NCBI GenBank assembly: GCA_903859715.1
Contig: CAIONS010000056.1
Location: 62,001-126,000 of the forward strand
From: an uncultured Opitutia bacterium
Lineage (GTDB): Bacteria > Verrucomicrobiota > Verrucomicrobiia > Opitutales > Opitutaceae
Direction of reading: 5' to 3'
DNA length: 64,000 nucleotides
The position numbers and the translations under genes were made by a program. Under the pieces are notes generated by a model. That model worked only from the letters and a program-made list of their open reading frames with translations, was not told the DNA's origin and did not search any database. Position 1 is the stretch's first letter. Every line of letters begins with the position of its first letter. This document shows positions 1 through 64,000 of this stretch, piece after piece.

Positions 1-2281
1 TGGCGATGACCTGGCCGCTGGCGTTGTAGAGGGTGAGGATGGGATCGGCGAGGGGTGTGGCGACACCGTACTGGGAAAGCGCGGGACCGACGACACGGAG
101 CAACACGCGCACGGTGCGGCCAAAGCCTTGGGGATCGACAATGACGAAGCCGGCGGTGGCGATCTTTTCACCGGGCCCCGTGCGAGCCCGCAGCGAGAGG
201 TTCACAAATTCACCATTGGTCAGGTCATTGCCGGTACGATAGACTTCCAGCAACCCGATGCCGCTGGCATGGGCAAAGTCGCTGAGTTGGAGGGTGGTGT
301 TACCTTGATTGAGCGAACACAGCATCGCGGCGTCGGTGCTGCCGGCGGTAAAGGGAAAAGCTCCCACGGCCGCGGCGGCGGGGGCGACATTGGGGTCGTT
401 ATTCCAAGTATCATTGTTCAGCAGCAGGTGACTGTTGGCATCGTAGAGATTGAGCACGGGATTGGTCAGGCAGTCACTGATGCCATAGGGCTGGAGGGCA
501 GGCCCGGCTCCACGCAGCAGCGCGGAGATCGTCAAGCTGCCCGAGATTTTAGTGGTAAGACCGGCAATCGCCACATCATCGCCCGTGCCTACAAAGGCGC
601 GGCCGGAAAGGTTGGCGAGATAGGGCAGTTCGGCACTGTAGGCTTCGACGGACACATTGCTGAGAACCGATCCTGAGGAATTGGCGACGCGCAACTGGTA
701 GCGGCCGAGATTGGCCACGTCGAAATTGGGGATGACGAGCTGCGGTGAGGTGGTGTCGGCCGGCAGGGGCTGACCATCCAGCGCCAGCCATTGATAGGAA
801 ACCGGAGGAAGACTGACGACCGTGCTGGTGAGCGTAACGGTTGCTCCCTTATTCGGTGCGAAGCCGTTGCTGATGGAGACAACGGGCGGGGGAACCACCA
901 CGTCGTTAGCCCTGATGCGGGCTAGGAAAGGCGTGTAATGACCGTCCCATTGCGTGCTCCCGTAAACGGCCAGAAGCTTTCCGCCCGGAGCCAATTGAAG
1001 GTTTCTGACAGAAGCTTGGCCCTGATAAAACTCCGGATCATTCACGATTCCGGTCGAGGTGACGAAGGCGCGGTGCACGGTGCCGGTATTATCGACGTAA
1101 AAAATCCGGTCCGTGGTGCTGTCCACGGCCAAATTTTGATCTGCGCTTACAGGATAAGGATTGAGGTCAAAAAGGCCGGTGTAGGTCCAAGCGGTGTCGA
1201 AGGTCCCGTCGGGGTTTAGCCGCATCGTATAAGGTCCTTCGAAATTGGAGGTATAATATACGACCAGCAGACTGCCGTCGGACAGCGGACGAGGATAGAA
1301 CCAAGTCCGTGAGGCGTCCACGCTTTGGAAAGTGAGGTCGTCCTGGCCATCCGGATTGAGCCGGTACAGGACCGCGTGATTTATGCCGTAGGAATCAACG
1401 TAGCCCGCGCTTACCACCGCTCGATTGAAGGAATCCAGGTGCACGGCGCTGATACCGGCATAGGTACCCGCATAAGTCCGCGTTCTGGGAGTATACGAGG
1501 TGTCGACCGAACCATCTGGATTGAGCCGGACCAGATTGGTTTGGACGATCAGGAATTTTCCGTCGGTCTGGACCGCGGCGAAGCTCAGGGGAAGGCTGGT
1601 CGTGAAGCCCGCCGGCAAGGTAAATGGACCCGTGCTGCCGTCGGGCCGGATCCGAAAGGGCGCCTGTCGCATGATCAAGTCGCCGTCCGGCAGCACGGCG
1701 AGTACCTGGTTGTATTGGATATTCAGGTCCACGGTGGGATCCCGGCTGCCATCCGCGTTCAGCCGGACGACGCGGTTGTAGGCCAACATGCCGGCATACG
1801 AATTTCCCTGGACCATCAGGCTGCCATCCGCGGCGCCCTGAAAAACGACCGGGGCGGTCAGATCGGAAGGGAGGCCCGAAGTGAACGTGAGATCGACGGG
1901 GCTCGGAGGAAACGGCAGAACGTTGATTGTCAGCGTGGAGCTGGTCTGGGTAGAGCCGTTAGTGGCGACCACCAGCTGGTAATTGCCGCTATCGGTGGCA
2001 GTGAGCGGGCCCAGCGCTAGCGTACTATTGCTGGCACCCGGGATGACCACGCCGTCGTGAAACCATTGGCAGCTTCCGGTGGTGACGGGAGTCGTGGGGA
2101 CCAGTTGAATGGACGAGCCGGGAGCGTACTGCTGTGGGAAAGCAGGATTGGCGTAACCTTGGACTTGGATCGTGAGGGCGGTTTCCGCCCCAAATGAGGA
2201 CAGCGCGGTGAGCAGGGCGATCAGCGCTAGCCTCCCAATGACCCATCGGCTGAAACGTGGCGGGGAAAAGACACCAGTCAT
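1..2281 (-). CDS. Secreted delta-60 repeat / Ig-like surface protein (C-terminus beyond window)
   Basis: The frame is open from an ATG at 2281 to the left window edge (at least 760 codons), so the C-terminus is missing. The start is chosen because it is followed by a basic stretch and a hydrophobic segment ending near SSFGA, a convincing signal peptide. Next come an Ig-like stretch (SGNYQLVVATNGS) and repeats containing RLNPDG, the hallmark of the delta-60 beta-propeller-like family, then a second Ig-like segment (NLGRYQLRVANSSG). The end visible here carries repeated modules of the type DPILTLYNASGQ. These features are typical of large exported proteins of Verrucomicrobia. The role is unknown; surface or extracellular binding is an inference. 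It is convergent with nothing and is separated from pnp by the pnp terminator. Confidence 0.8.
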   Translation of the reverse strand, partial: MTGVFSPPRFSRWVIGRLALIALLTALSSFGAETALTIQVQGYANPAFPQQYAPGSSIQLVPTTPVTTGSCQWFHDGVVIPGASNSTLALGPLTATDSGNYQLVVATNGSTQTSSTLTINVLPFPPSPVDLTFTSGLPSDLTAPVVFQGAADGSLMVQGNSYAGMLAYNRVVRLNADGSRDPTVDLNIQYNQVLAVLPDGDLIMRQAPFRIRPDGSTGPFTLPAGFTTSLPLSFAAVQTDGKFLIVQTNLVRLNPDGSVDTSYTPRTRTYAGTYAGISAVHLDSFNRAVVSAGYVDSYGINHAVLYRLNPDGQDDLTFQSVDASRTWFYPRPLSDGSLLVVYYTSNFEGPYTMRLNPDGTFDTAWTYTGLFDLNPYPVSADQNLAVDSTTDRIFYVDNTGTVHRAFVTSTGIVNDPEFYQGQASVRNLQLAPGGKLLAVYGSTQWDGHYTPFLARIRANDVVVPPPVVSISNGFAPNKGATVTLTSTVVSLPPVSYQWLALDGQPLPADTTSPQLVIPNFDVANLGRYQLRVANSSGSVLSNVSVEAYSAELPYLANLSGRAFVGTGDDVAIAGLTTKISGSLTISALLRGAGPALQPYGISDCLTNPVLNLYDANSHLLLNNDTWNNDPNVAPAAAAVGAFPFTAGSTDAAMLCSLNQGNTTLQLSDFAHASGIGLLEVYRTGNDLTNGEFVNLSLRARTGPGEKIATAGFVIVDPQGFGRTVRVLLRVVGPALSQYGVATPLADPILTLYNASGQVIA

Positions 2282-2349
2282 ACCCTTGCAGGACAATTTT
2301 GGCGGGCAGATCCGCTATCCAAGGGCTGAATTCCGTCGGGCACAAAAAA

Positions 2350-2371
2350 GCCGCGACCCGGAGGTCGCGGC
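2350..2371 (-). terminator. Intrinsic terminator of pnp
   Basis: A perfect 9-bp stem (GCCGCGACC / GGTCGCGGC) with a 4-nt loop is followed, on the minus strand, by a run of six T. It lies about 40 bp past the pnp stop. A nearly identical terminator ends the GreA-like gene at 31241-31262. Confidence 0.88.
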
Positions 2372-2384
2372 TTGAGAGGAAAAA

Positions 2385-2406
2385 GGCGGGATCGGGCGAT
2401 CCCGCC
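2385..2406. repeat. Palindromic GGCGGGRTC element
   Basis: GGCGGGATC and GATCCCGCC are separated by 4 nt and followed by CTGC, between the pnp stop and its terminator. It is a variant of the element seen at 19919, 22212, 38782 and, inside a gene, 56946. Confidence 0.6.
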
Positions 2407-2412
2407 CTGCAA

Positions 2413-4620
2413 TCAGGCTTGGGCGGGAGCGGCCGGGGCGGCTTCGCCGGCGGCAGGAGCCTGGGTCTCGAGGTCCTTCATTGCGGCCTTGCGCGAGAGG
2501 CGGACCTTGCCGGAGCGCTCGTCGATGCCGATGCACTTCACGGTGATGGACTCGCCCATCTTCACGACGTCCTCGGTGCGGCGCACGCGGAAGTCGGCGA
2601 GTTCGCTGATGTGGCAGAGGCCTTCCTTGCCCGGCAGACACTCGACGAAGCAGCCGAACTCCTTGATGCCGGTCACGCGACCGGTGTAGATCTTGCCCAT
2701 CTCGATCTGGGCACCGCCGCCACCGCCGCTGGCGCCACCGCCGCAGAGGCCGTCGATTTCCTGGATCGCGCGGGCCATGGCCTCGGCGTTGTTCGAATAG
2801 ACGAACACCTTGCCGGAGTCGTCCTCGGCGATGTCGATCTGCGCACCGGTCGTCTCGGTGATGCGGCGGATCGTCTTGCCACCGGGCCCGATGAGGAGGC
2901 CGATCTTCTCGGGATCGATCTGGATCGTCTGGATGCGGGGCGCGTATTTGGAGAGGTCGGCGCGGGGTGCGGGCAGCGAGGCGAGCATCGAGCGGAGGAT
3001 CTCGATGCGGGCGTCGCGGGCCTGGAAGATCGCGGCCTTGGCGATCTCGAAGGGCAGGCCGTTGATCTTCAGGTCGAGCTGGAAGCCCGTGATACCCTTG
3101 GTCGTGCCGGCCACCTTGAAGTCCATGTCGCCGAAGTGGTCTTCCTCACCGAGGATGTCGGTGATGGTGGTCCACTTCGTGATAGAGCCGTCGGCTGCCA
3201 TCTCGGTCATGAGACCGCAGGAGATGCCGGCGACGGGGGCGATGATAGGAACGCCGGCGTCCATGAGGGCGAGACAGCCGCCGCAGATCGAAGCCATCGA
3301 GGTCGAGCCGTTGGAGGCCATGATCTCGGACACGACGCGGATCGAGTAAGGGAACACGTCTTCGGCCGGGAGTACCGGGACGAGCGAACGCTCGGCGAGC
3401 GCACCGTGGCCGATTTCGCGACGACCGGGGCCGATGAAGCGGCCGGCTTCGCCGACGGAGAACGGCGGGAAGTTATAATGGAGGATGAACGACTTGGAGG
3501 TCGCACCGCCGGTGAGGCCGTCCATGTCCTGGGCTTCCTTCGTCGGCCCGAGGGTGACGATGGCGATGTTCTGGGTGTCGCCGCGCTGGAACATGGCGGA
3601 GCCGTGCACGCGGGGAAGAACGCCGACCTTGGAGCTGAGCGGGCGGAGCGCCTTAGCGTCGCGGTGGTCCGAGCGGATACCCTTGGCGAGCACGGTGGCG
3701 CGGTAGGCCTTGTACTGGAGATCCTCGAACACGACGTTGAGGTCGACGTCCGTGAACTTGCCTTCGCCGAGCTCCTTCACGAGGGCGGCCTTGGCCTCCT
3801 CCTTGAGGAGCTTCACGTTGGCGGAGCGGACGTTCTTCTCGAAGCCGAAGATGGCGGCGGAAACGCGCTCGGCGGGGACGACGCGTTCGATGATGGCGCG
3901 GGCCTCGGGGGTGGCGCCGACGAGCTTGAAGGTGGCCTTGGGTTTGCCGGCGAGGGAGACGAGCTCCTTGATCGCGGTGATGATGGGCTGGATGGCCTGG
4001 TGGCCGAACGCGAGGGCCTCGACGAATTTCTCCTCGGAGATCTGGTCGGCGGAACCCTCGATCATCAGCATGTCCTTGGAATTGCCGACGTAGATGAGGT
4101 CGAGCGAGGACGAGAACATCTGCTCGATGGTCGGGTTGGCGACGAACTGGTCGTCGATCAGGGCGACGCGGACGCAGCCGATGGGCCCGTTCCACGGAAT
4201 GTCGGAGATGGCGAGGGCGGCGCTGGCGCCGTTGACCATGGCGATGTCGGAGTCGTGGATGAGGTCGGCCGACATGAGCTGGCCGATGATCTGGACTTCA
4301 TTGAGGAAACCCTCGGGAAAGAGGGGGCGGCAGGGACGGTCGCAAAGGCGGGAGATCAGGATCTCGCGCTCGGAGGGACGGCCCTCGCGCTTGAAGTAAC
4401 CGCCGGGAAAGCGGCCGGCGGCGGCGTACTTGTCGCGGTAGTCGCAGGTGAGCGGGAAGAAGTCCTGGCCGGGGCGCATGGTCTGCGCGACGCAGGCGGT
4501 GACGAAGACGTTGGTCTCGCCGACGTTGACGTTGACGGCGCCGCCCGCGAGCTGGGCGATGGAGCCGGTCGAGAACGTGAGGCCGAGGCCGGGGACGGTA
4601 ACATTATGTTTCTGATTCAT
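2413..4620 (-). CDS. pnp: Polyribonucleotide nucleotidyltransferase (PNPase)
   Basis: Processive 3'-to-5' phosphorolytic exoribonuclease, a core RNA-degradation enzyme. The 735-aa product from the ATG at 4620 (MNQKHNVTV) has the family's usual size. Two RNase PH domains are visible. The second contains [20 protein letters not shown] (near residue 400) and the [18 protein letters not shown] stretch holding the catalytic acidic residues (near 495). A KH domain follows with [12 protein letters not shown] (near 577), then an S1 domain (about 640-715). The open frame extends 46 codons upstream, but that extension is proline-rich and unlike PNPase. It follows rpsO on the same strand, the classical rpsO-pnp order, and a hairpin between them may set relative expression. 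The last residues are an Ala/Pro-rich tail. Confidence 0.97.
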
Positions 4621-4875
4621 TTTCGGACTGATTTTCGGATTACGGATGGGTGTCGGCGGATAGGACGGATCGGGCCAGAGACACGAGACTGGCGACGACC
4701 CGGGGGCTTCCCGGGAGGGAAGCGGCGGCGGCCGGAAGGCCGCTGCGGTGGATTTCACGAACCCACTTAATCTGCTCGTTTGAGACCCGAGAGATTTCCG
4801 TTTGCCGCCGTCGGGCGGGGCCGCGAAGCGGCAAGCGGAAATGTCCCGGTCCTGATGCGAGTGTCGGTAAAGACA

Positions 4876-4904
4876 ACGGGCGACCCGCGGATCGGGTCGC
4901 CCGT
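4876..4904 (-). terminator. Hairpin between rpsO and pnp
   Basis: A 12-bp perfect stem (ACGGGCGACCCG / CGGGTCGCCCGT, loop CGGAT) lies directly after the rpsO stop codon. It is followed on the minus strand by the imperfect U-tract TTGTCTTT. It could be a partial terminator or a processing site, as found between rpsO and pnp in other bacteria. The stem is seen; its function is inferred. Confidence 0.7.
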
Positions 4905-4917
4905 GCGATCAAGGTGG

Positions 4918-5181
4918 TTACTTGCGGAGGTTCAGCTTCTGCAGGAGTTCGCTGTACTTCGGCAGGTCGTGCTTCTTGAGGTAATCAAGGAGCTTGCGAC
5001 GGCGGCTGGCCATCTGGAGGAGCCCGCGGCGCGAGTGGAAGTCCTTGCGGTGCGTGCGCAGATGCTCGGTCAGGTGATTGATCCGGGCGGTCAGCAGCGC
5101 GACCTGGACTTCGGACGAACCGGTGTCCTTCTCGTGAGTTTTGTATTCTGCGATGATTTCGGGTTTAACGACTGTTGGCAT
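4918..5181 (-). CDS. rpsO: 30S ribosomal protein S15
   Basis: Small-subunit protein that binds 16S rRNA early in assembly. The 87-aa product from ATG 5181 ([10 protein letters not shown]) has the usual length and carries the family signature [19 protein letters not shown], then [12 protein letters not shown] and [11 protein letters not shown] longer open frame begins at 5253, but the extra 24 residues have no counterpart in S15. It is the first gene of the rpsO-pnp unit, and its 5' region folds into several hairpins (see 5221-5336), a common site of S15 autoregulation. Confidence 0.97.
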
Positions 5182-5220
5182 GGTTTTGGTCTGAGGGTTA
5201 CACGACTGTAGGGAACCCTC

Positions 5221-5336
5221 GCGGGCTCCGTAACACCCGCCCCGCCCCGACAAGTCGGGGTTGAGCCGGCGTCACCGTTCCAATCCGGCGGAATGCCGGA
5301 CCAGTCATGGTGGGAATCCGCAACCGACGGATTTCC
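5221..5336 (-). promoter_or_regulatory. Structured leader upstream of rpsO
   Basis: Between the DciA-like gene and rpsO (5182-5418) several stable stems can be drawn. They are GCGGG/CCCGC (5221-5240), CCCCGA-CAAG-TCGGGG (5245-5260), TCCGGC-GGAAT-GCCGGA (5284-5300) and GGAATCCG/CGGATTTCC (5313-5336). They sit 40-150 nt upstream of the S15 start on the transcribed strand. S15 represses its own mRNA through leader structures in several lineages, so a regulatory leader is plausible, but it matches no class I can name. No clear promoter boxes are seen. Confidence 0.4.
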
Positions 5337-5418
5337 ACTAACGCAAGGGGCCAGAATCCAAAACCGGCCCGGGTGGCGCAAGCGTATTTTTTAGGGGATT
5401 CGCCGCCCCGCCACCGGG

Positions 5419-5805
5419 CTAACCGGCCCGGATATTCAACGACTTGAGGGTATCGCAGCCGGGCAACTGCCGAAGGCGCTGCAGGATTTCCTCCCGGTGG
5501 TGAAAGATCTCGTTCCGGACGACGGCATGGGCGGCGACCACGACCAGCCGCTTGCCATCGACGCGGACGGCATGGGAATAGGCGGCGTTGGCGGCGCCGA
5601 CCAAGTCGACCCAGTGGTCGCGGATGGTCTGCTCGGCCGAAGGGCGGCCAACCTGATGCTTGACCATCAACTGCTCGATGAGCCCGGCGAGGGGCTGGGT
5701 CGCGCGCTTGACCTGACGGCGCGGCTCGCGGAATGGCACGCCCCGGAGTTCGCCGATCAGTTCCTCGGCGGTCTTGCTGAAATGATAGGCGTCCTTGTCA
5801 GGCAC
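5419..5805 (-). CDS. DUF721 / DciA-like protein
   Basis: A 128-aa protein of the DUF721 family, whose members include DciA, the widespread replicative-helicase loader. The visible core is QPLAGLIEQLMVKHQVG followed by IRDHWVDLVG and a C-terminal strand pattern KRLVVVAAHAVVRNEIFHHR. This matches the KH-like DciA fold with its conserved W in the VGxxxA context. I chose the GTG at 5805 because the upstream frame (to 5874) is built from an intergenic repeat. It lies between the GT2 gene upstream and rpsO downstream on the same strand. The helicase-loader role is inferred from the family only. Confidence 0.75.
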   Translation of the reverse strand: MPDKDAYHFSKTAEELIGELRGVPFREPRRQVKRATQPLAGLIEQLMVKHQVGRPSAEQTIRDHWVDLVGAANAAYSHAVRVDGKRLVVVAAHAVVRNEIFHHREEILQRLRQLPGCDTLKSLNIRAG

Positions 5806-5826
5806 GGGAATCAGGCCAAGGCAGGT

Positions 5827-5943
5827 TGGCCACGAAAAGGCACAAGAAGAGATCAAGGTTTGGGGCGAACTCACCCGCGCGCCTATAGGCGCAATGGAGA
5901 TGAGAGTCGGAGCAAGTGAGATTTTTGCGCCTCTTTGTGGCCA
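5827..5943. repeat. Inverted repeat, TGGCCACRAARAGGC type
   Basis: The left arm (5827-5849) and right arm (5921-5943) match as imperfect inverted repeats containing CAC-AAA-GAGGC-CAAA words. The right arm begins two bases before the first base of the GT2 stop codon in transcription order (TGATGGCCAC), so the element abuts that stop. The left arm lies just upstream of the DciA-like start. Confidence 0.6.
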
Positions 5944-6732
5944 TCACGGTTTGGGGTCCCGGCGGTTTTCGAGTTCGTGTAACCGGCTGTAGCGCACGAA
6001 GGCGCCGAAGGCCGTGGCCCAGGCGATGTAGAAACCGGGAAAGCCATCGAGGAAACCCAGTTTCAGCACGTAGGCGCGGAAGAAGCGCCAGAAGGGGCGG
6101 AAGATCGCGGCGAAGAGGGAGAAGCGCCCGCCCTTGTCCTGCTGCTGGCGGACGAAAAGGTCGGCGAACGGATTGATCTTCGCGACGTGGCTGGCGAGCG
6201 TCGGAAACGAGTAGTGATGCAGATCGCCGGTGAGTGTGGCGACCGGGCCGTCGCATTCGACTTTCTCGTGGACGATGGCGTCGCCGCCCCAACGCGCGCG
6301 GCCGCGCTGAAGCAACCGCAGGCTCAGATCGGGATACCAGTCGCCATGCGTGATCCAGCGGTCGATGAACCAGACCTTGCGCGGGAAGCGGGCACCGGCG
6401 AACTGATCGTGATCCGGGCGAGCGAAAAAAGCGGTGAGTGCATCGTGCAGGGCAGGCGAGGCCTCTTCATCGGCGTCGAGCGAGAGCACCCACGGATGTG
6501 AGGCCAGCGCGAGGGCGGCGTTCTTGGTGTCGCGGTAACCCTGCCAAGCGACGTGGTGGACCTTGGCGCCGAGGGCTTGGGCGACGGCGGCGCTGTCGTC
6601 GGTCGTGTCATTCAATGCGACGACGGTTTCCGCGACCCAACCCTGCACGCTGGCGAGGCAGCGTGGCAGCGTGCGCGCCTCGTTCTTGGCGACGATGACG
6701 ACGGAGAGAGGAAGCGAGGACGGGGAAACCAC
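5944..6732 (-). CDS. Family 2 glycosyltransferase, LPS-core glucosyltransferase-like
   Basis: A 262-aa inverting GT-A enzyme of the WaaE/KdtX-like group, which adds sugars to the inner core of lipopolysaccharide. The N-terminus is the classic nucleotide-sugar fold (LSVVIVAKNEARTLPRCL), followed by the metal-binding LSLDADEE motif (DxD, near residue 87). Later come FPRKVWFIDRWITHGDWYPD and an aromatic C-terminal segment (FRPFWRFFRAYVLKLGF) suited to membrane association. Only a GTG (6732) is available as start, and it lies inside a short tandem repeat. It follows another GT2, a GT9 and an MsbA-like exporter on the same strand, which supports a role in LPS or a related glycolipid. The exact sugar is unknown. 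Confidence 0.85.
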   Translation of the reverse strand: MVSPSSLPLSVVIVAKNEARTLPRCLASVQGWVAETVVALNDTTDDSAAVAQALGAKVHHVAWQGYRDTKNAALALASHPWVLSLDADEEASPALHDALTAFFARPDHDQFAGARFPRKVWFIDRWITHGDWYPDLSLRLLQRGRARWGGDAIVHEKVECDGPVATLTGDLHHYSFPTLASHVAKINPFADLFVRQQQDKGGRFSLFAAIFRPFWRFFRAYVLKLGFLDGFPGFYIAWATAFGAFVRYSRLHELENRRDPKP

Positions 6733-6760
6733 TAACGAACACTAATGAACACTAATTAAG
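6731..6760. repeat. Tandem 10-bp repeat ACTAAYGAAC
   Basis: Three consecutive 10-bp units (actaacgaac, actaatgaac, actaattaag) cover the start of the GT2 gene on the opposite strand. Its GTG codon and first bases derive from the array. Confidence 0.65.
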
Positions 6761-6832
6761 GGCGAGGAAGCCGAAATGTGGGGATTAGGATTCGAGGCAG
6801 GAATTCAAATCGTCGATCCGACTTCCAATTCA

Positions 6833-6994
6833 TTTGAACAGAAGGTCGCTAAGATAACGAAGAGCCGTCCGTCGGCAGAATCCTGGTTTACAAGCCTGGC
6901 TGGACGATTGGGTGGAGAGAACCCCGACTACAGCCTGCAACCCGGAGATGGACGGTGGACAGCTCTTCGTTGCCTCTGCGAGCTTCTGTTCAAA
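6833..6994. repeat. 162-bp imperfect inverted repeat
   Basis: The left arm (6833-6865) and right arm (6962-6994) pair over 33 bp with a few mismatches (TTTGAACAGAAG...AACGAAGAGC), and pairing continues weakly inwards. It fills most of the 283-bp gap between two GT2 genes and encodes nothing recognisable. It resembles a small non-autonomous or REP-like element. Confidence 0.65.
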
Positions 6995-7016
6995 TTCCGA
7001 TTCCGAATGTCCCATT

Positions 7017-7973
7017 CTAGATTTTTCCCACGAGCGAGCGCGGGATTTGGTAGAGGTAGCCGCAGGAACGCCAGGCGCGGACGAAGGCCTTTTTGCCGGC
7101 GTCGGAACGGAACAGAATAAAATTCAGCAGGCCTAGCAGGGCGAAACCGGGGGCTTTGAGGACGTTGCCCGCCAAGCGGCTCAGCAGGTAGCCGGTGGAG
7201 GAGCGGCCTTCGTCGCGGTCGTCGCGCACGCGGCCGACCACGCGCGAGCGGGCGGAATCGAAGGCGTGCTTTCTGACGTACGCGAAGGTCGTGCGTGAGC
7301 CGGGCATCTGGTGCAGGGCGCGGGCAGCGGGGGCGAACCAGACCTCATAGCCGCCCTGAAGCAGCCGCTTGATGGCGAGGTTTTCATCGCCACCGAAAAC
7401 GACGCCGCCCTTGCGGCCCAGCTCGGTGTCGAAGTAGCCGAGCTCGGGAAAGGTTTTTCGCAGGAAGGCGAGGCTGGCGCTCATCGGTACCTGGCCGGGA
7501 CGCAGCGGGCCGGCGTCGGGGCGCAGCGCCTGGGGGCCGTGGAAGCCGGCGACCCAGGCGGGGCAGCCGTCGGGAAACACCGGGATGACCTCGCCGCCGA
7601 CGGCGCCGACGCGGCGCGAGGGATTTTCCTGAAAGGGCCGGACAATTTCGCGAACCCAGTTAGGTTCAATGAGAATGTCGTCATCGCCGAAGATGATGAT
7701 GTCGCCGCGGGCTTCCCGGATGGCGCGGTTGCGGGCGTGATTGGCACCCTGCTGGGTCTCGAGTACGTGGCGCGGGACCAATGGAGCGTTGGCGAAGCTG
7801 GCGACGACGGCCGGAGTGTCGTCGGGCGAGTTGTTGTCGATGATGAGGAGCTCGAGCAGGTGGGGCGGATAATCCTGCCGCACAAGACCCTCGATCGTCT
7901 GGCGCAGCATGCCGGCCCGCCGGTAGGTGGGGATGGCGACGGTGACGGTCAGGGTTGGCTCGGACAGGCTCAT
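7017..7973 (-). CDS. Family 2 glycosyltransferase
   Basis: A 318-aa GT2 enzyme. The N-terminus TVTVAIPTYRRAGMLRQTIE and LLIIDNNSPDDTP form the nucleotide-binding half. GDIIIFGDDDILIEPNWV gives the DDD metal-binding motif (near residue 95), and GGDENLAIKRLLQGG gives the acceptor-site acidic motif (ED-like). The C-terminus has a hydrophobic stretch (FALLGLLNFILF) that could sit in the membrane. It follows the GT9 gene across an inverted repeat and precedes the second GT2. It is likely part of LPS-core or capsule glycan assembly, with unknown sugar specificity. The start codon follows directly on a plausible N-terminus (MSLSEPTLTV). Confidence 0.85.
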   Translation of the reverse strand: MSLSEPTLTVTVAIPTYRRAGMLRQTIEGLVRQDYPPHLLELLIIDNNSPDDTPAVVASFANAPLVPRHVLETQQGANHARNRAIREARGDIIIFGDDDILIEPNWVREIVRPFQENPSRRVGAVGGEVIPVFPDGCPAWVAGFHGPQALRPDAGPLRPGQVPMSASLAFLRKTFPELGYFDTELGRKGGVVFGGDENLAIKRLLQGGYEVWFAPAARALHQMPGSRTTFAYVRKHAFDSARSRVVGRVRDDRDEGRSSTGYLLSRLAGNVLKAPGFALLGLLNFILFRSDAGKKAFVRAWRSCGYLYQIPRSLVGKI

Positions 7974-8006
7974 GCGGTGGGTAAAACGGAAGACAGTACG
8001 GAGAAA

Positions 8007-8083
8007 TTAACCACGAAGGGCACGAAGATCACGAAGGGAAACAAAGGCTTGGGCTTCGTGTTCTTCGTGCCCTTCGTGGTTAA
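8007..8083. repeat. Near-perfect inverted repeat, CACGAAGGGCACGAAG type
   Basis: Two 30-bp arms (8007-8036 and 8054-8083) match with a single mismatch. Each is made of the words CCACGAAGG, GCACGAAG, CACGAAG. The right arm contains the TAA stop codon of the GT9 gene (8080-8082), so the element begins inside the gene end. Confidence 0.85.
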
Positions 8084-9144
8084 ACATGGTTCGCGAGTTT
8101 TGTCTTGAGGGTGTCGAACACGAGGGTCGCGTCGAGTTTGCGGACGCAGTAGCTGCGGTAGGAATCGCCTTTGACGCAGGGCGTGGGCGCTTCGGCGCCG
8201 AGGCAGGCACAGGGCAGGGAGGTTTGCAGGACGGTGTGCCGGTCGCCGAGCGGGTGCCAGATGACGGCGTTCTGCGAACCGAAGAGAGCGACGACGGGAG
8301 TGCCGACGGCGGCGGCAATGTGCATCGGGCCGCTGTCGTGGCAGAGAAACAGATCGAAATGCGTAAGCAAGGCGGCGAACTGGCCGACAGTCAGCCGCTG
8401 CTCGAGGGCGATCAGATGAGTCCTGGCGTGTTCGCGGATTTGTTTCACGAGTGCGGCTTCACCCGGGCCGGAGACAACGAAGACCTGCACGCCGAGTTCG
8501 TCCTGCAGCCGGTCGCAGACCTCGGCGAACCGCTCGGCGGGCCAGAGGCGAAAGGCGCTGCGGCTGCCCGGGTGCAGAAGAATCCTTTTGAATTTTCGAT
8601 TTTCGATTCCGGATTTTGGGCTCCCTGTCAGAGAGGCTATGGCGGATTGGTCGGCGGGGCGAGGGGTGAGGCGGACTTCGCGGGTGACCGCGGGGACGGA
8701 GATGGCGGAGAGGAGCGAGAGGTAGGTCTCGGTGATGTGGTGCGAAGTGTAGAAGGCGTTGGTGACGGCGGCGTGGCCGGTGTAGGCCCAGCGGTGACGG
8801 AACGGATTGGTCTCGCGGTCGAACGTGACGCGCACGGCGGCGCCAGTGACGCGGGTGACGAGGGCGGTCTTGTCGGTGTTGTCGAAATCCAAGACGTGCG
8901 TGAAACGCGCGCGACGCAGCGCGCCGATGAAGCCGGGCCAGCCGATGGCGGAGCGGGGAAACGTGAGTGCGGCGGTGACGTCGGGATTGAGCGCGAGGAC
9001 GCCGGCGTAGGCGGACTCGGTGAGGACCTTGAGATGGGCATCCGGCCAATGGAGGCGCAGGTTCCGGAGCACACTGCCGAGCAGCACGATGTCACCGAGA
9101 TAGCGGCGGCGGATCAGGAGAACGTTGGGCGCGGCGTCGGCCAT
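8080..9144 (-). CDS. Family 9 glycosyltransferase (ADP-heptose:LPS heptosyltransferase-like)
   Basis: A 354-aa GT-B enzyme of the WaaF/WaaC/WaaQ family, which transfers heptose onto the LPS inner core. It opens with NVLLIRRRYLGDIVLLGSVL, the family N-terminus. The C-terminal domain has ILLHPGSRSAFRLWPAERFA and the donor-site motif FLCHDSGPMHIAAAVGTPVV. I chose the ATG at 9144 (MADAAPNVLL); it starts 4 nt after the stop of the MsbA-like exporter, which indicates translational coupling. The odd part is residues encoded by 8590-8620 (SPKSGIENRKFKRI), which derive from an intergenic-type repeat inserted in frame in the interdomain linker. The C-terminus has a Cys-rich segment (PCACLGAEAPTPCV). 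The exact acceptor is unknown. Confidence 0.88.
   Translation of the reverse strand: MADAAPNVLLIRRRYLGDIVLLGSVLRNLRLHWPDAHLKVLTESAYAGVLALNPDVTAALTFPRSAIGWPGFIGALRRARFTHVLDFDNTDKTALVTRVTGAAVRVTFDRETNPFRHRWAYTGHAAVTNAFYTSHHITETYLSLLSAISVPAVTREVRLTPRPADQSAIASLTGSPKSGIENRKFKRILLHPGSRSAFRLWPAERFAEVCDRLQDELGVQVFVVSGPGEAALVKQIREHARTHLIALEQRLTVGQFAALLTHFDLFLCHDSGPMHIAAAVGTPVVALFGSQNAVIWHPLGDRHTVLQTSLPCACLGAEAPTPCVKGDSYRSYCVRKLDATLVFDTLKTKLANHV
8590..8620. repeat. AAAATCGAAAATC repeat inside the GT9 gene
   Basis: The words AATTTTCGATTTTCGATTCC, otherwise found in the intergenic element at 40074-40157, occur here inside a coding sequence and are translated in frame as GIENRKF. Confidence 0.7.
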
Positions 9145-9148
9145 GCGG

Positions 9149-11029
9149 TCACGCGGCGCCGTGCTGGCGGTCGTAGAGCGACTTGTAGAGGGGGCTCGCG
9201 GCGTAGAGTTCGGCATGGGTGCCGGTGGCGGCGATCTCACCGTGGTTGAACACGAGGATCATCGAGGCATCGCGGATGGTGCTGAAGCGGTGCGCGATGA
9301 TCAGGACGGTCTTGCCCACGACGAGTTTCCGGAGGGCCTCCTGGATCAATTGCTCGCTCTGCGAATCCAGCGCGGACGTGGCCTCGTCGAGAATGAGAAT
9401 GGGGGCGTTGCGGAGGAAGGCCCGGGCCAGGGCGACGCGTTGCTTTTGCCCGCCGGACAGGAGCGAGCCGCGCTCGCCGACGACAGTATCGTAGCCCTGG
9501 GGCAGTGTGCGGATGAAGTCATCGGCGTGCGCGTCGACGGCCGCGGCCACCACTTCCTCGCGCGTGGCGTCGGCGCGGCCGAGCAGCAGGTTTTGATAAA
9601 TCGTGTCGTTGAAGAGAACGGGATCCTGGGAGACGACCGCGATATTGCGGCGCAGATCGGCGAGCCGCAGGGACCGCACGTCAAGACCATCGACGGATAC
9701 GTGGCCGCCGGTGGCCTCGTAGAAACGCGGGACGAGGTTGGCAAAGGTGGTCTTGCCGGCGCCGCTGGGGCCGACGAGCGCGCAAGTCGTGCCGGCGGGG
9801 ATCGTGGCCGTGATGCCGCGCAGGACGGGCTCGCCGGGCTGGTAGGCGAAATCCACGCGGTCGAAGGTGATTTCACCGCGCAACCGGCCGGGCACCACGG
9901 CGGGCTGCGCGGGATCGGTGATGGTGATGGGCTCGTGCAGGATTTCCTCGATGCGGTTGAGCGAGGCGGCGCCGCGGGTGAACTGGCTGTGAAGATTGCC
10001 CAGTTTCTTCATCGGTTCGTAGCAGACGAACAAGGCGCCCAGAATGGAGACAAACACCGCGAGGGTGATGCCGGAGTAATAGGCATAGTAGAGGGAGAAG
10101 GCGACGCCGAGCGAGGCGATGAACTCGATCGAGGGCGACAGGGCCTGGGAGTATTTGACCACCTTCAGCTGGACGCGGAAGAGCTTCCGGATGGTCTGCT
10201 GGAACACGCCGACCTCCTTTTCCTCGAGGCCGAAGGCGCGGACTTCCCGCGCGGCGGCCATATTCTGGCTGGCGAGGTCGGAGATGTCGCCGAGCAACTG
10301 CTGGTTTTCCCCGGCGCGGCGGAGCAGTTTCTTGCCAATGAAACGGACGGGAAAAATGCACGCCGGCACAGCTGCCAGGGAGGCGAGAAAGAGGCCTACG
10401 CCGTGATTTTCCAGGGCGGTCTTGGTCAGAAACCAGATGGCGCCGGCCAGCGTGAGGGGCTGGATGACCAAGTCGCTCGCGCTACTGGTGATCACCTGTT
10501 GCACGACCTGGGTGTCGACCGTCAGCCGGGACAGCAGATCGCCCGTGCGATTGCGGCCGAAATAGCTCAGTGGGAGATATTGCAGCTTGCGATAGAGCTC
10601 GATGCGGAGCGCCTCCAGCACACCGATGCCGCAGTGGCTCATGAGGTAGTTGTTGAGGAAGCCGCAGACCGCGCGAATCAGGAAGATCATTGGGATCAGC
10701 AGCGCGTAGAATGCGATCTGCCGCCGCGGCAGCGTCCGCCGCGCCTTGATGCTCTCGGTATTGGCGGCTTGTTCGGCGGGTGTGAGCGCGGCGGAAGCGG
10801 AAGCTGACGACGAGAGGGACGGAAGCAGGCCGCCGGATTTTGGTTTGCCGAACGGGAGCGCATCTTCGCCGCCGGATGCATTGGTGAAGATCTTCGGAAA
10901 CACCTCGTTCATCACCTTCGGCAGTCCGTAGCCATAAACGATTCCGCTGATCGCGCCGCACAACAGCGCGATCACGAGGGCGAGGCGGCGGCCGCGCAGG
11001 TATTTTAGGTAGGGCAGGAAGCGTTTCAT
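9149..11029 (-). CDS. MsbA-type ABC exporter (permease-ATPase)
   Basis: A 626-aa half-transporter with a fused membrane and ATPase domain, as in lipid A flippase MsbA. Transmembrane segments occupy about residues 15-340, interrupted by a Ser/Ala-rich cytoplasmic or periplasmic insert near residues 50-95. The nucleotide-binding domain has Walker A GPSGAGKTT, the Q-loop VVSQDPVLF, signature LLSGGQKQR, Walker B ILILDEATSALD and H-loop IAHRFS. It would flip a lipid-linked substrate across the inner membrane. The following genes on the strand (GT9, GT2, GT2) are LPS-core-like, so lipid A-core export is the likely job. It lies 42 bp after oppC but is probably functionally separate from the peptide importer. 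Confidence 0.88.
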   Translation of the reverse strand: MKRFLPYLKYLRGRRLALVIALLCGAISGIVYGYGLPKVMNEVFPKIFTNASGGEDALPFGKPKSGGLLPSLSSSASASAALTPAEQAANTESIKARRTLPRRQIAFYALLIPMIFLIRAVCGFLNNYLMSHCGIGVLEALRIELYRKLQYLPLSYFGRNRTGDLLSRLTVDTQVVQQVITSSASDLVIQPLTLAGAIWFLTKTALENHGVGLFLASLAAVPACIFPVRFIGKKLLRRAGENQQLLGDISDLASQNMAAAREVRAFGLEEKEVGVFQQTIRKLFRVQLKVVKYSQALSPSIEFIASLGVAFSLYYAYYSGITLAVFVSILGALFVCYEPMKKLGNLHSQFTRGAASLNRIEEILHEPITITDPAQPAVVPGRLRGEITFDRVDFAYQPGEPVLRGITATIPAGTTCALVGPSGAGKTTFANLVPRFYEATGGHVSVDGLDVRSLRLADLRRNIAVVSQDPVLFNDTIYQNLLLGRADATREEVVAAAVDAHADDFIRTLPQGYDTVVGERGSLLSGGQKQRVALARAFLRNAPILILDEATSALDSQSEQLIQEALRKLVVGKTVLIIAHRFSTIRDASMILVFNHGEIAATGTHAELYAASPLYKSLYDRQHGAA

Positions 11030-11071
11030 GGGCGGCGGCTTAGAGCACGCTGGCGGCGGCGGGTTCCACCT

Positions 11072-12043
11072 TCAATCCTTCGATGCCCGCACGTCCAGGG
11101 CGTCGCGGAGGCCGTCGCCGAGAAAATTCAGCGAGAAGAGCGTCAGCGAAAACACGCTGCCGGGAAACACGAGCAGCCACCAGAACTCCTCCATCTTCTC
11201 GGCACCGTCCTTGATGAGCGCGCCCCATGAACTCATCGGCGGCTGTACGCCGAGGCCGAGGAAACTCAGGAAGGCCTCGAGGAGCATCACGGCCGGCACG
11301 GTGAGGGTCGAGTAGACGATGATCGGGCCGAGGATATTGGGGATGATGTGGCGGAAAATGATGCGCCGCCGGCCGTAGCCGAGCGAGCGGGCGGCCTCGA
11401 TGAACTCCATGCGCTTGATGGAGAGGACCTGGCCGCGGACGATCCGGGCCATGGTCAGCCACTCGACCGCGCCGATCGCGGCGAAGAGCAGGAGCATGTT
11501 GCCGAAGCCCTGCAGCCCCTCGAGATGGACGGTGTTGCGGAGCCACGCATCGAGATTTTCGGACGGCTCCTTCATGAAGACCATGAGGAGGATGACGAAG
11601 ATCGTGAAGGGCAGCGCGTACATGATGTCGACGATGCGCATCATCACGGTGTCGGTCTTGCCGCCAAGGAAGCCGGCGACGGCGCCATAGGTCACGCCGA
11701 TGGTGAGGGCCACGAAGGTGGCGACGAGCCCGACCATGATGGAGATGCGGCCGCCATAGAGGATGCGGGCGAAGAGATCGCGGCCCAGCGTGTCGGTGCC
11801 GAGCCAGTGGGCGCCGCTCGGACCCACGGCGCCGAGGTCGAGGTTCTGATCCTGATAAGTCTGCGAAAACCACGGCCCGCAGACGCAGAGCGCGGTGAGC
11901 ACGAGCAGCACGATGCCGCCGGCGACGGCGAGACGGTTCTTCCGGAGCCGGGCCCAGGCATCACGCCACGGCGACGAGCCCTGCTCGAGCTGGTCGGGCG
12001 TGACCTCGGCGGAGGGAAGGCTTTGGGGAGAGAGGGAAGGCAT
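11072..12043 (-). CDS. oppC: Oligopeptide ABC transporter permease OppC
   Basis: A 323-aa inner-membrane permease of the Opp/Dpp importer family. It has the OppC-type cytoplasmic N-terminus (WRDAWARLRKNRLAVAGG), then a first transmembrane helix and a periplasmic loop (HWLGTDTLGRDLFARILYGG), a family hallmark. The cytoplasmic EAA loop is EFIEAARSLGYGRRRIIFRHIIPN. Five or more hydrophobic helices are evident. It follows oppB on the same strand, separated by a short repeat-filled gap, and would form the heterodimeric channel with it. No OppD or OppF ATPase gene occurs in the window. Confidence 0.93.
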   Translation of the reverse strand: MPSLSPQSLPSAEVTPDQLEQGSSPWRDAWARLRKNRLAVAGGIVLLVLTALCVCGPWFSQTYQDQNLDLGAVGPSGAHWLGTDTLGRDLFARILYGGRISIMVGLVATFVALTIGVTYGAVAGFLGGKTDTVMMRIVDIMYALPFTIFVILLMVFMKEPSENLDAWLRNTVHLEGLQGFGNMLLLFAAIGAVEWLTMARIVRGQVLSIKRMEFIEAARSLGYGRRRIIFRHIIPNILGPIIVYSTLTVPAVMLLEAFLSFLGLGVQPPMSSWGALIKDGAEKMEEFWWLLVFPGSVFSLTLFSLNFLGDGLRDALDVRASKD

Positions 12044-12056
12044 CGGAGGAGCAGGC

Positions 12057-12138
12057 AGTAAGCGGTAAGCTTTAGGCGGTAGGCGGGGTGCGCGGCTGAG
12101 GATTGGATGCTTACAACTTAGAGCCTATGGCTTATCGC

Positions 12139-12143
<5 letters not shown>
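12057..12143. repeat. Inverted repeat, TAAGCGGTAAGC type
   Basis: The left arm (12057-12084, AGTAAGCGGTAAGCTTTAGG...) and right arm (12109-12143, GCTTACAAC...GCTTATCGCTTATT) are imperfect inverted copies of AAGC-containing words. The right arm includes the TAA stop of oppB (12139-12141). Confidence 0.55.
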
Positions 12144-13056
<913 letters not shown>

Positions 13057-13199
13057 GGGTGGAAAGTAAGAAGGAAGAAGGCGGAAGGAAGAACGAAAAA
13101 ATGCAGGCGGTCGAAGGGTCCGCTATGCTGGAGATGCGGCGCCTTCGCCGTGTCCTGCCTCGAACCGCGGCGGGGGCGCCGCGGCTCCAACCTGAAGCC

Positions 13200-14819
13200 T
13201 CATGGAACGACGTCGGCGTATTTCCACGAGTAATTGTCGATGGGGGTCGTGTAGAAACCCTTGACCCGCGGACTGACCAGCCGGGCGCGGGTGTAAAAGA
13301 AGATCGGCAGCACGGGCATCTCATCGATAAGGATTTTTTCCATCCGCTGGTAGATCGCGAAGCGATCGGGGTTGTTGGAGGTCGAGAGGGCGGAGTGCAG
13401 CAGCCGGTCGTACTCGGGGCTGCCCCAGTTGGTGTCGTTGTTGCCGTTGCCGGTCTCCCAGAGGTCGAAGAAGACATGCGGGTCGACGTAGTCGGCAATC
13501 CAGCCGGAGCGCTCAAACTGGAAATTTCGGGAGTGCTGGGCGTCCATGTAGACCTTCCACTCCTCGTTGGTGAGGGTGATGTCCACGCCCAGATTCTTGC
13601 GCCACATCTGCTGGAGGGCCTCGGCGATGGTCTTGTGTTTCTCGAGGGTGTTGTAGAGCAGCTCGACCCGGGGGAAGCCTTTGCCGTCGGGATAGCCCGC
13701 CTCGGTGAGCAGGCGGCGCGCCTCGGCGAGGTCGGCCTTGAACGTGTGGTCGCTGTGGTAACCCAGCAGGTTGGGCGGAACGAAACTGTAGGCAGGCGCC
13801 TCGTCGGCGAGGGTGACGTACTTCACCAGGCTTTCGCGGTCGATGGCTAGGGCGAGGGCGCGGCGCACGCGGACGTCGTCGAACGGTTTGCGCAGGACAT
13901 TGTAGCGGTAAAAATAAATGCCGTCGTACGGGTCGACGCGGACTGACTCCGGGTGCTCGCGGCGGTAGACCGCCAGCTTGGTGAGCGGGACCTCGTTGGT
14001 GATGTCGAGCTGGCCGGTGCGGAACATGCGCTCCTCGGTGTCGGCGAGTTCGACGGGGTAGAAATCGATCTCGTCGATTTTCACATGGGCGCGGTCCCAG
14101 TAGGTGGGCGAGCGCTCGGCCACGATGATCTGGTTGGGCTTCCATTCCTTGAGTACATACGGGCCGTTGCCGACGTAGTTTTCCGGACGCGTCCAGGCCG
14201 TGCTCCGGCGATCGAGGCCGCCGAATTTTTTTACCGTGGGAATGTGGACGGGATACCACGCGTAGTGGTTCATCGCGTGCAGGAGGAACGGAGCCGGCTG
14301 CAGCAGCGTGATCACGAGCGTGCGCGGATCGGGCGCCTGGAAGCCGGTCCGGGCGAAATCCTTGATTTTTCCGTCATAGTAATCCTTCGCGCCCCGCACA
14401 TGATTGAAGAGCATGTAGGCGTACTCGCTGCCGATGGCGGGGTTCAGTTCGCGCTGGTACGATTGCACGAAGTCCTGCGCCGTGACCGGGTCGCCGTTGG
14501 ACCACTTCGCGTCGGTCCGCAGGTGAAAGGTGTAGGTCAGGCCGTCGGGCGAGATATCCCAGCGTTCCGCGACGCCGGGGATGATGTTCATCTGCGGATC
14601 CTCGCTGACGAGGCCCTCGGAAAAAGTGTCGAGCAAGCGGGCCTCCGGGATGCCGGTCACCACGTGGGGATCGATATCCTGGGGCTCGGCGCCGTTGCCG
14701 TAGCGCAGGATTTTGCGCGGGGCCGGATTGCTGCCCGCGGACGGGGCGGATTCCTGCTTCGTGCAGCCGCCGAAGAGCAGCGCGGCGGCCACGAAGATCA
14801 GGCAAGGGCGTTTCAGCAT
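13200..14819 (-). CDS. oppA: Peptide ABC transporter substrate-binding lipoprotein (OppA-type, copy 1)
   Basis: A 539-aa SBP_bac_5 family protein. ATG 14819 gives a lipoprotein signal (MLKRPCLIFVAAALLFGGC, with the acylated Cys at residue 19). Family landmarks follow: LRYGNGAEPQDIDPHVVTG, the AERWDISPDGLTYTFHLRTD motif, WSNGDPVTAQDFVQSY, VGNGPYVLKEWKPNQ and VRVRRALALAIDRE. It would deliver oligopeptides to OppBC from the periplasmic face of the inner membrane. It is adjacent to oppB (gap about 140 bp). The longer open frame upstream (to 15188) is a shadow over the next gene. Three paralogues follow upstream. Confidence 0.93.
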   Translation of the reverse strand: MLKRPCLIFVAAALLFGGCTKQESAPSAGSNPAPRKILRYGNGAEPQDIDPHVVTGIPEARLLDTFSEGLVSEDPQMNIIPGVAERWDISPDGLTYTFHLRTDAKWSNGDPVTAQDFVQSYQRELNPAIGSEYAYMLFNHVRGAKDYYDGKIKDFARTGFQAPDPRTLVITLLQPAPFLLHAMNHYAWYPVHIPTVKKFGGLDRRSTAWTRPENYVGNGPYVLKEWKPNQIIVAERSPTYWDRAHVKIDEIDFYPVELADTEERMFRTGQLDITNEVPLTKLAVYRREHPESVRVDPYDGIYFYRYNVLRKPFDDVRVRRALALAIDRESLVKYVTLADEAPAYSFVPPNLLGYHSDHTFKADLAEARRLLTEAGYPDGKGFPRVELLYNTLEKHKTIAEALQQMWRKNLGVDITLTNEEWKVYMDAQHSRNFQFERSGWIADYVDPHVFFDLWETGNGNNDTNWGSPEYDRLLHSALSTSNNPDRFAIYQRMEKILIDEMPVLPIFFYTRARLVSPRVKGFYTTPIDNYSWKYADVVP

Positions 14820-14868
14820 GTCCCACACCAGAGCAAGTCGCGGGCCGGGCGCAAGCGACTTGGCGGCG

Positions 14869-16509
14869 CTACCCTGATTTGGGGACCTCGAGCCAGAGGG
14901 CGCGCCAGTCGATCGTGTGCAGGGGATTGTTGCGCCAGCCATGGACCGACGGATGCAGGAGAAACCCCTGATTGTTATAAAAGAGCGGCGCGTACGGCAC
15001 TTCCCGGGCGAGCAGGCCTTCCATGGCATCGAACGCCGCATGGCGCTCCGCCGGTACCGGGGTTGCCTCCGATGCGGCAAACGCAGCATCGCAGGTGGGG
15101 TTGCTCCAGGCGGAATCATTGTTCGGATCGCCGGTGGTGGTTTCCTGCAGAAGATCGCGCGGATCGTCGATGCCGTAGCCCCAGCCATCGAGCAGCAGCT
15201 GGAACTGCTTTTCGCGCAGCGTACTCAGGTAGACCTTGAATTCGGCGGGCTGCACGTTCACCGCCACCCCGAGATTCTGCACCCACATTTCCTGCAGGGC
15301 CGCGGCGATCAGGAGGGTGATCCCGGTGTTGCCGTTGAGCGTGAACTCGACCTTGGGCAGGCCGGCGCCGCCGGGATAGCCCGCCGCGGCGAGCAGCCGG
15401 CGCGCTTCCGCGGGGTCGAACCGGGCTTCGGCCGGCGGGGTATAGCCGCCGGTGCCGGGACGGATCATCGCATAGGCCGGCGTAGCCAGCCGGCCCAGCG
15501 TGGCGCGGACGAGCTGCTCGCGGTTGACCGCGAGGGAGAAGGCTCGGCGCACCCGCGGGTCCGTGAACGGCGCCCGGGTGACATTGAAGGTCAGATAACT
15601 CGTGCGCAGCTCGGGCGAGATCTGGAGTTCGTCCGGCCGCTCATGCTCGTAAACCGCCACCTTTGCCACCGGCAGGCGGTAGGTGATGTGAAGCTGTCCC
15701 GCCCGATAGCTGCGTTCCTCGGCGTTCTCGTCGTCGGTGGGATAAAAGCGCACTTCCCGCAAGCGGACGTGCGCGGCATCCCAGTACTGCGGATTGCGCA
15801 CCACGCGAATGACCGCGTTGGGGCGCCACTCGGCCAGAATGAACGGGCCGTTGCCCACGAGCAGCCCGGGTTTTGTCCAGGCCCCACCGCGCACGTGCCG
15901 GCCGCCGTTGGCATCCACCGACTTCAGGTTCACCGGGTAGAGCGGCCCGTTCTGGGCGAGGATGCCCAGCCAGTAGGGCGCGGGATGGCTCAGGATGGTG
16001 ATGAAGGTGTGCGCATCCGGGGCGCGGATGCCGACGGAGTTTGGGTCGGTGGAACGACCCTCGGCAAAGGCGCGGGCGCCGACGATGGGGAAGGCCTGGT
16101 TCGACTGCTCGCAGCCCAGCGCCGGATCGAGCACCCGCAGGAAGGAGTCCCGGAAATCCTGCGCCGTCACCGGCTCGCCATTCGACCAGCGGGCATTGGC
16201 GCGCAAGTGGAAGGTATAGGTGAGCCTGTCGGCGGAGATGTCCCAGCGTTCGGCCACGCCCGGCAGGATGGTGACGCCGTCGTTGGAATAGCTGACGAGT
16301 CCCTCGAACAGGGAGGTCAGAATGATGCCGGTGCTGGCACCGTTGTTGGTATGGGGATCGAGGTCGGCCGGCTCATCGTGGTTGCCCAGATGGAGGACCT
16401 GGTCGCGCGTGCCCGACTCGACAGCCGTCTCGTGACGGGCGCAGCCGGCGAGCAGCAGCAGGACCGCGAACGTGGCGAGCGAGGCAGGGAAACGGCGGCA
16501 CGGCATCAT
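14869..16509 (-). CDS. Peptide ABC transporter substrate-binding lipoprotein (OppA-type, copy 2)
   Basis: A 546-aa SBP_bac_5 lipoprotein: signal MMPCRRFPASLATFAVLLLL with lipobox LAGC, then VLHLGNHDEPADLDPHTNNG and AERWDISADRLTYTFHLRAN. Further landmarks are WSNGEPVTAQDFRDSF, VGNGPFILAEWRPNAV and VRRAFSLAVNREQL. It is the same family and orientation as the neighbouring copies but clearly diverged from them in the ligand-contacting stretches, which suggests a different peptide preference. It is separated from copy 1 by 49 bp and from the M28 peptidase by about 60 bp. Confidence 0.92.
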   Translation of the reverse strand: MMPCRRFPASLATFAVLLLLAGCARHETAVESGTRDQVLHLGNHDEPADLDPHTNNGASTGIILTSLFEGLVSYSNDGVTILPGVAERWDISADRLTYTFHLRANARWSNGEPVTAQDFRDSFLRVLDPALGCEQSNQAFPIVGARAFAEGRSTDPNSVGIRAPDAHTFITILSHPAPYWLGILAQNGPLYPVNLKSVDANGGRHVRGGAWTKPGLLVGNGPFILAEWRPNAVIRVVRNPQYWDAAHVRLREVRFYPTDDENAEERSYRAGQLHITYRLPVAKVAVYEHERPDELQISPELRTSYLTFNVTRAPFTDPRVRRAFSLAVNREQLVRATLGRLATPAYAMIRPGTGGYTPPAEARFDPAEARRLLAAAGYPGGAGLPKVEFTLNGNTGITLLIAAALQEMWVQNLGVAVNVQPAEFKVYLSTLREKQFQLLLDGWGYGIDDPRDLLQETTTGDPNNDSAWSNPTCDAAFAASEATPVPAERHAAFDAMEGLLAREVPYAPLFYNNQGFLLHPSVHGWRNNPLHTIDWRALWLEVPKSG

Positions 16510-16570
16510 CGCGGAAGGGAGTGTTCTTAATCAGCAGGCAACACGCCAACGGCGACGATGTGCCGCGGGC

Positions 16571-18250
16571 CTACTGTTTCGCCGCGGCCATCATCGCATC
16601 GCGCCGGGCCTTGAACTCGTTGCCGGGCCGCCACTCGGGCCACGTGTCGCCGTTGGCGATCCGCCGGATCAGCTCGACGAGGAACTTCGCATCCTGCGCG
16701 CCGCCGGCAAAGGTCCAGTCGGGCTGCACCTCGTCGGTGACCTTGTGATAGTTCTTCAGGTCGTACTCCGCCTCGAATTTCAGGCCCCAGCCCGCGGGCC
16801 GGTCGACATAATCCACGCCGCGCTTGGGATAAAAGGACGGGACGCCGACCTTCGCGAATTCGAAGTGGTCGCTCCGGTAATAGCTGCCCTTTTCCGGGGT
16901 GGGATCGGGAATGATGTAGCGGCCCTGGCCCTTGGCAATGTCGGTGGCAATGTCGTCGATGGTCGAGGCGCCGAGGCCGATGATTTTGACGTCGCGCGTC
17001 GGGCCGTAGTAGTTCGCGCCATCGGTGTTGATGTTCGCGACGGTCTTCGTGAGCGGATAAAGCGGGTTGTGCGCATAGTAGCGCGACCCGAGCAGGCCCT
17101 TTTCCTCGGCGGTGACCGAGAGGATGAGCACGGTGCGCTTCGGACGCTGGGCCGCGGGCGCCGAGGCCAGCGCCTGCGCCACTTCCAGCAGCATGGCGGT
17201 GCCCGAGGCGTTGTCGTCCGCGCCGTTGAAAATCTGGTCGCCGGCCAGCGCCGGGTTGCGGCCGAGATGATCCCAGTGCGCGGTGTAGACCACGTATTCG
17301 TTGCGGAGTTTGGGATCGGAGCCGGTCAGCCGCGCGACGACATTTTTCGAGTCCACGTTGCGCAGGGTGGTGTCGATGCTGAACGACGCCGTGGTGCCGA
17401 GCGGGACAGGGTGGAAATCGCGGCTGACGGCGGCGCGCTTGAGCGTGGCGAAATCATGGCCGGTCGCGGTGAACAGCCGCTGGGCGGCGTCGATCGTGAG
17501 CCAGCCTTCCATCGCGACGTGGTCCGCGTTGCCGTTGGCCGAGCGGAGGGTGAAGTTTTCCCTGCCCTGGCTGCCGACGATGACGGCAAAGGGATAGGCC
17601 GCGGGTCCGGTCTCGTGGACGATGAGGCAGGCCGCGGCGCCCTTGGCCGCGGCGATTTCGAATTTATACATCCAGCGGCCGTAATAGGTCATCGCCTTGC
17701 CGCCGAAAACCTTCGGATCGAGCTCGCCTGTCTTCGGGTCGATGACCGGCGGGTCGTTGATGAGCATGACGATGGTCTTGCCGCGGACGTCGACGCCCTT
17801 GTAGTCGTCCCAGTTGTATTCGGGCGCGACGACGCCGTAACCGACAAACACCACGTCGCTGTCCTTCACCGCGACGTGACTCACCACCCGGCTGGTGGGG
17901 CCGACGAAGTCATTGATAGGAGTCATTTCCATCGGCTTGCCACCGATGTTGAAGGAGAGCGTCGGCTTGGACGTGATGCCCACGAGCGGGACGGCCTGGA
18001 GGTAGGTGCCGTCGGGGTTGCCGGGCTCGAGGCCCATTTTTTTGAATTCACTGACGAGGTAGGCGACGGTCTTTTCCTCGCCGGGTGTGCCAGGCGCACG
18101 GCCTTCAAACTCGTCGGAGGCGAGCACTTTGTCCCGGGCCAGCATGCGGGCCGAGGAGATGCCATCACTGGTGGGGGTGGCGGGAGTCTGCGCGAAAGCG
18201 AGCGACGCGGAGACGGCGAGGAGGAGCGGGAGGAGTCGGGTTCTATTCAT
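16571..18250 (-). CDS. Secreted M28-family zinc aminopeptidase with PA domain
   Basis: A 559-aa exported metallopeptidase. The ATG at 18250 gives a clean signal peptide (MNRTRLLPLLLAVSASLAFA); an in-frame ATG at 18262 is also possible. A PA-type insert (GKTIVMLINDPPV, then IAAAKGAAACLIVHETG) precedes the catalytic domain. The five zinc ligands expected in M28 are visible in order: YTAHWDHLG, GADDNASG, TAEEKGLLGS, NINTDGANY and YYRSDHFEF. It would cleave amino-terminal residues from peptides in the periplasm or outside. Its position inside the opp cluster, overlapping the stop of copy 3 by 8 bp, suggests it feeds peptides to the importer. Confidence 0.92.
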   Translation of the reverse strand: MNRTRLLPLLLAVSASLAFAQTPATPTSDGISSARMLARDKVLASDEFEGRAPGTPGEEKTVAYLVSEFKKMGLEPGNPDGTYLQAVPLVGITSKPTLSFNIGGKPMEMTPINDFVGPTSRVVSHVAVKDSDVVFVGYGVVAPEYNWDDYKGVDVRGKTIVMLINDPPVIDPKTGELDPKVFGGKAMTYYGRWMYKFEIAAAKGAAACLIVHETGPAAYPFAVIVGSQGRENFTLRSANGNADHVAMEGWLTIDAAQRLFTATGHDFATLKRAAVSRDFHPVPLGTTASFSIDTTLRNVDSKNVVARLTGSDPKLRNEYVVYTAHWDHLGRNPALAGDQIFNGADDNASGTAMLLEVAQALASAPAAQRPKRTVLILSVTAEEKGLLGSRYYAHNPLYPLTKTVANINTDGANYYGPTRDVKIIGLGASTIDDIATDIAKGQGRYIIPDPTPEKGSYYRSDHFEFAKVGVPSFYPKRGVDYVDRPAGWGLKFEAEYDLKNYHKVTDEVQPDWTFAGGAQDAKFLVELIRRIANGDTWPEWRPGNEFKARRDAMMAAAKQ

Positions 18251-19853
18251 CGAGGTAAACATCGTGGTAAAAGCGTGTCCAAAATGCGTCCTGGTGCCAG
18301 CCTTGAACGTTGGCCCGCATCAGCCAGTTGGTCGTGTTGAAATAAAGGGGTGCAACGGGACATTGCTCCAGCAGCCGGGCCTCGGCGTCGCGCAGGCGGG
18401 CGGCTTGCTCTGCGGCTTCCGGAGCCTGCGCGGCGGCGGCCATGAGCTCATCATAGCGCGCATCACTCCAGTGAGGATAATTCCCGGGCGAGCCGGTCGT
18501 GAAGTCATCGAGCAGGTTGATGGCGTCCGGCACGTCGGGGATGGCCGTGATAAATCCGATGTCGTAAAGCCCAGCGCGCAACGCGGCGACGTGCACCTTG
18601 GCCTCGCGGGTGAGCAGCTTCACATCGATACCGAGTTCTTTTTTCCACATCTCCTGGATGGCTTCCGTGACCGGCGGCCCGATGGTCCAGCCCGACAATT
18701 CCAGGCGGGGGAAGCCACGGCCATTGGGAAAGCCGGCGGCGGCCAAGAGTTCGCGGGCGGTGGCGATGTTCTCCTCCCCGCCGCCGAGCAAGTGCGAGTC
18801 ATGATCGTCGGCCCCGCGCAGGACAGGAGGCACCATCCGGAAGGCCGGCTCCTGCCCGGCCCGCACCACCTTTTCGGCCAGACGCGCGCGGTCGAGCGCC
18901 AGGGAGAGGGCGCGGCGGACGCGGATGTCATTCAACGGCGCCCGCAGGGTGTTGAAGGTAAGGTAGCGGGTTTCGGCGAGCGGGGCGCGATGAGCCTCGT
19001 CGGGCCGTTCGGTCCAGTAGGTTTCGAGCTTGGCGAAGGGAATCGCCATCGTGATATCGAGCTGGCCGGAGCGGAAAGCGCGCTCCTCGGTGTCGCCGCT
19101 GTCGAAGGCGATGAACTGGATCTCATCGAGGTGGATGTGGTCGGCCGCGTGGTACGAGGGATTTTTCCGCACGACGATGCGCTGCTGCGGGCGCCATTCC
19201 TCGAGGGTGAAGGCGCCGTTGCCCACGAAATTGCCCGGGCGCGTCCAATGGCGGCCCAAGGCGGTGACGATGCGGGGGTTCACGGGAATCCAAGGACCGC
19301 TGGCGACGTAGCGGAGGAACTGCGGCATCGGCCGCTCCAGCGTCACGACCAGCGTCAGGGGACTCGGCGCCCAAAAGCCCACGGCGGAAAAATCATTAAG
19401 TTGGCCGGTGGCGAAGGCGCGGGCGTTTTTCACCATGAAGAACAGCGGGGCCTTGGGCGCGGCAGTGGCGGGAGTGAGCACCCGGCGGTAGGACGCGACG
19501 AAATCGGCTGCGGTCACGGGCGCGCCGTTGGACCATTGGGCGTTGCTGCGGAGGTGAAACGTGTAGGTGAGCCCGTCAGCGGAAACTTCCCAGCTCTCGG
19601 CGGCGGCGGGTTCAGGCGCGCCGTTGTCGGGCGCGGGCGTGACCAGTCCCTCGCTCAGGGCGCGGATGATGAACAGTTCGTCGGGCAGCGACGCGGTCGC
19701 CGGGTCGAGATCGGCGGGTTCGTTCCGCTGGCTGATGCGGAGGATGTGCTGGGGCGGCGGTGGGGGCGGCGCCGAGGATTCCTGCCGGGAGCAGCCGGCG
19801 AGCAGGGCGGTGAGGAAGGCGAACGCTGCCAAGGTGGAGCGGCTTGCCCTCAA
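18243..19853 (-). CDS. Peptide ABC transporter substrate-binding lipoprotein (OppA-type, copy 3)
   Basis: A 536-aa SBP_bac_5 lipoprotein. The open frame reaches 19976, but the first 41 codons are built from an intergenic palindrome, so I place the start at the TTG 19853. This gives LRASRSTLAAFAFLTALLAG followed by the lipobox Cys. A poly-proline linker (PPPPPP) follows the lipid anchor. Landmarks are ESWEVSADGLTYTFHLRSN, WSNGAPVTAADFVASY, VGNGAFTLEEWRPQQ and IRVRRALSLALDRA. It is translationally coupled to the M28 peptidase downstream. The start codon is the least certain part. Confidence 0.88.
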   Translation of the reverse strand: MRASRSTLAAFAFLTALLAGCSRQESSAPPPPPPQHILRISQRNEPADLDPATASLPDELFIIRALSEGLVTPAPDNGAPEPAAAESWEVSADGLTYTFHLRSNAQWSNGAPVTAADFVASYRRVLTPATAAPKAPLFFMVKNARAFATGQLNDFSAVGFWAPSPLTLVVTLERPMPQFLRYVASGPWIPVNPRIVTALGRHWTRPGNFVGNGAFTLEEWRPQQRIVVRKNPSYHAADHIHLDEIQFIAFDSGDTEERAFRSGQLDITMAIPFAKLETYWTERPDEAHRAPLAETRYLTFNTLRAPLNDIRVRRALSLALDRARLAEKVVRAGQEPAFRMVPPVLRGADDHDSHLLGGGEENIATARELLAAAGFPNGRGFPRLELSGWTIGPPVTEAIQEMWKKELGIDVKLLTREAKVHVAALRAGLYDIGFITAIPDVPDAINLLDDFTTGSPGNYPHWSDARYDELMAAAAQAPEAAEQAARLRDAEARLLEQCPVAPLYFNTTNWLMRANVQGWHQDAFWTRFYHDVYLDE

Positions 19854-19918
19854 GACGCTGGTTTGAAACGTCTGCGCAATCCAGCGCGTTGAGGGCAACA
19901 GGCTCCATCTTTCCGAAA

Positions 19919-19942
19919 GGCGGGGTCGGCGACCCCGCCCTA
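19919..19942. repeat. Palindrome GGCGGGGTC-GGC-GACCCCGCC followed by CTAC
   Basis: A perfect 9-bp palindrome with a 3-nt spacer lies between two oppA-type genes. The same unit recurs at 38782 (spacer TGC), degenerately at 2385 and 22212, and inside a glycosyltransferase gene at 56946. Confidence 0.75.
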
Positions 19943-19956
19943 CATTGCCTGACGGC

Positions 19957-21603
19957 TCACTCTTCCAGCCACACATGTTTGTAAGGGTGATGGTCGAGGA
20001 GCGTGGGCAGCCAGCCTTTCACGGAGGGCTGACACAGAAAAACGTGGGTATTATAGTAGAGCGGAACGACCGGGGCGGCGGCGAGCATGAGGGCTTCCGC
20101 CTTGGCCAGCTGGCGGGCGCGATCCACGGAATCAATGGTGCGGGCCGCGGCGAACAGCCGGGCATCGTACTCCGGGCTCGCCCAGCCGGTGTAATTGTTG
20201 CCGCTGTCACTGCGCCAGAGGTCGAGGAAAGTACTGGCGTCGAGGTAATCGCCAACCCAGTCGGACAGCAGGATCTGGTAGTGGCCGGCGCGGCGCTCGT
20301 TGAGGACGACCTTGAATTCCTGGTTCACCAGCCGCACTTCCAGCCCGAGTTCGCGCCGCCACATTTCCTGCACGGCCTCGGCGAGGACGCGGTGGTTTTC
20401 GGAGTGATTGTAGAGCAGCTCGATGGCCGGCAGGCCCCGGCCGCCGGGAAAACCGGCCTCAGTGAGCAGGCGGCGGGCGGCGGTGAAATCGGTTGGCAGC
20501 CCGGCGGGCGGAGTGTAGCCCGGCAGTCCGGGCGGCGTGATCGCGGTGGCGGCCTGCTGGCCGCCATGGAGGATTTTCCCGACGAGGGCATCACGGTCCA
20601 CGGCCTGCGCGAGCGCCCGGCGCACCCGTTCATCATCGAAGGGCGGGCGGCGGGTGTTGAGGCGGAGGAAATAGGAATTGAGGTAAGGATCGGCGCGCAG
20701 GAACTGCGGGGCCTCGCGCCGGTAGGACTCCACCTTGCCGAAGGGCAGCACGTAGGTGACGTGGAGCTGACCGGAGCGGAAGGCACGTTCCTCGGTATCG
20801 ATGCTGTCGATCGGGTAAAAATAAATGGCCTTCAACCGCACCTGGGCCGCATCCCAGTAGGTCGGCGATTTTTCCACGATGATGCGCTGGTTCTGCTCCC
20901 AGGTTTTCAGGATGAAGGGGCCGTTGCCCACGAGGGTCCCGGCCCGGGTCCAAGGATTGCCGCGTTCGGCCGGCGCACCGTTGGCGGTGATGACGGACAG
21001 CGGGACGGGCAGCCACGCCGGGTTGGACAGTAGGGAAAGAAAATACGGCGCCGGGTGCTCGAGCATCACGCGCAGCGTGCGGGCATCGACGGCGGTGACG
21101 CCGACCTGGCTGAAATCATGGGTGAGGCCCTTGTGAAACGCCTCGGCGCCCTGAATGAGGTGGAGCAGGTCGGCGGTACCGGCGCCGAGCGACGGCGTCA
21201 GGATCCGCCGCCAGGACGCGACGAAATCGCGGGCGGTGACAGGGGTGCCGTCGGACCAGCGGGCGTTGGCGCGCAGATGAAAGGTGTAGGTGAGCTGGTC
21301 AGACGATATTTCCCAGCTCTCGGCGACCCCGGGCACCGGATGCAGGTCGGCGGGATCCTCGGCGACGAGGCCCTCGAACAGCGCGGAATCAATGTCGCCC
21401 TCCGCGATATTGGTGGCGAGCTGCGGGTCGAGATCGCCGACGTCGGAGCCAATGCCGCGATGGAGAATCTGCTCGCGGTTGCCGCTCTGCACGGCGGTCT
21501 CACGCCGGAAGCAGCCGGGCAGAAAGGCGATAGTGGCGCAGAGAGCCGGCAGAAGCCAGGCGCGGGCAGCGTGGGGAATGCGAAGGAAACGGCGCCTCAT
21601 CAT
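19957..21603 (-). CDS. Peptide ABC transporter substrate-binding lipoprotein (OppA-type, copy 4)
   Basis: A 548-aa SBP_bac_5 lipoprotein with signal ending AFLPGC and landmarks ILHRGIGSDVGDLDPQ, AESWEISSDQLTYTFHLRAN, WSDGTPVTARDFVASW, VGNGPFILKTWEQNQ and ERVRRALAQAVDRD. Several ATG codons cluster at 21609-21600. Translation from 21603 fits a Shine-Dalgarno-like AAGAAG just upstream. The gene begins at the very end of ispF, with overlap or direct abutment, so it is probably co-transcribed with ispD-ispF despite the unrelated function. Confidence 0.9.
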   Translation of the reverse strand: MMRRRFLRIPHAARAWLLPALCATIAFLPGCFRRETAVQSGNREQILHRGIGSDVGDLDPQLATNIAEGDIDSALFEGLVAEDPADLHPVPGVAESWEISSDQLTYTFHLRANARWSDGTPVTARDFVASWRRILTPSLGAGTADLLHLIQGAEAFHKGLTHDFSQVGVTAVDARTLRVMLEHPAPYFLSLLSNPAWLPVPLSVITANGAPAERGNPWTRAGTLVGNGPFILKTWEQNQRIIVEKSPTYWDAAQVRLKAIYFYPIDSIDTEERAFRSGQLHVTYVLPFGKVESYRREAPQFLRADPYLNSYFLRLNTRRPPFDDERVRRALAQAVDRDALVGKILHGGQQAATAITPPGLPGYTPPAGLPTDFTAARRLLTEAGFPGGRGLPAIELLYNHSENHRVLAEAVQEMWRRELGLEVRLVNQEFKVVLNERRAGHYQILLSDWVGDYLDASTFLDLWRSDSGNNYTGWASPEYDARLFAAARTIDSVDRARQLAKAEALMLAAAPVVPLYYNTHVFLCQPSVKGWLPTLLDHHPYKHVWLEE

Positions 21604-21608
21604 GGCCA

Positions 21609-22088
21609 TCACTTCTTGCTGAGCAGGACGACGGCGTGAGCGGCGATGGCGAGGCCGCGGCCGAGGTCGCCGACGCCCTCGTTGGTCGTGGCCTTGAGGC
21701 CGATCTCATCCGAGAGGAGCCCGGTGGACTGCGCGAGCGCGGCCTTCATCGCGGTGAGGTGGGTGGCGATCTTGGGCTTTTCCGCGATGATGGTGAGGTC
21801 GGCGTTGACGAGATCGTAGCCGAGCTTGGTGACCTCCGCGACGACGCGTTGCAGGAGTTTCTGCGAGTTGATATTCTTAAACGCGGGATCGGTGTTGGGG
21901 AAAAAAATCCCGATGTCCGGCAGGCCGGCGGCACCGAGAATGGCGTCGCAGAGCGCATGGGTCAGGCAGTCGGCGTCGGAGTGACCGTCGAGGCCGTAGT
22001 CGGTGTCGAACGTCACGCCGCCGAGCACGAGCGGGCGCCCGGGCACGAGGCGGTGGATGTCGTAGCCGTGGCCGATGCGGAAGTTCAT
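21609..22088 (-). CDS. ispF: 2-C-methyl-D-erythritol 2,4-cyclodiphosphate synthase
   Basis: A 159-aa enzyme of the non-mevalonate (MEP) isoprenoid pathway that converts CDP-ME 2-phosphate to the cyclic diphosphate. The start MNFRIGHGYDIHRL contains the metal-binding DxH. It is followed by LGGVTFDTDYGLDGHSDADC (the second His), FFPNTDPAFKNINS and the C-terminal TTNEGVGDLGRGLAIAAHAV. The length and all landmarks are normal. It follows ispD on the same strand after a 160-bp repeat-bearing gap and abuts an oppA-type gene. Confidence 0.97.
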   Translation of the reverse strand: MNFRIGHGYDIHRLVPGRPLVLGGVTFDTDYGLDGHSDADCLTHALCDAILGAAGLPDIGIFFPNTDPAFKNINSQKLLQRVVAEVTKLGYDLVNADLTIIAEKPKIATHLTAMKAALAQSTGLLSDEIGLKATTNEGVGDLGRGLAIAAHAVVLLSKK

Positions 22089-22108
22089 GAGGAGGCGGGC
22101 GACCGGGG

Positions 22109-22236
22109 GTGGAATGCGTTGTCCCCAACGCGTTGCTTGGCTCCGTATGTGATCAAGAACAGGCCGGGATTTTCAACGCATTGGGGACAATGCGTTCCAC
22201 CTCGCGCAAAAGGTGCGGTCGGCGACCCCGCGCTAC
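22109..22236. repeat. Inverted repeat GTGGAAYGCRTTGTCCCC plus degenerate GGTC palindrome
   Basis: The arms 22109-22135 and 22174-22200 pair over 27 bp with three mismatches. A degenerate copy of the GGTC-GGC-GACC palindrome follows at 22212-22232, ending CTAC. The element occupies the ispD-ispF gap. Confidence 0.75.
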
Positions 22237-22251
22237 ATGGGACGGAATGAT

Positions 22252-22923
22252 TCATGACGTGAGCAGAAACTCGAGGTACGCGAAGTCGGCCGGCGTGGTG
22301 AGCTTCGGGTTGGGATGCGGATTCTCGAGCAAGGCGATCGGGTGGCCGAGTTTCTCGACGGCTGCGGCATCGTCGGTGATGTGCAGGCGGCGGGCGGCGA
22401 CGCGCGCGTAGGCGCGCACGATGAGGTCGCGGGAGAAAACCTGCGGCGTCTCCATCACCCAAAGGCGTGAACGGTCGAGGGTGCGCAGGCGGGCGTTGTC
22501 GCTGTGCTGCTTGATGGTGTCGGTCACGCGGTGGGCGAGGACAACCGCACCCTCGCGCCGGACGATCTTGTGCAGCGCGACAAGCTGCTCGGGCCGGACG
22601 AACGGACGGGCGCAGTCGTGGATGAAGACATGGGCGATGTCACCGGGCAGGGCGGCGAGGGCGTGCATCACCGAGTCCTGCCGCTCGCGTCCACCTTGCA
22701 CGAGGGCGGAAGGCGTGGGCGCGTAGGCCATGAGCTCGGTCATCTGGCGGGGATCACGATAAACGACGACGTAGTAGTCGGCGATGCTGCTGGCCATGAA
22801 GGCGGCGACGGAGTGGGCGAACACCGGGCGGCCGGCGAGCGGCGCGAGCACCTTGTCGGCGACGGTGCCCTTCATGCGCGAGCCGGAGCCGGCGGCGAGG
22901 AGGATGACGGCGGTGCGGCTCAT
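22252..22923 (-). CDS. ispD: 2-C-methyl-D-erythritol 4-phosphate cytidylyltransferase
   Basis: A 223-aa cytidylyltransferase of the MEP pathway (MEP + CTP to CDP-ME). The N-terminus AVILLAAGSGSRMKGTVADK is the nucleotide-binding signature with the conserved Arg and Lys. Downstream are VQGGRERQDSVMHAL, VFIHDCARPFV, the TDTIKQ segment and METPQVF. C-terminal ITDDAAAVEKLGHPIALLEN completes the fold. It lies upstream of ispF and downstream of pyrF on the minus strand. The region before its ATG is a polypurine/polypyrimidine tract (22929-22963) rather than a clear ribosome-binding site. Confidence 0.96.
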   Translation of the reverse strand: MSRTAVILLAAGSGSRMKGTVADKVLAPLAGRPVFAHSVAAFMASSIADYYVVVYRDPRQMTELMAYAPTPSALVQGGRERQDSVMHALAALPGDIAHVFIHDCARPFVRPEQLVALHKIVRREGAVVLAHRVTDTIKQHSDNARLRTLDRSRLWVMETPQVFSRDLIVRAYARVAARRLHITDDAAAVEKLGHPIALLENPHPNPKLTTPADFAYLEFLLTS

Positions 22924-22969
22924 CGAGCGGGAGAAGGGAGCATGGAGAAAGGAGAAGGGACGTCCTAAA

Positions 22970-23665
22970 CTACCCGGCGGAAATCTCGGCGAGCATGGCC
23001 CGGGCGGCGGCGACGGGGTCGGGGGCCTTGAAGATGGGGCGGCCCACGACGAGATAACTGGCGCCGGCGCGGGCGGCCTCGGCGGGGGTCATCACGCGGG
23101 TCTGGTCGTCGGCCTTCGCGTCGCGCGGGCGGATGCCGGGCGTGACGAGGGCGACGTCGGCCGGAAGGATCGCGCGCAGCGGGACGATTTCGAGCGGAGA
23201 GCAGACGAGGCCGCGCAGACCGGAGTCGATGGCGAGCCGGCTGAGTCGGAGCACTTGCTTTTCCGGCGAGTCCGGCACGCCGGTTTCGGCGAGACCGGCG
23301 GCGCTGGTGGAAGTCAGGACGGTGACACCGAGCAGGAGGAGGTTGGGCGCGTGCTGCTGCTGAGCCTTCACGGCCCACTGCATCATCTCGCGGCCGCCGC
23401 CGGTGTGCAGCGTGAGCATCTGGATCGGGAGCTTCGAGACAGACTCGACGGATTTCGCGACGGTGTTGGGGATGTCGTGGAGCTTGAGGTCGAGGAAGAC
23501 CTTGAAGCCGAGCCCGGAGATTTCGCGCACGCAGTCGGGGCCGCAGGCGGTGAACATTTCGAGGCCGATTTTTACCCAGCGGACGGTGCCTTGGAGCTGC
23601 TTGAGGGCCGGAGTGACATCGCGAGGTGACTGGGCGTCGAGGGCAAGGATGAGATCGCAGGGCAT
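22970..23665 (-). CDS. pyrF: Orotidine 5'-phosphate decarboxylase
   Basis: A 231-aa class I OMP decarboxylase, catalysing the last step of UMP synthesis. It starts at ATG 23665 (MPCDLILALDAQSP). Visible landmarks are the IGLEMFTACGP segment, the catalytic signature KVFLDLKLHDIPNTVAKSV (DxKxxD), the MLTLHTGGG strand, LVTPGIRPRDAKADDQ and YLVVGRPIFKAPDPV. A longer frame starts at 23719, but its leader lacks similarity to the family and would overlap the divergent ispE start. It is transcribed ahead of ispD, 46 bp apart. Confidence 0.95.
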   Translation of the reverse strand: MPCDLILALDAQSPRDVTPALKQLQGTVRWVKIGLEMFTACGPDCVREISGLGFKVFLDLKLHDIPNTVAKSVESVSKLPIQMLTLHTGGGREMMQWAVKAQQQHAPNLLLLGVTVLTSTSAAGLAETGVPDSPEKQVLRLSRLAIDSGLRGLVCSPLEIVPLRAILPADVALVTPGIRPRDAKADDQTRVMTPAEAARAGASYLVVGRPIFKAPDPVAAARAMLAEISAG

Positions 23666-23706
23666 GGTGGTGGAAAAATGCTGACGGCCCGGCCCGGCCA
23701 TCGCCA

Positions 23707-24612
23707 ATGTTTTCTTCACGCGCCGTGAATTCCGCCGAACTTTTCTGTCCCGCCAAGCTCAACCTCCTCCTGGCCGTCACCGGCCGTCGGGCGGATGGGT
23801 TTCATGAACTCGTGTCGGTGGTCGCGCCGGTGGAGTTCGGCGACCGGCTGAAGACCGAGCCGGCGGCGGGGTTTTCGCTGAGCTGTGACGACCCGGCGGT
23901 GCCGGTCGACGGGACGAATCTGGTGCTGAAGGCGGCGCAGGCCTTTCGCGCTGCGACCGGCTGGACGGGTGGGGCGCACTTTACCCTGACGAAACGCATT
24001 CCAATGGGAGCGGGGCTGGGCGGCGGCAGCAGCAATGCGGCGACGGCGTTGCTGGCCTTGAACCGGCTCGCGGGTGGTCCGCTGACCGCGGTGGCGCTGG
24101 CGAAGGTCGCGGCCGAAGTGGGGTCGGATTGCGCGCTGTTCCTGGCCGGCGGGCCGGTGGTGATGCGCGGGCGGGGTGAGCGGGTGGAAGCGCTGCCTGC
24201 GGCGGTGACGGCGCGGTTGCGCGGGCGCCGGGTGCTGATTTTCAAGCCGGCGTTCGCCATCGCCACGCCTTGGGCGTATGCCCGGCTCGCGGCGCAGGCG
24301 CCCAAGGGCTACCTGCCGGCAGGGGAGGCCGAGGCACGGTTGGAGGCTTTTGTCCGCGCAGCGGAGGCCAGCGAGGCGTGGGAGAATGGGTTGTTCAATT
24401 CACTGGAAGGGCCGGCCTTCGCAAAATTCGCCGCGTTGCCAGTGCTGCTCGGGCAGCTGCGGGCACGGTTTGGACTCGCGCCCCGGATGAGCGGCAGTGG
24501 GAGCGCGTGCTTCGCCCTCTTGCCGGACGGAGTGCCGGGGTCCGAGATCGCGGCGGCGGTGCGGGCGGCGTGGGGTGCGACGGCGCTCGTGGTGGAATCA
24601 AGGCTCGCCTGA
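23707..24612 (+). CDS. ispE: 4-diphosphocytidyl-2-C-methyl-D-erythritol kinase
   Basis: A 301-aa GHMP-family kinase of the MEP pathway, phosphorylating CDP-ME. The N-terminus is CPAKLNLLLAVTGRRADGFHELVS, with the conserved Lys and Asn. The ATP loop is PMGAGLGGGSSNAATALLAL, and the third GHMP motif is MSGSGSACFALL near the C-terminus. It is divergent from pyrF across about 41 bp, so the two promoters must overlap. With ispD and ispF within 2.5 kb, the three consecutive MEP enzymes are clustered but on two strands. Confidence 0.96.
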   Translation: MFSSRAVNSAELFCPAKLNLLLAVTGRRADGFHELVSVVAPVEFGDRLKTEPAAGFSLSCDDPAVPVDGTNLVLKAAQAFRAATGWTGGAHFTLTKRIPMGAGLGGGSSNAATALLALNRLAGGPLTAVALAKVAAEVGSDCALFLAGGPVVMRGRGERVEALPAAVTARLRGRRVLIFKPAFAIATPWAYARLAAQAPKGYLPAGEAEARLEAFVRAAEASEAWENGLFNSLEGPAFAKFAALPVLLGQLRARFGLAPRMSGSGSACFALLPDGVPGSEIAAAVRAAWGATALVVESRLA

Positions 24613-24699
24613 TAAATCCGCATTGACGCGTTGCGGGCGGGGCGCGTTATCGTCCGGCGCCGCCTGCACCGCCCCGTGCGAGCGGCACCCGGCATTTTC

Positions 24700-26463
24700 A
24701 TGGACACACCCAAAAAAGACGAAGTCACCGTGCAAGGCATCTCCGCCTCGCAGGGCATCGCCTATGGGCAGATTTTCGTCTTCATCCAGAGTGACGTCGA
24801 GGTGCCGAACTACCAGGTCGACCCGGAGAAGCGCATCGCGGAAGTCGGCCGGTTCGAGAAGGCGCTGGTGACGACCCGGCAACAAATTTCGAAGATCAAG
24901 GGCGAGGTGGAGAAGAACCTCGGTCCGGAGGAAGCGCTGATCTTCGACGCGCACCTGCTCGTGCTCGAGGACCAGGCGCTGATCGGCGAGACGATCCGGG
25001 AGTTCGAGACGACCGGCCGCAACATCGAGACGTGCTTCAACCAGATTTCGACGCGGTACATCCAGGCCTTCTCCGAGATCGACGACGAATATCTCCGCGA
25101 GCGCGCCGGTGACATCCGCGACGTGGCCCAGCGGGTGTTGCAGAACCTGCTCGGTCAGGCGGAAAACAGCCTGAGCCGGCTCGCCGACAAGCGCATCATC
25201 GTCGCGAACGACGTTTCTCCTTCCGACTCCGCCAGCATCGACCGCTCGGCGGCGCTGGCGCTGGTCACCGATTCCGGCAGCCGGACGAGTCACGCGGTCA
25301 TCATGGCCCGCTCGATGAAGGTGCCGGCGGTCGTGGGCGTGCGTGACCTGACGGCCCGGGTTAAGAACGGCGACTGGGCGCTGGTCGATGGCTACGCCGG
25401 CCTCATCATCGTCAACCCGTCCGAGGCCACGCTGTTCCGCTACGGCAAGATCCAGGAGCAGAAAAAAACCTTCGAGTCGCGCCTGCTCAAGGCGAACAGC
25501 CAGCCGTCGGTCACGCTCGACGGCGTGGCGGTGGCGCTCATGGCCAACATTGAGCGGGTGGAGGAGTTGGGCGCGGTGAAGGAATACCAGGCCGAGGGCA
25601 TCGGCCTGTACCGCACCGAATATCTTTTCCTCAACTCCGCCCGGATTCCAACCGAGCAGGAGCAGTTCCTCGCCTACAAGACGGTGGCCGAGGCGCTCGC
25701 GCCGCACCCGGTCATCATCCGGTCGCTCGACCTCGGTGGCGACAAGCCGATGGCGGGCAGCCCGCACCTGTTTCCGAAGGAGGACAATCCGTTCATGGGC
25801 TTCCGCGCGATCCGGTTCTGCCTCGTGCACACGGATATTTTCAAGGACCAGCTCCGCGCCATCCTGCTGGCCAGTGCCCACGGCAAGGTGCGCCTGATGT
25901 ACCCCATGATCAGCGGCTCGGAGGAGCTGGCGCAGGCCAACGCCGTGCTTGCGGAGTGCAAGGCCGAGCTGAAGGCGCGCGGCCAAGCGTTTGATGAAAA
26001 AATGGAGGTCGGTGCCATGATCGAGATCCCCAGCGCGGCGACCACCACTGACATCCTGGCCAAGGACTGCGCATTTTTCAGCGTCGGAACCAACGACCTC
26101 ATCCAGTACCTGCTGGCCGTCGACCGGGTGAACGACCGCATCGCCCACCTCTATGAGCCGACACATCCCGCGGTGATTCGCACGCTGAAGCACATCGTGG
26201 ACGAGGCGCACAAGCAGAACGTGCCGGTGAGCGTGTGCGGCGAGATGGCGGGCGACCCGGTGTTCGCGCCGCTGTTGCTCGGCTTGGGCATCGACGGCCT
26301 GAGCATGTCGCCGGCCTGGCTGCCGACGGTGAAGTACATCGTGCGCGCGATGACGATGGCGGACGCCCGGGCGCTGGCCGCCGAGGCGCTGACGATGAGT
26401 TCGCCGAAGGAAATCTACGCGAAGTGTGATGCCTTCTACCGGGCGCGCGTGACGGTGGAATGA
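24700..26463 (+). CDS. ptsI: PTS enzyme I (phosphoenolpyruvate-protein phosphotransferase)
   Basis: A 587-aa enzyme that autophosphorylates from PEP and passes the phosphate to HPr. I start at ATG 24700 (MDTPKKDEVTVQGISASQGI); the upstream frame is shadow. The phospho-histidine motif is GSRTSHAVIMARSMKVPAVV. The PEP-binding barrel contains GIGLYRTEYLFLN, SLDLGGDKP, NPFMGFRAIR and MIEIPSA, and the catalytic Cys lies in VSVCGEMAGDP. All catalytic elements are intact. No HPr, EII or HPr kinase gene lies in the window, so it may serve a regulatory PTS or distant partners. A possible TTGACG box lies at 24623-24628. Confidence 0.94.
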   Translation: MDTPKKDEVTVQGISASQGIAYGQIFVFIQSDVEVPNYQVDPEKRIAEVGRFEKALVTTRQQISKIKGEVEKNLGPEEALIFDAHLLVLEDQALIGETIREFETTGRNIETCFNQISTRYIQAFSEIDDEYLRERAGDIRDVAQRVLQNLLGQAENSLSRLADKRIIVANDVSPSDSASIDRSAALALVTDSGSRTSHAVIMARSMKVPAVVGVRDLTARVKNGDWALVDGYAGLIIVNPSEATLFRYGKIQEQKKTFESRLLKANSQPSVTLDGVAVALMANIERVEELGAVKEYQAEGIGLYRTEYLFLNSARIPTEQEQFLAYKTVAEALAPHPVIIRSLDLGGDKPMAGSPHLFPKEDNPFMGFRAIRFCLVHTDIFKDQLRAILLASAHGKVRLMYPMISGSEELAQANAVLAECKAELKARGQAFDEKMEVGAMIEIPSAATTTDILAKDCAFFSVGTNDLIQYLLAVDRVNDRIAHLYEPTHPAVIRTLKHIVDEAHKQNVPVSVCGEMAGDPVFAPLLLGLGIDGLSMSPAWLPTVKYIVRAMTMADARALAAEALTMSSPKEIYAKCDAFYRARVTVE

Positions 26464-26485
26464 GTTCGAGTACCGGGGGGCGCCC

Positions 26486-26589
26486 GGAAATTCGAAGGTA
26501 GAAATCCGAAATTCGAAGCGCGGGTTCGAGAAACTGGCCACCCCCCCCGCTTTTGGATTCGAATTTCGGGTTTCTACCTTCGAATTTCC
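26486..26589. repeat. Near-perfect inverted repeat, GAAATTCGAAGG type
   Basis: The arms 26486-26517 and 26558-26589 match over 32 bp with one mismatch, built from AAATTCGAA words. It lies between the convergent ends of ptsI and the PhyH gene and could act as a two-way terminator-like hairpin, although it lacks U-tracts. A related copy ends queG. Confidence 0.85.
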
Positions 26590-26596
26590 AGCGCAG

Positions 26597-27427
26597 CTAC
26601 GCGACGCTGGCCGGCCACATCTGCGGGAACTGCGGGCCGTAAAACTTTTCGCCCGGCTGCGGGTGCTCGGGGTAGCGCTTCATCATCCAGTCGTTCATGT
26701 GCTCCTGGCCGGGACGGTAGGTGCACTCGCCGGACATCACGTGCGATACGATCGCGCGGCGGCGGCTGGGGGAGAAGTTGCGGTCGCTGCCGTGGAGGAG
26801 CAGGCCGTGGTGAAAGGACACCGAGCCCTTCGGAATGATGACGGGCACTTCGCGGGTCTTGAAGCCGGCGGGGAGGTTGGGCTTCTGCGCGTCGTCGCCG
26901 GTGATGCCCATTGGGAGTTTCCAGATGCCGAGCTTGTGGCTGCCCTCGAGAAAAATCATCGGGCCGGATTCGGGCAAGACATCGTCGAGCGCGATCCAGC
27001 AGGTCACAGTCTGGCACTCGGCGATCATCTGCCAGTAGGCCCAGTCCTGGTGATAGGTGACGACGCGGCCGCCATGGGGCGGTTTGTCCAGGAGCTGGTC
27101 GTGCCACATCCGGATCGTCGGCGCGCCAATGAGCTGGGCGGCGATGTGGCCGATGCGCGGGTCCAACACGGCGCGAGCGAGGGTGGTGTCGGCCTTCCAC
27201 GTGTTGTCGATCTTGATCAGGTCAACGGGCTCCTGGCGCAGTGTCGTGACATCGGGCGGCGAGCCCTTGTCGAACTGGCCGGCGATGACGCGGTCAGCCG
27301 CGGCGTTGATGGCGGCGACCTCGGCGTCGGAGAAAACGTGCGGCTGGATATGATAACCGCGCTGGTCGAAGAGCGCGATTTCCTGGGGAGTGAGGGTGGT
27401 GGAATCGGTCACGGAGGGGGAGGACAT
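26597..27427 (-). CDS. Phytanoyl-CoA dioxygenase (PhyH) family protein
   Basis: A 276-aa Fe(II)/2-oxoglutarate-dependent oxygenase. The metal triad is visible as HQDWAYW (HxD, near residue 130) and the distal His within SFHHGLLLHGSDRN. The 2-oxoglutarate-binding Arg is likely within the following PSRRRAIVSH. GPMIFLEGSHKLG is typical of the family. The start is ATG 27427 (MSSPSVTDSTTL). It is divergently transcribed from an AraC-type regulator across 85 bp, which suggests that the regulator controls it in response to a substrate. The substrate is unknown; family members hydroxylate many small organic compounds. Confidence 0.87.
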   Translation of the reverse strand: MSSPSVTDSTTLTPQEIALFDQRGYHIQPHVFSDAEVAAINAAADRVIAGQFDKGSPPDVTTLRQEPVDLIKIDNTWKADTTLARAVLDPRIGHIAAQLIGAPTIRMWHDQLLDKPPHGGRVVTYHQDWAYWQMIAECQTVTCWIALDDVLPESGPMIFLEGSHKLGIWKLPMGITGDDAQKPNLPAGFKTREVPVIIPKGSVSFHHGLLLHGSDRNFSPSRRRAIVSHVMSGECTYRPGQEHMNDWMMKRYPEHPQPGEKFYGPQFPQMWPASVA

Positions 27428-27512
27428 GGGAAAGTGGTTGCAGGCTATCATGGTCCGGGGAAATTACGTTCAGAATCAGAGCCCAGTTTGTACAGCTCTT
27501 TGCCTCCGCCCG

Positions 27513-28394
27513 ATGAAAGCCCTGCGCACCCACCAGATCCTGAGCGGGTTCTTCCTGGAGAACCCGGTGGAAGCCCTGCCGGCCATTACGCACTGCGGCG
27601 AGGCGTTGTGCAGCTCGCATCACCAGCTGACGCCGCATGCGCACACGGGATTTGAGTTCGTCTACATTTCGCGCGGGCAGGCGTTCTGGCGGATCAAGGA
27701 TACGCTCCTGCACCAGCGCATGGGCGATTTGCTCATCACTTATCCGCGCGAGGTGCATGACACCGACCGGGAGCCGGGCGTGGAGTTTTACCTGAACTGG
27801 ATCGGGCTGGATCTCGATCAACTGGGGCGCGAAGGGAGAAAGCTCGCGGCGCTGCTCCGTGCGGACCGGCCGCATCTGCTGACACACTGCCACGAGATGG
27901 AGGCGGTGTTGCGCGGGATCTATGCGCAGATGGTGGCGGCGCGTCCGCTGCGTGACCGCGTGATCTTGCAATACCTGAAAACCTTTCTGCGGTTGCTGGA
28001 ACAGCGGCTGAGTCTGTCCGCCACACCCGTGGCCGCGTTGTCGGTCGGTCCTTATTCCGCGGCGACGGGCCGGGCGCTGGCTTTTCTGCGGGAGAATCTC
28101 GACCGGCGCGCCTCGGTGCAGGAACTGGCCGCGGCGGCGACGGGTGGGAGTGTGGCGCGGTTTTGCGCGCGGTTTCGTCGCGAGGTGGGCGTGGCGCCGG
28201 GGGCGTATCACCTGCGGCTGCGCCTAGACGCGGCGCGGCAGGCGCTGCGTCAGCCAGAGTCGCGGGTGACGCATGTGGCGATGCGGTATGGGTTCAGTTC
28301 CTCGCAGCATTTCAGCACGGCTTTCCTCCGAGCCTTCGGGGTCACGCCGCGCGCGTGGCAGACCGGGCGTGCGACGAACGAGGGAGGCGGTTAA
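27513..28394 (+). CDS. AraC-family transcriptional regulator
   Basis: A 293-aa regulator. An N-terminal cupin-like sensor contains HHQLTPHAHTGFEFVYISRG, with a His-rich metal/ligand site, and ITYPREVHDTD. The C-terminal double helix-turn-helix comprises SVQELAAAATGGSVARFCARF and VTHVAMRYGFSSSQHFSTAF, followed by FGVTPRAW, the AraC signature. The start is ATG 27513 (MKALRTHQIL). It lies back-to-back with the PhyH oxygenase, whose promoter it probably controls, and may be autoregulated. Confidence 0.92.
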   Translation: MKALRTHQILSGFFLENPVEALPAITHCGEALCSSHHQLTPHAHTGFEFVYISRGQAFWRIKDTLLHQRMGDLLITYPREVHDTDREPGVEFYLNWIGLDLDQLGREGRKLAALLRADRPHLLTHCHEMEAVLRGIYAQMVAARPLRDRVILQYLKTFLRLLEQRLSLSATPVAALSVGPYSAATGRALAFLRENLDRRASVQELAAAATGGSVARFCARFRREVGVAPGAYHLRLRLDAARQALRQPESRVTHVAMRYGFSSSQHFSTAFLRAFGVTPRAWQTGRATNEGGG

Positions 28395-28407
28395 TTCTAT
28401 CGGGGAA

Positions 28408-28436
28408 TCACGCAGAGGCGCGGAGACGCGGAGAGC
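28408..28436. repeat. ACGCAGAGGCGCGGAGACGCGGAGA repeat
   Basis: Near-tandem GCGGAGA words lie in the 240-bp gap (28395-28634) after the AraC gene. The rest of the gap shows no gene; an AT-rich stretch (TAAAATATATC) just precedes the transglutaminase ATG. Confidence 0.5.
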
Positions 28437-28634
28437 AGAGATCGGAGGATGCGGGCGAGTCGTCCCCGATGAGGGCTTAAGCTCTTGCAGACTGCCGTGG
28501 GCGGAGCGCATGGCTCATCCGGGAAATGCCGTTCCGCGGAACCACCAGCCCGGTGGGCGTACGATAGAGACACTCACCTTAACCGCCCGATTCGTTTGCC
28601 AGTGGCACGATAGTGGCTCCCTCTAAAATATATC

Positions 28635-29561
28635 ATGAGCACGCCCAACCCCGATTCGGCGGACTTTGATGTGACCGTGCGGATTGGCTGCAACCTGGTC
28701 TACGAGGTGACGGGATCGGCCACGCTGCTGCTCAACGTGAAGCCACGGCCGGACCGGCGGCATGCAGTGGTCGAGGAACAGCTCACGCTCGGCCGCAACC
28801 TGCGGGTGGATGAATTTGACGACAGCCATGGCAATCGCGTTTACCGGCTGGCGTTGCCGGCGGGACGTCACGAGATGCGGCACGATGCGGTGGTGCGGGT
28901 GTATTCGCAGCCGGACAACCATGACCTGATGAACACGATGCCGCTGCCGCCGGACGCCCTGCCGCCGGGAGTGCTGCGCTACACGCTGCCGAGCCGGTAC
29001 TGCGATTCCGACAAACTGGGTAAGTTTGCATGGGAGAAATTCGGCCGGATTGAGCACGGCTGGCCGCGCGTGCAGGCGATCAGCCAGTGGGTGCACGACA
29101 ATATCGAGTACCGCTACGGTTCGGGTCAGCCGGACCTCTCCGCGTGGGATGTGCTGCAGCGCGGCCATGGCGTGTGCCGGGATTTCGCGCACTTGGCAGT
29201 GGCGCTGAACCGGACCTTCAACCTGCCGGCACGCTATGTGACCGGGCATTTGCCGGACATCGGATGTCCGGATCCGGAGAACCACATGGATTTCCACGCC
29301 TACGGGGAAGTGTACCTCGGGGGGAACTGGTTCACGACGGATGCGCGCTTCCATGTGCCGCGTATCGGCCGGATCAAGGTCTCGTGCGGACAGGACGCGG
29401 TGGACGGGGCGTTCTCGACGATCTACGGCGGCGCGAACCTCGCGTGGTTCGAGGTCTGGGCGTATCAGGTCGTGCGCGGGACAGTGGCCGTGGGCGACCC
29501 GCTCGATTTCACGAAGCGGATCGACAATCAGTGGACGGTGCAGACGGACGCGCGGAAGTAA
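28635..29561 (+). CDS. Transglutaminase-like cysteine protein
   Basis: A 308-aa protein with a bacterial transglutaminase-like core. The catalytic Cys is in RGHGVCRDFAHLAVALNR, the His in MDFHAYGEVYLGG and the Asp in NWFTTDARFHV, in the canonical order. The N-terminal part (about residues 10-110) is the beta-rich domain common to this family. It has no signal peptide, so it is probably cytoplasmic. Members may act as peptidases, amidases or crosslinkers; the substrate is unknown. It is convergent with the SnoaL-like gene (gap 35 bp). No Shine-Dalgarno is seen before the ATG. Confidence 0.88.
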   Translation: MSTPNPDSADFDVTVRIGCNLVYEVTGSATLLLNVKPRPDRRHAVVEEQLTLGRNLRVDEFDDSHGNRVYRLALPAGRHEMRHDAVVRVYSQPDNHDLMNTMPLPPDALPPGVLRYTLPSRYCDSDKLGKFAWEKFGRIEHGWPRVQAISQWVHDNIEYRYGSGQPDLSAWDVLQRGHGVCRDFAHLAVALNRTFNLPARYVTGHLPDIGCPDPENHMDFHAYGEVYLGGNWFTTDARFHVPRIGRIKVSCGQDAVDGAFSTIYGGANLAWFEVWAYQVVRGTVAVGDPLDFTKRIDNQWTVQTDARK

Positions 29562-29596
29562 CCACAAGAGTTAGGGCTGACTCTTTTCTTGGCTCT

Positions 29597-30028
29597 TCAG
29601 GCTTTTTTCAGGATGAGCTTGCCTGTCGAGGGATCCACGGGGGCCGAAGTATGCTGGTGGACAATCTTCCATCCGCCGGGACGGTAACTGAGTGCCCACG
29701 TCAACCGGTTCTGCATCTCGCGCAGCTTTTGCCCGTCAGAGTTTACGGCCCTAAACGTGACGGTAGCGTGGGCGAAGGCTAAGTCGGAGCCAGTCGTCAC
29801 GTGGACGTCCGCAAACTCGACGACCACCCGGTCGGTTCCGAGCGAACCCAACCAGTCAGCCGCCGTCTTCCGCCAAGCGGCGATGCCTTGGTAAGACCAA
29901 TCGCCCCACATGTCGAAGGCGCAGATTTCCGTGTCAAAGAGCGCGGCGAAGGCGTCGACGTCCTTGGCGAAGACCGCGGTTTGATAGGCGGAGAGAAGAC
30001 GGTGAATCGGTTGTTCGCTGGTGTTCAC
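29597..30028 (-). CDS. SnoaL/NTF2-like small protein
   Basis: A 143-aa protein of the cone-shaped NTF2-like fold (SnoaL/YybH group). It has an N-terminal helix IHRLLSAYQTAVFAKDVDAF followed by the typical ALFDTEICAFDMWGDWSYQG. The sheet strands LAFAHATVTFRA and LTWALSYRPGGWKIVHQHTS come next. The usual roles range from polyketide cyclase to ketosteroid isomerase or stress protein; the ligand cannot be told. It follows the ArsR-methyltransferase gene on the same strand, 25 bp apart, so the two may form an operon. Confidence 0.8.
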   Translation of the reverse strand: MNTSEQPIHRLLSAYQTAVFAKDVDAFAALFDTEICAFDMWGDWSYQGIAAWRKTAADWLGSLGTDRVVVEFADVHVTTGSDLAFAHATVTFRAVNSDGQKLREMQNRLTWALSYRPGGWKIVHQHTSAPVDPSTGKLILKKA

Positions 30029-30053
30029 GGGTAATTCATCTCAATCCACACCC

Positions 30054-30992
30054 TCATCTGCCAGACTTGATCCCACTCGCCAGCAGCGTCTCGAAATGGG
30101 GTTCGTTTTCCTCGCGGGCGACGGCAGTGACTTCCACTTTGGTGAAGCCGGCTTTTTTCAGGAAGGCGTGGAGGGCGCTCTCCTTGAAGCCCAGCCAGAC
30201 GTCGGCATAGAGCTCGCGGGCTTTTTCGAAGGTGTGCTCGTTGAGGTCGAGGATGAGGATCTGGCCGCCGGGTTTCAGGATGCGGAACGCCTCGTTGACG
30301 GCGGCCTGCGGGTGCTGCGCGTGATGCAGCGCCTGGCTGAGGATCGCGAGGTCCACGGATTTGTCGGGCAGCGGGACCTGTTCGATGTCGCCGTGCTTGT
30401 AGACGAGGTTGGCCAGGCCGTTCTTTTGCGCGAGCTCGGTGCCGACCTCGACCATCTTGGCGGAGTTGTCGATGCACCAGACCTGCTTGGCGCGATGGGC
30501 GAGCAGTTGGGAAACGAGGCCCTCGCCGGCGCCGAGGTCGGCGATGGTGATGGCGGGGGTCAGGCGGAGGGCGAGATGACCGAGTGCTTCCCACGAGCGG
30601 CCGGGGCAGTAATTTTTGCCGAGGCGGCCGGCGATGAGGTTGAAATATTGCTCCTGCGTGCGGCGGCGTTTTTGGAGGATGCGGTCGAGATTGTCGCGGT
30701 CGTCGGTCAACGTGGGCAGGTCCGCGACAGAGTCGGTTGCCGCACGGAGCAAAGTGAGGTGCTTGGGCGGGAGACTGGAGCGGAGCGAATAGAAGGCCTT
30801 CTTGCCCTCGCGGCGGTCGCTGACGAGGCCGGCCTGGCGGAGGAGGGCGAGCTGCGAAGAGATGCGGGACTGGCCCATGCCGAGAATTTCCTGGAGCTCG
30901 GCGACGGAGAGCTCCTCGCGCATGACGAGGGCAAGCAGCCGGAGCCGCGTGGGGTCGGAGAGGATTTTAAGGATGTCCCAGGAGGCGTTCAC
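30054..30992 (-). CDS. ArsR-type regulator fused to SAM-dependent methyltransferase
   Basis: A 312-aa fusion. Residues 1-80 are a winged helix of the ArsR family: DILKILSDPTRLRLLALV, then LSVAELQEILGMGQSRISSQ and SDRREGKKAFYSL. Residues about 125-300 are a class I methyltransferase with motif I TIADLGAGEGLVSQLLA, CIDNSAKMVEVG, the LAILSQALHH segment and LKPGGQILILDL. No metal-binding Cys pair is seen in the ArsR helix. Such fusions are known in several phyla, often near methionine-cycle genes; no such neighbour occurs here. It may sense SAM/SAH or a methylated product, which is an inference. Confidence 0.88.
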   Translation of the reverse strand: MNASWDILKILSDPTRLRLLALVMREELSVAELQEILGMGQSRISSQLALLRQAGLVSDRREGKKAFYSLRSSLPPKHLTLLRAATDSVADLPTLTDDRDNLDRILQKRRRTQEQYFNLIAGRLGKNYCPGRSWEALGHLALRLTPAITIADLGAGEGLVSQLLAHRAKQVWCIDNSAKMVEVGTELAQKNGLANLVYKHGDIEQVPLPDKSVDLAILSQALHHAQHPQAAVNEAFRILKPGGQILILDLNEHTFEKARELYADVWLGFKESALHAFLKKAGFTKVEVTAVAREENEPHFETLLASGIKSGR

Positions 30993-31101
30993 ATGCGGAG
31001 CGGAGGAAGGAGAAGGGAGAAAGGAGAAAGGGGAAAGACGAAACGCGGAGAGGTGGGGTTTTTATCGCGGAAGCGCGGAGTCGGAGGGATTGGGGTAGGG
31101 G

Positions 31102-31216
31102 GGGACCGCTGGGCCCGCCGGGTTTGGTTGAAGGTGGAACGCGTTGGTTTGATCGCGCAGCGGAAAGCGCATTGAGGGCAATGCGCTCTATCTCGGACGG
31201 CGCGCCCAGCGGTCCC
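31102..31216. repeat. Inverted repeat GGGACCGCTGGGC
   Basis: Perfect 13-bp arms at 31102-31114 and 31204-31216 enclose a GTGGAACGCGTTGG word shared with the ispD-ispF element. A polypurine GGAGAAGGGAGAAAGG tract lies at 31005-31045, and a CGCGGAAGCGCGGAG word nearby. Together they fill the gap upstream of the ArsR fusion. Confidence 0.6.
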
Positions 31217-31240
31217 GCCCCACCTTTGAGCCACAAAAAA

Positions 31241-31262
31241 GCCGCGACCCGAGGGTCGCGGC
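31241..31262 (-). terminator. Intrinsic terminator of the GreA-like gene
   Basis: A GCCGCGACC / GGTCGCGGC stem followed by six T on the minus strand lies just past the stop at 31284. Stem and flanks are almost identical to the pnp terminator at 2350-2371. Confidence 0.88.
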
Positions 31263-31283
31263 TTGAAAGAGACGGGCGCCTGC

Positions 31284-33122
31284 TCAGGCCTTGGCGTAGA
31301 GCGCGATGCTCACGATCGTGTAGTTCTCCTCGGAGGCGCCGGTCTTCACCTTGACGGTTTCGCCGGCCTTTTTGCCGAGCAGGGCGGAGCCGAGCGCGGT
31401 CTTGTAGGAGATGATGTTCTGGTCCGGGTCGCCGTCCCAGGCGCCGAGGATCGTGTAGCGGGTGGTCTTCCCGTTCTCGGCCTTGATCTCGACGATCGTG
31501 CCGGCGCTGGCCTGCTCGGTGGAGGCTTCCTTGAAGTCGGTGACGCGGGCGCGGCCGAGGTCCTTCTCGAGGTTGGTCTTCTGGGCCATGAGGACCTGCT
31601 GGTCCTGCTTGGCCATCTTGTACTCGGAGTTTTCCTTGAGGTCGCCGTGCTCGCGGGCGGTGGCGATGGCCTTGGAGTTCTCGGGGATCTTCTTGGAGAC
31701 GATGATCTCGTACTCCTCGCGCTTGCGCTCGAAGCTGGGCTTGGAGACGAGCAGCTGCTCTTCCTTGCCCTCGGCATCGGCGGCGACGAGCGACTGGATC
31801 TTGGGGAAGATCTTGATGAAGCGGGCGAGCAGCGACTTCTTGGTGAGCTCCTCGAAGCCCTGGTTAAGCATCAGCGTGTTCGCGAGATCGCGGGCGGTCT
31901 CGGGATCGGCGGTGGAGAGGAGGTCGGCGATGAGGTCGGTGTCCTCGCTGAGGATGTCGGCGAGCGGGATGCGGCGGGCGCTGGAGGCCTGGAGCGCCTC
32001 GTAATCGATGGCGAAGAACACGGCGCCGAGGAGGCGGGGCGTGATCAGGTCGTTGAGGAGCTTCGCGAATTTCTTCGAGTGGCGGTTCTTGACGATCCAG
32101 AGGAGGACCGGGGCGCGCAGGTTCTGCTCGGTCTGCCAGCGCTTGAGGGCGGCGGCGAGTTCCTCGGCATGGCCGTTCTCGACGAGGAAGTTGATGCACT
32201 CGGTCGTGAACTTGCCCTGCGAGGTCTTGAGGAGGGTGAAGACGATGTCACGGCACTCGATGGGGTGGGTCTCCTTGACGAGGTCGAGGAACTGGCCCTG
32301 AAAGTGAACGGGGATCTTTTCCGCGATGGCGGGCAGGTCGCGGACGGTGGCGATGAGAGCGGCCTGGGAGGGCTCGAAGACCTCGTCGGAACCGGCGAGC
32401 TTGGCGAGGTCGTCGCGGACGGACGCGCCATAGAGGCGCTCGGAGGCGTCGATCTGGTTGCTGTCCTTCACGGCGTCGGCGACGGCCTTCAGGATGGCGA
32501 CGAGGTCGGTCTTGATCTCCTTCTTGGCGACGGTGGCGACGAGTTCCTCGGCCAGCGCGATGCGGCGGCGGGCGGAGCGGGTGGAATTGAACTGCTCGAG
32601 GATCTCGTCCTCGGCGGACACGGGCGTCTCACGGAGCACGAAGAGCTCGGTCTTCTTTTCCGGGGTGGAGATGCGCGGATCCTTGGCGACGGCCTTCTTG
32701 GCGACGGACCACCACTTCTTGTACTTATCCTCGCCGACGACCTGGGTGAGGGTGATCTCGAGGTCGATGGCGCTGGTGGCGTGATTCGGGTAGGCCTCGA
32801 GGGCCTCGGCGATGAGCTGGGCGGGATTCTCGGCGATGAGCTCGGCGATCTTCTTCGGCTCGGTTTCCTTGCGGACCAGCAGGTGCTTGGCCGGCAGGAT
32901 CTCCATGGTGTTCAGACAGAACGTCGGATCCATGGGGTGGCCCTTCTTGCCCTTGAAATCGATGATGAGGCGCTGGGAGGACTCGTCGTAGGACTTGATC
33001 TGGCCGAAACCCCAGCTGCGGTGGATGCAGTAAGCGCCCGGTTCCATGGCCTCCAATTTGGCTTTGGCCGCCTTGAGGGACGGATTTTTGGCAATGAGCG
33101 CGGAGAGAGCTTCGGAATTCAT
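31284..33122 (-). CDS. greA: GreA/GreB-type transcript-cleavage factor with long N-terminal extension
   Basis: A 612-aa protein starting at ATG 33122 (MNSEALSALIA). Only the last ~155 residues are GreA: the coiled coil (FERKREEYEIIVSKKIPENS, then ATAREHGDLKENSEY with the acidic tip) and the FKBP-like C-terminal domain (SAGTIVEIKAENGKTTRYTI, ALLGKKAGETVKV). Gre factors enter the RNA polymerase secondary channel to rescue backtracked complexes. The ~455-residue extension includes GAYCIHRSWGFGQIKSYDES and helical repeats. Usual GreA is about 158 aa; a comparable long form is known in Chlamydia. The gene is divergent from rsmB (82 bp) and has its own terminator. Confidence 0.9.
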   Translation of the reverse strand: MNSEALSALIAKNPSLKAAKAKLEAMEPGAYCIHRSWGFGQIKSYDESSQRLIIDFKGKKGHPMDPTFCLNTMEILPAKHLLVRKETEPKKIAELIAENPAQLIAEALEAYPNHATSAIDLEITLTQVVGEDKYKKWWSVAKKAVAKDPRISTPEKKTELFVLRETPVSAEDEILEQFNSTRSARRRIALAEELVATVAKKEIKTDLVAILKAVADAVKDSNQIDASERLYGASVRDDLAKLAGSDEVFEPSQAALIATVRDLPAIAEKIPVHFQGQFLDLVKETHPIECRDIVFTLLKTSQGKFTTECINFLVENGHAEELAAALKRWQTEQNLRAPVLLWIVKNRHSKKFAKLLNDLITPRLLGAVFFAIDYEALQASSARRIPLADILSEDTDLIADLLSTADPETARDLANTLMLNQGFEELTKKSLLARFIKIFPKIQSLVAADAEGKEEQLLVSKPSFERKREEYEIIVSKKIPENSKAIATAREHGDLKENSEYKMAKQDQQVLMAQKTNLEKDLGRARVTDFKEASTEQASAGTIVEIKAENGKTTRYTILGAWDGDPDQNIISYKTALGSALLGKKAGETVKVKTGASEENYTIVSIALYAKA

Positions 33123-33204
33123 AGTTGCGAAAGTGATGTCCTGAACGGGAGAGTTGAGCGGATAATGACTAACCTTGTCAAACAGTGTGTCGAAAGCCCC
33201 TCCC

Positions 33205-34506
33205 ATGAGTAATAACGAGTCCACGGGGACCTCGGGAGCATGGCCCGCGGCCATCCACCTCCTCGCCCGCTGGCTCGACCGCCGGGAACGCATCGACGAG
33301 CTGATCGACAGCCTGCCGCCGGGCCTGAGCGGGCCGGAACGGGCGCGCTGCCAGCACCTCGTGTTTGGCGTGGTGCGCCATTTTGGACGCCTGGATGCGG
33401 CCCTGAGCCGGCTGATCGCGCATCCGCCGCGGTTCCCGACGCGGGCGGTGCTGCTGATGGCGGGTTATGAACTGATCGAGGCCGCCGGCACGCCGGAGGC
33501 GGACGGATTGGTGGCAAAGATTGTCCACCACGCCGTGGAGCAGACCAAGGCGGTCGCGAGCAAATCCGAAGCCGGGCTGGTCAATGCCGTGGTCCGCAAA
33601 CTGGCGGGAGTGCTCGCCGCGCCGCCGCCGCCGAAGGTCGCGCCGGCGGAAGTGCTGGCGGAATATTTTTCGCATCCGGACTGGCTGGTGCGGCGCTGGC
33701 TGGTGGACTTTGGAGCCGAAGGCACGCGGAAGCTACTGGAATGGAATCAGCAGCCGGCGACGGTTTATGCGCGCTGGCGCGGCGCCGAGGGTGAAGCTCC
33801 GCCTGATTTTTTGAAGGCCACGCCCTGGGCGGGGTTTTATGAAGTGCCCTCGGGACGCTGGTCGCACGTCGAGCCGCTGCTGAAGACCGGGAAAATTTAT
33901 CTGCAGGATCCGGGCACGCGGTTGTCGGTCGAGCTGCTCGCGCCGCAGCCGGGCGAGACGGTGCTCGAAGCGTGTGCGGCGCCGGGCGGCAAGAGCCTGC
34001 TGATGGCGGACACGATGAAGACAGGCAAGGTCGTGGCGATGGATCTGCCGGGGCCGCGCATTGCGCGGCTGAAGGAGAATCTTTCCCGCGCCCATGGTGT
34101 CGAGGTGGCGCTGGTGCAGGCGGACCTGCTCGAGAACACCGCGATGATCCTGCATGAGCACAAGCTGCCGGACACCTTCAGCGCAGTGCTGATCGACGTG
34201 CCGTGTTCCAACACGGGCGTGATGCGTCACCGGGCCGACGTGAAGTGGCGGCTGGATCCGCGCGACATCGACAAGCACGCGCGCCAGCAGCTCACGTTGC
34301 TGCACGCGGCGGCGCGGCTGGTCGCGCCGGGCGGGCGGCTGGTCTACTCGACCTGCAGCATCGATCCCGAGGAGAACGAGCGGGTCATCAAGGCGTTTTT
34401 CGACAGCCGGGCGGGCGGGCCGTTCAAGCTCGAGGCCAAGGCGGTGAGCCTGCCGTGGGTGGCGGGGCACGACGGCGCGGCGGCGTTCTTGCTGCGCAAG
34501 AGCTAG
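33205..34506 (+). CDS. rsmB: 16S rRNA (cytosine-C5)-methyltransferase RsmB
   Basis: A 433-aa protein beginning at ATG 33205. The N-terminal NusB-like helical domain (about 1-140) is followed by a Rossmann methyltransferase with VLEACAAPGGKSLLMADTM, VVAMDLPGPRIARLKEN and the two catalytic cysteines in DVPCSNTGVMRHRADVKWRL and LVYSTCSIDPEEN. It methylates C967 (E. coli numbering) in 16S rRNA. A TTG-initiated extension from 33175 is possible but less likely. It is divergent from the long greA and convergent with the retropepsin-like gene. Confidence 0.92.
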   Translation: MSNNESTGTSGAWPAAIHLLARWLDRRERIDELIDSLPPGLSGPERARCQHLVFGVVRHFGRLDAALSRLIAHPPRFPTRAVLLMAGYELIEAAGTPEADGLVAKIVHHAVEQTKAVASKSEAGLVNAVVRKLAGVLAAPPPPKVAPAEVLAEYFSHPDWLVRRWLVDFGAEGTRKLLEWNQQPATVYARWRGAEGEAPPDFLKATPWAGFYEVPSGRWSHVEPLLKTGKIYLQDPGTRLSVELLAPQPGETVLEACAAPGGKSLLMADTMKTGKVVAMDLPGPRIARLKENLSRAHGVEVALVQADLLENTAMILHEHKLPDTFSAVLIDVPCSNTGVMRHRADVKWRLDPRDIDKHARQQLTLLHAAARLVAPGGRLVYSTCSIDPEENERVIKAFFDSRAGGPFKLEAKAVSLPWVAGHDGAAAFLLRKS

Positions 34507-34574
34507 CGGGCGGGTTAGCTCTTAGCTTTCAGCGATCAGCGGATGACGAGCCCGTTGCGCGGCGAGCGCGCAAC

Positions 34575-35816
34575 CTACGGGACGAGATCGAAGACCTTGA
34601 TGCGCTGGGAGGTTTCCTGGGCGCCGTTCAGGAAGGTGAATTCGATCGAAGTCGCGGTGGCCACGAGGAGCTCGTAACGGCGGATATCCCAACGGGGGAC
34701 CGGCTCGCCGTTGAGGCGGGTGACGAGGTCGCCGGGCTGCACGCCGGCGGCCGCGGCGGGTGAACCGGGCACCACGCTGGCCACGCGCCAATAGGCGGGT
34801 GTCTTGGTGAAACTCAGTCCGGCGCTGCGGCGCGGTTCGGCCGGGATGGGCGCGGTGGAGTCGCGTTGGAAGGTCACCCGGCTGCGCTCCTGGTCGAACG
34901 TGACGGTGAAATCCTTCAGGATGCCGCCGCCGAGCGACGAGAGGTCATCGGTGAGATCGACGACGGGCCGGACCAGTGCGTGGTTGCCGATCATGAGGGT
35001 GGAGGCGAGACGGCCGATGCGCTGCTCGCGGTCGCCGGTGAGCGTGCCGACCATGGCGCCGGGCCGCGGGGCGACGGCGAAGACGGGCTGCAGGCCGACG
35101 GGATTGAGGCTGAGGGCGGCATCGCTACCCGAGTCGATGAGCGCGGCGAACGTCTGGTCGCCGAGCCGGACCGGAATGATGGGCGTCTTGCGGTCGTTGT
35201 TGAAGGCGATGGTGGCGCCGGACTGAGGAGTGGCGTCGAGATCCTGGAGCAGGACACGGGCGTGGGGGTAATCGAGCGTCAGGAGCGTCTCGCGGAAAAG
35301 CGGAAAGCCGAGGATGCCGTCAATCTTCACGCCGAGGTGCGCGGACAGCGCGGTGAAATCGTAGACGAGGGCCTGAACATCGTCGAAGCGCGCGCCGTCG
35401 AGCTGGAGGCGGCTGAGGAGCGTGGCGGTGAGCAGGGCGGTGTCGCCCTCGGCGGACTTGACGCGGACGAGCGGGGTGTCGGGCGGGAAGGGATTTTTTC
35501 CACCATAGCGCGCGGCGAGTTCGGGTGAGACAAGGGTGACGGATGCGCCAGTATCGATCAGGAAATGGTAGGGCCCGTGCTTGTCCCATTTCGCCTCAAT
35601 GATGAGGTAGTTGGAAACGGTGATCGCACTCAGGGTGACGACGGGCGAGTCGAGCTTGGTGCGGCCGGGATGCGGTGGCTCGCGGTGGAAGCTGAAACAG
35701 CCGGTGACCAATGCGAGCAGCGTGGCCGCGCCCAGCCAGCGGAGCACACGCGGGCGCGGGGAGTCGGCGTCGGTCGGGGAGTCGGCGGCGGGAGACACGG
35801 TGAAGCTGGAACCCAA
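34575..35816 (-). CDS. Retropepsin-like aspartyl protease lipoprotein with PDZ domain
   Basis: A 413-aa protein with a lipoprotein-type signal (VLRWLGAATLLALVTGC, Cys near 40). Two retropepsin-type repeats follow. The first has FLIDTGASVTLV (D-T-G) and GVKIDGILGFPLF; the second has AALIDSGSDAALSLN (D-S-G) and SSLGGGILKDFTVTF. A C-terminal PDZ domain contains VVPGSPAAAAGVQPGDLVTR. Single-chain clan AA proteases of this arrangement occur in many bacteria but are poorly studied; a periplasmic, membrane-tethered protease is inferred. It is convergent with rsmB. The gap carries GTTGCGCG/CGCGCAAC (34554-34574). Confidence 0.85.
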   Translation of the reverse strand: MGSSFTVSPAADSPTDADSPRPRVLRWLGAATLLALVTGCFSFHREPPHPGRTKLDSPVVTLSAITVSNYLIIEAKWDKHGPYHFLIDTGASVTLVSPELAARYGGKNPFPPDTPLVRVKSAEGDTALLTATLLSRLQLDGARFDDVQALVYDFTALSAHLGVKIDGILGFPLFRETLLTLDYPHARVLLQDLDATPQSGATIAFNNDRKTPIIPVRLGDQTFAALIDSGSDAALSLNPVGLQPVFAVAPRPGAMVGTLTGDREQRIGRLASTLMIGNHALVRPVVDLTDDLSSLGGGILKDFTVTFDQERSRVTFQRDSTAPIPAEPRRSAGLSFTKTPAYWRVASVVPGSPAAAAGVQPGDLVTRLNGEPVPRWDIRRYELLVATATSIEFTFLNGAQETSQRIKVFDLVP

Positions 35817-35884
35817 AACAGTTCACCCGCAGACGCCAAGGCGCAAACGGAAGTTCCGCGCAATCGTGACGGAGGGACGGAAGA

Positions 35885-36019
35885 GTTGAAAGTCGAGGGT
35901 TGAACGTTGAAAGACTGGAGCCGGAAAGGCGCCGCTCAGACATTCTCGCCAAAGACCCATCGTGAAAACCTTGGGCAACCGGCCTTGGAGCTTTCAACCC
36001 GCGACATTCAACTTTCAAC
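35885..36019. repeat. Inverted repeat, GTTGAAAGTTGAA type
   Basis: The arms 35885-35913 and 35991-36019 are imperfect inverted copies built from GTTGAAAG and GGTTGAA words. It lies between the hybrid-kinase stop and the retropepsin gene. A separate GCAGACGCCAAGGCGCAAA word precedes it at 35829. Confidence 0.6.
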
Positions 36020-36032
36020 CGCCTCTCCGGGC

Positions 36033-38684
36033 TCAGCCCAGCAATTCGCCGAGCTTGCGCTCGAGATCGGACCGCGTGAACGGCTTTTGCATGAAACGCA
36101 GCGGACCGACGCCGGCCAGCCGGGCCATGCGGGCATTTTGACTGTAGCCACTGACCAGAAGGACGCGCACGTTCGGCGCCAGAGTGCGGAGGGCGACGAG
36201 GGTTTCCTCCCCGCTGAGGACGGGCATGGTCAGATCGAGCAGCACGAACGCGAAAGCCGTGGGATTCAGGGCGAACTCGGCGATCCCTTCGGCGCCGTCC
36301 TTGGCCTCGGTGGTGGTGAAGCCAAACGTGCGCAGCAGTTCGGACGCCGCCTCCCGCACTGGGGCCTCATCGTCGATGACGAGCACGCGGCCGGTATAGT
36401 GCCGGGGCGCGGCGGGTGCGGGAGGAGGGGCCGGGAGGGGGCGCGAACTGGGCGGCAGGATCAGGGTGAAGGTCGAGCCGCGACCGGGCTCGCTGGTCAC
36501 ATGCAAGGCGCCCTGGTGGCCGCGGGCGATGCCGCGCACGGCGGCGAGGCCCAAGCCGCGGCCGGCGAATTTCGTGGTGAAGAAAGGGTCGAAAATCCGG
36601 GAGATCACCTCGGGCGTCATGCCGCAGCCGTTGTCCCGTACCTCGATGAAAACGAAATTGCCCGGGGCGAGGGCATCGCCGTCGTTCGCGGCATGCAGGA
36701 ACTCCCGGCTGAACGCGCGGTTCCCGGTGGCCACATGGATTTCGCCCAAGCGCTCGCCCATGGCGTCGGCGGCGTTGATGACGAGGTTCATTACGATCTG
36801 GCGGAGCTGGGTGGCGTCGGCGAGGACCACGCAGGGACCCGGGCTGAGATTGAGCAGCAGGCGGGCCCGGCTCGCGAGCGAGACGTGGAGGAGGGGCAGC
36901 GTGTCGTGGACGAGCTGGCTGAGGTCGACAGGCTCGATGAGGAAGCTGCTGCGGCCCGAATAGGAGAGCATCTGCTGGCAGAGCTCGGCGGCGCGGGCCG
37001 AGGCGAGCTCGATCTTGTGCAGATGAGTCATGACCTCGGAGTCGGCGCTGAGCTTCAGGCGGGCAAGGCTGGCGTTGCCGAGGATGCCGGTGAGGATGTT
37101 GTTGAAATCGTGGGCGATGCCGCCGGCCAGCAGGCCGAGGCTTTCGAGCTTCTGGCTTTCGAGCAGCCGGCGCTCCATCGTGAGCTTTTCCAGCTCGGCC
37201 TGTTTGCGGCCAGTGATGTCGATGGCCAAGCCCTCAAGGAACAGGGGGCGTCCGTCGTCGCCGTACACGCCACGACTGCGGGACAGCAGCCATTTCACGG
37301 ATCCATCCTTCGCTGTAAGCCGATACTCGACCTCGATGTCGCGGTGCTCCCGCAGGCCGGTCTGGGTGGCAATTCGGACCCGGGAAACATCCTCGGGGTG
37401 GATCAAGTCACGAAAGTGCAGCGAGCGGGAGATAAACTCGTTCGCGGAGTAGCCGGTCAGCGCCTCGACGCCGATGCTCACATAGATGACCTTGAGCTGA
37501 TCATCATACTGGCAGCGATAGGCCATGCCAGGGAGGGAATACAGCAGGCTGCTAAGCTGGCGGCGGCTTTCGCTGAGTTCGGCGGTACGTTCAGTGACCT
37601 GTTGCTCGATGACTTCATTGCGGTGGCCCAAGATCAGCACCAATCCAGCGATGAGGCTGGTGAGCAAGAGCACACCGATGGCGCGGCCCAGGGGAAAGAG
37701 GGTCAACTGGCCATCGAACCAGCCGGGATAGGGACGATAAGTGATTTTCCATTCCCGGCCGCCGAGAGAGAGGGGAAGGGTACGGGCATGTCCAGACTGG
37801 GGGAACTCTTCCTCAGAAAGAGCGGGTAGTCGGGCGGTCTGTGCGTCATTGGGTCGGTAATAAAGCACCCTTTGCGCGGGGTTGGGCTCGGAATCATCGA
37901 CGAACAGCACGTCGAGAATGCTGCCACGGCCCCAACTATGAGAATGGGCGGTTTCCAGGATATCCGGAACCCGAAACACGGCTAGGACAAAGCCGAGAAA
38001 CAACTCGGGCTCAGGGTTCGAGCTGGCAAGGGAGGCAGGACGGTACACCGGCCAGATCATGAGGATGCCCAGCCGACCGGCCTTTTCCTGCACGAGTTTT
38101 ATCTGGTGGGTGAGGACCATCCGGTGGGTCTGCCGAGCCCGCGCCAGTTCATCGCGCGCCGGCCCGGTCAATAGGTCGAAGCCAGGCATGGTCTCGTTGC
38201 CCACCAATGGATAAACCTCCGCGATGGGATAATATTCCGGGCGCCGGGAGGCAGGGGTCAGTTTTCCATTCGGACTTAATTCCCTGAATTGAACGGGCGG
38301 GCCGCCAGTGTTCCGGCCAATGGCGTCCTCCATAGCAGGTCGATTCGCATCGGATACGGCGGGAATCCATTCGAAGGCCTGCACCCCTGGATTGCGTTCC
38401 GCCAAGCCGTGCGCGAGGCTCATGAACTCGGCATGGGTTACGCCTCCCTGCAGTGCGAAAGCGGTGCGCAGGCCATAGAGAGAGTCCTCGTTGAACTGAA
38501 AAAAATCAGTGATCCGGGCGTGGGCAAAATTAGCCCGGCGGACGACCGAGTCCTCGGCCCGTTCCACGTCCTTTTGGCGTAAATCCCTGAAGGCAAAAAT
38601 ACTGGCCGCTATTCCGATCAGCACTACGACGATAGCGGCAAAGGAGGAGGTCGTGAAAAATGAAGGACGAGGAACACTAGCCAT
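36033..38684 (-). CDS. CHASE-PAS hybrid histidine kinase with C-terminal receiver
   Basis: An 883-aa membrane sensor kinase. TM1 (AAIVVVLIGIAASIFAF, about 14-31) and TM2 (about 340-360) bracket an extracytoplasmic CHASE-type domain containing ERNPGVQAFEWIPAVSDANR, typical of these ligand sensors. A PAS/PAC pair (about 380-500, RDLIHPEDVSRV, GLAIDITGRKQAE) follows. The HisKA phosphoacceptor is in LAGGIAHDFNNILTGILGNA (His near 525). The ATPase has NLVINAADAMG, DNGCGM and GRGLGLAAVRG. The receiver (about 765-883) has VLVIDDEAPVREA, the acceptor Asp in LLDLTMP and the Lys in MQKPF. The ligand is unknown, and no DNA-binding partner lies beside it. Confidence 0.93.
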   Translation of the reverse strand: MASVPRPSFFTTSSFAAIVVVLIGIAASIFAFRDLRQKDVERAEDSVVRRANFAHARITDFFQFNEDSLYGLRTAFALQGGVTHAEFMSLAHGLAERNPGVQAFEWIPAVSDANRPAMEDAIGRNTGGPPVQFRELSPNGKLTPASRRPEYYPIAEVYPLVGNETMPGFDLLTGPARDELARARQTHRMVLTHQIKLVQEKAGRLGILMIWPVYRPASLASSNPEPELFLGFVLAVFRVPDILETAHSHSWGRGSILDVLFVDDSEPNPAQRVLYYRPNDAQTARLPALSEEEFPQSGHARTLPLSLGGREWKITYRPYPGWFDGQLTLFPLGRAIGVLLLTSLIAGLVLILGHRNEVIEQQVTERTAELSESRRQLSSLLYSLPGMAYRCQYDDQLKVIYVSIGVEALTGYSANEFISRSLHFRDLIHPEDVSRVRIATQTGLREHRDIEVEYRLTAKDGSVKWLLSRSRGVYGDDGRPLFLEGLAIDITGRKQAELEKLTMERRLLESQKLESLGLLAGGIAHDFNNILTGILGNASLARLKLSADSEVMTHLHKIELASARAAELCQQMLSYSGRSSFLIEPVDLSQLVHDTLPLLHVSLASRARLLLNLSPGPCVVLADATQLRQIVMNLVINAADAMGERLGEIHVATGNRAFSREFLHAANDGDALAPGNFVFIEVRDNGCGMTPEVISRIFDPFFTTKFAGRGLGLAAVRGIARGHQGALHVTSEPGRGSTFTLILPPSSRPLPAPPPAPAAPRHYTGRVLVIDDEAPVREAASELLRTFGFTTTEAKDGAEGIAEFALNPTAFAFVLLDLTMPVLSGEETLVALRTLAPNVRVLLVSGYSQNARMARLAGVGPLRFMQKPFTRSDLERKLGELLG

Positions 38685-38781
38685 GGTCGGGGTAGAGCCA
38701 GATCATGGGCTTTTTCAACGGGGCGGCAATCGTTTCCGCGGGCCGTCGGGGCTGGCCTGAAACGGGTCGCAGTTCGATCAT

Positions 38782-38806
38782 GGCGGGGTCTGCGACCCCG
38801 CCCTAC
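38782..38806. repeat. Palindrome GGCGGGGTC-TGC-GACCCCGCC followed by CTAC
   Basis: The second near-identical intact copy of the palindromic element (compare 19919), immediately 3' of the glyA stop. Confidence 0.7.
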
Positions 38807-38809
38807 AGC

Positions 38810-40075
38810 TCAGAATTTGTAGGGAAGGGGAAACCGGGAGGTCAGGGCGACCACGCGCGTTTTCACGGCGGCGAGCGTGGCGGCTTCCTCGGGCTGGCCG
38901 ATGGCGATGAGCACGGCGTCGATGCAGGCTGCGATCTCCTCCATGTCCTTTTCCACAAGCCCGCGCGTGGTGATGGCGGGCGTGCCGAGGCGGATGCCGG
39001 AGGCCTGGAAAGGGGAGCGCGTCTCGAACGGCACGGTGTTCTTGTTGCAGGTGATGTTGGCGCGATCGAGCGTCTCCTGCGCGATCTTGGCAGTGAGCGC
39101 GGGGAGCTTCGGGCGCAGGTCGACGAGCATGAGGTGGTTGTCGGTGCCGCCGGAGACGATCTTGTAGCCGCGCGCGGTCATGGCGGAGGCGAGGGCGCGG
39201 GCGTTCTTCACGATCTGCCCGGAGTAGTCCTTGAACTCGGGCTTGAGGCACTCGGCAAAACACACGGCCTTCGCCGCGATGACGTGCATGAGCGGGCCGC
39301 CCTGGGTGCCGGGGAACACGGCGGAGTCGAGGGCCTTGGCGTGGGCGGCGCGGCAGAGGATGAGGCCGCCGCGCGGGCCGCGCAGGGTCTTGTGCGTGGT
39401 GGTCGTGACGAAGTCGGCGTGCGGCACGGGCGACGGGTGCACACCGGAGGCGACGAGGCCGGCGATATGCGCGATGTCGGCGAACAGCAACGCGCCGACA
39501 CTGCGGGCGATCTCGCCCATGCGGGCAAAGTCGATCGTGCGCGAATAGGCGCTGGCGCCGACGGTGATCATCTTCGGCTGTTCGCGGCGGGCGACGGCGG
39601 CAAGCTCGTCGTAGTCAATGAGGCCGTTGTCCTCGCGCACGCCGTACTGGCAGAAGTTATAGAGCTTGCCGGAGAAGTTCGCGGGATTGCCGTGGGTGAG
39701 ATGGCCGCCGTGGCTGAGGTTCATGCCGAGGAGCTTGTCGCCGGGCGACAGCACGGAGGCGTAGACGGCGGTGTTGGCCTGCGCGCCGGAGTGGGGCTGG
39801 ACGTTGGCGTGTTCGGCACCGAAAAGTTTCTTCGCGCGCTCGATGGCGAGGATCTCGATCTTGTCGACCTGCTCGCAGCCGCCGTACCAGCGTTTGCCGG
39901 GATAGCCCTCGGCATACTTGTTGGTGAGCACGCTGCCCTGCGCCTCAAGGACGGCGGGGTAGGTGAAGTTCTCCGAGGCGATGAGCTCGATATGGCTCTG
40001 CTGGCGGGCGAGCTCGGCGGAGATCGCGGCGTAAATTTCGGGGTCGAGGCGCTGGAGCGGGGTGGCGTTGAGCAT
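38810..40075 (-). CDS. glyA: Serine hydroxymethyltransferase
   Basis: A 421-aa PLP enzyme interconverting serine and glycine with tetrahydrofolate, the main cellular source of one-carbon units. The start is ATG 40075 ([14 protein letters not shown]). Landmarks are [49 protein letters not shown] and [30 protein letters not shown] contains the PLP Asp, and [14 protein letters not shown] contains the PLP Lys. The length is standard. Its 5' leader is entirely an inverted repeat reaching back to the stop codon of the preceding phosphatase gene, leaving no Shine-Dalgarno. Confidence 0.96.
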
Positions 40076-40157
40076 TTTCGATTTTGGATTCTCGATTGAA
40101 AGGCAGGCACGAAAGAGCACGGCCACAATCGAAAATCGAGAAGCGAAAATCGAAAAT
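40074..40157. repeat. AAAATCGAAAAT inverted repeat spanning stop to start
   Basis: The left arm 40074-40097 and right arm about 40128-40157 pair with about two mismatches over 24 bp. The left end overlaps the glyA ATG and the right end touches the TAA stop of the phosphatase gene, so the whole gap is the element. The same words occur inside the GT9 gene at 8590. Confidence 0.8.
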
Positions 40158-40648
40158 TACGCGCGTGGCGTGCCGAGTCGTGTCTTAAGAAACTCCAGCA
40201 GCGAGGGGATGGCCTCGACCATCTCGTCCCGGGCCGCCTCGTAAACCCGCAGCGGGCCGCCGTACGGGTCGGCAATTTCCTTGTCGCCGCGCTGGGGCAT
40301 GAATTCGCGGAAGAGAAAAAGATTCCGGGGCGGGACCTCGGCCTGCAGCTGGATCATGGCGCGATGGGATTCGGTCATGCACAGCACGGCGACCGCGTCC
40401 GCCAGCATGGCGTCGGTCAGCGGGCGGCTGACATGGCCGGCGATGTTGATGCCGGCCTTCTTGAGCGCGATGACGGAATTTTCCGAAACCCGCTCCCCGT
40501 CGCGGGCGGCGACTCCCGCGGAGACCACCTTGAGCGAGCGTAGGGGCTCGGGCTGGGCGGCGAGCGCGTGCTGCAGCAGACCGGCGCCCATCGGACTCCG
40601 GCAGATATTGGCCGTGCAGACAACGATGACGGTGGCGGGCGCGGGCAT
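40157..40648 (-). CDS. Low-molecular-weight protein-tyrosine phosphatase family
   Basis: A 163-aa LMW-PTP. The P-loop VCTANICRSPMGAGLL (C-x5-R-S, Cys near residue 11) is at the N-terminus, and the general-acid Asp lies in EIADPYGGPLRVYE. The start is ATG 40648 (MPAPATVIVV); a GTG at 40669 is an alternative. In bacteria these enzymes often dephosphorylate BY-kinases in polysaccharide export, or arginine-phosphorylated proteins (YwlE-like). Here the neighbours are glyA and a small exported protein, so the substrate cannot be inferred. Confidence 0.9.
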   Translation of the reverse strand: MPAPATVIVVCTANICRSPMGAGLLQHALAAQPEPLRSLKVVSAGVAARDGERVSENSVIALKKAGINIAGHVSRPLTDAMLADAVAVLCMTESHRAMIQLQAEVPPRNLFLFREFMPQRGDKEIADPYGGPLRVYEAARDEMVEAIPSLLEFLKTRLGTPRA

Positions 40649-40760
40649 TGGGTACGGTCTAACGGACACGGTTTGGGATGAAAGGCAAAATCGGAGAGAA
40701 GACAGAGTCGACCCCAGGCATTTTACAGGAGGTAACGGAGAGAACGGAGATCTTAAACCT

Positions 40761-40901
40761 CGGCGTTTTTAACCACGGATTTCGCGGATTCGATCCGGAT
40801 AATACCGGCCGGAGACGAGAACAGATGGTTCTGATTCGAACCCCATTTCAGGGCAGCCTCTATCCAGATCGAATCCGTGAAATCCGTGGTTAAAAATGCC
40901 G
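40761..40901. repeat. 141-bp inverted repeat, ACCACGGATTTCRCGGATT type
   Basis: The arms 40761-40800 and 40862-40901 match over 40 bp with about three mismatches. The 338-bp gap 40649-40986 holds this element and no gene I can recognise. Confidence 0.85.
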
Positions 40902-40986
40902 AGAAATTATTTCGCCGTTTGGTCGGTTCCCATAAGAATCTTCCAGGCACAGAGCAGGCCAACATTCCATCCCTGACCATCCCGGC

Positions 40987-41652
40987 TCAGATTTTCTTCA
41001 GCGCGAGCAAGGCCCGGTGGAGGTGCACGGCGCGCTGAAGGGCGGAGTCAATGAGCGGGGGCGGAGCGACGGGAAGGACGGCGGCCGGGGTGCGGGAGTC
41101 GTCCGGGCCGGCTTCGTCGTCTTCGGAGTCGGCGGAGGACGCGGCGTGATCCTGGGCGATCGCGGCCTCATCGTGGCGGGGTTTGGTGGGGTTGTCGGTG
41201 AGGAGGGTTTCGAGCGGAGTGCCGTGCTCGAGGGCGTCGTAGGCCGAGCGTTCGGTGGCGGCGGAAATCCGGAGGGTTACATCGGGAACGAATTTCGACG
41301 ACGCCGTGCCTAAGGTGAGCAGGCCCGGCATTGGCTCGGTATCCTCCAGGAACTCCAGGACCGCGGGCGCCGTGCCGGCGTTGACGAGGACAAAGACGGG
41401 GGTGTGGGCCGAGGCGCGGAATTTCAACCAGGCTCCGAGGATGGCGACGGCATCCGCACTGCCGCGGGCATAGCGCAGATCGAGGACGAGGGCGCCGGGC
41501 TTGGCGGGAGCGGGCGGCAGGTCGGCCGGAAGCGAGTGGATGCGGACGTAGGCCAGGCCCTGGCCGAGATCGCGTTCAAGCGGGAGGGCTTCCGTGGCGA
41601 GGGACAGGAGCGGCAAAGCGAAAGCAAGCAGGGCGGCGGAAATTTTTTTCAT
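40987..41652 (-). CDS. Exported protein resembling a reduced S41-protease fold
   Basis: A 221-aa protein with a signal peptide (MKKISAALLAFALPLLSLAT). The middle (about 30-125) reads GLAYVRIHSLPADLPP, then GALVLDLRYARGSADAVAIL and TPVFVLVNAGTAPAVLEFL. This is reminiscent of the LILDLRxNxGG and VLVNxxTASAAE strands of S41 C-terminal processing peptidases, but the Ser of the latter motif is replaced. The C-terminal third is acidic, then Pro-rich, then an Ala/Leu helix. The start ATG overlaps the purD stop (ATGA), indicating coupling. It is likely a non-catalytic periplasmic protein; the S41 link is inference. Confidence 0.7.
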   Translation of the reverse strand: MKKISAALLAFALPLLSLATEALPLERDLGQGLAYVRIHSLPADLPPAPAKPGALVLDLRYARGSADAVAILGAWLKFRASAHTPVFVLVNAGTAPAVLEFLEDTEPMPGLLTLGTASSKFVPDVTLRISAATERSAYDALEHGTPLETLLTDNPTKPRHDEAAIAQDHAASSADSEDDEAGPDDSRTPAAVLPVAPPPLIDSALQRAVHLHRALLALKKI

Positions 41653-42932
41653 CGACGGTTCAACTGGCGGGCGCCGATGTCGCGGCGGAAATATTTGCCG
41701 GAGCATTGAATGGCATCGCACGTGGCGTAGGCGGCGGTGGCGGCTTGGGACAAGGTGGGAGCGAGCGCGGTTACGCCGAGGACGCGGCCACCGTTGGTCA
41801 CGATCCGGCCGGCGTCGTTCCTCGCCGTGCCGGCGTGATAAACGGTGACGCCCGGGGGAAGCGTGGATGGGAAAGTGATGACATCGCCCTTGGCATAGGC
41901 TTCCGGGTAGCCTTTCGCGGCAATGACCACGCAGAGGGCGTGGATGGATTTGACGGCAAGGCTGAAGCCGGCGAGTTCGCCGCGCGTGGCGGCCCAGAGC
42001 AAGGCAAGGAGATCGGTCTCGAGCCGCGGAAGGACCACCTGGGTCTCCGGGTCGCCGAAGCGGGTGTTGTACTCGATCACGCTCGGGCCCGAGGCCGTGA
42101 GCATGATGCCGATGAAAAGCGTGCCGCAAAATGCGATGCCCTCGGCGGCGATGGCGTCGATGGACGGGCGGACGATCTCGCGATCAATGCGATCGAGGAG
42201 AGCGGGTGTGACGACGTCGGCGGGCGAGTAGGTGCCCATGCCTCCGGTGTTCGGGCCGGTGTCGCCGTCGCCGATCCGCTTGTGGTCCTGCGAGGTCGGC
42301 AGGATGACGTAGTCGCGGCCCGAGACGACGACGAGAATCGAGGTTTCCTCGCCGTAGAGGCAGTCCTCGATGAGGATCTGGCTGCCGGCGGCGCCGAATT
42401 TATTGCCGGCGAGCATGTCGTGAACGGCGGCCTCGGCCTCGGCGGCGGTTTGCGCGACGATCACGCCTTTGCCGGCGGCGAGGCCGTCGGCCTTGATGAC
42501 GATGGGCACGGGCCGGGTGTGCAAGTAGGCGAGGGCGGGTGCGATCTCGGTGAAAAACCCGGCGGCGGCCGTCGGAATTTTATATTTCAAGAGCAGGCGC
42601 TTGGTGAAGGTCTTGGACGCCTCAAGGCGGGCGCCGTCGGCCTTGGGGCCGTAGACAGGAATCTTTGCGGCCAGCAGCCGGTCGGCGAGACCGAGGGACA
42701 ACGGAATCTCGGGACCGACAACGACCAATTCCACCTGCTCGCGCTGAGCCAGGGCCAGGAGGCCGGCGACATCGTCCACGGCAACCGGGAAGCACGGCGC
42801 ATCCTGGGCAATACCGGCGTTGCCCGGAGCGCAGAGGACGCGCGGTTTCGCGGGCGAGGCGAGGAGGGTGCGGACGAGCGTGTGCTCACGTCCGCCGGAG
42901 CCGACGACAAGGATGGATTTGGGCAATGCCAT
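41649..42932 (-). CDS. purD: Phosphoribosylamine-glycine ligase
   Basis: A 427-aa ATP-grasp enzyme (GAR synthetase) of de novo purine synthesis. The start MALPKSILVVGSGGREHTLV is the family N-terminus. Further landmarks are NAGIAQDAPC, VVVGPEIPLSLGLADRLL, PIVIKADGLAAGKGVIVAQ, HKRIGDGDTGPNTGGMGTYSP and EYNTRFGDPETQVVLPRL. The length and order are standard. It overlaps the start of the small exported protein downstream and follows the LOG-domain gene after a repeat-bearing gap. Confidence 0.97.
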   Translation of the reverse strand: MALPKSILVVGSGGREHTLVRTLLASPAKPRVLCAPGNAGIAQDAPCFPVAVDDVAGLLALAQREQVELVVVGPEIPLSLGLADRLLAAKIPVYGPKADGARLEASKTFTKRLLLKYKIPTAAAGFFTEIAPALAYLHTRPVPIVIKADGLAAGKGVIVAQTAAEAEAAVHDMLAGNKFGAAGSQILIEDCLYGEETSILVVVSGRDYVILPTSQDHKRIGDGDTGPNTGGMGTYSPADVVTPALLDRIDREIVRPSIDAIAAEGIAFCGTLFIGIMLTASGPSVIEYNTRFGDPETQVVLPRLETDLLALLWAATRGELAGFSLAVKSIHALCVVIAAKGYPEAYAKGDVITFPSTLPPGVTVYHAGTARNDAGRIVTNGGRVLGVTALAPTLSQAATAAYATCDAIQCSGKYFRRDIGARQLNRR

Positions 42933-42952
42933 GAAGGAAGGGTCAGGTTGAC

Positions 42953-43019
42953 CGTGTTACGTTTTAGGTGTCGGGCGGCTGAGTCCGTGGCTTTTGCGTA
43001 ATACCTAACACGTAACACG
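42953..43019. repeat. Inverted repeat CGTGTTACGTKTTAGGT
   Basis: The arms 42953-42973 and 42999-43019 pair with few mismatches. It lies between the LOG-domain gene stop and the purD start. Confidence 0.65.
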
Positions 43020-43029
43020 ACGCTTCGCG

Positions 43030-44937
43030 TCACAGCACCTGCAGCTTTTTGCGGTAGAAGGCCACGACCTCGTCGGGATCGTCGGTGAAGAGGATGTAGT
43101 CGCCGATCCAGGCGGGGGCGCGCTTGGTGCGGATCATCTCGCGGATCTGGCGGCGGAGATCGCCCCAGAACTTGGCGTTGAAAAACACGTAGGGCACGCG
43201 CGGCCGGATGCCGAGCTTGAGGTTGCACATCTCGATGCCGATTTCCTCAAGCGTGCCGACGCCGCCGACGTTGAAGATGCAGAAATCCGCGGCCTCGAAC
43301 CATTTTTGCCGGAAGTGACGGGAGCTTTCCTGGAAAGTGTTGAAGAAATCCACGCCGAACTCGGGCGGCTGGGCCTCGAGCTCGAGGAAGCACGCGCCGG
43401 TGAGGGCGCCCTTGTTGCGCGCCTGGTCGGTGGCGAGGCGCATGACGCCGCCGCCGCCGCCGGTGAGTACGCCGACGTTCGGCCCGATGAAACCCGTGAG
43501 CTGCTCGACGAGACGCGTGATGCGCTCGGTGTCCGCCTTCTCAATCCCCACGGCCGAGCCATAGAAGGCGAGGATGGTGGTCTCCTGGAATTTGCGGGCG
43601 TTCTCCTCGCGCACGAAGAAGCCGTGCTCCTTCTTGTAGGTATGGATGTAGAGATCCTTCGTGATCTCGTCGTACCAGTAGACCTGGATGCCGATGGCGT
43701 CGAAGGTATCGAGCCGCGCGTGGGCGTTGCTGGAGAGAAAATAACCGTGGGTGCGCGAGGCCTTGCGAAAGACTAGGCGCTTCAGCTTCACGTCGCCGAT
43801 GCGGGTGAGGAGCTCGATGTGCTCCAGCAAATCGGGGAAGTAATCGATGATGAGCGTGTCGGCGTCGGCCGGCGCGTTGTCGAGCGCCTGGATCATGGTC
43901 CGGCTGCCGAGCGGGCAGGCTTCGTCGGCGAGGAATTTCTTCAGGTCCTCGTTGGCCCGGACGAACACGCTGCGGTTTTCCATGGTGCCGCTCTGGCCGC
44001 GGACGATGATCTTGGTCTTCGGCTTGGCGGCGGCGGTGTCGAGCGGCGGGCTGTTATCGAGGCACTTGTAGAGCTGGCTCGCGGTGGAGAGCAGGCGCTG
44101 GCGTTTCTTGGTGAGGGTCTTGACCTCGGGGTCGGTGAATGGCGGGGCGCGGAAAATATCCACGGACACCATGGGATTTACCACGGGCTGGTCGCCGGTG
44201 TTGTAGATTTCCAGCATGACATTCGTGCCGAACGTCTTGATGGGATCGAGCAGGATGGCGCTGGTGTGCAGGCCGAAGTTGCCCTCGCCCTGGTTGAGCA
44301 CGACATAGTGCTCCTTCAGGTACATGGAGCAGCTGGTCAGGATGCCGGAGCGCGGCGGGATGGTGAGCGGGGAGGCGTCGTGGCGGAGCTGGGCCTTGTC
44401 GAGGAAGGAGCGCCCGGCGTTCCCACTGACGATGTGCTCGAAGTTCAGGCGCTGGAGCTTGGTCGAGAGCGTGTAGCTGACCTGGTGGGGCGTGAGGAAG
44501 ACCCGGCCGCGCGAGTCGATGCTGATCGTGTTGGGGAGCTTGAGGTGGTTGCCCTTGATGGCGGCCCAGATCTCCTCGCTGGAAAGCTTGGCAGCGGCGG
44601 GTGCGTAGAAGAGCCGGCCGACCGGTGAGCCGGGCCGGAGGAGCTTTTTCCAATACGGCGAGTTGGGGAAACTCAGGTCGTAGATGAAGGCGTCGGCCGT
44701 GAGCTGGATCTGGTTGCCGGTGAGGCGGGGTTTGCCGTGGATCAGCATCTCGATGCCGATCCGCGCGAGGGAACTGCGCTCGGTGAAGTGCAGGTCATCC
44801 AGGTGCTCCTTGAGGAAATCGAGTTCGGCGGGGTTGCGCGGCCAGAAGGCGAGGGTGAGCGCGACCGTGCGGTCGTCCTTGCTCTTCACGGTGAGGATCT
44901 GGCCATCCAGACTGGTCCAAAATTGGTCGGGATTCAT
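43030..44937 (-). CDS. LOG-family (lysine decarboxylase-like) protein with ~440-residue N-terminal extension
   Basis: A 635-aa protein from ATG 44937 (an ATG at 44955 is also in frame). The C-terminal ~180 residues are a LOG Rossmann domain with ILAFYGSAVGIEKAD, GVLTGGGGGVMRLATDQARN and VGGVGTLEEIGIEM, the last in place of the usual PGGxGTxxE. LOG enzymes release bases from nucleoside monophosphates. The N-terminal part (about 60-290) has strands such as GNQIQLTADAFIYDLSFP and LLDPIKTFGTNVMLEIYNT, then QPVVNPMVSVDIF. These resemble the dUTPase/dCTP-deaminase beta fold, but this is inference. The middle (about 300-440) is unassigned. Usual LOG proteins are 180-250 aa. The gene is divergent from the FKBP gene. 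Confidence 0.75.
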   Translation of the reverse strand: MNPDQFWTSLDGQILTVKSKDDRTVALTLAFWPRNPAELDFLKEHLDDLHFTERSSLARIGIEMLIHGKPRLTGNQIQLTADAFIYDLSFPNSPYWKKLLRPGSPVGRLFYAPAAAKLSSEEIWAAIKGNHLKLPNTISIDSRGRVFLTPHQVSYTLSTKLQRLNFEHIVSGNAGRSFLDKAQLRHDASPLTIPPRSGILTSCSMYLKEHYVVLNQGEGNFGLHTSAILLDPIKTFGTNVMLEIYNTGDQPVVNPMVSVDIFRAPPFTDPEVKTLTKKRQRLLSTASQLYKCLDNSPPLDTAAAKPKTKIIVRGQSGTMENRSVFVRANEDLKKFLADEACPLGSRTMIQALDNAPADADTLIIDYFPDLLEHIELLTRIGDVKLKRLVFRKASRTHGYFLSSNAHARLDTFDAIGIQVYWYDEITKDLYIHTYKKEHGFFVREENARKFQETTILAFYGSAVGIEKADTERITRLVEQLTGFIGPNVGVLTGGGGGVMRLATDQARNKGALTGACFLELEAQPPEFGVDFFNTFQESSRHFRQKWFEAADFCIFNVGGVGTLEEIGIEMCNLKLGIRPRVPYVFFNAKFWGDLRRQIREMIRTKRAPAWIGDYILFTDDPDEVVAFYRKKLQVL

Positions 44938-45087
44938 GGGGAAAGGGATCAACATGTGGCGGGGAGGGGAAGAGGACACAAGCGGGGAGTAATTGGTTGC
45001 ATTTCCCGCCGCCGGCTGGCACATCAAAAAACTTTACGGCACAAATACACGCCGTCCGTTTCCATACCGTCCCACTACTCCACCCGC

Positions 45088-45903
45088 ATGAAACTCAAGT
45101 CCATCCTCCTCACCTCCCTGCTGGCGCTTGGCGCCGCCGTCGCGGTTCGCGCGCAGGAAATCAAATTTCCCGCCAAGACCGCAACTCCGGCCGCGGATGC
45201 CTCCGCCCCGGCCGCCCAGCCCGCCGCGACCCCGGCTGCGGCTCCCGCCCCCACCTTTACCGACACCCAGGTCCTCGAGACGATCGGCTGGTTCATGGGG
45301 AAGAACAGCCAGGCTGACACCTTTGAGTTCACGAAGGAGCAGATCGAGGCCGTGACGCGCGGCTTTGCCCTTGCGCTGGCCGGCAAGGAATCGCCCAGCG
45401 ACCTGAAGCAGATCGGGCCGCAGGTTGAGGCTTTCGTGCACGTGAAGCAGGAGGCCTTTCTGGCCAAGCTGAAGCAGAAGGGCATGGTGGAATCCGTCGC
45501 GTTTCTCACCGAGATCAAAAAGAAGCCCGGCGTGATCACCCTGCCCGACGGCCTCTGCTACGAAATCATCAAGTCCGGCGAAGGCCCGGCGCCGAAGCTG
45601 ACGGACACGATCAAGGCCCACTATGTCGGCGCGCTCATCAACGGCACCGTGTTCGACAGCTCCGTGCAGCGTGGCCAGCCGGTGGAATTTCCGCTGGACC
45701 AGGTCATCCCCGGCTGGACCGAGGGCCTCCAGAAGATTTCCAAGGGTGGCAAGATCAAGCTCTACGTCCCGCCGCAGCTCGCCTACGGTGACGACGGCCG
45801 TGCTGGCATTCCGCCGGCGTCGACCCTCGTGTTTGAGATCGAGATCCTCGACATCAAGCCGACTCCGGCCGCACCGGCCGCCGCCGCTCCCGCCGCCAAG
45901 TAA
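45088..45903 (+). CDS. Periplasmic FKBP-type peptidyl-prolyl isomerase
   Basis: A 271-aa exported isomerase. The signal peptide is MKLKSILLTSLLALGAAVAV, ending at VRAQ. A Pro/Ala-rich linker follows, then an FkpA/Mip-like helical dimerisation region (about 55-150). The catalytic FKBP domain has LCYEIIKSGEGPAPKLTDTI, VFDSSVQRGQPVEFPLDQVI, GWTEGLQKISKGGKIKLYVP and LAYGDDGRAGIPPASTLVFE. It assists folding of exported proteins. It ends in another Ala/Pro tail and a strong terminator (45930-45955), so it is probably monocistronic. It is divergent from the LOG-domain gene across 150 bp. Confidence 0.93.
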   Translation: MKLKSILLTSLLALGAAVAVRAQEIKFPAKTATPAADASAPAAQPAATPAAAPAPTFTDTQVLETIGWFMGKNSQADTFEFTKEQIEAVTRGFALALAGKESPSDLKQIGPQVEAFVHVKQEAFLAKLKQKGMVESVAFLTEIKKKPGVITLPDGLCYEIIKSGEGPAPKLTDTIKAHYVGALINGTVFDSSVQRGQPVEFPLDQVIPGWTEGLQKISKGGKIKLYVPPQLAYGDDGRAGIPPASTLVFEIEILDIKPTPAAPAAAAPAAK

Positions 45904-45929
45904 GCGCGGTTGAGTTCAGGCAGTTTTCA

Positions 45930-45955
45930 GCCCCCGGTTTTGCCGGGGGCTTTTT
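45930..45955 (+). terminator. Intrinsic terminator of the FKBP gene
   Basis: A GCCCCCGG / CCGGGGGC stem with a 5-nt loop is followed by TTTTT, 27 bp past the stop codon. Confidence 0.92.
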
Positions 45956-45976
45956 GTTGGCTGAACCGAAGCGGCC

Positions 45977-47029
45977 TCAGGCGCCGGCCGCTGCTTTCAG
46001 GTCGGCGATGAAGTCCGCGACATCCTGCTCCGTGGTGTCCCATGCGCACATCAGCCGGTACCCGTGTTCGCCGATGAAGCGATAGAAGTGCCAGCCGCGG
46101 GCCTCGAGCGCGGCGAAGACGGCGGGTGCCAGCTCGACGAACACACCGTTGACTTCCGGCTCAGTAATGAGGCGAAGGCCCGGGAGGGCTTGGACGGCAT
46201 CGGCGAGCTTGCGGGCCATGGCATTGGCGTGGGCGCCATGCCGCAGCCACGCGCCGTCGGCGAGCATTGCCTCCCACTGGGCGGCGGCGAAGCGCATTTT
46301 GGAGGCGAGCTGGCCGCCCTGCTTGACGCGGTACTCGAATTCCCGCGCGACCGGGCGATTGAAGAACACGACGGCCTCGGTCGTGTGCATGCCGTTCTTG
46401 GTGCCGCCAAAGCAGAGGACGTCGACCCCGGCGCGCCAAGTGAAATCGGCCGGCGCGAAGCCACGGGTCCGAAGCGCGGCGGCGGCGTTGGCAAAGCGCG
46501 CGCTGTCCATGTGGACGGCAAGGCCGTTGGCATGAGCCACCGTGGTCAGCGCGCGGATCTCGTCAGGCGTGTAGACAGTACCCCACTCGGTGGACTGCGT
46601 CAGCGAGAGCGCGCCGGGCTTCGGATAATGCACGCCATGCCCGCGGTGGAGGGCGGACTCCACGGCGGCCGGCAGGAGTTTGCCACGGGGGCCGGCCAAG
46701 GCGATGACCTTGGAGCCGCCGGTGAAAAACTCCGGGGCGCCGCATTCATCGGTGTCCACATGCGAATAATCGTGGCAGAGCACGCTGTGATGGCTGCGGC
46801 AGAGGGCGGCGAGGGCGAGGGCGTTGGCGGCCGTGCCGTTGAAGACAAAGAAAACCTCGCAGTCGGTCTCAAAGACCTCGCGGAAGCGCGCCTTGGCCCG
46901 CGCCGTGATTGCGTCGTCCCCGTAGCTGGGCACCCGGCCGGCATTGGCCGCGGCGAGCGCGGCCCAGGCCTCGGGGCAGATCCCGGCGGTATTGTCGCTG
47001 GCGAACGTAAAATTGGCGCGGGGTGGCAT
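45977..47029 (-). CDS. Low-specificity threonine aldolase
   Basis: A 350-aa fold-type I PLP enzyme that cleaves threonine (and related beta-hydroxy amino acids) to glycine and an aldehyde. The start is ATG 47029 (MPPRANFTFASDNTAGI). Landmarks are SYGDDAITARAKARFREVF, FNGTAANALALAALC, ALSLTQSTEWGTVYTPDEI, LAVHMDSARFANAAAAL (PLP Asp region) and VLCFGGTKNGMHTTEAV (PLP Lys). Cytoplasmic. The gene is divergent from aroK (56 bp) and convergent with the FKBP gene. Together with glyA it gives two glycine-linked PLP enzymes in the window. Confidence 0.9.
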   Translation of the reverse strand: MPPRANFTFASDNTAGICPEAWAALAAANAGRVPSYGDDAITARAKARFREVFETDCEVFFVFNGTAANALALAALCRSHHSVLCHDYSHVDTDECGAPEFFTGGSKVIALAGPRGKLLPAAVESALHRGHGVHYPKPGALSLTQSTEWGTVYTPDEIRALTTVAHANGLAVHMDSARFANAAAALRTRGFAPADFTWRAGVDVLCFGGTKNGMHTTEAVVFFNRPVAREFEYRVKQGGQLASKMRFAAAQWEAMLADGAWLRHGAHANAMARKLADAVQALPGLRLITEPEVNGVFVELAPAVFAALEARGWHFYRFIGEHGYRLMCAWDTTEQDVADFIADLKAAAGA

Positions 47030-47085
47030 CGTGATTTTGGTGTTTGGCAACACCGGGGCGGCGGCGTTTCGTGACAGCGCACGCG

Positions 47086-47640
47086 ATGAATGCAGCAGAC
47101 GTCAACCTCTACCTCGTTGGTTTCATGGGCACGGGCAAAAGCACCGTGGGCCGGGCCGTCGCGCAACGGCTGGGATTCCATGCGCTCGACAGCGATCACG
47201 AGATCGAGCGGCTGAAGGGCAAATCCATCCCGGATATTTTTGCACAGGAGGGCGAGGCGGTGTTTCGCGGGTATGAACGGGACTTCGTGCTGGGCGGGCA
47301 CCCGGCGGAGCGGACGCTGATTGCCTGCGGCGGCGGGCTCATCGTGCAGCCGGGCATGATCGAGCTGCTGCGGGTCCGTGGCGTGATCATCTGCCTGCAC
47401 GCCTCGATCGAGACGATCCTCGATCGCACCGCGCGCCACCGGCACCGGCCGTTGCTCAATGTCGAGAACCCCGAAACGCGCATCCGTTCGCTCTATGCCG
47501 AGCGGGAGGCGATATATAAGCGGGCGGGCACGGTCATTCTCACCGATTCCCGGCCGCTGAACGACATCATTGCGCATGTAATCCGGAGCTGGCGGCGCGA
47601 GGCGGAGGATTTTGCGCGCGCCCGGGCCGGGGCGAAGTGA
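47086..47640 (+). CDS. aroK: Shikimate kinase
   Basis: A 184-aa P-loop kinase of the aromatic amino-acid pathway. ATG 47086 gives MNAADVNLYLVGFMGTGKST with Walker A GFMGTGKST, then LDSDHEIERLKGKSIPDIFA (shikimate Asp), FRGYERDFVL, ACGGGLIVQPGM and the lid RTARHRHRPLLN with its conserved Arg. The length is standard. Its stop codon abuts the queG start, so the two are probably co-translated. It is divergent from the threonine aldolase. Confidence 0.95.
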   Translation: MNAADVNLYLVGFMGTGKSTVGRAVAQRLGFHALDSDHEIERLKGKSIPDIFAQEGEAVFRGYERDFVLGGHPAERTLIACGGGLIVQPGMIELLRVRGVIICLHASIETILDRTARHRHRPLLNVENPETRIRSLYAEREAIYKRAGTVILTDSRPLNDIIAHVIRSWRREAEDFARARAGAK

Positions 47641-47642
47641 CC

Positions 47643-48812
47643 ATGGATCCGCGCCGGGAGGAATTGCGCCGGAGGCTGTCGGCGCTGGGGTTTGACGATG
47701 TGCGCTTTGCCGCGGCGACGCCGCTGGCGGGCGAAGGGCTGCAAGACTGGCTGGGCGCGGGCATGCAGGGCGACATGCAATGGATGGAACGCACGGCCGA
47801 GAAGCGGCTGCAGCCCGATCTCGTGCTGGCGGGCACGCGCAGCGTCATCATGCTGGGCGTGAATTACTGGCCGGGAAAATTGCCGGCGGGCGGGGCGACT
47901 TGGGCGCGTTACGCGCTGCATGAGGATTATCATGATACGATGAAGCCCGCGCTGGCCGCGGCCGGGCGGGCGCTGGAGGAAATCTACGGGGCGGGCAGCG
48001 GGGACTACCGGTATTATGTCGATACGGGCCCGGTGCTGGAGCGGAGCTGGGCGGCGCGGGCGGGGCTCGGGTTTGTCGGAAAAAATGCGATGCTCATTTC
48101 GCGCCGCCACGGGAACTGGCTGTTTCTCGCGTCGATCCTGACCCGCGTGGAACTGGCGCCGGATGAGCCGATCCGTAAAAAAACCAGCGATGCCACGATC
48201 GGCCTGCTGTGCGGCAAATGCACCCGCTGCCTCGACGCGTGCCCGACGAACGCATTTCCGCAGCCGGGGGTCGTGGATGCGCGCCGGTGCATTTCCTACC
48301 AGACGATCGAAAACAAGGGCGTGATCCCGCGGGAGCTGAGGCCGGGAATCGGCGCGCGGATCTATGGCTGCGACGTGTGCCTCGAGGTCTGCCCGTGGAA
48401 CCGGTTCGCGCAGGCCGGCCGCCGCATGCTGTTGACGGCGCGGCCTGAGCTGGTGCAGCTGACGTTATCCGAGCTGCTGGAGCTGACCCCGGCGCGATTC
48501 GCGGAAGTATTCCGGCGCACGGCGATCAAGCGGGTGAAACTCGCCGGGCTGCTGCGCAACGCCTGCATCGTCGCGGGCAATTCGGGCGACCGCTCGCTGC
48601 TGCCGCAGCTGGTGCGACTGGCGGGTCATGAGCTGCCGCTGGTGCGCGGGCATGCCGTTTGGGCCGTGCGGCGGCTGGGCGGAGACGACCTGCTCACGGC
48701 GGCGCGGGTGGCGGAGACTGATCCGGCAGTGCTGGAAGAATACAGGGCCGAGGTGGAAAGCTCGAAGTTCGAAACCCGAAATTCGAAGGAAGGGGCTGAA
48801 TCCGAAAATTAG
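47643..48812 (+). CDS. queG: Epoxyqueuosine reductase
   Basis: A 389-aa cobalamin-dependent iron-sulfur enzyme making queuosine in tRNA anticodons. It has the DUF1730-type N-terminal region (VIMLGVNYWPG), VDTGPVLERSWAARAGLGFV, and two 4Fe-4S motifs: LLCGKCTRCLDACPTNAF and YGCDVCLEVCPWNRF. A HEAT-like C-terminal segment follows (RLAGHELPLVRGHAVWAVRR). The start is ATG 47643, just after the aroK stop; a GTG at 47637 is possible. The last ~17 residues (SSKFETRNSKEGAESEN) are encoded by an AAATTCGAA-type repeat that also supplies the TAG stop, so the gene's 3' end was replaced or extended by the repeat. Confidence 0.94.
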   Translation: MDPRREELRRRLSALGFDDVRFAAATPLAGEGLQDWLGAGMQGDMQWMERTAEKRLQPDLVLAGTRSVIMLGVNYWPGKLPAGGATWARYALHEDYHDTMKPALAAAGRALEEIYGAGSGDYRYYVDTGPVLERSWAARAGLGFVGKNAMLISRRHGNWLFLASILTRVELAPDEPIRKKTSDATIGLLCGKCTRCLDACPTNAFPQPGVVDARRCISYQTIENKGVIPRELRPGIGARIYGCDVCLEVCPWNRFAQAGRRMLLTARPELVQLTLSELLELTPARFAEVFRRTAIKRVKLAGLLRNACIVAGNSGDRSLLPQLVRLAGHELPLVRGHAVWAVRRLGGDDLLTAARVAETDPAVLEEYRAEVESSKFETRNSKEGAESEN

Positions 48813-48868
48813 AAATGGCCCCGGTGAGTGGCCTATCTTTCGAATTTCGAACTTGGACCTTCGTGCTT
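48762..48868. repeat. GAAATTCGAA inverted repeat overlapping the queG 3' end
   Basis: The words AAGTTCGAAACCCGAAATTC (48765 on) and TTTCGAATTTCGAACTTGG (48838 on) face each other. The left half is translated as the QueG tail. Same family as 26486-26589. Confidence 0.75.
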
Positions 48869-48879
48869 CGTTCCATCCT

Positions 48880-49281
48880 TCACCTAAACACTTCGTTCAT
48901 CCGCGCCACGAAGGCCGCGGGCGGACGAGTGGGGCGTCCGGTGAGATCGCAGAAGGCGTGGGTGCTGTAACCGGTGGCGAGCAGTTCCTCGCCGCGCATC
49001 ACTTCATATCCGAGGCGGATGCGCAGGAGCGGCTTTTCCGTAATGGTGGCGACGATAGTCAAGGTGTCGTCGTAGAGGGCAGGGCGAAGATATTTGGCGC
49101 TCACCTCGAGCACGGGGATGCGATAGCCATCGGTCTCAAGCTGACGGTAGGGGAACCCCTGTTCGCGGAGCAGCTGGGTGCGGGCGACCTCGAACCACGG
49201 CAGGTAATTCGCGTGGTAAACGATGCCCATCATGTCGGTTTCAGCGTAGCGGACGGTGACCTGGGCGTGCGACTTGATCAT
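48880..49281 (-). CDS. YbgC/4HBT-like acyl-CoA thioesterase
   Basis: A 133-aa hot-dog thioesterase. The catalytic segment is VTVRYAETDMMGIVYHANYL, with the Asp of the 4-hydroxybenzoyl-CoA thioesterase family, followed by WFEVARTQLLREQG. Strands LTIVATITEKPLLRIRLGYE and LATGYSTHAFCD complete the fold. Homologues hydrolyse acyl-CoA or acyl-ACP. Its ATG overlaps the stop of the GT4 gene upstream (ATGA), so it is translationally coupled to a glycosyltransferase next to a fatty-acyl synthesis set. This supports a role in lipid rather than aromatic metabolism. Confidence 0.87.
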   Translation of the reverse strand: MIKSHAQVTVRYAETDMMGIVYHANYLPWFEVARTQLLREQGFPYRQLETDGYRIPVLEVSAKYLRPALYDDTLTIVATITEKPLLRIRLGYEVMRGEELLATGYSTHAFCDLTGRPTRPPAAFVARMNEVFR

Positions 49282-50441
49282 GCTCCGTCCTCCACTTCAC
49301 GGTGGCCGAAAAGCGCCTCGGCGGATTGTTTCCAGCAATTGCGCCCGGCCCATTCGCGGCCGGCGTTGCCCATGCGCTGACGGAGCGTATCATCATGGAT
49401 CAGGCGCTCGAAGGCTGCGGCGAGTTGGGCGGGCCGGTGGGCCGGTACGAGCAGGCCGGTGACGCCATCCCGCACGGCCTCGGCCACGCCGCCGACGTTG
49501 TGCGCCACGACCGGCAGGCCGTGGGCGGCGGCCTCAAGGTAGACGAGGCCGAAGCCCTCGATGCTGTGATCAAGGTTCACGCTGGTCATCGCGAAGATGT
49601 CGGCGCGGTCGTAAATTTCGGCAAGCTCATCGTCCGGCAGGTTCCCCAGGAAATTCACGGTAAAATCGGACTCGGCGGCCGCGGTCCGCAGGGTGGCTCC
49701 GTAGCCGCCCTTGCTTTGGCCGCCCACGATCCAGTATTCGAGCCGGGCGCGCACTTCGGGGGCCAGGGCCTGCAAGGCCCGCAACGTGAGCAGCTGGCCC
49801 TTGCGCGGGTGCAGGCGTCCGACGGTCAGCACGATGATTTTGCCCTTGGGGCGGACGGGTTTTGGCGGCACGACGACAAAGTCCGTGCGCAGCGCCCCCG
49901 GCGTGAGAAAGATTTTCTCCGCGGCTTCGGGAAACGAGGCGAGCAGCAGTTCCTGGGTGTAGTTGGTCAGCGTACTCACCCGGGTGGCGTGGCGGATAAG
50001 GCGCCCGGCGAGCCAGCGGCGCAGGGGACTGCGGGAAAATTTAAGGATCTCGGAACCGTGGAACGTCAGCACGAGCCGACGCGGGCGAAACGCATGGAAG
50101 AATTGCAGGGCCATCATCGTCATCATCGGTCCCGGTTCGGGCAGATAGACGATGGCGTGGCGAAGCTGGCGGCGGGCGCGGACCAGCTGCCAGGCGAGCC
50201 GGAGCTGGCACCAGAGATCATGCGAGCCCTTGAGCGGCAGGCGGCGCAGGCGGAAGGGCCAGGATTTCTCGATCTGCGGGGGGGCGGACTGGGCCCAGAC
50301 TTCGACCTCATAGCCGAGCCCGGCGGTGGCCTTGGCGATCTCCTCGGTGAAAGTGGCGATACCGCCGCGCACCGGGTAAAACTCATGCGTGATGAGAAAA
50401 ATCGGTCCGGCGGCGGAGATGGGGGAGGAAGAGACGCTCAT
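49278..50441 (-). CDS. Family 4 glycosyltransferase (GT-B)
   Basis: A 387-aa retaining glycosyltransferase from ATG 50441 (MSVSSSPISAAGPIFLITHE). The acceptor domain begins EFYPVRGGIATFTEEIAKAT. The donor domain has VLTVGRLHPRKGQLLTLRAL and the E-x7-E motif SIEGFGLVYLEAAAHGLPVV. It is the phosphatidyl-inositol/lipid-mannosyltransferase type by general resemblance; the substrate is unknown. It is coupled to the thioesterase downstream and divergent (173 bp) from the ACP-dehydratase gene. Confidence 0.9.
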   Translation of the reverse strand: MSVSSSPISAAGPIFLITHEFYPVRGGIATFTEEIAKATAGLGYEVEVWAQSAPPQIEKSWPFRLRRLPLKGSHDLWCQLRLAWQLVRARRQLRHAIVYLPEPGPMMTMMALQFFHAFRPRRLVLTFHGSEILKFSRSPLRRWLAGRLIRHATRVSTLTNYTQELLLASFPEAAEKIFLTPGALRTDFVVVPPKPVRPKGKIIVLTVGRLHPRKGQLLTLRALQALAPEVRARLEYWIVGGQSKGGYGATLRTAAAESDFTVNFLGNLPDDELAEIYDRADIFAMTSVNLDHSIEGFGLVYLEAAAHGLPVVAHNVGGVAEAVRDGVTGLLVPAHRPAQLAAAFERLIHDDTLRQRMGNAGREWAGRNCWKQSAEALFGHREVEDGA

Positions 50442-50614
50442 GCGCTGGCGACAGGTGTGATGGATTTGGAGGGATGGGCTGGCAAGCGCCGTGCGCGAAA
50501 ACGCCGGAACTATAGCGGGGAACTTTTGGCCGGATTTGGCAACTATTGCGCCGAAGGTCCGTCCCAAAAAATGGGTTTACTTTCCAAGGCTCTGTAACAT
50601 ACAAAGACCAAACA

Positions 50615-51592
50615 ATGCCAGAAGCCGCGCCATCCCATTTGGGCAGTAACAAACCGTTTGTCCTTCCAGCCAAGCCGTTTGCGCCAGAGGATGAAGCCTC
50701 CCTGCGCGAGGCCCTGAAGCGTTGCTCGCCCTCGACGTTTGAAGCGGCGGTTCAGTTTCGCAAGACGGGCAATCCCGAGCACCTGCCCGCCGTCGTGATC
50801 GGCGTCATCGAGCGCTTCGTCGAGCCCGACCTGCGGACCAAGCTCAAGGATGCGGATGATGACCTGCGCCTGATTGAGGATCTGGGCATCGATTCGCTGA
50901 CGATGATGGAAATCGTGATCCTCGTGGAGGACGTCCTGCAGATGTCGATCAACAACGACGAACTGAGGAACCTGCGCACGGTGGGTGATGTGAAGACTTT
51001 CATTGACTGCAAGGTGCGCGGTCTGGACCTGCCGAAACCGACCAAATTCCTGCCCATCGAGCACATTGCGGCGGTCATGCCGATCCAGCCGCCCTTCCTG
51101 TTTCTCAACGAGGCCTCGTTCAGTTCCAGCGGTGCCAACGGCAAGTACAAGATCACCGGCCAGGAGTTTTTCCTGCAGGGCCACTTCAAGGACAACCCGG
51201 TCATGCCGGCCTCGATCATGCTTGAGGCGCTCGGCCAGCTCGCGGTCCTCTTCCTGTTGGAAGGCGCCTCGACGGAGCCGGGCAAGGTCATCAGCCCGAA
51301 CACCATTTTCTTCACCGGCTGCGAAGGCGTACGCGCGCATCGCGTCTGCCGCCCCGGCGATATCCTCACGCTTTCCATCAAGCCCAAGCGCATGAAAATG
51401 CCGCTGGCGACGTTTGAGGGTGCCATCCGGGTCGGTCAGGAAAAGGCAGCGATCGCCGAGGAAATCACGATGACCTTTGGGTTTGCTGAGGCCAGCAGCC
51501 AGCCGGTCTTGCCGGCTGACAGTGCGGCGAAAGTCAACGGCGCCAATGGGACCCATGCCCCGACCCCGCTGCGGGCGGCAGTAAATGCCTGA
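50615..51592 (+). CDS. Acyl carrier protein fused to FabA/FabZ-like dehydratase
   Basis: A 325-aa fusion. Residues about 45-130 are an acyl carrier domain whose phosphopantetheine Ser (near 94) lies in LIEDLGIDSLTMMEIVILVE. Residues about 145-300 are a hot-dog dehydratase: IEHIAAVMPIQPPFLFLNEA and the catalytic His (near 190) in QGHFKDNPVMPASIMLEALG, the FabZ/FabA signature. The N-terminal ~45 residues and the C-terminal tail are unassigned. It would hold and dehydrate a 3-hydroxyacyl chain in one polypeptide. It is followed by a terminator, then a ketosynthase and an SDR. The start is ATG 50615, with no strong Shine-Dalgarno. Confidence 0.88.
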   Translation: MPEAAPSHLGSNKPFVLPAKPFAPEDEASLREALKRCSPSTFEAAVQFRKTGNPEHLPAVVIGVIERFVEPDLRTKLKDADDDLRLIEDLGIDSLTMMEIVILVEDVLQMSINNDELRNLRTVGDVKTFIDCKVRGLDLPKPTKFLPIEHIAAVMPIQPPFLFLNEASFSSSGANGKYKITGQEFFLQGHFKDNPVMPASIMLEALGQLAVLFLLEGASTEPGKVISPNTIFFTGCEGVRAHRVCRPGDILTLSIKPKRMKMPLATFEGAIRVGQEKAAIAEEITMTFGFAEASSQPVLPADSAAKVNGANGTHAPTPLRAAVNA

Positions 51593-51622
51593 TTGGTTTT
51601 TAGCCGGGGATTTGATTTTCAG

Positions 51623-51649
51623 CGGCCTCCGATAGGAGGCCGTTTTTTT
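51623..51649 (+). terminator. Intrinsic terminator after the ACP-dehydratase gene
   Basis: A CGGCCTCC / GGAGGCCG stem (loop GATA) is followed by seven T, so the ketosynthase downstream needs its own promoter or read-through. Confidence 0.92.
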
Positions 51650-51784
51650 GTGCGCGGGAGTCGCGCCTCCCGCGTTGACCACGGCTCCTGAACTGCCTTC
51701 ATCTCCGGCAACAACTTTTTCTTCCGGCGCGAACGCCCGGCCCATCCGTGGGTCTATCGTCGCCGTTCCGTACTTTTTCCCAGC

Positions 51785-53047
51785 ATGCCCAGAGTTTTCA
51801 TCACCGGTCTCGGCTTCATTACCAGTATCGGCAACGACGCGGCCCGCGTCACCCAGAGCCTCCGTGAACTGCGCCATGGCTTTGAACTCTACCCGCCGTT
51901 CCAGGATCCCGCGATTCCCGTCAAGATCGCGGCGCCGGTGCGGGAGTTTGCGATGGGTTCCACCGACTGCGAGGACTGGACGTTTCCCGCGCCCTATGTG
52001 ATCAAGCGGGAAATTCTCCGCGGCATGGCGCCGCATGGCGTCTATGCATGGTGCGCGATGCAACAGGCGATCGGGGATGCAAAACTTTCGGACGCGGATG
52101 TTTCTAACCCTCTCACCGGCCTGTATGCCGCCTCGGGCGGTTCGCCGTACCTGATGGGCCATATGCTGCAGCGGATGCACACGCACGGAGTGATGCGCTG
52201 CTCGCCGCTTGGCATCGTCGCCTCCATCTCCGGCACGGTGCAGTTCAATCTCGTCGCCCACTTCAAGATCAAGGGCTCCTCCTGCGGATTTGCGTCGGCC
52301 TGCGCCTCCTCGTCGCATGCCCTGGGCTTTGCCTATGACGATCTCGTGCTGGGCCGCCAGAAGCGCATGTTCGTGGTCGGGGCCGAGGATTGCAATGTCG
52401 ACGCCATCCTGCCGTTTGCCGGCATGCGGGCGCTGTCCCTGCAGACCGATCCGAACCTTGCCTCGCGTCCCTTCGATACGGCTCGCGACGGCTTTGTTGG
52501 CACGGGCGGCGGCGTGGTGCTCGTGCTGGAGACCGAGGACGAAGTCATGCGGCGCGGCGTGAAACCCTATTGCGAGGTATTGGGGTGGGGCCAGTCCTCG
52601 GACGGCCACAACGTGGCGATCTCGCACCCGGAAGGTCACGGCCTGAAGGCGGCGATGGAGAACGCGCTGCGCTATACCGGCACCGCGCCCGAGGCGGTGG
52701 ATTACGTCAACGCCCATGCCACCTCCACGCCCATTGGCGATGCCTCGGAGGCCCGGGCCTTGAAAGCCATATTTACGACGCCCGCAGCGCGACCCGCGAT
52801 CAGCAGCACCAAATCACTCACCGGGCATGGCCTCTCGCTGGCTGGGGCGATGGAGAGCGGCTTCTGTGCGCTGGCGATCCGCGATGGCTTCATGCCGGGA
52901 TCGGCCCACATCACGAAACTCGATCCGGAGTGCGAGGGGTTGAACATCATCCGCTCCACCTTGCCGGCGCGGCCCGCGGTCGTGCTCAACAACGTCAGCG
53001 GCTTTGGCGGGGCCAACGTTTCCCTTGTTTTCAAACAAGCCAGCTAA
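51785..53047 (+). CDS. Beta-ketoacyl-ACP synthase (FabF/FabB-like)
   Basis: A 420-aa condensing enzyme of the thiolase fold. The catalytic triad is intact: Cys173 in CGFASACASSSHALGFAYDD, His311 in YVNAHATSTPIGDASEARAL and His348 in KSLTGHGLSLAGAMESGF. GFVGTGGGVVLVLE and NNVSGFGGANVSLVF are also family landmarks. The N-terminal third (about 25-90) is less like housekeeping FabF, which suggests a specialised pathway. It follows the ACP-dehydratase and is 2 bp ahead of an SDR reductase, so condensation, dehydration and keto-reduction lie side by side. Confidence 0.92.
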   Translation: MPRVFITGLGFITSIGNDAARVTQSLRELRHGFELYPPFQDPAIPVKIAAPVREFAMGSTDCEDWTFPAPYVIKREILRGMAPHGVYAWCAMQQAIGDAKLSDADVSNPLTGLYAASGGSPYLMGHMLQRMHTHGVMRCSPLGIVASISGTVQFNLVAHFKIKGSSCGFASACASSSHALGFAYDDLVLGRQKRMFVVGAEDCNVDAILPFAGMRALSLQTDPNLASRPFDTARDGFVGTGGGVVLVLETEDEVMRRGVKPYCEVLGWGQSSDGHNVAISHPEGHGLKAAMENALRYTGTAPEAVDYVNAHATSTPIGDASEARALKAIFTTPAARPAISSTKSLTGHGLSLAGAMESGFCALAIRDGFMPGSAHITKLDPECEGLNIIRSTLPARPAVVLNNVSGFGGANVSLVFKQAS

Positions 53048-53049
53048 CC

Positions 53050-53892
53050 GTGACGGCCACCCGCGTCTCCGATCTTTATCGTACCGCATTTGTCACGGGT
53101 GCGAGCACGGGCCTGGGTCGCGCCTTCGCCGAGATGCTGCTGGCCGACGGCGTGCGGGTGTGGGGCACGGCCCGCGAGACGGCGCGGCTGGCTCCGCTGG
53201 CGGCCCATCCCGGCTTCACTGCCGTGGCGCTGGATCTCCGCGACGGAACGCAAGCGGTCGCGGTGTTCCGCGAAGCGGAGCAGGCGGCGGGCGGGTTCGA
53301 CCTCGTCATTAACAACGCTGGTTATGGGGTCTTCGGCGATTTTGCCGCCACGGACTTTCCCGTCTGGCAGGAGCAGATCGAGGTGATGCTGGTGAATACG
53401 GCGCGTCTTTCCCATGCCGCGCTGCGCAGCCTGCTGGCCCGTCCGGCGGATGGACAGCGTGGCGCCTTGGTTAACATCTCGTCGCTCGCCGCGGAATTTC
53501 CGCTGCCGTTTCAGAGCGCGTACAACGTGATTAAGGCCGGCCTCACGGCGCTCAACGAAAGCCTCATGATGGAAGTCGCGGGCACGGGGATTGTGGTGCT
53601 GGATGTCCGGCCGGGCGACTATCGGACGGATTTTGAAGGGTCGGTCCGGCGTCCCCCGGGCGCGGCGACGCCGCGCATGGCGCGGGCGTGGGCGGCTTTT
53701 GAGCGCATGATGAAGTCGGGGCCCGCCCCGGCGCACGCGGCGGCCGCGCTGCGGCGCGCCCTGCTGCGCCAGCGCAGCGGCACGGTGCGGATCGGGCGCT
53801 TTTTCCAGGCCGTGCTGGCGCCTTTCCTGGCCCGCTTCGGCTCACTCGGGCTCCGCCGCCGCATCCAGGCGGGGTATTTCGACGTCTCCTGA
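53050..53892 (+). CDS. Short-chain dehydrogenase/reductase
   Basis: A 280-aa SDR starting at GTG 53050, 2 bp after the ketosynthase stop. The NAD(P) motif is FVTGASTGLGRAFAEMLLAD, followed by LVINNAGYGVFG. The catalytic Ser and YxxxK are in NISSLAAEFPLPFQSAYNVI, with the Lys just after. The C-terminal ~60 residues contain FQAVLAPFLARFG, a possible membrane-apposed helix. Its position suggests reduction of a 3-ketoacyl or 3-keto-sphinganine-type intermediate, which is inference. It is followed after 3 bp by the MGDG-synthase-like gene. Confidence 0.9.
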   Translation: MTATRVSDLYRTAFVTGASTGLGRAFAEMLLADGVRVWGTARETARLAPLAAHPGFTAVALDLRDGTQAVAVFREAEQAAGGFDLVINNAGYGVFGDFAATDFPVWQEQIEVMLVNTARLSHAALRSLLARPADGQRGALVNISSLAAEFPLPFQSAYNVIKAGLTALNESLMMEVAGTGIVVLDVRPGDYRTDFEGSVRRPPGAATPRMARAWAAFERMMKSGPAPAHAAAALRRALLRQRSGTVRIGRFFQAVLAPFLARFGSLGLRRRIQAGYFDVS

Positions 53893-53895
53893 CCC

Positions 53896-55131
53896 ATGTC
53901 CAAAATCCGCATCCTTGTTTTGACATCGAGCACCGGCGGCGGCCATGACGCCCGGGCGGAAGCTTTTGCGGAATGGTGTTTTCAACTTTACCGGCACGAC
54001 GTGGATGTACGCATCGAGCAGATGCTGGAGAAATCCTCGGTGGTGAACCGCGCGGGCGTGAATTTCTACAACCGTATCCAGAAGGCGGCGCCGTGGGTCC
54101 ACATCTGGTTCTACACGTTCGTCGAGGCGCTCAGCTATCTGAACAGCCGGCGCGTGACGTTCGGGGCGCATTATTACGCCGAGGTGCTGCGCGATTACCG
54201 GCCTCATCTCGTGTTCAGCGTGCACGACTGCCTCAACCGCGGCTATTTCCAGCTGGCGCGGAAAATTCTTGGCGCCGACAAGGTCCGCTGCGCCACGTAT
54301 TGCGGGGAATTCTCCGGCGGCTGGGGTTACTCGCGCAACTGGATCGAGCCGACGGTGGACCTCTATATTTCGCGCACCCCGACGGCCCGGGATTTTGCCA
54401 TCAAGAAGGGCATCGCCCCCGACAAGGCCCGGGTCCGGGGCTACCTCATGCTGCCGCGGGCGCATGTGGAGGTCATCGCGCCGAAGGACTGCGCGGCATA
54501 CCGCGAGAAAAAACTCGGCCTGCGTCCCGACCTCTTCACGGTGTTTCTCGCCACGGGCGGCAACGGCGCGCACAACCATTTCGACCTGCTGCCCGCGCTG
54601 GTGAAGCATGCCGACCGCGTGCAGGCGATCGCCATCTGCGGCAAGAACAAGCAGGCTTACAATGACCTCGTGCACTGGCGTGCGAACCATCCCGAGTTCA
54701 ACTGCTACATCGAGGGTTATTCCGAGATCGTCCACCTGCTGATGCAGGCGAGCGATGCGATCGTCACCCGCGGCGGCACGACAACCTGCGCGAAGGCGCT
54801 GCATTTCGAGTGTCCGATCATTTTCAATGCCTTTGGCGGGATCATGCCGCAGGAGGAGCTGACCTGGAAATTTTTCCATAACGGGGCGAAGTCTGAGAAG
54901 ATTGAGAATGCGGCCGATTTTTCCGTCATTCTCGACCGCTGGATGGCCGAGCCGGTGCGCTACGTGGAGGCTAGGAACGAATTCCTGAAGCTGCGCTATG
55001 AGGAAGATCCGACCGTGGTCATTGACGAGCTGGTCGGCCTGGCCAACGAAGTCGCCAAGACAAAGCTGAAACGCCGCGCCTATCCACCCGCGAACGGAAA
55101 TGGAAATGGGAATGGACTGAAAGCCGGGTAA
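53896..55131 (+). CDS. MGDG-synthase/MurG-like glycolipid glycosyltransferase
   Basis: A 411-aa GT-B enzyme. The N-terminus IRILVLTSSTGGGHDARAEA is the diacylglycerol glycosyltransferase (MGDG synthase) signature with the GGGH loop. The central AAPWVHIWFYTFVEALSYLN is aromatic and probably membrane-facing. The donor side has VFLATGGNGAHNHFDLLPAL, DAIVTRGGTTTCAKALHFEC and FNAFGGIMPQEE. It lacks a signal peptide and should act at the inner face of the inner membrane, attaching a sugar to a lipid. It ends in a Gly/Asn repeat tail (NGNGNGNG). It lies directly after the SDR (3 bp), pointing to one unit for lipid assembly and glycosylation. Confidence 0.87.
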   Translation: MSKIRILVLTSSTGGGHDARAEAFAEWCFQLYRHDVDVRIEQMLEKSSVVNRAGVNFYNRIQKAAPWVHIWFYTFVEALSYLNSRRVTFGAHYYAEVLRDYRPHLVFSVHDCLNRGYFQLARKILGADKVRCATYCGEFSGGWGYSRNWIEPTVDLYISRTPTARDFAIKKGIAPDKARVRGYLMLPRAHVEVIAPKDCAAYREKKLGLRPDLFTVFLATGGNGAHNHFDLLPALVKHADRVQAIAICGKNKQAYNDLVHWRANHPEFNCYIEGYSEIVHLLMQASDAIVTRGGTTTCAKALHFECPIIFNAFGGIMPQEELTWKFFHNGAKSEKIENAADFSVILDRWMAEPVRYVEARNEFLKLRYEEDPTVVIDELVGLANEVAKTKLKRRAYPPANGNGNGNGLKAG

Positions 55132-55242
55132 TCCGACCTGCTGTCGCAGTTCGCGGGGAGCGGGGGCAGGGCGCAAAGGAAAACCGCCCCTTGCGCAATC
55201 CGCTTGGCCGCGGCGCTTCCGAGCCTCTAGCTTGCGGGCACC

Positions 55243-56457
55243 TTGCCTGACTCCAAGCCCGTCATTGCCTATCTCTTCACCACGTTTCCCAAAAGCACGG
55301 AGACGTTCCTGCAACGTGAGATCATCGCCATGCGTGCCCATGGTGTCTCGATGCGGCTTTATTCCCTGTGGGGCGGCGGCGGTTCATTTCGCGGGCTGCC
55401 GGTGGCGCGTTTCAATAAGTGGCGCCTGCTTACGCTGCTCTGGATGATTCCCTATGAGTCGTGGCGCCGGCCCGAGGTGTTGAAGCAGGTGTTGCGCGGC
55501 CTGTTCACGCGCCGGCCGCCCTCGTGGCTGAATTTCTGGGAGAACATGCTCGGGGCGGGCTTTGCCTGTCTTTTTGCGCGGGAATTCCGAAACAATCCGC
55601 CTTCCCTCATCCACGCCACTTGGGGCGGCGCGCCCGCCACGGCCGCGTGGCTGCTATGGCGGCTGGATGGCCATCGCTTCAGCGCCGCGGCCCATGCCTA
55701 CGACATCTACGAACATGGCGGCGACTGGTGGCTGCGCGACAAGCTCGAGCATGCGGCCTTCATCCATACGTCCACCGACATGGGGTGCCGGGCACTGATC
55801 GAGCGCGGGCTGCCCGCCGACCGGATTTTCTGCATTCGCCGGGGTCTTGACCGGCTGCCGGCGCTCAAATCGTTGCGGGCGTCGCGCGTGCCGCTCCATT
55901 TGCTGTGCGTGGCGCGGCTCGTGGAGAAGAAGGGCCTCGATCATCAGCTCCGGATTTACGCGGCGCTGCAGGCCGCCGGGGTGGAGTTTGCGGCGCATAT
56001 CGTCGGTGATGGTCCGCTGCGTCCCGATCTCGAAAAACTGGCGGGCCATCTAGGGGTTGCGGCCCGGGTGTCGTTCACCGGGCATCTGCCGCAGCACGAG
56101 GTCTGGAGCCAGCTCGAGTGGGCCGACGTGCTGCTCCATACCGGCGTCATCGCCCCGAGCGGCGACCGGGATGGGTTGCCCAATGTCATTCCTGAGGCGA
56201 TGTCGCTCGGGACCCTCGTGATCACGTCGCCCGTCGCGGCGACGACGGAAGCCATCACGGACATGGTCACGGGTCTCGTGGCGCCGGCAACCTCGCCCGA
56301 TGCGTGGGTCGTCGGGTTGCGCCGGCTGTCCCATGATGATGCCCTGGCGGAAAAATTGCGGGCCGCTGCCCATCGCTGGGTGGAAGAAAACTTCGATGCA
56401 CACAAAAATGCCGAGCGGCTGCTGCGTCAGTTCGAGCGGACGGTGGCCCAGACGTGA
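55243..56457 (+). CDS. Family 4 glycosyltransferase (colanic-acid type)
   Basis: A 404-aa GT-B enzyme. The open frame begins at a TTG (55243, LPDSKPVIAYLFTTFPKSTE); no ATG precedes the conserved start. It has SLIHATWGGAPATAAWLL, FSAAAHAYDIYEHGGDWW, LLCVARLVEKKGLDHQLRIY and the E-x7-E motif APSGDRDGLPNVIPEAMSLG. This group (WcaL/AmsK-like) extends exopolysaccharide or glycolipid chains. It overlaps nothing upstream (110-bp gap) and is followed after 18 bp by another GT4. The substrate is unknown. Confidence 0.88.
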   Translation: MPDSKPVIAYLFTTFPKSTETFLQREIIAMRAHGVSMRLYSLWGGGGSFRGLPVARFNKWRLLTLLWMIPYESWRRPEVLKQVLRGLFTRRPPSWLNFWENMLGAGFACLFAREFRNNPPSLIHATWGGAPATAAWLLWRLDGHRFSAAAHAYDIYEHGGDWWLRDKLEHAAFIHTSTDMGCRALIERGLPADRIFCIRRGLDRLPALKSLRASRVPLHLLCVARLVEKKGLDHQLRIYAALQAAGVEFAAHIVGDGPLRPDLEKLAGHLGVAARVSFTGHLPQHEVWSQLEWADVLLHTGVIAPSGDRDGLPNVIPEAMSLGTLVITSPVAATTEAITDMVTGLVAPATSPDAWVVGLRRLSHDDALAEKLRAAAHRWVEENFDAHKNAERLLRQFERTVAQT

Positions 56458-56475
56458 GTGTTGGAAGGTTTATCC

Positions 56476-57492
56476 ATGATCTATTTTGACGTCACCAAGA
56501 CCGGCAGTGCCACGCATCGCTCGGGGCTCACCCGGGTGAGCGCGCGGCTGGCGGCAGAGTTGGGGACGGCGGCGACGGCGGTACGATGGCCGGCGTGGGA
56601 TCGCGCGGTCAGACCAGAGGACTGGTTGCTGACGGCGGAGCTTTTTTCCGATGATGAGCGGCCGGGCTGGAGTGAGTTCATCCGCGCGCGCCGCTGCCGC
56701 ACAGCAGCGATTTTTCACGATGCGATTCCGCTCAAGTTTCCGCAGATCACCTGGCCGCAGAGTGTGGCCCGCCATCCGGGTTATATGAAGTTGCTCGCAT
56801 CGGTTGACCGGGTGTGGGCGGTGTCCGCGGCGAGCCGGGATGAATTGATCGGTTTCTGGCGGTGGCAGGGACTTGCGAAGCTGCCGCCGGTCGAGGTACT
56901 GGCATTGGGATCCGATTTTGATGGATCGGCTCGCGCGGTTGAAAAGGCGGGGTCGGCGACTCCGCCCTCTCTTCTGTGCGTCGGCATTCTGGAACCAAGG
57001 AAGAACCAGCGGCTGCTGCTCGAGGTGTGCGAGGAACTCTGGCTCGAAGGTTTGGGCTTCGAGCTTCATCTGGTGGGGCGGGTCAACCCGCACTTTGGCG
57101 AGCCCATCGTTGCGCAAATCAAGGGACTGCGGAAAAAATTTTCCAACCTGCACTATCATGAGGCCGCGAGTGATGAGGACGTTGTCCGGCTTTATGGGTC
57201 GGCCCGTGCCACGGTGTTTCCGACTCTGGCCGAAGGCTGCGGGTTGCCGGTGCTGGAGTCACTCTGGCGGGGTGTGCCCTGCGTGTGCAGTGATCTGCCG
57301 GTACTGCAGGAAAACTACCAGGGCGGAGGCTGCCTGCCTGCGAAGACGGATGACCGGTTGGCGTGGAAAGACGCGCTGCGTCGCGTGCTCACGGACGACA
57401 TGCTGTATTCGCGGCTGGTCACCGAGGCCACGACGAGGCCGCTGCCGACTTGGGCCGGGGCGGCGCAGACACTGCGCGAGGGATTGAAGTAG
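56476..57492 (+). CDS. Family 4 glycosyltransferase with in-frame repeat insert
   Basis: A 338-aa GT4. ATG 56476 is preceded by the Shine-Dalgarno GGAAGG at 56462, which decides the start over an upstream in-frame codon. It has MIYFDVTKTGSATHRSGLTR, AIFHDAIPLKFPQITWP, LLCVGILEPRKNQRLLLEVC and the E-x7-E motif FPTLAEGCGLPVLESLWRGV. The residues EKAGSATPPS between the domains are encoded by a palindromic repeat (56946-56966) otherwise found between genes. It is paralogous to the gene at 58775-59950 on the opposite strand, sharing layout and motifs. Convergent with the alpha-oxoamine synthase. Confidence 0.88.
   Translation: MIYFDVTKTGSATHRSGLTRVSARLAAELGTAATAVRWPAWDRAVRPEDWLLTAELFSDDERPGWSEFIRARRCRTAAIFHDAIPLKFPQITWPQSVARHPGYMKLLASVDRVWAVSAASRDELIGFWRWQGLAKLPPVEVLALGSDFDGSARAVEKAGSATPPSLLCVGILEPRKNQRLLLEVCEELWLEGLGFELHLVGRVNPHFGEPIVAQIKGLRKKFSNLHYHEAASDEDVVRLYGSARATVFPTLAEGCGLPVLESLWRGVPCVCSDLPVLQENYQGGGCLPAKTDDRLAWKDALRRVLTDDMLYSRLVTEATTRPLPTWAGAAQTLREGLK
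56946..56966. repeat. GGCGGGGTC palindrome inside a glycosyltransferase gene
   Basis: GGCGGGGTC-GGC-GACTCCGCC differs by one base from the intergenic copy at 19919 and is translated in frame at an interdomain boundary. Confidence 0.75.
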
Positions 57493-57517
57493 GGCAGGCC
57501 GGAAGCCCGCGCGCTAC

Positions 57518-58714
57518 TCAGAGCTTCTTCACCGCGAAGGCCATGGCATCCGCGATTTTATCGAGCTGCTCATCCGTGTGCATGGCCGAGATGGCGGTGC
57601 GGATGAGGTCCTTGCCGGCGGGCACTGCGGGCGCAATCGACATGACGGTGAAGACACCCTTGTCGAGGAGGTTCTTCCAGAACGGATAAACGCGTTCCTT
57701 GGACCCGAGGACAATCGGCACGGCGGGCGTCTCACTCTCCCAGGTGTCGAGGCCGAGATGCTTGAGGATGGCCTTGTATTTTTTCGTGTTGGCCCAGAGG
57801 CGCTCCAGATGCTGCGGCTCGCTCTGCATGATCTCGAGCGCGGCCATGGCGGCGGCGGCCTGGCCGGCGCTGATGGCGGCCGAAAAAATGGTCTGCTTGG
57901 AGTTGGTGCGCAGGTACTCGATCACCTCGCGCGAGCCGGCCACATAGCCGCCGGTGCTGGCGAGCGACTTGGACATACTGCCGCAGATCAAGTCGACCTT
58001 TTCGCCGAGTCCAAAGTGATCCGTGGTGCCGCGACCCTGGCGGCCGAGCACGCCGAAACCGTGGGCGTCATCGAGCACGGTGAAGCAGCCGTATTCGTCG
58101 CCGATCTCGGTGAGTTCCGGCAGCCGCGCAATGTGGCCCTCCATCGAATAGACGCCCTCGACGACGAGGAGTTTGGCGGCGTCGGAATTGCTGGAGGCGA
58201 GCACGTCGCGGAGATCGTCCGGGCTATTATGGGAAAAGCGCTCGACCGTGGCCCGGGAAATCTGGATGCCGTCCCAGAGGCACGAGTGCAGGTTTTTATC
58301 GGCCAGGATGACATCCCCTTTCTGGGCAAACGTCGCCATGCAGGTCATCACCGAAAGGTAGCCGGCGGCGTGGATATGGCAGGCTTCCTGGCCGAGGAAG
58401 GCGGCCAATTTCTCCTCGAGTTCGACGTGAAAGGTCCGGGAGCCGTTGGAAGAGCGGGCGCCATTGGTGCTCGTGCCCCATTTGCGCGTGGCGGCATTGG
58501 CGGCCTCGACGACCTTGGGGTGAAAGGACAGCCCGAGGTAATCATTGCTCGAAAGCATGATCATGTCGCGTCCGCCGAGTTGGACCGTCGTGTCCTTCTG
58601 GGCCTCCATCGGGAGATAGTAGGGGGCGTATTTTAGCCGCATCTTCGTCGCGTAGTCATCGCGGCAGCGGTTGATGACGCCCTTTTTATTTTTGGCGAAG
58701 AAGGAAATGGCCAT
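57518..58714 (-). CDS. Alpha-oxoamine synthase (serine palmitoyltransferase/KBL/BioF family)
   Basis: A 398-aa PLP enzyme that condenses an amino acid with an acyl thioester. Landmarks are MIMLSSNDYLGLSFHPKVVE, NGARSSNGSRTFHVELEEKL, the DKNLHSCLWDGIQ segment, VEGVYSMEGHIARLPELTEI, LDDAHGFGVLGRQGRG and the PLP Lys (near 249) in CGSMSKSLASTGGYVAGS. The SKSLAS context is closer to serine palmitoyltransferases than to BioF or KBL, by my reading only. No biotin or threonine genes are near; glycosyltransferases flank it on both sides and an ACP/KAS/SDR set lies 4 kb away. A sphingoid-type or aminolipid base product is therefore plausible but unproven. Confidence 0.88.
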   Translation of the reverse strand: MAISFFAKNKKGVINRCRDDYATKMRLKYAPYYLPMEAQKDTTVQLGGRDMIMLSSNDYLGLSFHPKVVEAANAATRKWGTSTNGARSSNGSRTFHVELEEKLAAFLGQEACHIHAAGYLSVMTCMATFAQKGDVILADKNLHSCLWDGIQISRATVERFSHNSPDDLRDVLASSNSDAAKLLVVEGVYSMEGHIARLPELTEIGDEYGCFTVLDDAHGFGVLGRQGRGTTDHFGLGEKVDLICGSMSKSLASTGGYVAGSREVIEYLRTNSKQTIFSAAISAGQAAAAMAALEIMQSEPQHLERLWANTKKYKAILKHLGLDTWESETPAVPIVLGSKERVYPFWKNLLDKGVFTVMSIAPAVPAGKDLIRTAISAMHTDEQLDKIADAMAFAVKKL

Positions 58715-58774
58715 GAGAACGGTTGACGATGGGAGGGGACGGGCCGGCTTGGCAAACGGAAAGGCAGGTGGGAA

Positions 58775-59950
58775 TTATCTCCGGCGTGGGAGAGTTTGCA
58801 TCCAGGCCGCAAGCTCGGCGGCGTAGGTGCGCCAGGGTTTGAACGTCCGGGCCTGCGCGGCGGCTGAAAGCGTCGCGAGCTCGGTGGGTGAACCGAGCAG
58901 CCGGGCGATGGCAGTGGCGAGATTGGCGGCGTCAACGGCCTCGAGCCCGATGACTCCACCGCCGGGGGACAACTCACCCAGGGCGCCGTGCGCGGAGCAA
59001 ATGCACGGCCGGCCATGGGCCAGGCTCTCGATCACGGGCAGACCGAATCCCTCCGCGAGCGACGGATAAATTGTGAAGGCACATTCAGCGTAAGCCTCGC
59101 CAAGAGCAGCATCGGGCAATGGTCCGTCATAGCGCAACGGCCAGCCCGCCGCCTGCAATGCCCGGACCTTGGCGAGCGCGGTGTGGCCGGTCTGACTTTG
59201 CACGGAGCCAGCGAGCCGCAGCGTGAATTTCTCGCCCCGGGACCAAAGCAGTTCGCAGGCCTCGAGCAGGGCCAGGTGATTTTTCCGCCCTTCCAGTGTG
59301 CCGACCGACAGCACCACCGGCGAAACGGCTCCCGTCAGTTTGTCACCTATTGGGTGACAAACGGGATCGACGCCGAGCGGGAGGGCGATGACGGGCGGAG
59401 GATTTGCCACGCCGAGCCAGCGCCAATAGTCGATGAGGGAAGTGCGCGAGTCCTCGGAAACCGCTGCGATCCCGTCGAACTGCAGGAGTTCACGGAGGTA
59501 GCTGGGAAAGCGCGCCACAGTGCCGGTCGGGGTGAGTTCGGGAAACCGCAGGGCGATCGCGTCGTGAAACACTGCGACGCGCGGAAAGATCTCGGGCAGG
59601 TGGGCGCCGACTTGGGCTGAGAAAAGTTCGGCGGTCAGGAAGCCTTGGTAGTCGCCGCGCAGCGCGAAGGCAGCGGTGCGGCCAGTGGCCCGTCGCCAGC
59701 GACCACGCCAGCGGGCAGACAGCGGCCATTGGGCGCGGCGGCTTTTGGAAGTGTCTTCGGCCGCGAGGTTGGCGAGTTCCCATGCTTCCAAGGGACGCCA
59801 AGCATTCAGAAATGGGTCGTGGGTGACGGGCGTTGCAGCTGGGCCGAACTCGCGGTGCAGGGCACGGACCACGCGCTGAATACCAGTCCGCGCCCGGGTA
59901 TGGCTGGTGTGGGTCAGGTCGAGCAGAAAGGCGGGCATGGCGCGGGTCAT
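58775..59950 (-). CDS. Family 4 glycosyltransferase, paralogue of 56476-57492
   Basis: A 391-aa GT4 with the opening AFLLDLTHTSHTRARTGIQR followed by VVRALHREFG. It has VAVFHDAIALRFPELTPTG, DYWRWLGVANPPPVIALPLG, VLSVGTLEGRKNHLALLEAC and the E-x7-E motif YPSLAEGFGLPVIESLAHGR. Most of these segments have a visible counterpart in the gene at 56476. It carries an extra Arg/Trp-rich insert (residues about 70-95). It lies upstream of the alpha-oxoamine synthase on the same strand (60-bp gap) and downstream of a membrane glycosyltransferase, probably one unit. The sugar is unknown. Confidence 0.88.
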   Translation of the reverse strand: MTRAMPAFLLDLTHTSHTRARTGIQRVVRALHREFGPAATPVTHDPFLNAWRPLEAWELANLAAEDTSKSRRAQWPLSARWRGRWRRATGRTAAFALRGDYQGFLTAELFSAQVGAHLPEIFPRVAVFHDAIALRFPELTPTGTVARFPSYLRELLQFDGIAAVSEDSRTSLIDYWRWLGVANPPPVIALPLGVDPVCHPIGDKLTGAVSPVVLSVGTLEGRKNHLALLEACELLWSRGEKFTLRLAGSVQSQTGHTALAKVRALQAAGWPLRYDGPLPDAALGEAYAECAFTIYPSLAEGFGLPVIESLAHGRPCICSAHGALGELSPGGGVIGLEAVDAANLATAIARLLGSPTELATLSAAAQARTFKPWRTYAAELAAWMQTLPRRR

Positions 59951-60017
59951 GGTTCTGCCACGACCCGCCGGGCGGCATAAAGCGCAAACGCGGGCTGCGG
60001 GTGGCCGGAGAGGACTG

Positions 60018-61550
60018 TCATGGAGTGGCTTTCGGTGCGGCGATCACGGCCGGCTGCCAGATGGTGACATCGCCGGCGTGGCCGACCGCGGTCCATTCTC
60101 CGCCCAAGCGCTCCTGGAGTCGGGATTTCTCGAAGGCAAAGAGCGGGGCGTAAAGGGCCCGGTGCTGGCGGGCGGCGGTGCGCTGCAGCACTTCGAAGGC
60201 AGTGCGATCAATCTGATCCCAGCGCACGAGTGGCTGGGTGTTGTAGAACATGATCGTTCCGCTCAGCTGCATGCTGAGGAGAATGGCATCGGACGGCACA
60301 TGGGCGTCCAGCCAATGGGCGGCGAGCCAGTAGTTTCGCTCGCCTTGGCGCACATCCGTCACAGCGAGATCGCGCGCGAGGCTGACCTGAAGCCCGAGGC
60401 AAACCGCGAGCAGCGCAATGGGCACCCCGTAGCGGGCATCGCCCTTGAGATATTCCGCAGCCCTTTGACCGGCGAGCAACGCGGCGAGGATCACGGCCGG
60501 AAAAGCCGGGAGCAGGAAGCGCAAGTATCCCCAGGTCTCACCTGCGCAGAAATAGGAAATATAGAAACCCACGAAGGCCGCGACCCAGAGCAGCAGCAGC
60601 CATGCAATCCGGCCGTGATGGCGGAGCAGCCAGGGCAGGCCGACGATGGCCGATATGACGACCGGCCACGATAGCAGGCGCGGAATCCAAGTGGCAAAGT
60701 GACGGAGATTGACGCTGACAAATTGCGCGCCGAACGCGGACCAAAGGTCTTGTCCGCCTTGGGTGTAGCCGGAATTCAGGACGCCGCCATAGACCTGAAA
60801 ATTGTACCAACCCCAGCACACAGCGCCGGGAAGTCCCCCGAGCGCGAACAGGAGCCAGCTCCGACCGGGCCGGCCCAGGGCCAGTGCAATCGGCGCCAGC
60901 GCGAGGATGCTGGTGGGGCGGACCAGCACCGCCACGGCGAAAGCGGCCCCGGCTGCCAGCGCCCAGCGCGGCTGCGTTGTGGAGCGGAGCGCGAAGACCA
61001 CCGCAGCGAGCGTCCAAGTGGTGGCCACACAGTCGCTCAGGGGCTGCAACGAGTGATAAATCCAAACCGGGCACGCCCACAGCAACGCCGTACCGGACAA
61101 TGCCCAGCTCCTGGCCAGACCGAGCTGACAGCCCAGCGCATAAAGCAGCAGGCCCGCAGCGAGCACGTTGAAGGCGTTCACCACCCGGGCGGTTTTTTCC
61201 AAGCCGACGGCGAGCGAGGCGACAAAGTAGTGCAAGGGCAGGCCGACGGGATAGATCGGCGCCATGAGGACGGTCCGGGGTTTGACCACATAGCCGAGGG
61301 GCTGGTGATAGAAATAGTCCCATTCCGGCGGGTCCAAACCCGGAATCGTGCGCGCCGCTTCGGTCAGCCGGCCCAGGGTCAGCAAGCGGGCGCTGTTCAG
61401 GTAGCCCGAGGAATCGGCGCCGGCAGCATAGGGCGAGCCCGCCTGATAGATGAAACCCGCGTAACCCAGCGCAACAAAGGTGAGAACGATCCAGCTGGCA
61501 CGGGTGACCAGAGGGAACCGGCGGCGGCAAATTCGGGGAGAAGAATCCAT
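60018..61550 (-). CDS. Multi-span membrane glycosyltransferase (GT39/ArnT-like)
   Basis: A 510-aa integral membrane protein starting at ATG 61550 (MDSSPRICRR) with about ten hydrophobic helices. The first periplasmic loop carries acidic residues in GSPYAAGADSSGYLNSARLL, and VLMAPIYPVGLPLHYFVASL follows. These are typical of GT-C enzymes that use polyprenyl-phosphate sugars at the periplasmic face. A soluble C-terminal segment (about 425-510) contains LLSMQLSGTIMFYNTQPLVR. It would decorate a lipid or protein with a sugar. It is divergent from the membrane gene at 61591 (40 bp) and precedes a GT4 on its own strand. Confidence 0.82.
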   Translation of the reverse strand: MDSSPRICRRRFPLVTRASWIVLTFVALGYAGFIYQAGSPYAAGADSSGYLNSARLLTLGRLTEAARTIPGLDPPEWDYFYHQPLGYVVKPRTVLMAPIYPVGLPLHYFVASLAVGLEKTARVVNAFNVLAAGLLLYALGCQLGLARSWALSGTALLWACPVWIYHSLQPLSDCVATTWTLAAVVFALRSTTQPRWALAAGAAFAVAVLVRPTSILALAPIALALGRPGRSWLLFALGGLPGAVCWGWYNFQVYGGVLNSGYTQGGQDLWSAFGAQFVSVNLRHFATWIPRLLSWPVVISAIVGLPWLLRHHGRIAWLLLLWVAAFVGFYISYFCAGETWGYLRFLLPAFPAVILAALLAGQRAAEYLKGDARYGVPIALLAVCLGLQVSLARDLAVTDVRQGERNYWLAAHWLDAHVPSDAILLSMQLSGTIMFYNTQPLVRWDQIDRTAFEVLQRTAARQHRALYAPLFAFEKSRLQERLGGEWTAVGHAGDVTIWQPAVIAAPKATP

Positions 61551-61590
61551 TCTTGCGTCGAGACCATGGAGAGAGAGCCTTTTTCCTTTC

Positions 61591-63219
61591 GTGGCCAACC
61601 TCAGACTTTTTTTCCAACGTTACTCGGACCGGGCGATCTGGGCGGCCTATGCCCTCACCGTGGCGATGTTCCTCTGGGTGTGCGGGCAGTTCTACCTGCC
61701 GGGCAAGGGTTTTACCTACCTGATCATATTCGGGGACAAGGACAGTGCGCGGTTCATTCCCCAGTTGCGGACGGTGAACCATTACGAACTGGAGAATTCG
61801 GCCGGGTACGACGGCGCCTATTATGCGCAGATCGCGATGCAGCCCAATCTGTCGGACCCGGCGCTCAAGCGGGGAGTGGACAATCTGGCTTACCGGTCGC
61901 GTCGCATCCTTTTCTGCTGGACCGCCTATGCGCTGGCGCTGGGAAATCCGATCCGGGCGCTGCATATTTACGCGGTTCAAAACATCGTCTGCTGGCTATT
62001 GCTGGGCGGATTGCTGCTGCGCTGGTTTCCTCCCAACTGCTGGCAGAATTATCTCCGATGGTGCGGAGTGATGTTTTCTTACGGACTGTGCTTCAGCCTG
62101 CGCGGATCGCTGGTCGACGGGCCCAGTCTGCTCCTGATCGCCTGTGGCGTGGCGCTGGTGGAAGCAGGGCGGCCTTGGTGGTCTGCCATCGTGCTGGGAA
62201 TCTCCGGCCTGGGCAAGGAGACCAACATCCTGGGCGGGGCCGCGCTGGCCCGTCCCGAGAGCAACACGATTCAAGGGTGGTCCAAGGTCGCGCTTCGTGG
62301 GGTAATTGTGGTCCTGCCGGTCGTGCTCTGGCTGCTGGTCGTCCGGCGCTGGCTGGGTCCGAGCGATGACTTGGGCATCCGCAACTTCACCTTCCCGCTG
62401 GCTTCCTATTGGAAGAAATGGTTCGACACGATCACGGAGTTGATCGCCGAAGGGCCCGGCGCCTTCGCCCGTTCAAGCCTGCTGATGCTGGTGTCGCTCA
62501 CGGCCCAGTTCCTGTTTTTCGCCTTTCGCCGCCGGTGGGAGGATCCTTGGTGGCGCATTGCCGCGGTCTACTCGGTGATGATGATCTTCCTGGGCGAAGC
62601 CGTGTGGGAGGGCTATCCCGGGGCGGCTTCGCGCGTGCTGCTGCCCATGACGCTTGCCTTCAACGTGCTGGTGCCGCGGGGCCGGCGCTGGTGGCTGCTG
62701 TTAGTGTTGGGAAACCTGACTGTTTTTGCCTCCCAGGACATGCTTCGCGCGGCCAGCTCGGAGAGCTATCAGGTCGAAGGCGAGCGGAGCCTGCGCATCG
62801 CCAGTGAGACGGGCCGAATGGTGGAGGCGGTGTTTGACGACAAGTGGTACCCGCCAGAGCGCTCGCACCTGGAGTACTGGCGATGGAGCAGCGGGCCCGC
62901 GACGCTGATCCTCCGCAATCCCCATCCTTTTCCGATTCTGGCGACCGTCACATTTGGCGTGAAGGCGAAGGACGCGCGGACGGTCGGGGTCTGGCAAGGC
63001 ACTTATGCCCGGTGGGAACGCAAACTGGCGCCCGGAGAGTTGAAGGAGATCAAGGTGCGCAACATGCGGCTGGAGCCGGGTGACACCCTGTGGCGGTTTG
63101 CGACGGATACGCCGGGAGCCTATCCTGACAGCAATGACCGGCGGCGCCTGGCGTTCAGCCTGCGCGACCTGAAGATCGATATTATCGGCAAGGCAGATGT
63201 CCTGCCGCCGGGCAAATAA
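61591..63219 (+). CDS. Multi-span membrane protein, probable GT-C glycosyltransferase
   Basis: A 542-aa integral membrane protein. I place the start at GTG 61591 (VANLRLFFQRYSDRAIWAAY), the nearest in-frame start before the first helix. A loop containing ENSAGYDGAYYAQIAMQPNL has the DGxYY pattern seen in GT-C sugar transferases, and LGISGLGKETNILG follows a later helix. About eight to ten helices precede a soluble beta-rich C-terminal domain (about 400-542), which could bind the acceptor. The catalytic Asp is a guess, so the enzyme assignment is inferred. It is divergent from the GT39-like gene and followed after 17 bp by a methyltransferase. Confidence 0.72.
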   Translation: MANLRLFFQRYSDRAIWAAYALTVAMFLWVCGQFYLPGKGFTYLIIFGDKDSARFIPQLRTVNHYELENSAGYDGAYYAQIAMQPNLSDPALKRGVDNLAYRSRRILFCWTAYALALGNPIRALHIYAVQNIVCWLLLGGLLLRWFPPNCWQNYLRWCGVMFSYGLCFSLRGSLVDGPSLLLIACGVALVEAGRPWWSAIVLGISGLGKETNILGGAALARPESNTIQGWSKVALRGVIVVLPVVLWLLVVRRWLGPSDDLGIRNFTFPLASYWKKWFDTITELIAEGPGAFARSSLLMLVSLTAQFLFFAFRRRWEDPWWRIAAVYSVMMIFLGEAVWEGYPGAASRVLLPMTLAFNVLVPRGRRWWLLLVLGNLTVFASQDMLRAASSESYQVEGERSLRIASETGRMVEAVFDDKWYPPERSHLEYWRWSSGPATLILRNPHPFPILATVTFGVKAKDARTVGVWQGTYARWERKLAPGELKEIKVRNMRLEPGDTLWRFATDTPGAYPDSNDRRRLAFSLRDLKIDIIGKADVLPPGK

Positions 63220-63236
63220 TCCCGCCCACAGCCTGA

Positions 63237-64000
63237 ATGGCCGCCGGCCTTGTAGACATGCTGCGCTGGATTCCAGCTTACGCCCAAATGGAGAAAGAGA
63301 ATGCGCAGCTGCGCCTGCGCGTGGCGGAGTTGGAGCGGAAGGAGGCGGAGTGGGCCCGGTTCGTTCCGCCCGGGCATTTCTATTCACCGCTGCCGTCGAA
63401 CGAGGAGATCGCCCGGGCCTTTGCGCGGGGCGGATTCGGTCCGCCGTTTTCGGCGGTGGATTTGAATGAGGCGGGGCAGTTTGCGCGCATCGAGCGGTTT
63501 GCGGGCTATCATGCGGATCAGCCCTTTCCTGAAGAGCCGGTGCCGGGGCGGCGGTTTCACCTGGGGAACAATTCCTACGGACACTATGACGCCATCATGC
63601 TGTACGCGATGCTGCGGGAGGCGCAGCCGAGACGGGTGATTGAGGTCGGGTCGGGCTTCAGCTCGGCCGCGATGCTGGATGTAAGCGAGCACGTGCTGGC
63701 CCGCCCGATTGAATTCACCTTCATCGATCCGGACATGATCCGGCTGCGTCCACTGCTCCGGGCGGACGACCTGACGCGCTGCACCCTCATCGAGCGCTGC
63801 GTGCAGGATGTGCCGCTGGAGACTTTTGCGGCCTTGGAAGCGAATGACGTGCTGTTCATCGACTCCTCGCATGTGAGCAAAATTGGCAGCGATGTGAACC
63901 GGATCTTCTTCGATATCCTGCCGGTGCTCGCGCCCGGGGTGCTGATCCATATCCACGATGTGACGGGAAACCTCGAACCTCCGCGGGGCTGGCTGGAGGA
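63237..64000 (+). CDS. Class I SAM-dependent methyltransferase (C-terminus beyond window)
   Basis: The frame is open from ATG 63237 (or 63258) to the right edge, at least 254 codons, so the C-terminus is missing. An N-terminal coiled coil (MEKENAQLRLRVAELERKEA) precedes a Methyltransf_24-like fold. The fold has VIEVGSGFSSAAMLDVSEHV (motif I), FTFIDPDMIRLRPLL and DVLFIDSSHVSKIGSDVNRI, then LIHIHDV. Such enzymes in glycan loci often methylate sugars or cap chains. It follows the membrane glycosyltransferase by 17 bp and probably belongs to the same envelope-glycan locus. Confidence 0.82.
   Translation, partial: MAAGLVDMLRWIPAYAQMEKENAQLRLRVAELERKEAEWARFVPPGHFYSPLPSNEEIARAFARGGFGPPFSAVDLNEAGQFARIERFAGYHADQPFPEEPVPGRRFHLGNNSYGHYDAIMLYAMLREAQPRRVIEVGSGFSSAAMLDVSEHVLARPIEFTFIDPDMIRLRPLLRADDLTRCTLIERCVQDVPLETFAALEANDVLFIDSSHVSKIGSDVNRIFFDILPVLAPGVLIHIHDVTGNLEPPRGWLE

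Follow-up and report, generated by a model that had tools for sequence, protein, structure and literature searches.

What is made by a locus in which genes for fatty acyl chain synthesis, an enzyme resembling serine palmitoyltransferase (SPT) and a series of glycosyltransferases lie side by side? The question is raised by positions 48880-63219 of a 64,000-nucleotide stretch (the window) from a metagenome-assembled genome (MAG) of a freshwater member of the Opitutaceae, phylum Verrucomicrobiota. A sequence-only reading had proposed these genes as an undescribed glyco-aminolipid locus. Every gene that it listed was recovered as an open reading frame at its position, and Pfam and NCBIfam profiles backed nearly all of the names, the weakest calls being the two membrane proteins described as GT-C-like. 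The claim that no cluster of this exact composition is known also held in the literature that was searched. The locus probably makes its own fatty chain, couples it with an amino acid in the manner of sphingolipid synthesis, and then adds sugars. As judged from the genes, a glycosylated sphingolipid-type aminolipid is the product that we favor, albeit with moderate confidence.

The proposed coupling enzyme is the SPT-like alpha-oxoamine synthase (AOS; 57518-58714, minus strand), a class I/II PLP enzyme. The hallmarks of the AOS family are present, namely the Schiff-base lysine, the PLP-stacking histidine, the Asp/His pair and the arginine that binds the substrate carboxylate. All SPT catalytic residues are kept, including those of S. 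multivorum SPT (Asn52, His138, Ser185, Asp210, His213 and Lys244; PMC10196870), the residues in AOS being Asn57, His143, Ser190, Asp215, His218, Lys249 and Arg372. Lys249, His143, Asp215/His218 and Arg372, which were mapped on structure 3a2b, were invariant in 12 AOS orthologues. The Sphingobacterium SPT (3a2b, 8guh) of the Bacteroidota was both the best sequence match (39-40% identity) and the closest solved relative. It also ranked first in comparisons of the modeled fold (Z 50.0), although KBL, ThaOS and BioF followed just 1-3 Z units lower and the fold is a poor discriminator among AOS types. The Opitutales enzymes differ from the Sphingobacterium SPT at Ser81, Met271, Thr241 and the residue following His213. 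The enzyme in the window has Ala86 versus Ser81, GSMSKS versus GTFSKS and DDAHG versus DDAHS, and serine occurs at position 86 in some orthologues (L077, L099).

In a tree with reference sequences, AOS was sister to the SPTs with moderate support (94/89) and separate from BioF (100/99) and KBL (100/100), as the sequence-only reading had anticipated, with the Opitutales enzymes forming a clade of their own (100/100). AOS scored below every curated SPT cut-off (386 versus 640 bits for the CFB type, 339 versus 500 and 262 versus 670), and the NF047600 cut-off was reached by none of 195 Verrucomicrobiota genomes. Canonical SPTs also occur in the phylum (L104, L105). As AOS falls outside the curated SPT models, serine (or alanine or glycine) can be given only as its predicted amino acid substrate.

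AOS is distinct from both BioF and KBL. The families are alike, TIGR00858 still gave 327 bits and the AU test did not reject a position of AOS as sister to BioF (p 0.16), which together would favor a misplaced enzyme of primary metabolism whose clustering with lipid genes is incidental. However, bioB is absent both from the genome of the window and from its family, and those genomes of the order that carry bioB possess a different BioF beside it, the genuine BioF proteins forming another clade. The genome also encodes a separate KBL adjoining tdh, and grouping of AOS with KBL was rejected (p 0.022). Thus, AOS is not a spare BioF in a genome that lacks bioB and has its KBL beside tdh. With the linkage of AOS to other genes over ten families that is described below, the notion of a misplaced BioF or KBL is close to refuted and is very improbable. 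Use of cysteate to make capnine, a sulfonolipid base, as by SulA/CapA in the Bacteroidota, is if anything more improbable still. The Alistipes SulA (7u7h, 28eh) is also an AOS that uses acyl-ACP (PMC9304779), and a dedicated ACP is encoded at the locus. Nevertheless, the residue reported to distinguish SulA, Lys281 (alanine in Spt), corresponds to Ala279 in AOS, and the SulA structures ranked far under SPT in both sequence and fold.

Conservation of the neighborhood beyond single genes was evident across the order and goes beyond what chance would give. The gene for a fusion of ACP with a FabZ-type dehydratase (ACP-DH; 50615-51592, plus strand) was present in 60 of 61 AOS-positive genomes versus 14 of 71 AOS-negative genomes (132 Opitutales genomes; Fisher p ~1e-22, a value that is only indicative as the genomes are related). 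The single AOS-positive genome without ACP-DH is a half-complete MAG. AOS and ACP-DH lie within 15 kb of each other in 28 genomes from 10 families and are convergent in every case. In all 22 of the fetched neighborhoods in which the two are adjacent, the gene for a GT4 glycosyltransferase, GT4b (55243-56457, plus strand), is situated between them. The minimal unit therefore comprises ACP-DH, the GT4 enzyme and AOS, and the smallest versions of the locus consist of these three genes only (G003, G030, G062). The full gene set was found again in Opitutaceae. Outside the order, an AOS of the same clade stands alone adjoining ATP synthase genes (G138), and no matching neighbor genes accompany the Nonomuraea AOS (40.7%).

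The ACP-DH protein (PF00550 and PF07977) has the phosphopantetheine serine in DLGIDSL and a His/Glu pair in GHFKDNPVMPASIMLE, motifs that are retained in 27 of 27 alignable orthologues. The pair is of the FabZ type instead of the His/Asp of FabA, and GHFxxxPxxPxSxxxEALGQ recurs in all alignable orthologues; in three genomes ACP and dehydratase are adjacent split reading frames (G020, G030, G104). The neighboring beta-ketoacyl-ACP synthase (KS; 51785-53047, plus strand; E 4e-93) scores as FabB/FabF with an intact Cys-His-His triad, and its orthologue is present in 49 of 54 AOS-positive versus 14 of 61 AOS-negative genomes. In a comparison with aryl polyene and dialkylresorcinol clusters, no ligase was found at the locus. 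A different KS-ACP paralogue in relatives adjoins halogenase-like flavoproteins (L218). A classical SDR (53044-53892, plus strand; PF00106, 6e-36; exact start uncertain) follows with TGxxxGxG and Ser/YxxxK motifs, and the catalytic residues of ACP, dehydratase, KS and SDR are retained in the orthologues. The SDR gene directly adjoins that of KS in 15 of 27 SDR-positive genomes. As SDR tracks KS and not AOS, it resembles a ketoreductase of chain synthesis, and probably is the partner of KS, rather than a reductase of the 3-keto base. Assignment as 3-ketosphinganine reductase is not favored, KdsR being the 14th among the NCBIfam matches. The claim of a dedicated set of ACP, dehydratase, KS and SDR was supported, whereas reduction of the condensed product by SDR is less likely. 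At the left-hand end, a hot-dog thioesterase of the 4HBT, YbgC/FadM type (48880-49281, minus strand; PF13279/PF03061 and TIGR00051 over cut-off; 4HBT/YbgC-like E 2e-17) has the catalytic motif YAETDMMGIVYHANY and adjoins the gene for a further glycosyltransferase, GT4a, in Opitutaceae as well as in another family (L098).

The chain-making genes and AOS may instead serve two separate, neighboring functions, a possibility that we rate well below the favored product but do take seriously. In such a case KS, SDR and ACP-DH would make a special chain, for example unsaturated or hydroxylated, for ordinary lipids glycosylated by an MGDG-synthase-like enzyme and GT4b, and AOS would form its base from housekeeping chains. 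ACP-DH and KS do occur without AOS in some genomes (L205-L209; G016, G020, G036 and others) and so must have another use, at least there. Moreover, two genomes (G021 and G105) combine ACP-DH and KS with the MGDG-like transferase and GT4b but without an AOS of the type in the window, and in G035 the AOS group is 1 Mb away from the ACP-DH group. Against separate functions stand the near-constant presence of ACP-DH in AOS-positive genomes and the three-gene composition of the smallest loci. In addition, the genome carries four FA_desaturase genes, so an anaerobic unsaturation module is unneeded and is less likely as the sole purpose of the chain-making genes.

Glycosyltransferase genes are distributed throughout the locus. 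GT4a (49278-50441, minus strand; PF00534, 5e-38) presumably starts at an internal ATG in a reading frame that opens at 50567, and adjoins ACP-DH in 25 of 51 named loci of the Opitutaceae type. The MGDG-synthase/UgtP-like GT28 enzyme (53896-55131, plus strand) just exceeds the PF06925 cut-off (25.5 versus 25 bits), matches NCBIfam UgtP PRK13609 (E 2e-19) and is next to KS/SDR in several families. It shares a fold family with MGDG synthase and UgtP, the diglucosyl diacylglycerol synthase, but is far under the UgtP cut-off (70 versus 500 bits). Three further GT4 enzymes were identified by profile matches: GT4b, the most conserved glycosyltransferase of the locus; GT4c (56458-57492, plus strand), found in 36 of 51 loci; and GT4d (58775-59950, minus strand), which is related to GT4c, lies upstream of AOS in 61 of 64 loci and also adjoins AOS in another family (f20; L072, L076). 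Of the membrane proteins, that at 60018-61598 (minus strand) is a possible GT-C transferase with a match to PF03901 below cut-off (2e-4), and that at 61600-63219 (plus strand; reading frame from 61480, start uncertain) has no Pfam match. Neither matches a PDB sequence, yet the two are near AOS in 54 and 55 of 64 loci, respectively. At its right-hand end, the locus passes into a large surface-glycan island of dTDP-sugar and glycosyltransferase genes, and the right-hand GT-C and GT4 genes, including both membrane proteins, may in part belong to that island. Accordingly, the proposed glycosylation genes were borne out for the transferases conserved beside AOS across families, but perhaps not all of the right-hand genes are members of the locus.

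The merging with the island also bears on whether the product is a lipid. AOS enzymes such as CqsA make alpha-aminoketone or hydroxyketone signals, and AOS might similarly condense a short acyl chain to a secreted or non-lipid compound, such as a CAI-1/LAI-1-like signal or a small natural product, with the glycosyltransferases belonging to the glycan island. Absence of an N-acyltransferase gene from the locus would fit this scheme, but AOS is far nearer to SPT than to CqsA (326 versus 130 bits; Z 50 versus 40), the locus encodes no pair of sensor kinase and regulator, and a glycosyltransferase is the best conserved partner of AOS. A product of this kind is unlikely.

Synthesis of the favored aminolipid can be outlined in three steps. 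Gene linkage and intact active sites suggest that KS would extend an acyl chain, SDR would reduce the 3-keto group and the dehydratase would act on the chain carried by its own fused ACP to yield a beta-processed acyl-ACP. AOS would then join the acyl-ACP with L-serine, alanine or glycine being less likely, with loss of CO2 to form a 3-keto long-chain base, chemistry that rests on the family and residues of the enzyme. Finally, the base may be reduced, perhaps N-acylated by genes outside the locus, and glycosylated, most likely by GT4b first and then by GT4c, GT4d and the UgtP-like enzyme. Clearing of the carrier protein is the probable role of the thioesterase. Neither an N-acyltransferase nor an assigned 3-keto reductase is present at the locus. 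PF04339, which we take to be the family of the Caulobacter bCerS, had no match in 115 Opitutales genomes while Caulobacter matched, and other acyltransferases could fill the role. No enoyl reductase is encoded at the locus. A tentative and rather improbable extension is that one KS, SDR and ACP-DH cycle halts before enoyl reduction, and that AOS takes the trans-2-enoyl-ACP to give 3-keto-sphing-4E-enine directly.

An ACP devoted to SPT has a precedent in AcpR (PMC9386255). The rhodobacterial ceramide locus (Caulobacter spt, acpR, aasR, cerR and bcerS; PMC9386255, PMC11087976) similarly ties an SPT-type AOS to its own ACP. At the Opitutales locus, by contrast, ACP and dehydratase form a single fusion protein, accompanied by KS and SDR in place of an acyl-ACP synthetase, glycosyltransferases belong to the core, and NDUFA9-like CerR, acyl-ACP synthetase and bCerS-type acyltransferase are absent from 48880-63219. 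The only report on sphingolipids or aminoglycolipids of Opitutae or Verrucomicrobia that was found concerns Spt-like proteins in 22 Verrucomicrobiota MAGs from the Black Sea, and the available portion of it describes no locus and no ACP-DH or glycosyltransferase partners (PMC11334938).

The data suggest that the whole order Opitutales makes sphingolipid-like glycolipids that were not previously looked for. To our knowledge, few bacterial phyla are documented to contain sphingolipids, and in the bacterial loci that we know of the acyl chain given to SPT is either recycled or of housekeeping origin. If the favored reading is correct, a Verrucomicrobiota order that is widespread in lakes, soils and groundwater would make glycosylated sphingolipid-like lipids, the chain of which is assembled on a carrier protein that has its own dehydratase fused to it, and ACP-DH, GT4b and AOS would provide a concrete gene marker for these lipids in metagenomes. 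The locus would also test whether the double bond of sphingosine can be introduced in bacteria ahead of condensation instead of afterwards. Should AOS accept the enoyl-ACP, the Opitutales would introduce the 4-trans double bond of sphingosine without a desaturase and would have a glycosphingolipid-like membrane lipid spread over one order of the Verrucomicrobiota.

Open reading frame (ORF) and family searches of the stretch at 48880-63219 located every gene listed in the sequence-only reading and upheld the assignments, except that the GT-C identity of two membrane proteins (60018-61598, minus strand; about 61600-63219, plus strand) was weakly or not supported. The remaining genes comprise a thioesterase (48880-49281, minus) and the glycosyltransferase GT4a (49278-50441, minus); an ACP fused to a FabZ-type dehydratase (ACP-DH; 50615-51592), a ketosynthase (KS; 51785-53047), an SDR (about 53044-53892), an MGDG/UgtP-like transferase (53896-55131), GT4b (55243-56457) and GT4c (56458-57492), all on the plus strand; and an alpha-oxoamine synthase (AOS; 57518-58714) and GT4d (58775-59950) on the minus strand. 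The active sites of the ACP (DLGxDSL), dehydratase (His/Glu pair), KS (Cys-His-His) and SDR (TGxxxGxG and Ser/YxxxK) are intact and are conserved across orthologues. Neither an enoyl reductase nor an N-acyltransferase is encoded in the locus, and PF04339, the putative family of Caulobacter bCerS, was absent from the 115 Opitutales genomes screened. Further upstream, a 665-aa ORF (43030-45027) combines a C-terminal lysine-decarboxylase/SLOG-type domain with a long N-terminal part without an assigned family, and is kept upstream of the locus in two other neighbourhoods (L062 and L065).

Conservation of the neighbourhood was surveyed in 132 Opitutales genomes, in which AOS orthologues were 54-90% identical compared to 27-37% for other AOS proteins. 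An orthologue was present in 61 genomes, 60 of which also possessed ACP-DH; the exception was a half-complete MAG. In 28 genomes from ten families, no more than 15 kb separates the two, which are convergent in every case. A GT4 gene matching GT4b was located between them in all 22 fetched neighbourhoods in which both were close, orthology being assigned from 35-88% identity together with position because GT4 is a large family. As the gap contains little beyond GT4b in three genomes (G003, G030 and G062), the minimal unit is ACP-DH, GT4b and AOS. KS was found in 49/54 AOS-positive versus 14/61 AOS-negative genomes, frequently at another genomic site, and the SDR immediately adjoins KS in 15 of 27 SDR-positive genomes, even where both are far from AOS. 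Among 51 AOS loci with sufficient flanking sequence, nearly all from Opitutaceae, GT4c and GT4b adjoin AOS in 36, and KS, ACP-DH and MGDG-like genes do so in 25. GT4d is upstream of AOS in 61/64 loci, and homologues of both membrane proteins are near AOS in 54-55 of 64. Co-occurrence p values of about 1e-22 and 8e-14 ignore the relatedness of the genomes and hence are indicative only. Conservation therefore involves multi-gene linkage across ten families, rather than the single genes that the sequence-only reading regarded as contrary evidence. In a genome of the same class outside the order (G201, locus L214), an AOS belonging to this clade likewise has GT4b- and MGDG-like genes no more than 10 kb away, so that the linkage may in part predate Opitutales.

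The best NCBIfam score of the AOS was for CFB-type SPT (386 bits; cut-off 640), followed by Kbl/BioF-like (347), SPT beta (339) and BioF (327) models. Sphingobacterium SPT was the closest solved relative by sequence and the closest match to the predicted model (pLDDT 85; Z 50.0), with other AOS types close behind. In a tree of 36 sequences, separate clades comprised the Opitutales AOS proteins (100/100), true BioFs encoded beside bioB in genomes of the same order (100/99), and KBLs (100/100); the first of these grouped with SPTs (94/89). Constraining AOS with KBL was rejected (p 0.022); constraint with BioF did not reach formal rejection (p 0.16). Genomic context settles the case against both identities: bioB was not found in the genome or its family, and this genome encodes its KBL elsewhere, next to threonine dehydrogenase. 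The AOS does not cluster firmly with BioF or KBL; such clustering would have contradicted the earlier proposal. The protein retains every catalytic residue described for S. multivorum SPT (Asn52, His138, Ser185, Asp210, His213 and Lys244; PMC10196870; numbering in the aligned SPT chain is one lower), with Ser81, Thr241 and Met271 replaced by Ala, Ser and Ile, respectively. Lys281 that marks SulA (PMC9304779) is Ala279 in the AOS, on which ground that identity was rejected. By family logic the AOS would work like an SPT, although it lies outside the curated SPT families. Other Verrucomicrobiota AOS proteins are nearer to canonical CFB-type SPT, slightly below the cut-off (L104 in G275, 601 bits; L105 in G177, 575 bits), and therefore the phylum possesses at least two SPT-like lineages. 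A further AOS domain in several Opitutaceae (G050, G080, G102 and G253; L228) occupies a long separate branch; its ORF, which spans >1,300 codons according to the genome-wide search and about 900 within the fetched stretch, possibly encodes a fusion protein.

KS, SDR and ACP-DH probably carry out beta-processing of a chain bound to their dedicated carrier. The AOS would take the chain from this carrier and condense it with serine or a comparable amino acid, the product then being glycosylated by GT4b and the other glycosyltransferases. As the locus lacks an enoyl reductase, two outcomes are envisaged. Housekeeping fatty-acid synthesis may provide this activity to yield a saturated base; alternatively, the AOS may accept a trans-2-enoyl chain, so that the base would carry a 4-trans double bond like that of sphingosine, an attractive special case that is considered improbable. 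The aminolipid proposal gains from the SPT-like AOS, distinct from BioF and KBL, and from the conserved linkage, but is weakened by the missing N-acyltransferase, by the lack of a gene assigned to reduction of the 3-keto base, and by ACP-DH-KS units that lack AOS. These units are accompanied by MGDG and GT4b genes in G021 and G105 and stand alone in G016, G020 and G036; ACP-DH-KS is therefore not devoted solely to AOS, at least in those lineages. A second KS-ACP pair (L218 and L219; G050:C1 and G066:C3), 56-60% identical to the KS examined here, adjoins halogenase-like flavoproteins or another KS and perhaps belongs to a pigment or resorcinol-type cluster.

The host genome (3.18 Mb, 97.8% complete) has uncultured Opitutae/Opitutaceae MAGs, mostly from freshwater, as its closest named relatives. 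To the right of the window, a surface-glycan island (C56:125000-144900, L237) carries nucleotide-sugar and glycosyltransferase genes, including epimerases, an RmlA/B/D-like set, a DegT aminotransferase and several GT2 proteins. Because of this island, it is uncertain whether GT4d and both membrane proteins participate in the lipid pathway despite their conserved position. Oddly placed beside glycan genes, a stand-alone ACP paralogue (L101:10261-10704, minus; about C56:156260-156703), sharing 57% identity with the ACP portion of ACP-DH, sits amid very large GT2/GT4 fusion proteins, with an adjoining TonB/FecR/sigma-like set.

In the ceramide loci of rhodobacteria, SPT is genetically linked to its own dedicated ACP (AcpR) and to an acyl-ACP synthetase, alongside CerR and bCerS (PMC9386255, PMC11087976, PMC11324152). 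In contrast, the ACP here is fused to a dehydratase and accompanied by KS and SDR, and a glycosyltransferase lies within the core. Spt-like genes of Verrucomicrobiota are known from 22 Black Sea MAGs, and the portions of that account consulted describe no locus around them (PMC11334938). No published description of a cluster of this type was found in the mostly open-access literature covered, in agreement with the earlier claim of novelty. Overall, the original observation was confirmed and its interpretation partly supported: the locus is conserved, undescribed and testable, with a predicted lipid product.
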